Virus record (IMG/VR): IMGVR_UViG_3300022916_000066
Location: 1 to 29,147 of that record
Direction: 5' to 3' (one strand)
From: a virus
Length of the DNA: 29,147 bases
Shown here: positions 1 to 29,147 of the stretch, piece after piece
How the letters are laid out: every line of letters begins with the position of its first letter
How positions within the stretch are numbered: position 1 is the stretch's first letter
Notes under the pieces: generated by a model
Databases searched by the model: none
What the model was told of the DNA's origin: nothing
Seen by the model: the letters and a program-made list of their open reading frames with translations, nothing else
Program-made: the position numbers and the translations under genes

Positions 1-1
1 G

Positions 2-400
2 AATGATGGCCGTGGTGGATGCTCTTATATTCACCACTATGATGGCTGTAAGGAATTAATGCGAGAAGCTGAAGAGGCATGTTTCCTGATGAGAAGTAGA
101 ATCTGCACCGACTTTGGAGAGCCTTTTGAAATTAAATCTACTTTAGATAGTGTTGTTGATGATCTAATCGAAGAGCACCGAAAGAATAAGTTCCAAAAGG
201 CCATGATGAAGGATTGTGAGAAAGGGATTGTTTACGGAGTCAACTGCTATAATTACAATACAATGACATGGAAAGGATTCACAATAGCACAGCTTTTAAA
301 ACATCCAAGAGGGCAAGGAGCATTAGGGAAAGCTATGAATGAGATAAAAGCTGAATTGAAAGATGGGGAACAGATATTCAACACTAATCTTAATTTTTGA
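2..400 (+). CDS. Hypothetical protein, 5' partial
   Basis: The frame is open from base 2 of the window to a TGA at 398-400, so 132 residues are visible and the true start probably lies outside. An internal ATG at 59 would give 113 residues, but no ribosome binding site precedes it and the codons upstream (with Cys, His and Tyr) read as normal protein. The visible part is mixed alpha/beta with a charged helical middle (Asp/Glu/Lys-rich, around EEHRKNKFQKAMM) and a C-terminal segment with LKHPRGQGALGKAM. I do not recognise a family. The next gene begins 8 bases downstream, so it is probably co-transcribed with the small genes that follow. Function unknown. Confidence 0.6.
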   Translation, partial: NDGRGGCSYIHHYDGCKELMREAEEACFLMRSRICTDFGEPFEIKSTLDSVVDDLIEEHRKNKFQKAMMKDCEKGIVYGVNCYNYNTMTWKGFTIAQLLKHPRGQGALGKAMNEIKAELKDGEQIFNTNLNF

Positions 401-407
401 GGGAATC

Positions 408-953
408 ATGGTAGAAATTAAAATCGTAAAAAAAGATGAAGAGTATGCTGTTCAATGGATAGAGAATGGTGTAGTTGACGAGGTAAAAACATACTACACT
501 GATGATAAAGATGATGCAATAGCGACCAAGGCCGAAATAGAAAAGAAAATACCCATCACCAAGGAAGAAATCAAAACCCTGATAGAGAATAGAGGGCTCA
601 CGCTTGTGGACCTGATAGACGTGGTTATTGATATGAATGGCTTTGTTGGAGTAGGGCTGATAAGATTGGCTGATGATGTATCTAATCACATCACCGGAAA
701 GATCAATCCCAATTATCAAAAACCTCAATTAGTGGCTTATGTCATTATTGAGACAGAGAAGGATGATAACGGGGAGTATATCCCCTGTATCGTCAAGGAT
801 GGGGAGAAGGGATACTATAAAACCGATTATAGGTATGGTACTGACTATAACCATGCTAAAGAGTGTGTAGATGCTCTAAATAGAAAACTTGGCCTCAGTG
901 AAAGGGAAGTTATGCGGTTAAGCTGTGAATCCATGTTTGGGAAGAAGTCATGA
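408..953 (+). CDS. Hypothetical phage protein (181 aa)
   Basis: I place the start at the ATG at 408, preceded by GAGGG at 399-403; the frame could extend to 363, but that would overlap the upstream gene by 38 bases and lacks a ribosome binding site. The product is 181 residues: an acidic N-terminal beta-rich part (MVEIKIVKKDEEYAVQW), a helical linker, and a C-terminal segment with YGTDYNHAKECVDALN followed by LGLSEREVMRLSCESMFG. That ending (paired Tyr, a helix, then an S-x-x-S-M type tail) resembles small accessory proteins common in phage genomes without known function. It overlaps the next gene by ATGA, which suggests translational coupling. I do not assign a role. Confidence 0.7.
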   Translation: MVEIKIVKKDEEYAVQWIENGVVDEVKTYYTDDKDDAIATKAEIEKKIPITKEEIKTLIENRGLTLVDLIDVVIDMNGFVGVGLIRLADDVSNHITGKINPNYQKPQLVAYVIIETEKDDNGEYIPCIVKDGEKGYYKTDYRYGTDYNHAKECVDALNRKLGLSEREVMRLSCESMFGKKS

Positions 954-1225
954 GTAATTTCAACAATATGGATGATAGATTCAATGAACGGCTGGAGGAC
1001 CCTATTCCAGCCGTTTGCAGGGGATGTGGTGAGGAATGTGACGAAGGTTTTAAGGCAGGGGAGATTAAGTATCACCATTGGGCAAGAGCAGACATTTACG
1101 GCATATATACCGGCATCTACTGTGATGATTGCTACAATGGAGTATCAGGGAATTATCCTTATCGCAAGGATGAGTATTTTGATACTGCTTACTGTGGGGA
1201 AACAATGGATGAGGAGGATTATTAA
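950..1225 (+). CDS. Small zinc-ribbon-like protein (91 aa)
   Basis: This 91-residue acidic protein starts at the ATG of an ATGA overlap with the upstream stop. It contains two Cys pairs, CRGCGEEC and CDDC, spaced by about 35 residues, a pattern expected of a structural zinc ribbon. The rest is rich in Tyr, Asp and Gly, and the C-terminus is very acidic (ETMDEEDY). Such small zinc-binding proteins in phage accessory regions often bind nucleic acid or a host protein, but nothing here identifies the partner. Its stop shares one base with the start of the next gene (TAATG). The alternative frame over the same DNA gives a less protein-like product and was not chosen. Confidence 0.7.
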   Translation: MSNFNNMDDRFNERLEDPIPAVCRGCGEECDEGFKAGEIKYHHWARADIYGIYTGIYCDDCYNGVSGNYPYRKDEYFDTAYCGETMDEEDY

Positions 1226-1359
1226 TGGCCAAGTCTAAAAAATATCAAATTAACGGCATGGATGTAAAGTTATGGGAGAAATTCAAAACCAAGTGTGCTT
1301 CCAAGGGCAAGACCATGAGGGAAGTAATGATCCAACTGATAAAGGAGTATGTAAAATAA
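1225..1359 (+). CDS. Ribbon-helix-helix DNA-binding protein (44 aa)
   Basis: A 44-residue basic protein starts at the ATG of a TAATG overlap, with GAGGAGG at 1211-1217 as its ribosome binding site. The layout is that of an Arc/CopG-type ribbon-helix-helix protein: a short N-terminal strand (KYQINGMD), a helix (VKLWEKFKTKCASKG), a turn, and a second helix (TMREVMIQLIKEYVK). These proteins dimerise and insert the paired strands into the major groove of short palindromic operators. A perfect 7+7 palindrome lies directly after its stop codon, which makes local regulation plausible. Too short for standard gene-length cut-offs. The family call rests on the pattern only. Confidence 0.7.
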   Translation: MAKSKKYQINGMDVKLWEKFKTKCASKGKTMREVMIQLIKEYVK

Positions 1360-1360
1360 C

Positions 1361-1377
1361 TTTAGGTCACACCTAAA
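1361..1377. promoter_or_regulatory. Perfect palindrome, candidate operator
   Basis: TTTAGGT and ACCTAAA are exact reverse complements separated by CAC. The site begins one base after the stop of the ribbon-helix-helix gene. Its size and symmetry fit a repressor operator; it could also form a short RNA hairpin, but no T-tract follows. Binding by the neighbouring protein is inferred from position only. Confidence 0.45.
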
Positions 1378-1412
1378 ATTCCCATTGCAAAATTTATTCA
1401 GAGGAGGTTATC

Positions 1413-1427
1413 ATGAAACTAACCTGA
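1413..1427 (+). other. Four-codon mini-ORF (MKLT) with strong Shine-Dalgarno
   Basis: GAGGAGGT at 1401-1408 is one of the best ribosome binding sites in the window and stands at proper distance from ATG at 1413. The reading frame is only ATG AAA CTA ACC TGA. It lies between the palindrome and the terminator. It may be a leader peptide, a ribosome-trapping minigene, or the remains of a lost gene. Confidence 0.35.
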
Positions 1428-1433
1428 AAACAG

Positions 1434-1459
1434 AAAAGCCGGTGTAACAACCGGCTTTT
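1434..1459 (+). terminator. Bidirectional intrinsic terminator
   Basis: A stem AAAAGCCGGT / ACCGGCTTTT with a 6-base loop is flanked by an A-tract on the left and TTTTT on the right, so it works as a Rho-independent terminator in both directions. It ends the rightward small-gene operon and also sits at the stop codon of the converging leftward gene (1459-1461). Confidence 0.85.
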
Positions 1460-1650
1460 TACATTTCTTGAGACAATCCCCTTGCCCTCTCCATAAGAGG
1501 TTCCTGATACCTCTTCCAATCCGCTAAAGCCCTTCGACTCGCTTCTTCTCGTGACATGCAACAAGATCGCATGTAATCTTCGGTAGATTTATCAAGGTAT
1601 TCCTTGCGATAGTTTCTGATATCAGCAGAAGTTTTCTCTTTTGTAAACAT
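1459..1650 (-). CDS. Small leftward hypothetical protein (63 aa)
   Basis: This is the only plausible leftward gene in the window. It codes for a 63-residue, highly charged, probably helical protein (KEYLDKSTEDYMRSC, then SREEASRRALADWKRYQE). The stop codon abuts the bidirectional terminator, and no rightward frame competes for this DNA, both of which support a real gene. Against it, no clear Shine-Dalgarno sequence precedes the ATG at 1650, and the upstream leader is AT-rich. No Cys-based metal site or membrane segment is evident (two adjacent Cys at about 30-31 only). The family is unknown. Transcription would diverge from the late operon, leaving its control region in 1651-1745. Confidence 0.45.
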   Translation of the reverse strand: MFTKEKTSADIRNYRKEYLDKSTEDYMRSCCMSREEASRRALADWKRYQEPLMERARGLSQEM

Positions 1651-1745
1651 TTAATGTAGTATTTATTCATGTATTTCCCGACGGTGAAATATAGCATATC
1701 TTTTATTATTAAAAAATAAATTATTAGGTGGTATTAAATTATGGC
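1651..1745. promoter_or_regulatory. AT-rich divergent intergenic region, likely promoter of the late operon
   Basis: Between the leftward gene and the first rightward morphogenesis gene lie 95 bases, with a very AT-rich core at about 1700-1726 and the Shine-Dalgarno AGGTGG at 1726-1731. Transcription of both flanking genes should start here or further out. I see no convincing -35/-10 pair matching the sigma-70 consensus on either strand, so the promoter call is from layout only. Confidence 0.35.
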
Positions 1746-2051
1746 ATGTCAGAATCGGTATCAATCTGCAATAATACCGTAGGATGTGGATGGGGCTGGC
1801 AGACGGGTATAAGCGGAGGCAAGACGGATTATTACCCTCCGGGATATATGCCGACCTTTGGAAAACCCAGGGAAATATGCCCGGCATGTGCCTATAACCT
1901 TCTGTTCCCAACTATACAGGGAATGGCCGTAGCACTTGAATACACTGACCTGACATTAAAACAAAAGCACACGATAATAGAGCAGCACCTAAATATTCCC
2001 AGGGAGACTGTTATTAGAGGGATAGAAGGCAGGAAATATGGCAAAAAATAG
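1746..2051 (+). CDS. Putative zinc-binding protein upstream of terminase (101 aa)
   Basis: The frame gives 101 residues from ATG 1746 (or 107 from GTG 1728). Cys 8, Cys 14, Cys 45 and Cys 48 (CNNTVGC and CPAC) could bind one zinc ion. The C-terminal part (LKQKHTIIEQHLNIPRETV) reads like a helix-turn-helix. The start is uncertain: AGGTGG at 1726-1731 is ideally spaced from an ATG at 1741 in a different frame (a 13-codon ORF) and is 14 bases from ATG 1746. The gene overlaps terS by 14 bases, so it belongs to the packaging operon; a role in DNA packaging or in regulation is possible. No family recognised. Confidence 0.6.
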   Translation: MSESVSICNNTVGCGWGWQTGISGGKTDYYPPGYMPTFGKPREICPACAYNLLFPTIQGMAVALEYTDLTLKQKHTIIEQHLNIPRETVIRGIEGRKYGKK

Positions 2052-2661
2052 ACTGACCGACAAACAAGAGATATTCTGTCAGAAGGTAGTTGAGGGTAAA
2101 TCTCTTTCCGATGCGTACCGCATAGCATATAACACAAAAAAAATGAAAGATACAACGATCAACAGGAACGCCTTTGAGTTGTCAAACAACAGCAAGATTA
2201 CAACAAGACTTGAAGAGCTAAGACAGAGGGCTATGGATAAGCATGACGTAACCGTAGAAGATGTGATCCGGGAGATAATGAAGATTGCTTTTCTAAATAC
2301 TCAGGATTTATTTGATGATAAAGGGGAACTTATCCCTATTCACCTACTCCCCAGGGACACCGCAGCAGCAGTTGCAAGTATGGAAGTCACTCTCTCCAAG
2401 ATTGTGAATGGTAAAGAGGGATCCGCAGACGAATATGAATATCTCAAGAAGATCAAGACCAATGACAAGCTGAAGGGCCTGGAACTATTGGGCCGATACC
2501 TGGCAATGTTCACTGATAAGGTCCTGGACCTAACTCCCAGGGAAGTTATGGAAGAAGCGTACCACGAACAGCAGGCAGAAACAGCAAGAGCCATGTTAGA
2601 GAAGTATAACAAAACAGAGGAACTTACAGTATCCGATGCTGCAATCGAGCCAGCTAACTAA
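2038..2661 (+). CDS. terS: Terminase small subunit
   Basis: The 207-residue product starts with LTDKQEIFCQKVVEGKSLSD AYR-type sequence, the helix-turn-helix region typical of the Terminase_2-like small subunits, with ITTRLEELRQRAMDK closing the N-terminal domain near residue 65. The middle (VEDVIREIMKIAF) and the KIKTNDKLKGLELLGRYLAMF segment match the helical oligomerisation part seen in such subunits, and residues after 170 form a charged tail. The protein recognises phage DNA and feeds it to the large subunit. It overlaps the upstream gene by 14 bases and terL by 26 bases, which fits coupled translation. The length is normal for the family. Confidence 0.88.
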   Translation: MAKNRLTDKQEIFCQKVVEGKSLSDAYRIAYNTKKMKDTTINRNAFELSNNSKITTRLEELRQRAMDKHDVTVEDVIREIMKIAFLNTQDLFDDKGELIPIHLLPRDTAAAVASMEVTLSKIVNGKEGSADEYEYLKKIKTNDKLKGLELLGRYLAMFTDKVLDLTPREVMEEAYHEQQAETARAMLEKYNKTEELTVSDAAIEPAN

Positions 2662-4261
2662 AAACAAACTTCACCCTTATATGATGGCTGACCTGGTGGC
2701 CAAGGGAGTATATACAGAGAAGGAATTCATTGCCTTTGTACATTCCTATAAAAGCAAACCACTTGAATTTTACTGTCCCAACGGCAAACAAGAAGAATTT
2801 ATCAACACAGTGGCTACATGCAACCAGGATGTAGATACCCCGGTGATCCTGGTAACTTATGCCAATGGTGTAGGCAAGACCACAACCTCCATCCAAATTT
2901 TAATGAATTTCATCTATGGGCCTCAAAACGGATGGTTTGACCAACCATTATTCAAAAACTTCCCATATCCAAAACATGCATGGTACTGTTGCACAGCAGA
3001 CGCACTCAAGAACAAAGTGGTGCCTGAGATCGAGAAACTTGCCAAGATGGGCACTTATGTCGGGAACAAGGGTGGAAAGCCTTATACGAGCGAATTTAAG
3101 TTTAATGATGAGTTTTTAGTACACCTCAAGACATTCGACCAGGATCCCAAGACATTTGAATCAGCTGACGTGGGTATTGTTATCCTCGATGAACCATGCC
3201 CGGAAAATATATGGAAGGCTATTAAATCACGTCGTAGAATGGGCTGTATCATCTTATTACCTATGACTCCGCTGTATTGTGATCCATATATAATCGATGA
3301 AGTTGCCGAGGGAGCAGAAAATGACAGAGGTGGATACCATCATTTAGATGCAGAGGTATATGATGCTTGCCAAAAGAGAGGGATAAGGGGACACTTAGAG
3401 GCTGGCATTATTGATTCTATGGTTGCAGATTATGACGATGATGAGTACGCAGCCAGGGCCAAGGGAAAGTTTATGTACTTCTCCAGGTCGATTTATGGCA
3501 GTAATATAAGCAAAGCGAGGCACTTCCGGGATCCTGATGAATTCCCGATACATCCCGAAGCCAAGCTATTACAGATTGTGGATCCCCACGATGGCAGATA
3601 TTCAGCAAGCATATGGATGGCGATTAATCCAGATGGTCGAAGAATAATATTTGATGAATACCCCAGGAGCAAAAAGTCCCCATTCTGGAAGATGCACGGG
3701 AAGCGAACTACCAGCGAAGAGGTCCGGGATTGGATCGCAATGGAGAATCTACACCCATTTATTCAACCTAAAGGCCGGAATGTAGGCAGAGTCCTGGACA
3801 AAAGGTTTGGATGGCAGACCAGGGGAGACACAAATTTCGCAACACTGTACGCAAAAGCCGGTAAAAAGGCAGACTATCCATTCAATTTCAAAGAATCCTA
3901 CAGCATATCAGGTGCAGAGACAGAGATTCAGTATGGGCACAGGATGGTTAGGGAGGCTTTCAGGGACATGCCGGTACCCAATGATCCCAATATTGAGCCA
4001 GGATTAATAATATGGAACACCTGTTATCACACCTGGAACGGGCTATCGCATTATATCAGGAAGATGGAAGTAACCAAGGCAGCAGCAGATAAAGCAGTAG
4101 GCACCGGGATTATAGTAGAGAAGTATAAGGATTTCCCGGATGTAATAAGATATGGAGTATGCACCAGTACACCTCCTCCCAGGCAGACATTCCAGCAGAG
4201 GGAGCAGGAAAGAGTATTGGATGAAGTTTTCAACACTAAAAAGAAAGTGGCACGATGGTAA
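2636..4261 (+). CDS. terL: Terminase large subunit
   Basis: The 541-residue protein shows the two parts of a packaging motor. The ATPase has a Walker A motif at residues 75-83 (YANGVGKTT, a variant P-loop), a Walker B at 181-187 (IVILDEP) with catalytic Glu, and a coupling segment around 203-213 (GCIILLPMTPL). The C-terminal nuclease begins near residue 312, with Asp in LLQIVDPHDG at 317 and strands ASIWMAI and RRIIFDEYP, as in the RNase H-like nuclease of terminases; Asp 389 (RVLDKRFGW) is a further metal-ligand candidate. It pumps DNA through the portal and cuts it. The start overlaps terS by 26 bases with only a weak ribosome site; ATG codons at residues 16-17 are alternatives. Confidence 0.93.
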   Translation: MLQSSQLTKNKLHPYMMADLVAKGVYTEKEFIAFVHSYKSKPLEFYCPNGKQEEFINTVATCNQDVDTPVILVTYANGVGKTTTSIQILMNFIYGPQNGWFDQPLFKNFPYPKHAWYCCTADALKNKVVPEIEKLAKMGTYVGNKGGKPYTSEFKFNDEFLVHLKTFDQDPKTFESADVGIVILDEPCPENIWKAIKSRRRMGCIILLPMTPLYCDPYIIDEVAEGAENDRGGYHHLDAEVYDACQKRGIRGHLEAGIIDSMVADYDDDEYAARAKGKFMYFSRSIYGSNISKARHFRDPDEFPIHPEAKLLQIVDPHDGRYSASIWMAINPDGRRIIFDEYPRSKKSPFWKMHGKRTTSEEVRDWIAMENLHPFIQPKGRNVGRVLDKRFGWQTRGDTNFATLYAKAGKKADYPFNFKESYSISGAETEIQYGHRMVREAFRDMPVPNDPNIEPGLIIWNTCYHTWNGLSHYIRKMEVTKAAADKAVGTGIIVEKYKDFPDVIRYGVCTSTPPPRQTFQQREQERVLDEVFNTKKKVARW

Positions 4262-4461
4262 TAAACGTATTGATGATAAGCATACCTATCTCTATAGCTA
4301 TAGTAGCTTCAGGCATCATAGTAGCCAAAGCTATCAATGTAACTATGGATAGGTATATAAAACACAACAGCTTTGCCGGAAACGTCATTAAAAAGGTGGA
4401 GAATATCCCCCTGAAACCCACGGTGAAGAAGAAAGATGAGAAGGTTAAACAACAATGGTAG
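4255..4461 (+). CDS. Small single-helix membrane protein (68 aa)
   Basis: Translation starts inside the end of terL and ends inside the start of the portal gene (7-base overlaps on both sides), so it is embedded in the packaging operon. Residues 1-27 are strongly hydrophobic (VLMISIPISIAIVASGIIVA) and would form one membrane helix; the remainder is basic (KKVENIPLKPTVKKKDEKVK). No family recognised. It could be a small inner-membrane protein for lysis (holin- or spanin-like) or a membrane anchor for assembly, but the sequence alone does not tell. The tight overlaps and the clean hydrophobic-to-basic layout argue that it is a real gene. Confidence 0.65.
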   Translation: MVINVLMISIPISIAIVASGIIVAKAINVTMDRYIKHNSFAGNVIKKVENIPLKPTVKKKDEKVKQQW

Positions 4462-6500
4462 CCAATGCAATGGAAGCCCTCAAAGTTAATAGTGGCACGA
4501 TAAAATTAGATGAGAAAGACAGAAAGAAAAGGCCGGTAGATGGGAAACCATACGAGGACCAAACTTTATATAATTGGGTCCTGGCAACACATGATTCATT
4601 CCGCAAGCACCTCAATGACAGCAAAGTTATCGCAGATTGGAATAAATGGGTAGCTTATGAGAATACAGATGCCTGGGATGGAAGGCATGGAGTGGCTACC
4701 AGGATGGCAGAGTTTCAATCGAACATGTTATTTGAAGTAACTCAGACCCTTGCAGCAGCAATGACAACAGGAACACCACGGCCAGAGATAAAACCGGACC
4801 CACGATACACAAAACGGGAAGAGATGGAGGCAGCGGTTGAATATGCGAAAGGCTTAAAGCGTGAACTTGTCAGGGTATGGGAAGAAACCAAGATGAAGAG
4901 CAAGCTACGCCAGGGGATCCTTGAATATGGCATAAAGGGTACAACCTGTTACCATGTCCCATTTAACCCCGACACCCAAGAGATAGAACCGGAACCTGAT
5001 GATATTTATGGCTTTCTCCCTGACCCAAATCTATTGTCACCCAGGGATGTGAATAAAAAGCTGTCATATTTCCGCTGTGTGGTAATGACCGTGGATCAAA
5101 TATTCAATACTTATGGAATCAAAGTTAAGTCCATGGGATCAGTTAACAACCTCAAGCAATTCAGAGAGACACAGCAAACTGATAACACCCCTATCAAAGA
5201 TGCAGAGGGAGCAGTAGGAGATACGGAGGATGATGTCAATGGTGGATCCCTGGTATTAGAGTATCACACAACAGACTATACCCTGGAAGAATACGAAGAT
5301 TATAAACTTGATAAAGAGGGGCAGAAGATCAAGGATGAGAACGACGAGCCGGAGATGGTTACGAAAACAAGACCGAAATTTGAAAATGGCCGAGTCCTCA
5401 CGATAGTCAAAGGTCACAAAGATTGGATTATCCAGGATTATCCATGTCCGTATATAGATGGGCCGGAGTTTGTTGTATCCGGGCTCCCACAAACAGGAAA
5501 GCTATTTGGTAGATCAGAGGGCAAAGCGATAGAACCGCACATGAAAGCGATCAATCAGCTGATATCCAATGCACTTGATAACACTGAGTATTTCGGGAAT
5601 CCATTTATGGAAGTCATTGAGGCTTTCCTGTCTGATCCAGCCAATGCCTATGCACCAGGACCAGGAGAAAGAATTCCGGTAAATAAAATAGGGGGCATCC
5701 AACTGCATACCCCGGATCCCATTGCAGCATTTGTTTACAACATGATAGGATTACTCAAAGATGATGCTGATTTAGTCCAGGGAACCACGGATTCATTCAG
5801 AGGGCTCCAATCATCCAGCCAATCCAGTGGAGAAAAGGAGAAGGCTCTTATTGTCCAATCCGGTGGCAGAGTACAGCCGAAGGTTGAGGACATTGTGACA
5901 TTCGTGGAAGATTTCTATAAGCACTGTGCCGATATAGTCCAACATCTGTACTCAGACGATCCAATCCTACAGCAAGTAGAAGATGATGAGGGTGGAAACG
6001 AACAATTCCAGCCATTCAATCCCCAGGAGGGGAGAAATATGCGATTTAACATCACTGTTAAACAAGCATCAATGCTCCCGGTAGATAAACAAGCGTTATT
6101 TGAAGAGGCAGTAGCATTATTTCAACGGGGTGGGATTTCTATTGAACATCTTATTGACCTGGCTCCAACACTCGAAGATAAGAAACGAGCGAAGGAATAT
6201 GTTGCCAAACAGCGACAGGCACAGGAACAGCAGGGCGATCCCGAAGAAGAAGCCCGGATCCAGGAAGAAGTACAGGCCAGGGCAGAAGAGATAATGCAGA
6301 TAGAGGATGAAGATGAGAAGATGCAGGCTCTTGAACAGATGTGGGCCGAGAATCCCGAAGCTACATTCATGGTATTGAACATGCTGGCAGAAGCAGCCCC
6401 GGAAGATAGAGCAGTCAAAGCATTTGTCCAGAACCATGCCCAGGAACTCCAGGCACTTGCAGAACAGATGCAGCAACAGCAGGCACAACCAGCACAGTGA
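4455..6500 (+). CDS. Portal protein
   Basis: This 681-residue protein directly follows terL and has the size and features of a podovirus-type portal. The N-terminal helical part contains WNKWVAYENTDAWDGRHG and FQSNMLFEVTQTLAAAMTTG, followed by the strand-rich wing/stem region (YGFLPDPNLLSPRDV, LVLEYHTTDYTLEEYEDYK) and a stretch INQLISNALDNTEYFGNPFM that fits the stem and crown helices. The last 90 residues are Gln/Glu-rich helices ending QMQQQQAQPAQ, comparable to the C-terminal barrel of P22-like portals. Twelve copies form the channel for DNA entry and exit at one capsid vertex and dock the terminase and adaptor. The start overlaps the upstream gene; the GTG of the next gene overlaps its stop. 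Confidence 0.88.
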   Translation: MVANAMEALKVNSGTIKLDEKDRKKRPVDGKPYEDQTLYNWVLATHDSFRKHLNDSKVIADWNKWVAYENTDAWDGRHGVATRMAEFQSNMLFEVTQTLAAAMTTGTPRPEIKPDPRYTKREEMEAAVEYAKGLKRELVRVWEETKMKSKLRQGILEYGIKGTTCYHVPFNPDTQEIEPEPDDIYGFLPDPNLLSPRDVNKKLSYFRCVVMTVDQIFNTYGIKVKSMGSVNNLKQFRETQQTDNTPIKDAEGAVGDTEDDVNGGSLVLEYHTTDYTLEEYEDYKLDKEGQKIKDENDEPEMVTKTRPKFENGRVLTIVKGHKDWIIQDYPCPYIDGPEFVVSGLPQTGKLFGRSEGKAIEPHMKAINQLISNALDNTEYFGNPFMEVIEAFLSDPANAYAPGPGERIPVNKIGGIQLHTPDPIAAFVYNMIGLLKDDADLVQGTTDSFRGLQSSSQSSGEKEKALIVQSGGRVQPKVEDIVTFVEDFYKHCADIVQHLYSDDPILQQVEDDEGGNEQFQPFNPQEGRNMRFNITVKQASMLPVDKQALFEEAVALFQRGGISIEHLIDLAPTLEDKKRAKEYVAKQRQAQEQQGDPEEEARIQEEVQARAEEIMQIEDEDEKMQALEQMWAENPEATFMVLNMLAEAAPEDRAVKAFVQNHAQELQALAEQMQQQQAQPAQ

Positions 6501-6691
6501 TAGACCTCCTTAAATTCATCCTGGACTATCTCACAGCCATCATAATGCTGATATTCATTTGGGTAACAGCTGTATCTCTATGGAATCTCAAAATAGGGGA
6601 TAATTCCTGGTACTACCCGGCTATATCGATGGCATTACTGTACGGATCCGCAAGACTACACATGAGGGCAAAGGAATGGTCAAGGACATAG
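6497..6691 (+). CDS. Small membrane protein, two predicted helices (64 aa)
   Basis: The start is a GTG that overlaps the portal stop (GTGA). Residues 3-28 (LLKFILDYLTAIIMLIFIWV) and about 39-53 (WYYPAISMALLYGSA) are hydrophobic, giving one clear and one weaker membrane helix, and the C-terminus is basic (HMRAKEWSRT). The size and topology would suit a holin, but no lysozyme gene of the stand-alone type lies next to it, and the neighbours are head genes. It overlaps the next gene by 16 bases. The holin idea is speculative. Confidence 0.6.
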   Translation: MIDLLKFILDYLTAIIMLIFIWVTAVSLWNLKIGDNSWYYPAISMALLYGSARLHMRAKEWSRT

Positions 6692-6927
6692 GAAAAGACA
6701 TGACTAAAATGTTAGATAATATGAAAGACCAGGAGCAGATGTCTTTCACTGATTTTGTCAGGATAAATGATTATGTCATAGTCCCAAAAGAAGAGTGCTC
6801 GAATTGTGGCAACACAGATGGGAACATCTATAATATTGCCTCACCAACAGAGAATATCAAGGAATGGGGTCACACATGCGGAGAATGTGGATCCTACTTC
6901 GCAACAGAATATGAGGTAATCGAATAA
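6676..6927 (+). CDS. Zinc-ribbon protein (83 aa)
   Basis: The 83-residue protein carries CSNCG at 41-45 and CGECG at 68-72, a classical four-Cys zinc ribbon of the rubredoxin or TFIIS kind, with GNIYNIA between. The N-terminal 25 residues form a charged helix (DIGKDMTKMLDNMKDQEQM). It lies in a run of very small overlapping genes between portal and groES. Zinc ribbons in this position usually mediate binding to nucleic acid or protein; there is no catalytic motif. The start at ATG 6676 overlaps the previous gene; the stop shares one base with the next start. Confidence 0.7.
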   Translation: MVKDIGKDMTKMLDNMKDQEQMSFTDFVRINDYVIVPKEECSNCGNTDGNIYNIASPTENIKEWGHTCGECGSYFATEYEVIE

Positions 6928-7214
6928 TGTCAGACTCCTGCATGAAAGAGGAAGCCTCTGCATACAAGAACCGGAGGCAATCACTCCCTAAAAGTGAGAT
7001 ATGCCAGGGGATCAACAGATCAAAGAAGAAGAAGCCTATACGGCTTCTATACTTGTGCAAATATACTAAAAAGTGGCGAACCTGGAAGAGATACAGGTCA
7101 GTAGAGGAGGCACAGGGAGTTATTGATAAACTCCTGGTGAAATGGAGGGTATTCTCCAGGCCATTCAAAGTAACAGATTTTAAGATAATCGAAAATAAAC
7201 AAAGGACACGATAA
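6927..7214 (+). CDS. Small basic hypothetical protein (95 aa)
   Basis: Start and stop each share one base with the neighbouring genes (TAATG). The 95-residue product is strongly basic (KKKKPIRLLYLCKYTKKWRT, then KRYRSVEEAQGVID) and could bind DNA or RNA. The middle has the feel of a small beta-alpha domain: two strands around LLYLCKYTKKWRTWKRY, a helix SVEEAQGVIDKLLVKW, and a last strand FKVTDFKII. I recognise no family. Its place immediately before groES in the same operon suggests co-expression with capsid assembly factors. Confidence 0.6.
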   Translation: MSDSCMKEEASAYKNRRQSLPKSEICQGINRSKKKKPIRLLYLCKYTKKWRTWKRYRSVEEAQGVIDKLLVKWRVFSRPFKVTDFKIIENKQRTR

Positions 7215-7573
7215 TGGAAACAATGAAACAAGACAGCCCCTACGAGATGGATTTAGGGGAAACTTTCAAAATGATAGATGATAAGGTCCTGGTAGCCCCC
7301 TGGGATATAGCTGACAAGACTGACAGCGGTATCATCCTCCCTGATAGTATGAAGGAGAAGGAACGGGAAAAGAACCGCAAGGGCACTGTTATAGCAGTAG
7401 GACCAGGGCACAGAAGCGACTCAACCAATGTTCTTCATCCGGTAGAGGTCAAACCTGGTGATGATATATGCTTTGAGCGATTAGCAGGCACAGAGGTTGA
7501 AATCAAGGGTGTTAAGTACCTTGTGATGAACGAAATGTCTATTCTTGCAACACTTCCCCCGTTAGTGGGATAA
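7214..7573 (+). CDS. groES: Phage GroES-type co-chaperonin
   Basis: The 119-residue protein aligns by eye with chaperonin 10 over residues 17-112. It has the opening strand MIDDKVLVAPW, a mobile loop (residues 31-57) whose GroEL-contact tripeptide is IIL at 40-42 (IVL in E. coli GroES), the strand GTVIAVGPG, the roof-loop region, then VKPGDDICF, and an ending ISILATL-like (MSILATL). The mobile-loop flank is unusually charged (KEKEREKNRKG). Co-chaperonins cap GroEL and set the size of the folding chamber; phage versions such as T4 gp31 are needed to fold capsid protein. Placement just before the scaffold and capsid genes supports that role. An N-terminal extension of about 15 residues precedes the core fold. 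Confidence 0.92.
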   Translation: METMKQDSPYEMDLGETFKMIDDKVLVAPWDIADKTDSGIILPDSMKEKEREKNRKGTVIAVGPGHRSDSTNVLHPVEVKPGDDICFERLAGTEVEIKGVKYLVMNEMSILATLPPLVG

Positions 7574-7582
7574 AAAATATAT

Positions 7583-7639
7583 CAGTAGCTATTAATTTAT
7601 TTCTCCAAATATATTAAGTTATAGCTGCTGTTTACAGCA
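7583..7639 (+). ncRNA. Structured intergenic RNA: long hairpin with an overlapping alternative hairpin
   Basis: Arms 7583-7592 (CAGTAGCTAT) and 7621-7630 (ATAGCTGCTG) pair over 10 bases with one G-T wobble. Inside, 7593-7602 pairs with 7607-7616 around a CTCC loop with a single mismatch; four bases bulge on the right side. TGCTG at 7626-7630 can instead pair with CAGCA at 7635-7639. The two states exclude each other. No T-tract follows. This is the largest gap (100 bases) within the morphogenesis genes. Confidence 0.4.
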
Positions 7640-7673
7640 ATTTCAAAACGATAACACACAAGGACAAAGTATT

Positions 7674-8132
7674 ATGTCGAAAAACGATTTAAATAATATA
7701 GCAGAAAATATGGGGCAAACCCTCAAGGATAATGAGGATCCTGGTGAAGATCATGTGTTTCCTCAAAACAATCCCACTGATGAGAAGGATGAGCCCAAAG
7801 GTCTGGATAATACAGATGAAACAGAAGAATTAGAGTTTGTGGCTGGAGACATGGGAGATATCCCTGACTATGGCCATGAGAATATTAAATGGAAACTGTA
7901 TTCTATCCAAACCAACCGGCACGGGATAACCACTGTAACTGAAGTAATGGCAAACAAACCAGGACAATCAGCAGCAGCATACGGAGTTATTCTAAAGATA
8001 ACCACTATACAAGATGAGAAAGTCATGGCTGTGAATACTGAGCAATTAGCAAATATGAAGCTGAAATATTTAGACAGCCGTAACCCTGACATTGGCTTTG
8101 CAATCGTAAACAAGAATGCGAGTGACAGATAA
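7674..8132 (+). CDS. Hypothetical protein preceding scaffold (152 aa)
   Basis: The ATG at 7674 follows AAGGA at 7660-7664. The first 60 residues are acidic and of low complexity (DNEDPGEDHVFPQNN, DETEELEFVAGDMGDIPDYG); residues 65-150 are a compact alpha/beta domain (IKWKLYSIQTNRHGITTVTE, AAYGVILKITTIQDEKVM, then LANMKLKYLDSRNPDIGFAI). The stop shares one base with the scaffold start, so the two are coupled. Acidic disordered leaders of this kind are also seen in scaffold-associated or decoration proteins, so a role in capsid assembly is possible. No family recognised. Confidence 0.65.
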   Translation: MSKNDLNNIAENMGQTLKDNEDPGEDHVFPQNNPTDEKDEPKGLDNTDETEELEFVAGDMGDIPDYGHENIKWKLYSIQTNRHGITTVTEVMANKPGQSAAAYGVILKITTIQDEKVMAVNTEQLANMKLKYLDSRNPDIGFAIVNKNASDR

Positions 8133-9196
8133 TGTCAGATAAAAACCATCAAAAAGAATTAGATCAAAAATTGACCTCTCCTGACGATTCGCTATCATTT
8201 CCCCAGGGAGTGATGGACCAGTTTGACGGTGATGAACCTATCAAACATGTTGATGGAGAAGGCAAAGAGATTCCATCTGAGGAAGAAATCGACTCAAGTA
8301 CCGACGAAAAGGGAAAAAGCCCCGATGATTCCAAAGATGAAGCAGGCAAGGAAAAACCAGAAGAGTCCTCTTCGGCTAAAACCGATAAGCCCCCAAGTAA
8401 GGATAAACCCGACACTGAAACCAAAGACAATGAGGATGGTGCCCTCAACGGAAAGAAGGAATTCACTAAGAGTTTAGTGGAATTGTTTGAAAGCGAAGCG
8501 TATGCAGATATGTCTGAGCCTGATAGAGCTTTATTGTTATCAGATTTAAACAATAGAAACAAACTCCGTGCATCCCTTACCGAAAAGACAAAGGTGTTAG
8601 CCAAGGAACGAGAGGATTATGATTCTTTTGTTGGCAAGTTTAGTCCCGAAGTCAGGAATAATGTTATAACTGCTCTAAAAGATGAAGATTTTATGGAACA
8701 GCTTAAAGATTATTTCTCTGATGTTGATGGTGGTAATCCATTCAAAGCCTTGAAAGAGGCGTTTGAGAAGGTAGGAGAGAGGGAAACCGTATCTACTACC
8801 GAGAGAACGGAAGCTACTACCAAGGGACTGGCCGAAGAGAGAAAGCTACTTGTAGCTATGGACAGCAAGTTTTCTGATGATACGGTATTCAACACATTGG
8901 TAGATGAAACCATTCAAACGGTTAATGATATCAATGCGAAGGAACCTATCATGTCAGCATACAAGCTGAACCATGTCCTTCCTGCCAAGATCGATGAAGT
9001 AACGAATTTAAAGGCTGAATTAAAGAAGGCCAATAAAGAAATATCGGACCTCAAAGCTAACCCTTTGCGTAAATCTGCCCCCTATGCCAATGGCGAAGGG
9101 GTATCAAAAGTCATACCTGCAAACGACGATAACTCCATGGAAACAGCTATAGATAATGCTAAAGCTGCTATGGGATTTGAAGAGGATGAGGTATGA
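8132..9196 (+). CDS. Capsid scaffolding protein
   Basis: The position directly before the major capsid gene and the composition identify this 354-residue protein. Residues 1-110 are disordered and made largely of Asp, Glu, Ser, Lys and Pro. Residues 110-290 are helical (FTKSLVELFESEAYADM, NVITALKDEDFMEQLKDYF, FKALKEAFEKVGE) and 290-315 a coiled coil (VTNLKAELKKANKEISDLK). The end (KAAMGFEEDEV) is again acidic. Scaffolding proteins bind capsid subunits through a small helical end and leave or are degraded before DNA entry. I see no protease motif. Assignment rests on context and composition, since scaffolds share little sequence. Confidence 0.8.
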   Translation: MSDKNHQKELDQKLTSPDDSLSFPQGVMDQFDGDEPIKHVDGEGKEIPSEEEIDSSTDEKGKSPDDSKDEAGKEKPEESSSAKTDKPPSKDKPDTETKDNEDGALNGKKEFTKSLVELFESEAYADMSEPDRALLLSDLNNRNKLRASLTEKTKVLAKEREDYDSFVGKFSPEVRNNVITALKDEDFMEQLKDYFSDVDGGNPFKALKEAFEKVGERETVSTTERTEATTKGLAEERKLLVAMDSKFSDDTVFNTLVDETIQTVNDINAKEPIMSAYKLNHVLPAKIDEVTNLKAELKKANKEISDLKANPLRKSAPYANGEGVSKVIPANDDNSMETAIDNAKAAMGFEEDEV

Positions 9197-9214
9197 ACGC
9201 AAATTGGAGGCTTT

Positions 9215-10285
9215 ATGCCTGCTGCACATACCAAAACAGAAGTTACACGCATGATGAGCGACGTGGAGATTGCAACCAAGGAACATTTAATCCCCGTTGC
9301 AGTCAATCAGATATTGAATTCCAATATCATCATGAAAAGACTTCACAAAAGATCACGCCCATGGTCTGATGGTAAGCGGATCTCCTTCAACCTGAAATAT
9401 GGTGCTGGAGAAGTTAAAGAGAAAACCACTGGTTACGAAGAGATTGTAGTACAGATCTTCGATAGCTTTGAAAAAGGCTATATCGGTGGGCAGTATCTTG
9501 AAGCTGCTTACGGAATCAACGGACTTGACGTAGATGTGTTCAACACATCGAGGATGCAATTCCTCAACCTCACACTTGAAAAAGTGGAAACAATGAGAGA
9601 TGATTTCAAGAAGAAACATTCTGAAATGCTCTTTCGTTCATCTGGATCCGATGTATCCAGGTACCCTTCATTCAAAGATATGTTCACAACTCTCACCACA
9701 AGTCAAGAGATCTGTGAAATAGCTCCTGACGATCTTGAAATAGGATCAACAGGCGAATACGCATTTGATTGGTTACCAGAAGTGTACGATCACACGACTG
9801 CTGCACCTACTTATGCAAATCTTACCGATCCGACCTCAACCTACTTTATTGAACGCATGTTAAAGAAAGCGATCAGTAATATTGGTGAAAAGACCGGCCA
9901 CAAACCGACGCTTATTATATGCACAGCCCATGTATGGGATGCCTATGATGAGGTCCTTACCGACCGACAAATAGCGACACATGCCGAAAAACGGTATGAT
10001 GGTGGATATGATATCATAAAACTCCGTGGAGTGGACATTGTAGCTGATTCCTGGGTAGAAGGTGGATTCCAACAGCCCGGTGCTACTGCAACATGTTATA
10101 TCATTAACGAAAACTTCCTGCAATTATTCCATGCTCCAAAGCTGAATCACAAGTGGATTCCTTGGGAACAGATGGAAACGCAGTATGTCTATCGTACAAT
10201 GATGAGACACTTTGGTGGGATCGCTCCTACCAGGCGTGACGTGCATGGTTCAATCATCGGATTACCTTCAGAACACACAAGTTAG
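9215..10285 (+). CDS. Major capsid protein
   Basis: A strong ribosome site (TGGAGG at 9205-9210 area) precedes ATG 9215, as expected for the most abundant virion protein. The 356-residue product has the order of an HK97-fold capsid protein: an N-terminal helix (MMSDVEIATKEHLIPVAVNQ), the extended loop strands near 45-80 (GKRISFNLKYGAGEV), the long spine helix near 108-140 (RMQFLNLTLEKVETMRDDFK), then P- and A-domain segments with HKPTLIICTAHVWDAYDE, IIKLRGVDIVADS and CYIINENFLQLF. The C-terminal part ends with GGIAPTRRDVHGSIIG, a pattern seen in podoviral capsid proteins. No N-terminal protease-cleaved region is obvious. A decoration-like gene follows 9 bases later. Confidence 0.88.
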   Translation: MPAAHTKTEVTRMMSDVEIATKEHLIPVAVNQILNSNIIMKRLHKRSRPWSDGKRISFNLKYGAGEVKEKTTGYEEIVVQIFDSFEKGYIGGQYLEAAYGINGLDVDVFNTSRMQFLNLTLEKVETMRDDFKKKHSEMLFRSSGSDVSRYPSFKDMFTTLTTSQEICEIAPDDLEIGSTGEYAFDWLPEVYDHTTAAPTYANLTDPTSTYFIERMLKKAISNIGEKTGHKPTLIICTAHVWDAYDEVLTDRQIATHAEKRYDGGYDIIKLRGVDIVADSWVEGGFQQPGATATCYIINENFLQLFHAPKLNHKWIPWEQMETQYVYRTMMRHFGGIAPTRRDVHGSIIGLPSEHTS

Positions 10286-10294
10286 GAGATACTG

Positions 10295-10768
10295 ATGTTT
10301 AAACAAGAAAACATAAGAAGCAAAGCCCGTGCAGGGATAGTCTTTCCTACCGATTATAAAAACGGTGGGTTAGGTATAACAGCTTATAACGGTACAGGGG
10401 CAGCCCTGGTTATCGGTAAAGCGTACTTGCTTACCTACGGTGGCACAGAAGGGCAAGAGGTGAAAATCGCTGCTCCTGCAACGAACACAACCTTCTTGCA
10501 ACATGTAGTTGTCGCTCTTGAGGCTGTTCCTGATGAAGAAATAGGATATTTCCAGCTTAGTGGTGATTGCCAGGCTTTATTGGCTGGGACTGCTATCGCT
10601 GCTGGTGACTTCCTTGAAGTAGTCAATGCTGCCGATCAGTTAGTGGAAACAGGTACTTCACGAACCATCAACTGTGTGGCGATTGCTAAAGAGGCCCAAG
10701 CCGCAGCAGGGAGCGTTTTAACAGACGTTCAGATGATCGGTGAAGGCACCTTAATAGCTGCATCTTAA
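10295..10768 (+). CDS. Putative capsid decoration protein (157 aa)
   Basis: AGGAG at 10284-10288 precedes ATG 10295. The 157-residue, Ala/Gly/Thr-rich, weakly acidic protein is a string of short strands (ALVIGKAYLLTYGG, EVKIAAPATNTTFLQH, GDFLEVVNAADQLVE), as in small beta-barrel capsid cement proteins of the DUF2190 kind that usually follow the capsid gene. Such proteins bind the outside of the expanded shell and reinforce it. The call is from location, size and composition; an equally small head-fibre base protein cannot be excluded. A stable RNA hairpin follows its stop codon. Confidence 0.6.
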   Translation: MFKQENIRSKARAGIVFPTDYKNGGLGITAYNGTGAALVIGKAYLLTYGGTEGQEVKIAAPATNTTFLQHVVVALEAVPDEEIGYFQLSGDCQALLAGTAIAAGDFLEVVNAADQLVETGTSRTINCVAIAKEAQAAAGSVLTDVQMIGEGTLIAAS

Positions 10769-10779
10769 CCGCTTAATTT

Positions 10780-10803
10780 ATCCCCTGCCTTCGGGTGGGG
10801 GAT
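10780..10803 (+). ncRNA. UUCG-tetraloop RNA hairpin between capsid genes
   Basis: Ten pairs (eight Watson-Crick, two G-T) close a TTCG loop flanked by C and G, the exceptionally stable C(UUCG)G tetraloop. The following bases are GAGAAAT, not a T-tract, so it is more likely an mRNA stabiliser or processing boundary after the capsid/decoration genes than an intrinsic terminator. It lies just 5' of the next gene's ribosome binding site GGAGA (10811-10815). Confidence 0.6.
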
Positions 10804-10821
10804 GAGAAATGGAGAAATAAA

Positions 10822-11385
10822 ATGGGTATGAATATACTCCTTGCAAATAAATTCCTACATAAGCTGTTAGGTGACAATTACCATGAAACTGGTGGATTGA
10901 TTCAGTTCAAGAAGTGGACTCCAGACGTATTGGGTTCGGGTTCGGAGGTCAAATCAACCTGGGCCCTTCCTGCAAAATGCGTCGTATTGGAAGTTTTCGC
11001 TGACGTAAGAGTGGCCGAAGCTACTGCTTCATCTGAATTGGTTGATATTGGTACTGATGCTGGATCTGATGATCCTGATGGGTTTTTAGATGGTATTGAT
11101 ACTTCTACTACTGGTCTAAAATCAGGAGGAGGCGTTATTACTGAGGGAAGCAATGAACATTACCTCTCTGGTGCTACTCTTGGAGCTCTTCTAAGAGAAT
11201 ATCAAGAAGGGGCAGATGTTGCAGGCAACACAGGGTATTTAAAGAAAAAATGGGATTACACTTCGGGTGGGTCTGTTTTATCTATTACTCCTGTTGGTGC
11301 TGATTTCGATGATCTCGTTATTGATGTTTATATCGTTTATATTGACATCACTAACTTTAGCCCAAGCGTTATCGCTGTAGTCTAA
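10822..11385 (+). CDS. Virion structural protein, unknown (187 aa)
   Basis: I choose ATG 10822, placed 6 bases after GGAGA; an upstream GTG at 10795 would start inside the hairpin. The 187-residue protein is beta-rich. Its middle has a recurring phage pattern: strands with WALPAKCVVLEVFADVRVAE followed by LVDIGTDAGSDDPDGFLDGI, seen in uncharacterised virion proteins that sit near capsid and decoration genes. The last part holds FDDLVIDVYIVYIDI. It is likely part of the head surface or the head-to-tail junction. A second structured RNA element lies after its stop. Confidence is in it being a virion gene rather than in an exact role. Confidence 0.6.
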   Translation: MGMNILLANKFLHKLLGDNYHETGGLIQFKKWTPDVLGSGSEVKSTWALPAKCVVLEVFADVRVAEATASSELVDIGTDAGSDDPDGFLDGIDTSTTGLKSGGGVITEGSNEHYLSGATLGALLREYQEGADVAGNTGYLKKKWDYTSGGSVLSITPVGADFDDLVIDVYIVYIDITNFSPSVIAVV

Positions 11386-11395
11386 TAAACTATAT

Positions 11396-11457
11396 CCCTG
11401 CTTGCCGGGTGTTATCGTGCCAATCTTTTTAACGAGAGATTAGCTTGGTAAGCAGGG
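11396..11457 (+). promoter_or_regulatory. Structured leader that can hide a ribosome binding site
   Basis: CCCTGCTTGCC (11396-11406) pairs with GGTAAGCAGGG (11447-11457), 11 positions with one G-T pair. Inside, AATCT (11422-11426) can pair with AGATT (11437-11441). The right arm contains AGGGG, the Shine-Dalgarno sequence for ATG 11466, so folding would reduce initiation there. The left arm resembles the start of the hairpin at 10780 (TATCCC-TGC). Confidence 0.5.
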
Positions 11458-11465
11458 GTAAAGCT

Positions 11466-12200
11466 ATGGCTGATATAAACATACAGGGCCTCTTTACTAA
11501 TGCCGATCACGAGGATATCCGTAAGGGACATCTTCAAAAGGCAGAGAATATTCTGCTTGACAAGATTGGTGTAGCCAGGAAGAGGGACCCCAGGGCGAAA
11601 GCCTTTTCTCACCCTACCGGACTCATCCGGTCCATCTTTAGATTTATAAACGAAAACCTTCCCAATGGTGCTATATGGGTGGCACTGATTAATTATTCGA
11701 CTTACACACAGATTGAGTATTACGATGATGTAAACGATACCTGGACAGTTCTCACACTACCTGGTGAAACCAGGACAATACGAATGGGGCAAAGCTCTGA
11801 AGAGGGTCTTGGCCTTGAAACAGTTATAGCGGTAGTCAGTGGTGTATTCAATCTTAATTATGTGAAGATAAAAATTAGCACGAGCCCGGACACTGTAGCC
11901 GGGACAATGAAAGTCAATCCTGTAGCAGTGAAGATAGATGGTGCGGTTGGAGTTACAGTTAAAACAATAGAGATGATAGGTACACTTAATTATGTAAAAC
12001 TAAGTGTAGGAAAGGCTCTTACAGTGACAACGATAACAATGTCGGGGGCGGTGCCTGCATCGGTCCCAAATGTAGCTGTATCACCGGATACAGAAGAAAT
12101 TGCAGGGGATGTGGAAACATCTACCATTAAAATACAAGACGAGCCAGCAACACAAGGGGGAGCATTTACGCTCAATCCTGTAACGGTTCAAATCACATAA
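11466..12200 (+). CDS. Tail-hub related protein, N-terminal piece (244 aa)
   Basis: ATG 11466 follows the AGGGG site at 11454-11458; the in-frame TTG at 11445 lies in the leader stem and is less likely. Residues 10-45 (NADHEDIRKGHLQKAENILL, then DKIGVARKRDPR) resemble the opening of short-tail hub proteins of the P22 gp10/T7 gp12 kind, where a short N-terminal strand set ends in a 'G-x-x-x-K-R' signature. Residues 60-110 are a beta segment. Residues 125-244 are different: a Val/Thr/Ile-rich stretch containing two related units (LNYVKIKIS with VNPVAVKID, and LNYVKLSVG with LNPVTVQIT). The rest of a propeller hub is found in the genes at 12622 and 14934. Adhesin-like repeats or an Ig-like domain are possible for the second half. 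Confidence 0.6.
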   Translation: MADINIQGLFTNADHEDIRKGHLQKAENILLDKIGVARKRDPRAKAFSHPTGLIRSIFRFINENLPNGAIWVALINYSTYTQIEYYDDVNDTWTVLTLPGETRTIRMGQSSEEGLGLETVIAVVSGVFNLNYVKIKISTSPDTVAGTMKVNPVAVKIDGAVGVTVKTIEMIGTLNYVKLSVGKALTVTTITMSGAVPASVPNVAVSPDTEEIAGDVETSTIKIQDEPATQGGAFTLNPVTVQIT

Positions 12201-12212
12201 AGGTTATTAATT

Positions 12213-12620
12213 ATGGCATCTGGAATATATAATAATTTCAAAGCGTCAATAATGAACAAAGAAATTGATCTTGAGGCAGATAGTATCAAATGTATGCTGA
12301 TGGACAATGTTCATGCTTTCACCGCTACTCATAATGTTCTGGCTGATGTAATTGCCAATGAATTAGCAGCAGCAGGGAATTATACAACTGGTGGTGATAC
12401 TCTTACTACAAAGGCCGTAACAAAGGCTGCTACTACCTATTGGGGTGCGGATGATCCTGAATGGCTGGCTGCAACATTTACAGCTTATCATGCGGTTGTC
12501 TATGACATCACTTATGATTGTTTGATATGCAGCATTGATCTTGGTGGGGCCCAGACAGTTACAGCCGGGACCCTAACAATATTACTCAATGCAGTTTCAG
12601 GGATACTCAGCTTAACCTAA
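12213..12620 (+). CDS. Small virion protein (135 aa)
   Basis: The 135-residue product belongs by eye to a group of uncharacterised phage virion proteins with the pattern MASGIYNNFKASIMNKEIDL, then a strand DSIKCMLMDN, a Thr-rich middle (DTLTTKAVTKAATTYW) and a strand-rich end (HAVVYDITYDCLICSIDLGG, TVTAGTLTILLN). Members of this group sit among tail or head genes and appear to be small beta-sandwich proteins. Here it separates two genes that each look like parts of a tail hub. AAAGG at 12198-12202 is the probable ribosome site. Specific role unknown. Confidence 0.65.
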   Translation: MASGIYNNFKASIMNKEIDLEADSIKCMLMDNVHAFTATHNVLADVIANELAAAGNYTTGGDTLTTKAVTKAATTYWGADDPEWLAATFTAYHAVVYDITYDCLICSIDLGGAQTVTAGTLTILLNAVSGILSLT

Positions 12621-12621
12621 T

Positions 12622-14931
12622 ATGTCTTTACCCTCTCTCATTGATAAGATGGTGGAGGCAAAATTTCTTGTGATCGGAGATAGGCTCAGAATGTCTTTCT
12701 CCGATGCAGGATCCACGGTTAGCCCATTATCTATTGATCCACTGGTTATCCAGAAGATAGAACGTGAATACTTCTGGAACAGCAATATTTTATCCTATGA
12801 TGATATTCATGCGGATATTTGTGCTATCAGTGGGGATATCCTTTCCATATCATATTCCAAAACAACAGAAATAGATAAGGGTGGCGATAAACTCGCTTTA
12901 ACCTCATACCTCTATAAACTGGTGCCGATATACGATGGTAACCAGGAAGTATCCCTAAAAGATGCAGTGACTGTTATTGTAAGGCCGGGATTGGGTGATG
13001 CGACTAATATCATAACAGCCCTATTCTCAGATATTACGGTCAACTGGAATAAAAGGATTACAGGATTTAATCTTTACCGGGCAACAGGATTCAATGGGGC
13101 TTATTACAAACAGATTGAAATTTCATGTCTTGGCGAAGATGATGCAAACCTGACCCTGGCCGAGAATACCCTGGTAGGACAGGCTTCTTTATTCTGTGCT
13201 GGTGCGAATGTTCAAACCCTGGCAGTAAACTATTGGGTTATTATCGGAGGGACAAAGCACAGGATCCTCATTGCAACAACCAATAAGATATTGACTCTTG
13301 AAGAAATAGGGGATAGTGATGCCTTCCCGACAATAGGCTATAATGGTGAGCATTATGTTATAACCAATGATACCGCAGAGCCAGTGGATCACGGGGGATT
13401 CCTTGGGGATAATAATGGATGGTCTGTTGGTATTGGTGATGGGGCTTTTTTCACACACATAAAAAGAAAAACGGTAGAGGATAGAGAAAGTTTAGATCTC
13501 GCTGCATTTGGAGGCCCCTCAGAAGTTGATGGCACATCTTATGAATATATCTTGCAGACAAGAATATACCAGGCTTCAGAGCAAAGTACGTCAATAGTTA
13601 AGAGTTATGCTCTTGAGGCTTCGACTACATACTATTTTGAAATATTCATATACGCAGCTCATTATTCAGATCCATCTAACCCTGATGAGACTTGGAGAGG
13701 GCAAATAAGAATAGTGGCAGGGGCTTATACTATGTATCTCACTCCCACGGGAGCAACTGAGACACAAGACGGGTGGGATATTCCTACTGGTGAGGTTGTT
13801 AAAGTCTCTGGATACTTCACAACGAATTTAGCAGATTTCCCGGCTACGGCTGTTGTAAGGGTCAGCCTACAAAGGAAAACCTTCAACCTTATAAGTCACT
13901 CACAGTTTTATTTTGATAATCATATAATGACTAAAGCTACATTCATATCAGATGGATTCAATGGTATGGGTGGCGATAATATCATAATGTCCGAAGATTG
14001 GGACCTTGGAGATGATGACAAAAAGTATTCCAGGGTTATCCTGGGGACCAATGCAGACGGGAACAATGGATCAGACTCACAGATATTTAGAATTGAAGGC
14101 AACACTACACAGGCATTACGATTAGATAATATCCCTCCGGCAGCTATCCAGGGGACAAACATTAAATCATACTTGAGTGACTTCTATATCTGGAAAGGAA
14201 TAGCAGGCACCAATGATGTTCAGCTGACAATATATGATGATGTAATGACTGACCTCACAGCTCATCCTACCCTCGAAACAATAATTAAAACCAATTATGA
14301 GATACCAATATATCACCAGGGCAGACTCCACGGTTTTGATATCGTGCTTGATCCTGATGGAAAAGCGGAGGCACATCCGAATTGGGGTATATTCTCAGAG
14401 TTTGAACAGCCCGACGTACTGACTGTATCCAACATAAACATATTTGAAGATACTGAAGGTGGGAAGGTCCTGGCCGGTGCATCCCTTAATGATTTCATTA
14501 TAATATGGAAGAGACTCGCTGTATTCGTGATGTATATGAATCCGGTGGATCCTTCGGCCAGGGAGATGCAGGAATCATCCAATAAGGGGATAATTAACCC
14601 TCATGCCTTATGTCGTACTCCAATAGGGATATTCTATATGAGCCATGATGGTGTGTACCTGGTCCATCCAGACGGGACTTTAATGAGAAGCCCTTTGAGT
14701 TTTCCAATCCAGAATAGATATGATAACTTCCTGGTGAAAGAACAAGCATCTTGTGGATGGTATCCAGAAAGAAGAAAAGTTTTCTTTGCCCTGAATGGAG
14801 GGCTCTGTGAAGGTGTGGAGATATTCGCACTTGATATTGACTCAATAGGTGGCCAGGGTATTCCAGTATGGACATCTTTTGTATGGGGAGGGCATCCAAC
14901 TTCCTTAAACCCTCATTTACCGGATGATTAA
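12622..14931 (+). CDS. Tail hub / beta-propeller protein, main part (769 aa)
   Basis: The 769 residues have typical features of the beta-propeller tail-hub proteins of podoviruses. RLRMSFSDAG at 21-30, SYLYKLVPIYDGNQEVSL at 95-112 and ITGFNLYRA at 146-154 match the usual 'YDG-x-x-E-S ... I-x-x-I-x-I-Y-R' region. Later come AEAHPNWGIFSEFEQPDVL, LNDFIIIWKRLAVFVMYM and HDGVYLVHPDGTLMRS, each a propeller strand set. Residues about 265-435 look like an inserted beta-sandwich, possibly a carbohydrate-binding module (YYFEIFIYA, VVKVSGYFTT, AVVRVSLQRKTF). The end (FALDIDSIGGQGIPVWTSFV) stops before the final blade. The protein would close the portal/adaptor channel and carry a receptor-facing domain. 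Confidence 0.7.
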   Translation: MSLPSLIDKMVEAKFLVIGDRLRMSFSDAGSTVSPLSIDPLVIQKIEREYFWNSNILSYDDIHADICAISGDILSISYSKTTEIDKGGDKLALTSYLYKLVPIYDGNQEVSLKDAVTVIVRPGLGDATNIITALFSDITVNWNKRITGFNLYRATGFNGAYYKQIEISCLGEDDANLTLAENTLVGQASLFCAGANVQTLAVNYWVIIGGTKHRILIATTNKILTLEEIGDSDAFPTIGYNGEHYVITNDTAEPVDHGGFLGDNNGWSVGIGDGAFFTHIKRKTVEDRESLDLAAFGGPSEVDGTSYEYILQTRIYQASEQSTSIVKSYALEASTTYYFEIFIYAAHYSDPSNPDETWRGQIRIVAGAYTMYLTPTGATETQDGWDIPTGEVVKVSGYFTTNLADFPATAVVRVSLQRKTFNLISHSQFYFDNHIMTKATFISDGFNGMGGDNIIMSEDWDLGDDDKKYSRVILGTNADGNNGSDSQIFRIEGNTTQALRLDNIPPAAIQGTNIKSYLSDFYIWKGIAGTNDVQLTIYDDVMTDLTAHPTLETIIKTNYEIPIYHQGRLHGFDIVLDPDGKAEAHPNWGIFSEFEQPDVLTVSNINIFEDTEGGKVLAGASLNDFIIIWKRLAVFVMYMNPVDPSAREMQESSNKGIINPHALCRTPIGIFYMSHDGVYLVHPDGTLMRSPLSFPIQNRYDNFLVKEQASCGWYPERRKVFFALNGGLCEGVEIFALDIDSIGGQGIPVWTSFVWGGHPTSLNPHLPDD

Positions 14932-14933
14932 TT

Positions 14934-16853
14934 ATGTCTATTAATTTACAAGCATTAACAGGATCAGGTTACGGAGAAATAGATTTCACCTGGGATACTC
15001 CGTCAGAGACAGACGATCAGAGCTTCCCTAACTTCTCTATGCAAATTAAGAGGAGTTTGAATCCGATAACTTCAGATGAATTATGGGATGCAGCTACATT
15101 GGTGTGGGGTACTCCAGATAGTACCACGGAATTAAATGCAATAACAACTCAATGCCCCACAGGAACATGGTATTTTGCAATGAGATATACTATTGTTACG
15201 GGATCAGGAGAGGGCATATATTCTTATTTACTTTCCGATAGTGTTCCAGCCTCTCCGAATCTTGACACAACATTAATAACATCCTTTGGAATAGCGACAA
15301 TAGCAGAGGTTGACCCAAGTTTTCATGACACTGGCATTACGGGTGAATGGTATTCCTACGGTGGCAAAAAGTATGTCAGGTGCCAGTTAGAGCTTACCCT
15401 CACCCTTCCATTCCTGGAAGTCCCGGCCAATATGCTGGCAAGGATAAGCGGTCATGGTGTAGCGGATACTGATTATCTGAAAGCAAGTTTTATAGCAGGC
15501 ACATATTTTTCTACCCTCACAATGACAATAGACACCACGGTAGTAGCAGATGGAGCGTATAGTGCATTATTCGAGGTTGGGCTTTATACTGGTAGTTGGG
15601 TGACAGATCCAGCCAGGGAGAGCGTAACGAAAGAATATATGTACGATAACACTGTACCGGCTGGTACTTTGACTATGACCCCAAGCACAGTTATCCAGAG
15701 AGATGCACCAATGACAGCGGTGGTGGCTGGTACTGATGCCTTGGGATTTTGGGTTGATGGTGCTTATTCAGCTGCTTATTCTTTAACCGAGGCTGTAGAT
15801 CTATTCACAGGAGGGGCATTTGGTTCTCTAAGTGGAGGGGCAAACCTGGTTGGCGGTCCTTATGGTGCAGTGGGATCCGCATGGTTCATGCACAAAATGA
15901 GGGATATGGCTGGAAACTATGTTCCGGTATTTGCTTCATTGGGCTATGCTATCACTGCTGAAGAAGGGTATGAAACAAGATATTTCTATGCGGTTGGACC
16001 TATAGAGCCTGGGGGATCGATACAATATGTCGTGCCATTGCTAACAGATATTGATGATCCCGATTTATTGACATGGGAGATACATGCAGATATAAGCGAT
16101 TCACAGCTTATTCCTCCTGAAGATATAGTGTATGATCCTGATGCCAATACATTTACTATCAACATATCTATACCATTGAGCAGGCATTGTGAAGTCCCTA
16201 AGATTGTATTTATAGCATTGGAATCACAAGGAACTGATGATAATGGGGATGAGATAACAGAAATTATATTGAGGGCTATATTATCCGTTGCTATAACTGG
16301 ATATACAGTTGGGGCACAGATTATATGCAATCCCTGTGCAACTTATGGAGATGCCCCTGTGCCGAGTCCAGATACCCCACTTGTTGAATCAGCCTCTGCA
16401 TTTTATGACGCAGACGGAGGGGGGCATGATGCTGAATCCCTCTGCACATTGCCATATACAAGATTTATGACAGATGAGAATGAGAATTTATACCTGCACA
16501 GTCCCGATGGGATCCAGGTATATGAATTATCTAAAGATAATCCTGGCAGTGAGATGTTCAAGATAAAGATTAAAACCCTGGATATGGATATCAGTCACCG
16601 TGGATTCAAAGGGATAATCGAGAGGCTGACAATCAAATATAAAAGTGCTGTAACACTGGTGCTGAATATATTCCTGAACAGTGGAGATTATGAGGGTGAT
16701 GATATAATAATACCTCCAATTAGCGATAATTACGGGAAACTATCAACCAGGGGAAAACTGAGAGGATACAATACAGCCATTCAGATCCAAGAGGAAGATG
16801 CTTCATCCGGGATAGATGTTGAAGTAAGGGGGATTGAAGTTGAATCAAGGTAA
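14934..16853 (+). CDS. Virion protein with FN3/Ig-like domains and a hub-like C-terminus (639 aa)
   Basis: The 639-residue protein starts two bases after the upstream stop. Residues 1-105 look like a fibronectin type III-like domain (GEIDFTWDTPSETDDQSFPN, GTWYFAMRYT). Residues 110-330 carry further beta-sandwich material ending MRDMAGNYVPVF, the Asp/Asn-Gly ending of bacterial Ig-like domains. Residues about 480-639 differ: TRFMTDENENLYLHSPDG and IQVYELSKD look like the last propeller blade, and FKIKIKTLDMDISHRGFKG with LTIKYKSAVTLVLNIFLNSG is like the C-terminal domain of the hub proteins. It may thus be the missing end of the hub encoded at 12622. A surface adhesin is the alternative. Confidence 0.6.
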   Translation: MSINLQALTGSGYGEIDFTWDTPSETDDQSFPNFSMQIKRSLNPITSDELWDAATLVWGTPDSTTELNAITTQCPTGTWYFAMRYTIVTGSGEGIYSYLLSDSVPASPNLDTTLITSFGIATIAEVDPSFHDTGITGEWYSYGGKKYVRCQLELTLTLPFLEVPANMLARISGHGVADTDYLKASFIAGTYFSTLTMTIDTTVVADGAYSALFEVGLYTGSWVTDPARESVTKEYMYDNTVPAGTLTMTPSTVIQRDAPMTAVVAGTDALGFWVDGAYSAAYSLTEAVDLFTGGAFGSLSGGANLVGGPYGAVGSAWFMHKMRDMAGNYVPVFASLGYAITAEEGYETRYFYAVGPIEPGGSIQYVVPLLTDIDDPDLLTWEIHADISDSQLIPPEDIVYDPDANTFTINISIPLSRHCEVPKIVFIALESQGTDDNGDEITEIILRAILSVAITGYTVGAQIICNPCATYGDAPVPSPDTPLVESASAFYDADGGGHDAESLCTLPYTRFMTDENENLYLHSPDGIQVYELSKDNPGSEMFKIKIKTLDMDISHRGFKGIIERLTIKYKSAVTLVLNIFLNSGDYEGDDIIIPPISDNYGKLSTRGKLRGYNTAIQIQEEDASSGIDVEVRGIEVESR

Positions 16854-17028
16854 AACAGGCACCAGGAGAGAGATTGCCAAGCATAAGAGTACCAGGGTGA
16901 AAAACATTCCTCCAATAGCCCGTGATATACCTGAAGGGAAGTCTGTATTTGCCTATGATGGTGGTACAAAATATGAATACCGTAAAGTAAATGGAAAATT
17001 ATTAAGAAGAGAGTGGGAGGAAGTATAA
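16840..17028 (+). CDS. Small basic virion-region protein (62 aa), TTG start
   Basis: The frame opens with TTG at 16834 or 16840. AAGGGGG at 16826-16832 is properly spaced (7 bases) for TTG 16840, which I choose. The 62-residue protein is basic (GKTGTRREIAKHKSTRVKN), then has PPIARDIPEGKSVFAYDGG and ends with EYRKVNGKLLRREWEE. Small proteins with this 'P-P-I-A-R-D-I-P-E-G' and 'RKVNG' pattern occur between tail genes of related phages, without known role; they may be minor structural proteins. The gene overlaps the end of the upstream one by 14 bases and shares one base with the adaptor start. Confidence 0.6.
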   Translation: MNQGKTGTRREIAKHKSTRVKNIPPIARDIPEGKSVFAYDGGTKYEYRKVNGKLLRREWEEV

Positions 17029-17867
17029 TGCTTTGGACAGCACTTGAAACACGATGTCAACGATATCTTATTGATCCAGCTATAAACTATCAAACATTAC
17101 TGAAAGAGGCTGAAGAGGATCTATGTAGAGCAGGGTTTCTTTTACATTCATCCGAAACTCAAGATGCCTTTACCGATGTGAGAGCTTACCCGGTTCCTAC
17201 CGGGTTTGTAGCCGCAAAGATTATCCGGTATAAAGGGGAAGAGGTCCACTTCATGTATGAACATGATATGGTGCTTAATCTTTCTGGTGAAGTATATGCC
17301 GGTTATCCCTGGCGTTACTATATAACCAACACCGATACCGTTAATCTTGACAATTTCCCGACACTTGGAGCGACAAAGCAGACCATAACCGCTTTCGCAG
17401 ATAACACCATAATTGCAGCTGGCACAGTAAGAGCAACATTGGTGGATCATGGTTATTCTACAGGGGATGTTATTGTTATCCTGGCTACAACAAGTTATAA
17501 TGCAACTGAAACAATAACCGTACTCGATGATGATACTTTCTATTTCACAGCGACATGGGTGGCCACAGAGACAGGCACAGCCCATATTCAGAATAATAAC
17601 ATTGAGATAGTATATTACAGGGTCCCCACGGCAATAGAGCAGGCACTCACTTCACCAACCATTGAAGAGAAGTACCATGTAAAGCTGATTGACTATTGCT
17701 TGGCCATAGCTTATGCCGATGATAAATCCGGTAAGGGCATTGGTTATCAGCAGAAGTGGGACTTATTCGTAGAAGAGACAGCATTTCACAATAAACCACG
17801 ACCATACAAAAGGCAGATACCACTCAAAAGAAGGCCAGTTGTAGAGGGCTTGGAATTCAATATTTAG
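17028..17867 (+). CDS. Head-tail adaptor protein with an inserted beta domain (279 aa)
   Basis: GGGAGG at 17015-17020 sets the start at ATG 17028. The 279-residue product has the outline of podoviral adaptors (T7 gp11/P22 gp4-like): an N-terminal helical part (LETRCQRYLIDPAINYQTLL, KEAEEDLCRAGFLLH), a strand FTDVRAYPVPTGFVAAKIIR, and a C-terminal helical part (IEEKYHVKLIDYCLAIAYAD, then QQKWDLFVEET). Between residues 118 and 187 an extra beta domain is inserted (RATLVDHGYSTGDVIVI, then NATETITVLDDDTFYFT), a module also seen in other phage tail proteins. The protein forms a ring under the portal and carries the hub. Confidence is good for a virion adaptor and moderate for the exact homologue. 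Confidence 0.7.
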   Translation: MLWTALETRCQRYLIDPAINYQTLLKEAEEDLCRAGFLLHSSETQDAFTDVRAYPVPTGFVAAKIIRYKGEEVHFMYEHDMVLNLSGEVYAGYPWRYYITNTDTVNLDNFPTLGATKQTITAFADNTIIAAGTVRATLVDHGYSTGDVIVILATTSYNATETITVLDDDTFYFTATWVATETGTAHIQNNNIEIVYYRVPTAIEQALTSPTIEEKYHVKLIDYCLAIAYADDKSGKGIGYQQKWDLFVEETAFHNKPRPYKRQIPLKRRPVVEGLEFNI

Positions 17868-17875
17868 GAGATGAT

Positions 17876-18784
17876 ATGGGAGCAGGATTATTATATGCAG
17901 GATTTCAAGTTGGAAAAGCTCTCTTCGGTGCCATCACAGCAGCGAATAGGCCCGGATTCAAAATATCCAGGGAACAGCAGGCCGGTCTTGATAGGCTGAA
18001 AAAGATTAGTAATGAAGGAATTCTTGGCAAAGAGGGCTTGGCAGAACAGAAGAATCGATCATCCAGGGCTATTGCACTTGGAGAAAACAATCAAATTGCC
18101 GGACTCCAGGGCAGAGCGATAGCCGGTGGAGTTAATCCGGGGTCCTTGTCAACAACCGGACATATCAATAAAGTACAGAATTTAGGTACACAAACGAGAG
18201 TAGATACCTTCCAGGACATAGAAGCCCGGAACGATGCTACAAAGGCACCGGCAGCACTTCAATACAGCCAGGCAGTAGGTGAAATTGATAGGCTGAGGTA
18301 TGCAGATGATGTGGCCAGACATGAGGGAGTCACCCAGGCACTTGGCGGTATATTAGATGTTGGGGCTACTTTATTGGGGAGGCAGATAGCCAAAACAGAT
18401 GCAAAGGAACTTGCGGAAGATGTTGAGGGCAGATCAATACGAGCGAACACCAGGGCAGAAAAGAGAGTTATAGCCACAGAGGACAGGGCAGCAGTCAGGG
18501 CAGCAGAGGCCGAACAGAAAGCTCTTCTAAAAGCTACCTGGTGGACAAAGTTTACAAACCCGGATGATTTCAATGCCTTATCACCGGAAGATTGGGAGGC
18601 CATATATGATAAAATGGATCCTGATAAAATCATTGAATTCACAAAGTATTTAGAGGGACTTGATAGTCAGTCACCGAATCAAAGATTCCCACAATTACCG
18701 CCACTAACACAGCCTGGCGGTATAGGGCTAAGATACGGCTCATCAACATACAATAACCCACTTTATAACGTAGGGGGTAGATAA
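17876..18784 (+). CDS. Internal virion (DNA ejection) protein (302 aa)
   Basis: AGGAG at 17866-17870 precedes ATG 17876. The 302 residues start with a Gly/Ala-rich hydrophobic stretch (MGAGLLYAGFQVGKALFGAI), then continue as an Ala/Glu/Arg-rich helical region (residues 35-230, for example AEKRVIATEDRAAVRAAEAE) with NPGSLSTTGH in the middle. The C-terminal 60 residues are Pro/Gly/Gln-rich. This layout, amphipathic N-terminus plus long helices, matches ejection proteins such as T7 gp14 or P22 gp7, which line the head interior and cross the cell envelope with the DNA. The gene lies between the adaptor and another helical protein, the usual place. No enzymatic motif is seen. Confidence 0.65.
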   Translation: MGAGLLYAGFQVGKALFGAITAANRPGFKISREQQAGLDRLKKISNEGILGKEGLAEQKNRSSRAIALGENNQIAGLQGRAIAGGVNPGSLSTTGHINKVQNLGTQTRVDTFQDIEARNDATKAPAALQYSQAVGEIDRLRYADDVARHEGVTQALGGILDVGATLLGRQIAKTDAKELAEDVEGRSIRANTRAEKRVIATEDRAAVRAAEAEQKALLKATWWTKFTNPDDFNALSPEDWEAIYDKMDPDKIIEFTKYLEGLDSQSPNQRFPQLPPLTQPGGIGLRYGSSTYNNPLYNVGGR

Positions 18785-19839
18785 TGCCACAGAATAATGC
18801 TCAAATAGCCCTGCAAAATAGAAGTAAGGGCAAGACCGCAAAAGCCTTAACCGCACCACAGATAAATGACAAGAATGAGAGGGAGGCAAAAATACGTTTA
18901 GCCCTGTATGGTAGTGGTGCTGTTAAAATCCCCGTAGATGGAGGGGATATATCAAGAAGTTTATATAATGATTACTATGCCAAAAGTGACAGTATTAATG
19001 CCAAAATATTAGACCCCGGAAGGGAAGTAGATCCTGAGAGATCGAAATTCAAGGATAATACTTCAGAGGAATTCAGCAAGCTATATCGGAAACACCTAAG
19101 AAGCAGTAAAGGGCTGTATGTAACGAATGATGAGGGTGAAAATGTGCCTGCTCCTGGAATATCTCAAGGCACTATCGATGCTTCAAATGATTATGATAAG
19201 GCTATATTGAAGGAAGCACAGGCACGAGAGGCCAGGGGTGAGTATCTTCAACTCACAGAGCCAGAGGCCAAAGTGGATCCCAATTTATCCAGGTTCCAGA
19301 CAGATTTTGATAAAAGGTGGGATTTTGAGAAGAATGAACTTGTTACTGAAGGGACCACGGCCCTCACAGCTCAATGGAAGAGAGTAACCAAAGACATGAA
19401 TTTAGAGGAGGTCGGGGCTTATTTTAATCAAATGAAGGAATCTACACCTGAACTATACGATGTTTTAAGAGAGGCACTGATAAAAGATGGGAAAGCCTCA
19501 CAGGGAAGCAATTCTCAGGGTACGCTCAAAAAGACAGAAACCCCTCCAGACAGAGACAGCGAGAATATACCGGGTAGTAAAGAGTATAAAAAAAGGATAA
19601 CCGGCAAAGCAAAACCTTCCTTCACTAACAAAGAGATCAGTGATAAAATGATGCTGATGAAAAGTAAGTGGGTTAAAAGTAATAAGGGAGTCAAACTTCC
19701 TGGCCTGGCAGGGGAAAATTGGAATAATCCAGAGTGGCAGGCATTGAAGAAAGCAGCTCTAAAAGAGCTCAATAAAAGAAAACAATTCAATGAAGATGTT
19801 AAAATAACAGGTCCTATTGGAAGAAGGACATTACCATAA
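18784..19839 (+). CDS. Internal virion protein (351 aa)
   Basis: The start shares one base with the previous stop (TAATG). The 351-residue protein is charged, Lys/Asp/Glu-rich and helical with long disordered parts (SNSQGTLKKTETPPDRDSEN). There is no hydrophobic segment and no recognised catalytic motif. Position between a T7 gp14-like protein and the giant protein suggests a second ejection protein, comparable to T7 gp15, or a factor that helps package the giant protein. The basic C-terminal part (KKAALKELNKRKQF) may contact DNA. Exact family unknown. Confidence 0.6.
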   Translation: MPQNNAQIALQNRSKGKTAKALTAPQINDKNEREAKIRLALYGSGAVKIPVDGGDISRSLYNDYYAKSDSINAKILDPGREVDPERSKFKDNTSEEFSKLYRKHLRSSKGLYVTNDEGENVPAPGISQGTIDASNDYDKAILKEAQAREARGEYLQLTEPEAKVDPNLSRFQTDFDKRWDFEKNELVTEGTTALTAQWKRVTKDMNLEEVGAYFNQMKESTPELYDVLREALIKDGKASQGSNSQGTLKKTETPPDRDSENIPGSKEYKKRITGKAKPSFTNKEISDKMMLMKSKWVKSNKGVKLPGLAGENWNNPEWQALKKAALKELNKRKQFNEDVKITGPIGRRTLP

Positions 19840-19840
19840 T

Positions 19841-22800
19841 ATGCCCAAGAAACCTACCACGTTTGCAGAGTTATTAGCGAATTCTACTCCTGCTGTTATT
19901 GGGAATAAATCCCTTATAAACCCTCTATTTGATCCAAATAAAGCTGTATCCCTACAGGACTTCATTAATGTTTATACTCCCCCGGATGATAACCAGGGAT
20001 TCAATGCTGCTGATAGTATTGTTTCGATATATAATAATATTGATTTAAGCAAATCTATATCCAGCGACACAGGCATATTAGAGCTCGATACAGCGACATT
20101 ATCAAAAGCTATAGCGACGCAAGAAGGATGGGAGGCCCCTGATAGTAGGAACAGAAGGAACCATAACCCTGGCAACCTAAAGTTTATTGGCCAGGCAGGG
20201 GCAGTGGAGGACAGTGATGGTTTTGCTGTATTTGGTACTGATGAAGAGGGATGGGCTGCATTAGAGAATGACATCCAGGTAAAAAAAGACACAGCTAATA
20301 CTCCCTCTAATTTCTATGATAAATATGGCCTGACTAAAAAAACAGATAAACCAAAGAAGATTACATCCTTCCAGGATATACTCGACGCATCTACACCGTC
20401 AGAAATAAAAGAACCGGAAAAGGATCCCCTTGAGGGCCTGTATGAATACGAGATTCCAATAGCGAATTGGAGGCCCCACGAAGGCCAGCCAAATACCGTT
20501 GATAATATCCTCAAGTTAGAGGATGATTCCTGGTGGGAGAAATTTAGCTCTGACTTTGGTAAAAGTTTTGTAACTGGATCCGCACAGATGCAGGATCTTG
20601 CTGGTGGTGCCTTTGTCTATGCCGGGTTGGAAGATTTCGGGAATGATATTAGGGCAAACGCAGCAGTGACAATAAAGGATAATTATGTCGCTGGTCTATA
20701 CAAAGAATTTGAATGGGCTGATCTTATAGATTCTGAATTCTGGAGCTCAAAGTTTCCAGCAATGATCCCCTCAATGGTGACTCTTATTCCTTTATCGTTT
20801 ATAGGTGGTGCTGGTGGTGCAGCACTTACGGCCAGGCTTATTGCTGGCAGAACCATGACAATAGGTGCTCAGAAGTTAGCAGTAGGGGTAGGATCCTCAG
20901 TTGCAGCAGCTATCGCCTCCAGGCCAGCAGAATCAGCTATGGAAGCAATGGGAACATTTAATCAGCTGATAGATGAAGGGTACAGCAACGAAGAAGCCGG
21001 GGAAGCAGCTGCAAGGACATTTAAGTCCAACATGCTACTAATTGGCATGGATGCAGCACAATACGCCCTTGCAATGGGTAAACTGAATCCTCTCCTCCGC
21101 AATAACTTTATGAAAAGGATCATCACCTCCAGGACCGGAAATGCTGCTAAGGAAGCGGTGGAATTCACAGTAGCCTCAACATCCGAGGGTGTAGAAGAGG
21201 TCCTACAGAATTATTTCACTGAACTTGGTATTGCTTCAGCTCATGGTGATATTGACCCATCATTATTAGATGCAATCAGACTATCCTCTCCTGAACATAA
21301 AGAAGCCTTTGCACTTGGTACTATCGGAGGTGTGGGCTTCCAGATCGGTGGTAAGATTGCACAGAAGTTATCACCTGGTGATGTAAACAGGATAATCGAT
21401 GAACAGGAAGAAGCGTATAACGAGAAGATATTCAAAACCGAAGATGTTCGTAAGGATGGTAAGCCTGGTGAACCAGCCAGTGTGCAATATTATGATTCCC
21501 CTACAATACCTGGAAACTTCACAGTAGCGATATATGATATTAATGGAATACCATTAGAAAACATTCCTGCAAACAGTCATGACCAGGCCAAGGAATTCTT
21601 TGATGCAGCAGTAGAAAATATAAAAGCCTTTGTCCCGGAACCAGGTGTACCAGGATCCGAAGAGGTTACAGTAGATGCCAAGGAAGTAACAGCAGACTCT
21701 AAGCCTGTCACCGTCGATGCTAAAGAGGTTACTGAACAATTAGAAACGATAAAGACAGAAATTACCGATGCTCTCACATCCGAGGATGATATTCCTCTCA
21801 GTCACCCGTCATTATACAATAACCTGGTAAAAGACCGTGAAGCAACAAAGAGAGTCCTGGATGAGTTAGAAGCAGCTGGCCAGATAGTTGTTGATGGGAA
21901 AACAGTCAAGAGGGGTGAGAAGTTTGCCAAGTCACCCGTCGAACAAGAAACAAAGAAACTTGAAAAAGCAGAGGATAAACTGCAAGATACTGACACCACT
22001 GGCCACGGGATAAGAATAGGTGGCATAAAGGCCGATGAGATGCCTATGCTTGACAAAATGATAGAGCAGACTATCACAGATGGAATTGAGAAGGGCCGAA
22101 CCAAAGTAGAGATACACGCCAAGATAAATAGACTCTTACAGCAAAGCGAAATGTATGTTATTGAGTCAAACGAACTTGGTGCCTATATTAAGAACCGGAT
22201 GGAGGATGGACCGGAGATAGGTAATAACAAACAGCCGTTTGGGATCTGGAGAAAAGGGGAAACGGGAGCAACGGACAGGGAAGCTCACACCACAGGAGTT
22301 TATAATAGGAAACTTAAAATAATAGAAACCTCTGATAATCCTATTGAAAAGCTGACCGCTATAAACAGTATTAAAAAAAGAATGGAAAATGATGGAAGTG
22401 ACACATCGGACATAAGTGCTATAATTGATCCTATTGAGGCAGAATTAAAAGCCCAGGGTTATGAAATAGTTGACTTAGTTGGAAGGGAGTTTGATGATGG
22501 CATGGAGCTTGGTGATGCACAATTTGTTGGTGATGATAACTTAAAAGAAGGCGATAGGATTATTACCGGGGTTACAAAGGCACATATAACCCTTAATGGA
22601 AAATTAGTCCAACCTGGTGATGTTATTATCACCCAGGGATATAGACCTCTAACTGAAGAAGAAGCAGGCCAAAAACAGGCCAAGGAAAAGAAAGATTTAG
22701 AGAGTAGAAAAGCTCTAAAAAAAGAGATGTTTAAGGATGATGATCCCGTCGAGAAACCTAAACCACAGGCCAAGGAAAAAGATGATAGGATAGTTGGCGA

Positions 22801-25800
22801 TGTATATGTTAAGGGTATAGAAGAGATTGTTATTCAATTCGAGGGGTCCAGAGCAGTATCCTCAAATGGAGATGCCAGTGCAACCATAAAGGTTATAAAG
22901 AAAGACAATGGTAAATGGATCCAAGGGATAACGATGGATGCCCATGCTTCGACACTGGAGATACAGTTAAGTTTATTAAATGAAGAGTTTAATACAAAAA
23001 CTGAGGCAATACTCGCAGCAATAAAAGAGATAGAATCTAATCTTGGACACAGGGATACACCGCAACAGAAGAAATTACAAGCCTTTAAAGATAAATTTAT
23101 AAAAGATAATCCCCCTCCTAAACCACAGGCCAATATTAACGAGGCAGAGAAGGCCACAGGATTTAGAATCATTGATAAATATAATGATGTGGATGAGGCA
23201 TATAACCAACAAAAAGCAGATGGATATGAACAAGTAGCTGCATTATGGGAAGATGGACTCAAGGATTTATCGGATCCAGAAGATTTCCACGGTAAACAAA
23301 TAGTCCAGTTTAAAAAAGATGGCAGAGAGGTTGTCATTGTTAAATTAAAAAGGCCCCCTGGTAAGAGGGGGCTCTATAAAAACCGTGATGATAAATGGCA
23401 GAAAGAACCCGTATATAGTTACTGGCTACAGGTAGAGAAGAAAAAATCTATCGAGAAGCCAAAACTTAAAAAACAGGCCAAGGCTCCAAAGGAAGCTCTC
23501 CCGGAATTCAAAATTGGTGACAAAGTAGCTTACAGGAAACCCCGTGGAAAATCCGGTGGTTTCTTCGAGAAGGTCCATATTGGCAGTGTCACCAGTGTAA
23601 ACACACTTGATGGTAAAGTAGATTCCTATGTCGTAGAGAGCGAATACACCCTTAAACCTGGTGATGTATCAGTACCGGCAAAAACTCAGGCATTGAGAGA
23701 TTTTCATAAAGCCTGGGAAGCTGTCCCGGATAAAAAGGAACGACGGGATTTAAAGGAAACCCTCAAAGCGATTGATGATAAGGTTAAAACTCACTATGAG
23801 ATGTTCTTTGGGGACCAGGAGGAAGCAGTAGCCCTATTAGATGCTCTGCAAAAAGGGGCTGTTAGTGAAAAAGACTTCGCAATAGCCTTCAGTAAATTTT
23901 TCAAAGATGATGTTATCCCAATGATGGAGAAAAGGTTAGGGATAACCGGGCTCGATAACCCTGTTACCAGGGCGAGAGCTGCAAGTGACATAAACGACTA
24001 TATAAACCAAGTATTAGAAGAAGATGCCGACAATACAGATCCGGGCGAGGAAGAAGATCCAGAGCTCGATGATGCTATAACTTTCTTTGATAATATTGGA
24101 AAAGAGGAGAACCTATTTGATGAAGCGTTTGACGATGAAAGCCTGGGAGACAAAGATAAGGCAGGGGATAAAGGCCCTACCGAAGAACAGAAGAAAACCA
24201 GTGCTGAAGATACTGGAAAAACGGATACTGAAGAGGGCGAGGGAAAGCAAGCAGTAGGTGAAGAGGGATTTAGGACCTGGTATAAAACCCAGGAAGAAGC
24301 GGAGGCCGATGCTGCTATAATGAAAAAAGAGGGCCTGGCGGTAGGATCAGTAAATCAAGCCTATAACAAGGATGATTTACAATGGCGAATATACCGGACA
24401 CAGGAGGATACAGGGAGACTTAATAAAGAATTCCGAGCGAAAGCTACTGCAATCTCCAAAAAAGAAGCAGGGGAACAGGCAGCAGCTCAAAAGATTAAAG
24501 ATGATGTAGATGGATTCGATGAGGGTATGACTCCATTAAAAAGAGGAGCAGTATTAAAAGCCCTCAATAAAGACTTGCGGATTGACAATAAGGTCATGTC
24601 CAGGAAAGAAGCCGTTAAATATCTCCTGGGCAAAGGGGAAACGACATCTACCAGGGAAGAAGATAAAATAAAGCCTATGTCCAGGAGGGCATATAACCAA
24701 GCGAATAACCAAGAGCAGGAAGCTCACGAGAAGAAGGTTGAGCAGGCTGGCAAAAAGACAGTTTATAACATTGGTGGCTATGACCTTGGAAAAACAGCCT
24801 ATGATTATGCGAATTATTTAAACAATCTCAATAAACCCAAGAAGAAGATCACCAGGAAGGCCCGTACAGTTGAAGAGGTACAAAAAGAGATATCAGAGGT
24901 AAACAAACAACTATCACAGGCAGAGCGTAAAAGAGATCAAATAGCTGAGAGAAGTAAGGCAGCCGGTCAAGGAGGGTTATTCGGGGCCCCTTCAGACCAA
25001 GCAGGATTATTTGGCCAGGATGATTTCACTGATGCTATGAAGGATGCAAAGGATACTATTCATTCTCTAAAGAATAAACTTCATGATTTATCCTCTGAAG
25101 TAGAGAAAATAGGAAGTGATGAGACAGGGGACCTATTTGAAAAGCCAAAGAAGAAAATAGAACGTAAAACCGACGAGAGCACGGTTACAATAAATGGACA
25201 GACTCTATCAAATAAATTGGTGAGCGTGTTTGAAAGTATAAAGGGAGTTGCGAAGGGATATTTAGATAATTCATTTAGGAAAATATCTTTTGGTGATGCC
25301 TCCTCACTTACGGACTCATTCAGAAATATTTATGGGAAAGATGCGACCTTCAAGGAAATGTTCTCAGAATTCCATAAAATATTTGGATCCCTTGGTATAG
25401 GGAAAGGAATTCAGGAAGAGGGTGGGGGCAGATCATCCGGCATAACAGCCAAGGACATGGTTAATGCTACCAGGCACTATCTTGATGCAATAGCCAAAAA
25501 AGAGGCTCCCAAGAAGCAGACTGAACACCCTGATATTGGGAAAACAGTAACTATTCCAAAATATAGATCTATGGCCGGGATAACTGTGCATGGATACATA
25601 GGGAAGGTTTTAGAGCATACCCCTGCAACCCGAAGTGTTCCCTACGATTATTTTGAGATAGAGGTTATAGGTCCTATACCTGGCAACAAGGTTGCTATCA
25701 AAGAGGAAGATAGAGTCTTTGAGCCCGGTGAAACAACGAGTGTAAGAGTTGACAGTGTAGTTTTACCTGAAACAGAATCCGCAAAGAAGAAGATAGTTAA

Positions 25801-28800
25801 GAAGAAATCCCCTGCTGAACTCAAAGCTGAGAAGGAAGCCTTTAAACTATCAGGCGAATATAACTCTGAGAAGGAATTCAGAGCTGCAATAAGAGCCTTT
25901 GAGAAGGGAATGAATTACACCCTCGATTATTCTTATCCGACCAATAAAAATGGCAATAATGTGTTTGCTGATATAAAGGGTGATGAGGGAATAATAAAAT
26001 TATGGGGGCCCATAAATACAGAGGGCAATACAAGAGGTATAGAAGTAAGTATCCCCATCGAATTTGAAAACGGGAAAATAATAATATCGGAGGATTTCCA
26101 ATGGACTCACATATTACGGTTTGTAAAGCCTGATAAATTTGAAAGGACCGCAGCACAAGGACTTGGGGGAGCAGAATATGGCGAAAGACGCACGGTAATA
26201 GATGCAAATATAGATGCAAACACTACAGCAAAAGAGTTAGCAGGGATAATAAAAAAGGAAATATCCCCACAGAAGAAAATTGAGAAAAAAGTCTCTGACA
26301 AAGAGCAGGAAACCTACGAATATGAAAAGGCAAAGTGGGATGATCTGATTGCCAGGAATGGCCAGAAAGCGGTTGCCAGGATAACTTCTTATCTTGCAAG
26401 TAAGGCTATTGGTGTACCCGAAGGAGTCACGGCCGAACAGCACCGTAAGGATACCCATTTTACAAAGGCATATAATTACCTGAAAGAGCTGGTAAATAAG
26501 CACAAGGAAGAAGCCCCAAAAAAGCGGATTGAGAAGAAGCAGGGGGCCTATAAATACCGATTAACCCAAAGACCTCCATCTATCGGTACACATCCAGACG
26601 GAAGCATAGGGGATGCGGTAGAGGTGAAAGTTGGGAATAGGACCCACTGGATACTTACTTATCCCAATGTATTATCAGATGAAGTGCTCCGTAAATATGA
26701 GATGGTGCCCGATTATGATAAAAGTATTGAGGGGAATGTATATCAGAGGAGGGGATTATCCCTCAAGGTATTAGAGGTAAAAGATGGGGAGGTATTTGTA
26801 GAATATTTCTATGATGCCAAGGAAAAGACACAGCCCAAAACTCTATCATACCTACAGTTATTCCAGGAGCTAAACAGTGACTTCAAAAAGGTTGTTGAGG
26901 CCCCGGAAGTAGCTCCAAAGAAGAAGATTGAACGTAAAAAGACCGAAGCCCAGGAACCTACCACGGATATCCTGAAGGCCAATAAACTGGAAATAATTGA
27001 GAAAGAATCCAAGAAGGGTAACACCTATTGGGTAGTCACTGGCGAGGGAACATTCCAGCATAAAGACTTAATAAAGAAACTTGGATCCAAAAAATTTAAT
27101 AGATTCCTGAAAGGATGGTTATTCTTCGATGCCAACCCAAAGCAAAAACTTATCAACGAGCTCTCCGGGACTGACGGAGCAACAGTGGAACCAGGAGCTA
27201 AATCAAGCCCTGAAGATACCAGCGATAGCAGAGCTGATACACAAAAAGTGGACAGAGCTGAGAGAGATAGAATTAAAGGAATTCGATCTGAGCAAGATGC
27301 CAGATCCGACGAGAGCAGAATTGCTGACGATTTACAAAAATATGTATCACCAGGTACAATCAGCCTAATAAACAAAGGTAAGGAATTTGGTATTCCTCAA
27401 AAGGTCCTGGATGAACAGATAGAGGATGTCGCATTAATCAATCGAGCATACCAGGCAGGGAAACCTCTTTTCCTCCTGGCCAATGAAGCCGGTACTGGAA
27501 AAACATTTGTACTTGGCGGTGCAATACGGGAACTGAAGGCAGCAGGAGTCAAGGATATAACCTATGTGACGATGAGCCAGGATCTCATTAAGCAGATTAA
27601 AAACGATCTCCAGGAATACGGCATAGATGATATTAATTTTGTTACCTACTCTAAATTAAGCAGTTATTCACCTGACAAGATAGGTGCGATAATATTCGAT
27701 GAATCGCAGAATGTAAAGAATGTGGCAAGCGGAAGAGGGAAAGCAGCCGTAGAGCTTATAAAGGAACACAAACCATTTACAATACATACCTCTGCTACTC
27801 CATTTGAGAACCCGGTAGAAGCTGGATATTTTGAAGCTACAGGCATATTTGATGAGGCCGGTGGATTCCTGGATTGGGCGAAGGCTTATGGTGCAGCCGT
27901 AAGGAAACAGAAATATTATGATTATGCAGCTGGAAAGAAAGTTGTAATAGAAACACCATATTGGGCCGGTGGGCATGTAAAGGATGGCCAGGCAGCCCGG
28001 ACATGGTTCTTCAGACAGGGGATAATGACTCAAAGGCCAATGCAGATCCCCCCTGCTATGGTGGATGTTACCTTCAAAAAGGTGACAGTGGATAAAAAGT
28101 GGGTAGATCTCTATAACAGCATAACTGATGCCCTGGATGATACACAGCATTTATATTCCAAAGAAGGTGAAAACCCTGATCCAATGCTCTTTATGCAGAT
28201 TGGAGCATATAAAACCAATCTACAGAAAAGAATACTTGAGTCATCAAAAGTTGAAGAAGGGATAAAAAGAGCCAAGGAGCATTTATCTGATGGTAAATCA
28301 GTAGTATTATTTGTTGAAACAAAAGCCCAACGGTCCTTTGACGCAGCGGATATATCAGCTATAATGACAAGGTTCAACCAAACCAAGCAAAAGGGCGATA
28401 AACCTCCTTATTCAAAAGTAGTCCATGCAGTAGCCGAGTCTCTGCTTAATGCAGGGATAGATTCATTTACCCTCAATGCAACTGAAGAAATGATAAAAGA
28501 TGGCCTGGGAACTGATAACGTGGGTATCTACACGGGATCCGTTACCAACGCCAAGGCACAGAAGAACCTCCAGGAGTGGAGGGCTCAGAAGAAAAAAGTC
28601 CTGGTTGCGACCATGGCCAAAGGTGGGACCGGATTATCATTACATGATACTGAAGGGGATCGACCTACAGCACAGATAAACATTAACCTCCCATGGAAAG
28701 CTACTGGAGTTGACCAGGTATCAGGCAGGGTGGCCAGGTATGGGATCCAAAGCAAAGCCAATATTGAATGGTTATTTGCCAATAATATAGATTTCGATAA

Positions 28801-29147
28801 ATCCCTATCATCCAAAGTAGGCCGTAGGATGAGTGATATGGGTGCGATTGTTAAGGGTGTAGATTTATCCTCCGCACAGGTACTCTCTGACTTTGACTTT
28901 GAAGATACAAAGATACAGCGAACCGAAGCTGCAAAGAAAGTACAGGCCGGTGAAAAAGAATCAGTTGAAGAGATGTACGACAGAGCCCACAAGATGGAAC
29001 AGCACAGATCAAAGGCTGATGATACAAGCGGTGGATTCTTCCAGACTCCATTACCTGTTTCCCTGGTTATGTCCAGGATATCAGGATTACGGGAAGGCGA
29101 TAGCTTATTAGAACCAAGTGCCGGGCATGGTGCATTACTTAAATTTA
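19841..29147 (+). CDS. Giant polyvalent virion protein: lysozyme-like, SF2 helicase, methyltransferase (3' partial)
   Basis: The frame runs from ATG 19841, one base after the upstream stop, to the window end without a stop: at least 3102 residues. Order of parts: lysozyme-like domain (about 80-155); hydrophobic helices (305-365 and 397-413) followed by EGVEEVLQNYF; a duplicated VTVDAKEVT (609-631); a winged-helix-like segment (647-694); a GrpE-like beta segment (867-935); several small modules joined by KQAK and PKKKIERK linkers (944-2367); a small 'lGxxxfNrflkGW' module (about 2384-2430); an SF2 helicase (2510-3010); and the start of an N6-adenine-type methyltransferase (from 3063). This matches the polyvalent-protein concept (phage and plasmid proteins injected with DNA, such as P1 DarB). 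I infer virion location from gene order and wall-degrading domain. The C-terminus, including MTase catalytic motif, is outside the window. Confidence 0.9.
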   Translation, partial: MPKKPTTFAELLANSTPAVIGNKSLINPLFDPNKAVSLQDFINVYTPPDDNQGFNAADSIVSIYNNIDLSKSISSDTGILELDTATLSKAIATQEGWEAPDSRNRRNHNPGNLKFIGQAGAVEDSDGFAVFGTDEEGWAALENDIQVKKDTANTPSNFYDKYGLTKKTDKPKKITSFQDILDASTPSEIKEPEKDPLEGLYEYEIPIANWRPHEGQPNTVDNILKLEDDSWWEKFSSDFGKSFVTGSAQMQDLAGGAFVYAGLEDFGNDIRANAAVTIKDNYVAGLYKEFEWADLIDSEFWSSKFPAMIPSMVTLIPLSFIGGAGGAALTARLIAGRTMTIGAQKLAVGVGSSVAAAIASRPAESAMEAMGTFNQLIDEGYSNEEAGEAAARTFKSNMLLIGMDAAQYALAMGKLNPLLRNNFMKRIITSRTGNAAKEAVEFTVASTSEGVEEVLQNYFTELGIASAHGDIDPSLLDAIRLSSPEHKEAFALGTIGGVGFQIGGKIAQKLSPGDVNRIIDEQEEAYNEKIFKTEDVRKDGKPGEPASVQYYDSPTIPGNFTVAIYDINGIPLENIPANSHDQAKEFFDAAVENIKAFVPEPGVPGSEEVTVDAKEVTADSKPVTVDAKEVTEQLETIKTEITDALTSEDDIPLSHPSLYNNLVKDREATKRVLDELEAAGQIVVDGKTVKRGEKFAKSPVEQETKKLEKAEDKLQDTDTTGHGIRIGGIKADEMPMLDKMIEQTITDGIEKGRTKVEIHAKINRLLQQSEMYVIESNELGAYIKNRMEDGPEIGNNKQPFGIWRKGETGATDREAHTTGVYNRKLKIIETSDNPIEKLTAINSIKKRMENDGSDTSDISAIIDPIEAELKAQGYEIVDLVGREFDDGMELGDAQFVGDDNLKEGDRIITGVTKAHITLNGKLVQPGDVIITQGYRPLTEEEAGQKQAKEKKDLESRKALKKEMFKDDDPVEKPKPQAKEKDDRIVGDVYVKGIEEIVIQFEGSRAVSSNGDASATIKVIKKDNGKWIQGITMDAHASTLEIQLSLLNEEFNTKTEAILAAIKEIESNLGHRDTPQQKKLQAFKDKFIKDNPPPKPQANINEAEKATGFRIIDKYNDVDEAYNQQKADGYEQVAALWEDGLKDLSDPEDFHGKQIVQFKKDGREVVIVKLKRPPGKRGLYKNRDDKWQKEPVYSYWLQVEKKKSIEKPKLKKQAKAPKEALPEFKIGDKVAYRKPRGKSGGFFEKVHIGSVTSVNTLDGKVDSYVVESEYTLKPGDVSVPAKTQALRDFHKAWEAVPDKKERRDLKETLKAIDDKVKTHYEMFFGDQEEAVALLDALQKGAVSEKDFAIAFSKFFKDDVIPMMEKRLGITGLDNPVTRARAASDINDYINQVLEEDADNTDPGEEEDPELDDAITFFDNIGKEENLFDEAFDDESLGDKDKAGDKGPTEEQKKTSAEDTGKTDTEEGEGKQAVGEEGFRTWYKTQEEAEADAAIMKKEGLAVGSVNQAYNKDDLQWRIYRTQEDTGRLNKEFRAKATAISKKEAGEQAAAQKIKDDVDGFDEGMTPLKRGAVLKALNKDLRIDNKVMSRKEAVKYLLGKGETTSTREEDKIKPMSRRAYNQANNQEQEAHEKKVEQAGKKTVYNIGGYDLGKTAYDYANYLNNLNKPKKKITRKARTVEEVQKEISEVNKQLSQAERKRDQIAERSKAAGQGGLFGAPSDQAGLFGQDDFTDAMKDAKDTIHSLKNKLHDLSSEVEKIGSDETGDLFEKPKKKIERKTDESTVTINGQTLSNKLVSVFESIKGVAKGYLDNSFRKISFGDASSLTDSFRNIYGKDATFKEMFSEFHKIFGSLGIGKGIQEEGGGRSSGITAKDMVNATRHYLDAIAKKEAPKKQTEHPDIGKTVTIPKYRSMAGITVHGYIGKVLEHTPATRSVPYDYFEIEVIGPIPGNKVAIKEEDRVFEPGETTSVRVDSVVLPETESAKKKIVKKKSPAELKAEKEAFKLSGEYNSEKEFRAAIRAFEKGMNYTLDYSYPTNKNGNNVFADIKGDEGIIKLWGPINTEGNTRGIEVSIPIEFENGKIIISEDFQWTHILRFVKPDKFERTAAQGLGGAEYGERRTVIDANIDANTTAKELAGIIKKEISPQKKIEKKVSDKEQETYEYEKAKWDDLIARNGQKAVARITSYLASKAIGVPEGVTAEQHRKDTHFTKAYNYLKELVNKHKEEAPKKRIEKKQGAYKYRLTQRPPSIGTHPDGSIGDAVEVKVGNRTHWILTYPNVLSDEVLRKYEMVPDYDKSIEGNVYQRRGLSLKVLEVKDGEVFVEYFYDAKEKTQPKTLSYLQLFQELNSDFKKVVEAPEVAPKKKIERKKTEAQEPTTDILKANKLEIIEKESKKGNTYWVVTGEGTFQHKDLIKKLGSKKFNRFLKGWLFFDANPKQKLINELSGTDGATVEPGAKSSPEDTSDSRADTQKVDRAERDRIKGIRSEQDARSDESRIADDLQKYVSPGTISLINKGKEFGIPQKVLDEQIEDVALINRAYQAGKPLFLLANEAGTGKTFVLGGAIRELKAAGVKDITYVTMSQDLIKQIKNDLQEYGIDDINFVTYSKLSSYSPDKIGAIIFDESQNVKNVASGRGKAAVELIKEHKPFTIHTSATPFENPVEAGYFEATGIFDEAGGFLDWAKAYGAAVRKQKYYDYAAGKKVVIETPYWAGGHVKDGQAARTWFFRQGIMTQRPMQIPPAMVDVTFKKVTVDKKWVDLYNSITDALDDTQHLYSKEGENPDPMLFMQIGAYKTNLQKRILESSKVEEGIKRAKEHLSDGKSVVLFVETKAQRSFDAADISAIMTRFNQTKQKGDKPPYSKVVHAVAESLLNAGIDSFTLNATEEMIKDGLGTDNVGIYTGSVTNAKAQKNLQEWRAQKKKVLVATMAKGGTGLSLHDTEGDRPTAQININLPWKATGVDQVSGRVARYGIQSKANIEWLFANNIDFDKSLSSKVGRRMSDMGAIVKGVDLSSAQVLSDFDFEDTKIQRTEAAKKVQAGEKESVEEMYDRAHKMEQHRSKADDTSGGFFQTPLPVSLVMSRISGLREGDSLLEPSAGHGALLKF
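20081..20305 (+). other. Lysozyme-like domain of the giant protein
   Basis: Residues 81-155 contain LSKAIATQEGWEAPDSRN, with the likely catalytic Glu at 95, then NHNPGNLKF (NPGN at 109-112) and FAVFGTDEEGWAALENDI. This is the pattern of phage-borne peptidoglycan-cleaving lysozyme/glucosaminidase-like domains. In an ejection protein it would open the cell wall locally to let DNA pass. Catalytic activity is inferred. Confidence 0.8.
20753..21085 (+). other. Hydrophobic, possibly membrane-active region of the giant protein
   Basis: Residues 305-365 are Gly/Ala/Ile-rich (FPAMIPSMVTLIPLSFIGGA and GVGSSVAAAIASRP) and 397-413 hydrophobic again (MLLIGMDAAQYALAMG). Such helices could insert into the cell membrane during DNA entry, as ejection proteins do. 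Confidence 0.5.
21665..21733 (+). repeat. Duplicated nine-residue unit VTVDAKEVT
   Basis: The unit at residues 609-617 (21665-21691) recurs at 623-631 (21707-21733), separated by five residues. The DNA copies differ at several third positions, so the repeat is old or selected at the protein level. Confidence 0.8.
22439..22645 (+). other. GrpE-like beta segment of the giant protein
   Basis: Residues 867-935 read LKAQGYEIVDLVGREFDDG, then GDRIITGVTKAHITLNGKL, then VQPGDVIIT. This follows the order of the GrpE C-terminal beta domain (G-v-x-x-I-d-x-x-G-x-x-F-D, then g-x-V, then G-Y-x-L-n-g-k-x-L-R-P-x-x-V-x-V). A helical part precedes it. The similarity is by eye only; the Arg before Pro is Gln here. 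Confidence 0.35.
22670..23500 (+). repeat. KQAK-type linker repeats in the giant protein
   Basis: Four linkers share the core Q-A-(K/N) preceded by Pro/Lys: QKQAKEK (residue 944), PKPQAKEK (972), PKPQANIN (1092) and LKKQAKAPK (1208). They separate distinct small modules. Confidence 0.65.
24830..26941 (+). repeat. PKKKIERK-type linker repeats in the giant protein
   Basis: Seven related basic linkers occur near residues 1664 (KPKKKITRK), 1767 (KPKKKIERK), 1889 (APKKQTEH), 1981 (AKKKIVKKK), 2143 (PQKKIEKK), 2225 (APKKRIEKK) and 2358 (APKKKIERKK). Spacing is about 80-160 residues, one small domain each. Confidence 0.8.
26990..27130 (+). other. Small beta-alpha module preceding the helicase
   Basis: Residues about 2384-2430 read YWVVTGEGTFQHKDLIKKLG followed by SKKFNRFLKGWLFF. 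The pattern 'T-G-x-T-F-x-h-K-x-x-l-K-x-l-G-x-x-F-N-x-x-L-K-G-W' recurs in plasmid and phage proteins beside helicases and methyltransferases. Function unknown; nucleic-acid contact is likely. Confidence 0.5.
27368..28870 (+). other. SF2 helicase domain of the giant protein
   Basis: Walker A NEAGTGKT lies at residues 2548-2555, motif II DESQ at 2620-2623, motif III SAT at 2651-2653, motif V region ATMAKGGTGLSLHD near 2924, and motif VI QVSGRVARYG at 2959-2968 with the arginine fingers. The layout is that of SNF2/strawberry-notch-like helicases found in DarB-type antirestriction proteins. Confidence 0.88.
29027..29147 (+). other. Start of an N6-adenine-type methyltransferase domain (cut by the window)
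   Basis: After FFQTPLPVSLVMSRI comes LLEPSAGHGALLKF, the S-adenosylmethionine-binding motif I (EPSAGHG at 3091-3097). The preceding 'T-P-x-x-L/V-x-x-M' helix is usual for N6-adenine methyltransferases. The catalytic N/D-P-P-Y/F motif would lie outside the window. Confidence 0.8.

Follow-up and report, generated by a model that had tools for sequence, protein, structure and literature searches.

A probable DarB-like giant protein of a podophage-like virus with a predicted Enc34-type wall hydrolase in reversed half order

The giant protein encoded at the right end of the window, by which we mean the complete virus record of 29,147 bases that was analysed, is probably a divergent DarB-like polyvalent virion protein of a short-tailed phage that is packed in the head, opens the cell wall and then acts with a helicase-methyltransferase pair on the incoming DNA. 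The fusion of a wall enzyme, a helicase and a methyltransferase, which an earlier sequence-only reading had regarded as new, is already known from the DarB-like giants of the podophages Bcep22, CSP3, JC1, Parlo and Skulduggery. The precedents of CSP3, Bcep22, Parlo and Skulduggery, along with the frequent occurrence of lysozyme domains in polyvalent proteins, remove this claim of novelty. The novelty lies in the entry module and not in the fusion, and the distinctive traits of the window giant look to be a putative Enc34-type wall enzyme with permuted halves and a set of six basic linkers. The combination of wall opening and DNA protection is an established theme to which the window adds a divergent example, and its entry module broadens the wall enzymes of DarB-like giants beyond the SLT type.

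Extent and genomic context of the giant gene

The giant open reading frame is located on the plus strand and extends without a single stop codon from the ATG at position 19841 to the end of the contig (19841-29146), where it is still open after at least 3102 codons. The ATG is preceded by an AGAAGGA-like ribosome site, and an in-frame TTG is present upstream at position 19817. A random open frame of this length has a probability of about 10^-82 at 42% GC, and the codon-position GC is uniform along the frame, in agreement with the single chain of at least 3102 codons that had been claimed. The assembly breaks off within the coding sequence, and both the stop codon and the catalytic motif of the methyltransferase fall past the contig end. 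A search for contigs extending past the giant gene yielded two that are 100% identical to positions 1-12000 of the window and stop at about 13-14.7 kb. One identical contig extends 21 kb upstream of the window, where it contains stand-alone methyltransferase-like genes as well as genes of early type; it does not contain the missing C-terminus, as it shares not one 25-mer with the distal window. A search of viral and genome contigs by peptide and DNA patterns revealed no close relatives of the whole giant, which counts against the main reading.

The genes upstream of the giant encode a terminase small subunit, a likely large subunit with 25% identity to annotated large terminases, a portal protein (4455-6500, plus strand; PHROG_156, 4.4e-29), GroES, a major capsid protein (9215-10285, plus strand; PHROG_9953, 6.2e-15) and an SU10-type adaptor (17013-17867, plus strand; Pfam SU10_adaptor, 3.3e-9). 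These genes form a late block typical in kind of a virus that is podophage-like. The sequence-only reading had placed the giant where T7-like phages encode their ejection proteins, but a T7-like setting was rejected, since the gene families and their order differ from those of T7, as is evident from the PHROG_156 portal, the SU10 adaptor and the upstream terminase genes. The location of the gene after the adaptor gene and within the late block, together with the N-terminal wall hydrolase, makes it very improbable that the giant is synthesized late and remains unpackaged in the producing cell. The DarB-like giant gp69 of phage JC1 was moreover detected in virions, with 51 unique peptides obtained from CsCl-purified particles (PMC9144972).

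Additional genes of the same virus deserve mention. The GroES (Cpn10) gene lies between the portal and capsid genes (7214-7573; Pfam, 1.9e-22). Two stand-alone DNA methyltransferase-like genes of its upstream part are located on the minus strand (L227:1134-1928 and 623-1117), in which the motifs NPPY and DIPY were recognized by eye. The far end of the identical contig harbours, on the minus strand (L228:8849-10394), genes for a peptidase-like protein of 147 aa and for small hydrophobic proteins, with a response-regulator-like gene of 163 aa between them; judged by its gene content, this group may represent a lysis cassette.

Helicase and methyltransferase modules

An SF2/SNF2-type helicase module occupies residues ~2501-3007 of the giant (27341-28861, plus strand). 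The Pfam families ResIII (aa 2524-2602, 2.3e-5) and Helicase_C (aa 2892-2968, 3e-4) matched this region, and the DNA-helicase family PHROG_62 of the PHROGs collection matched the protein at 1.4e-18. In an alignment of the window giant with four known giants the helicase motifs I, II, III, V and VI are kept, and the nearest neighbours according to PDB profiles are SNF2/Rad54-type helicases. The same alignment located a motif-X-like stretch followed by motif I (LLEPSAGHG, aa 3089-3097) on the C-terminal side of the helicase. This start of an N6-adenine-type methyltransferase, with its EPSAGHG core (29030-29146, plus strand), attained 34.6 bits with a profile built from relatives, compared with at most 5.8 bits in 200 shuffles. 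The contig ends inside the domain, only a few residues past motif I, and the NPPY/F motif of the relatives is located 60-64 residues beyond motif I. The helicase and the methyltransferase start named in the sequence-only reading are thereby both confirmed.

The window giant shares with DarB-like giants the length of the frame (at least 3102 codons, within a range of about 3000-5600), the SF2 helicase with intact motifs, the placement of methyltransferase motif I roughly 540-690 aa downstream of Walker A and a wall hydrolase near the N-terminus, which is a trait of some members and here of the Enc34 type. The helicases nearest to that of the window, with 37-49% identity, are found in the giants of loci L010, L011 and L012, in which a methyltransferase is undetectable; this counts against the main reading. 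The L012 giant contains an inorganic pyrophosphatase domain after the helicase and the L011 giant a ddrB-ParB domain before it.

Linkers, DarA_C domain and hydrophobic stretch

The middle region of the giant contains six near-identical PKKKIERK-like linkers between small modules, starting at residues 1666, 1769, 1980, 2143, 2225 and 2358. These are PKKKITRK (24836-24859), PKKKIERK (25145-25168), SAKKKIVKK (25778-25804), PQKKIEKK (26267-26290), APKKRIEKK (26513-26539) and APKKKIERK (26912-26938), all on the plus strand. The mean number of linkers in shuffled sequences was 0.7, and six were reached in none of 2000 block shuffles. The DNA copies of the linkers differ at synonymous sites, which indicates either old duplications or maintenance at the protein level. 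With a loose linker pattern, three giants among the relatives gave three scattered matches each, and a comparable run was not found. The repeated linkers suggest a simple route for the gain and loss of modules in giant proteins, or might represent cleavage sites.

One basic linker immediately precedes a DarA_C domain (PF18789; aa 2235-2293, 26543-26719, plus strand), which was detected by Pfam with an E-value of 6.3e-8, over the curated cut-off. This domain takes its name from a protein that belongs, like DarB, to the P1 system. The many small modules of the sequence-only reading are plausible, although DarA_C, which that reading had overlooked, is the sole one that can be named. A hydrophobic stretch at residues 305-331 (20753-20833, plus strand; hydropathy above 1.4 over 19 residues) is a possible membrane segment. 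The assumption of membrane-type helices is thus retained for one segment and weak in the plural, since a single stretch exceeds the 19-residue cut.

Comparison with known giants and proposed mode of action

The DarB-like proteins Bcep22 gp75, JC1 gp69, CSP3 orf43, Parlo 081 and Skulduggery gp28 are, like the window giant, single chains, with a length of ~3700-4700 aa. Several of them have an N-terminal wall enzyme, their SF2 helicase precedes an N6-type methyltransferase, and their genes are located downstream of tail genes and upstream of lysis genes, the genes following the known giants encoding an endolysin or lysozyme and a holin. CSP3 orf43 was described as a fusion of a murein transglycosylase, a HepA helicase and an adenine methylase (PMC10269572), and a further report places a lytic transglycosylase at the N-terminus of Bcep22 DarB (PMC6630229). 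The window giant differs from these proteins by its Enc34-type wall enzyme, where theirs is of the SLT type, by the DarA_C domain and the repeated basic linkers, and by an identity of only 23-25% in the helicase region; its C-terminus is located outside the contig, including the part corresponding to the LPD38 or LPD39 domain that is present near the C-terminus of the relatives.

Domain scans yielded the order SLT, ResIII, helicase C, MTS and LPD39 for the giants of Parlo and Skulduggery, and ResIII, helicase C, MTS, GNAT and LPD38 for those of Vibrio 1.232.O and Ruegeria 45A6. P1 DarB likewise combines an SNF2-type helicase with an N6 methyltransferase, but the methyltransferase (N6_Mtase, 145-290) precedes the helicase (SNF2, 849-1517), opposite to the order in the window, and Pfam detects no wall enzyme. 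The difference from P1 DarB that had been pointed out is thus real, whereas the order as such is not unusual. Walker A, EPSAG and NPPY/F follow each other in this order in 70 of 85 relatives and the reverse order occurs in none; the remaining 15 helicase relatives lack one motif as written, so that the order was scored in 70, all of which share it. The order of helicase and methyltransferase was therefore discarded as a novelty. The distinct N-termini of the relatives contained an SLT domain in 11 of 53 cases and Phage_lysozyme2 in one of 53, and the NPGN domain described below was found in none of the 85 helicase relatives.

The presence of several unrelated conflict domains in one chain characterizes the window giant as a polyvalent protein in the sense of Iyer 2017. 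The HExxH motif of zincin-like metallopeptidases, which is frequent but not universal in polyvalent proteins, is absent from the visible part of the giant, and a self-processing peptidase of this type was rejected for this part. Another polyvalent giant of at least 2678 aa (L113:6495-14528) also starts with an NPGN hydrolase, but this has the canonical half order and is followed by RadC and ADP-ribosyltransferase domains, without the helicase-methyltransferase pair according to Pfam.

By analogy with the known giants, we infer that the protein is packaged and ejected and that it functions in wall cutting and DNA protection. The giant would be packed in the head and ejected along with the DNA, and its N-terminal Enc34-type glycosidase would open the murein, as has been proposed for the lysozyme domains that polyvalent phage proteins often bear and that may breach the wall on entry (PMC5512222). 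The hydrophobic stretch could aid the giant in reaching or crossing the inner membrane. The helicase-methyltransferase pair would then act on the incoming DNA, blunting type I-like restriction, and DarA_C would, like the remaining small modules, contribute accessory functions against the host. The earlier idea that one chain serves entry and then protection is retained in this respect, as the modules co-occur and the logic fits polyvalent and DarB-like proteins, but not in its T7-like placement.

The helicase-methyltransferase pair might instead have a role in transcription, in replication or in the packaging of DNA. Remodellers of the SNF2/Rad54 type are the nearest neighbours of the helicase profile, the same virus possesses two or more stand-alone genes for DNA methyltransferase-like proteins, and the cited literature documents protection from restriction for P1 DarB and not for podophage giants. 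We nevertheless consider a role other than restriction escape unlikely, since the same chain includes DarA_C, a domain whose name comes from the P1 system, and P1 DarB itself protects DNA in cis (PMC5512222).

An Enc34-type wall hydrolase with reversed halves

Profile searches domain by domain, as proposed in the sequence-only reading, identified the helicase and the DarA_C domain by Pfam, whereas the N-terminus of the giant matched nothing in Pfam or NCBIfam. Searched by sequence against the PDB, the N-terminus alone likewise gave no match. The motif RNHNPGN (aa 106-112) pointed to a large phage family with the consensus RNNNPGN ... F..F.TPE.G..AL ... YAPP.EN..Y ... AII.HEGG, members of which match the PHROGs annotated as 'endolysin' and 'tail injection transglycosylase'. 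The profile of this NPGN domain matched the structure of the Enc34 endolysin (7q47) with an E-value of 1.3e-28 and a fold match probability of 1.00. Twelve residues are invariant across 31 canonical domains, among them one glutamate (E108) that aligns with Glu131 of Enc34 and with Glu95 of the window. The catalytic domain of Enc34 cuts murein, and Glu131 is taken as the catalytic residue (PMC8943055). The position of Enc34 Tyr95 is occupied by serine in the window according to the alignment, which counts against the main reading; a tyrosine is also missing at this position in the canonical-order domains of L119 and L166. The wall enzyme of the giant is, by these matches, a predicted hydrolase of the Enc34 type (PHA02564) and not a usual SLT domain. 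The lysozyme-like domain of the sequence-only reading is thus recovered by a custom profile, with a family and a half order other than expected and no Pfam match.

A profile built from 68 canonical domains was used to determine the order of the halves. The RNHNPGN half (aa 106-171; 20156-20353, plus strand), comprising RNHNPGN, F-x-x-F, EEGW..AL and a weak extra helix copy, matched profile positions 1-72 with 46-51 bits and with 98.9% in a profile-profile comparison. The glutamate half, which ends with the predicted catalytic helix carrying Glu95 (QEGW), is located in front of it (aa 34-100; 19940-20140, plus strand) and matched positions 52-115 with 11.8 to 19.8 bits, varying with the sequence length scored, compared with at most 7.2 bits in 2000 shuffles, about 1900 of which received a reported score. 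This match is modest (domain E-value 0.076 when 5740 frames were searched) and counts against the main reading. Both halves combined span profile positions 1-115, and positions 52-72 are matched twice, with a weak second helix copy at residues 155-161. MAFFT alignments with the canonical halves supplied separately placed the window halves in the same reversed order, and locus L116 has the same arrangement with 38 and 42 bits. AlphaFold modelled residues 31-160 as one confident unit, with block pLDDT values of 80-95 except for 73 around residues 101-110, close to where the halves meet. Compared with the canonical model, the helices follow each other in rotated order, and residues 155-161 form an additional short helix that corresponds to the repeat of the first helix. 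A Foldseek search of the model against the PDB gave no significant match, which again counts against the main reading; the top five hits included the murein hydrolases 4kt3 and FlgJ 5dn4, but at E-values above 1 and hence not counted as evidence, and a search of viral models returned weak lysin matches.

The predicted window hydrolase resembles the catalytic domain of Enc34 in RNxNPGN, F-x-x-F, aromatic-x-P-P and the position of the catalytic glutamate, and differs in that its glutamate helix precedes the RNxNPGN half and the Tyr95 position is not tyrosine; furthermore, Enc34 is a lysis enzyme, whereas the window domain is part of a giant late protein. At the level of sequence it is circularly permuted, with the catalytic-glutamate half ahead of the RNxNPGN half, and is considered a relative of the Enc34 family rather than a canonical member on account of the reversed halves. 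According to the authors of the Enc34 study, the glutamate-bearing helix is the last in Enc34 and the first in GH73 and GH23 enzymes (PMC8943055). The window hydrolase is predicted to place this helix first, like GH23/GH73 and unlike Enc34.

We infer that both halves form one working enzyme, and on balance favour the view that this is a circular permutant of natural origin in which the helices have returned, within the Enc34 family, to the GH23/GH73 order. The segment might alternatively consist of two decayed remnants of tandem copies that are inactive, leaving the giant solely with anti-restriction functions. The weak extra helix at residues 155-161 after the RNHNPGN half is expected from duplication and trimming, and the equivalent of Enc34 Tyr95 is lost. 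Duplication and trimming are, however, the usual path to working circular permutants as well. Counterparts of the family-invariant residues, the glutamate among them, can be located in the two halves, these jointly span profile positions 1-115 within one confident AlphaFold model, and L116 independently shows the same order, so that decay of tandem copies appears rather improbable.

The reading as a working permutant gains context from about 15 further loci (L090, L091, L210-L217 and L219-L223), in which the catalytic EGW is located immediately before RNNNPGN. These helix-first NPGN hydrolases share the GH23/GH73 helix order; their YAP/Tyr region is still last, after the NPGN half, whereas it precedes the glutamate helix in the window. 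The alignment of their profile to Enc34 starts only at RNNNPGN, as would be expected after relocation of the glutamate helix. The reversed-half and the helix-first arrangements are read as putative rotations of one fold and provide a testable case linking Enc34 endolysins to GH23/GH73 lysozymes. Enc34 endolysins have been described as having sequences with no discernible resemblance to those of other endolysin types. If the interpretation is true, the permutant and the helix-first hydrolases would represent the missing sequence link, the 'permuted core' of Enc34 would derive, through rotation, from ordinary lysozyme-fold enzymes, and phages would deploy several rotations of one enzyme for entry and lysis.

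A short peptide repeat (MPKKPTTFAELLANSTP / PKKITSFQDILDASTP) is present on both sides of the wall hydrolase, at residues 1-17 and 171-186 (19841-19891 and 20351-20398), and is possibly a packaging or portal-binding peptide. Other NPGN proteins contain short repeats of their own near the hydrolase, such as TYNPDEW in L113 and EFISDxxFAQM in L167.
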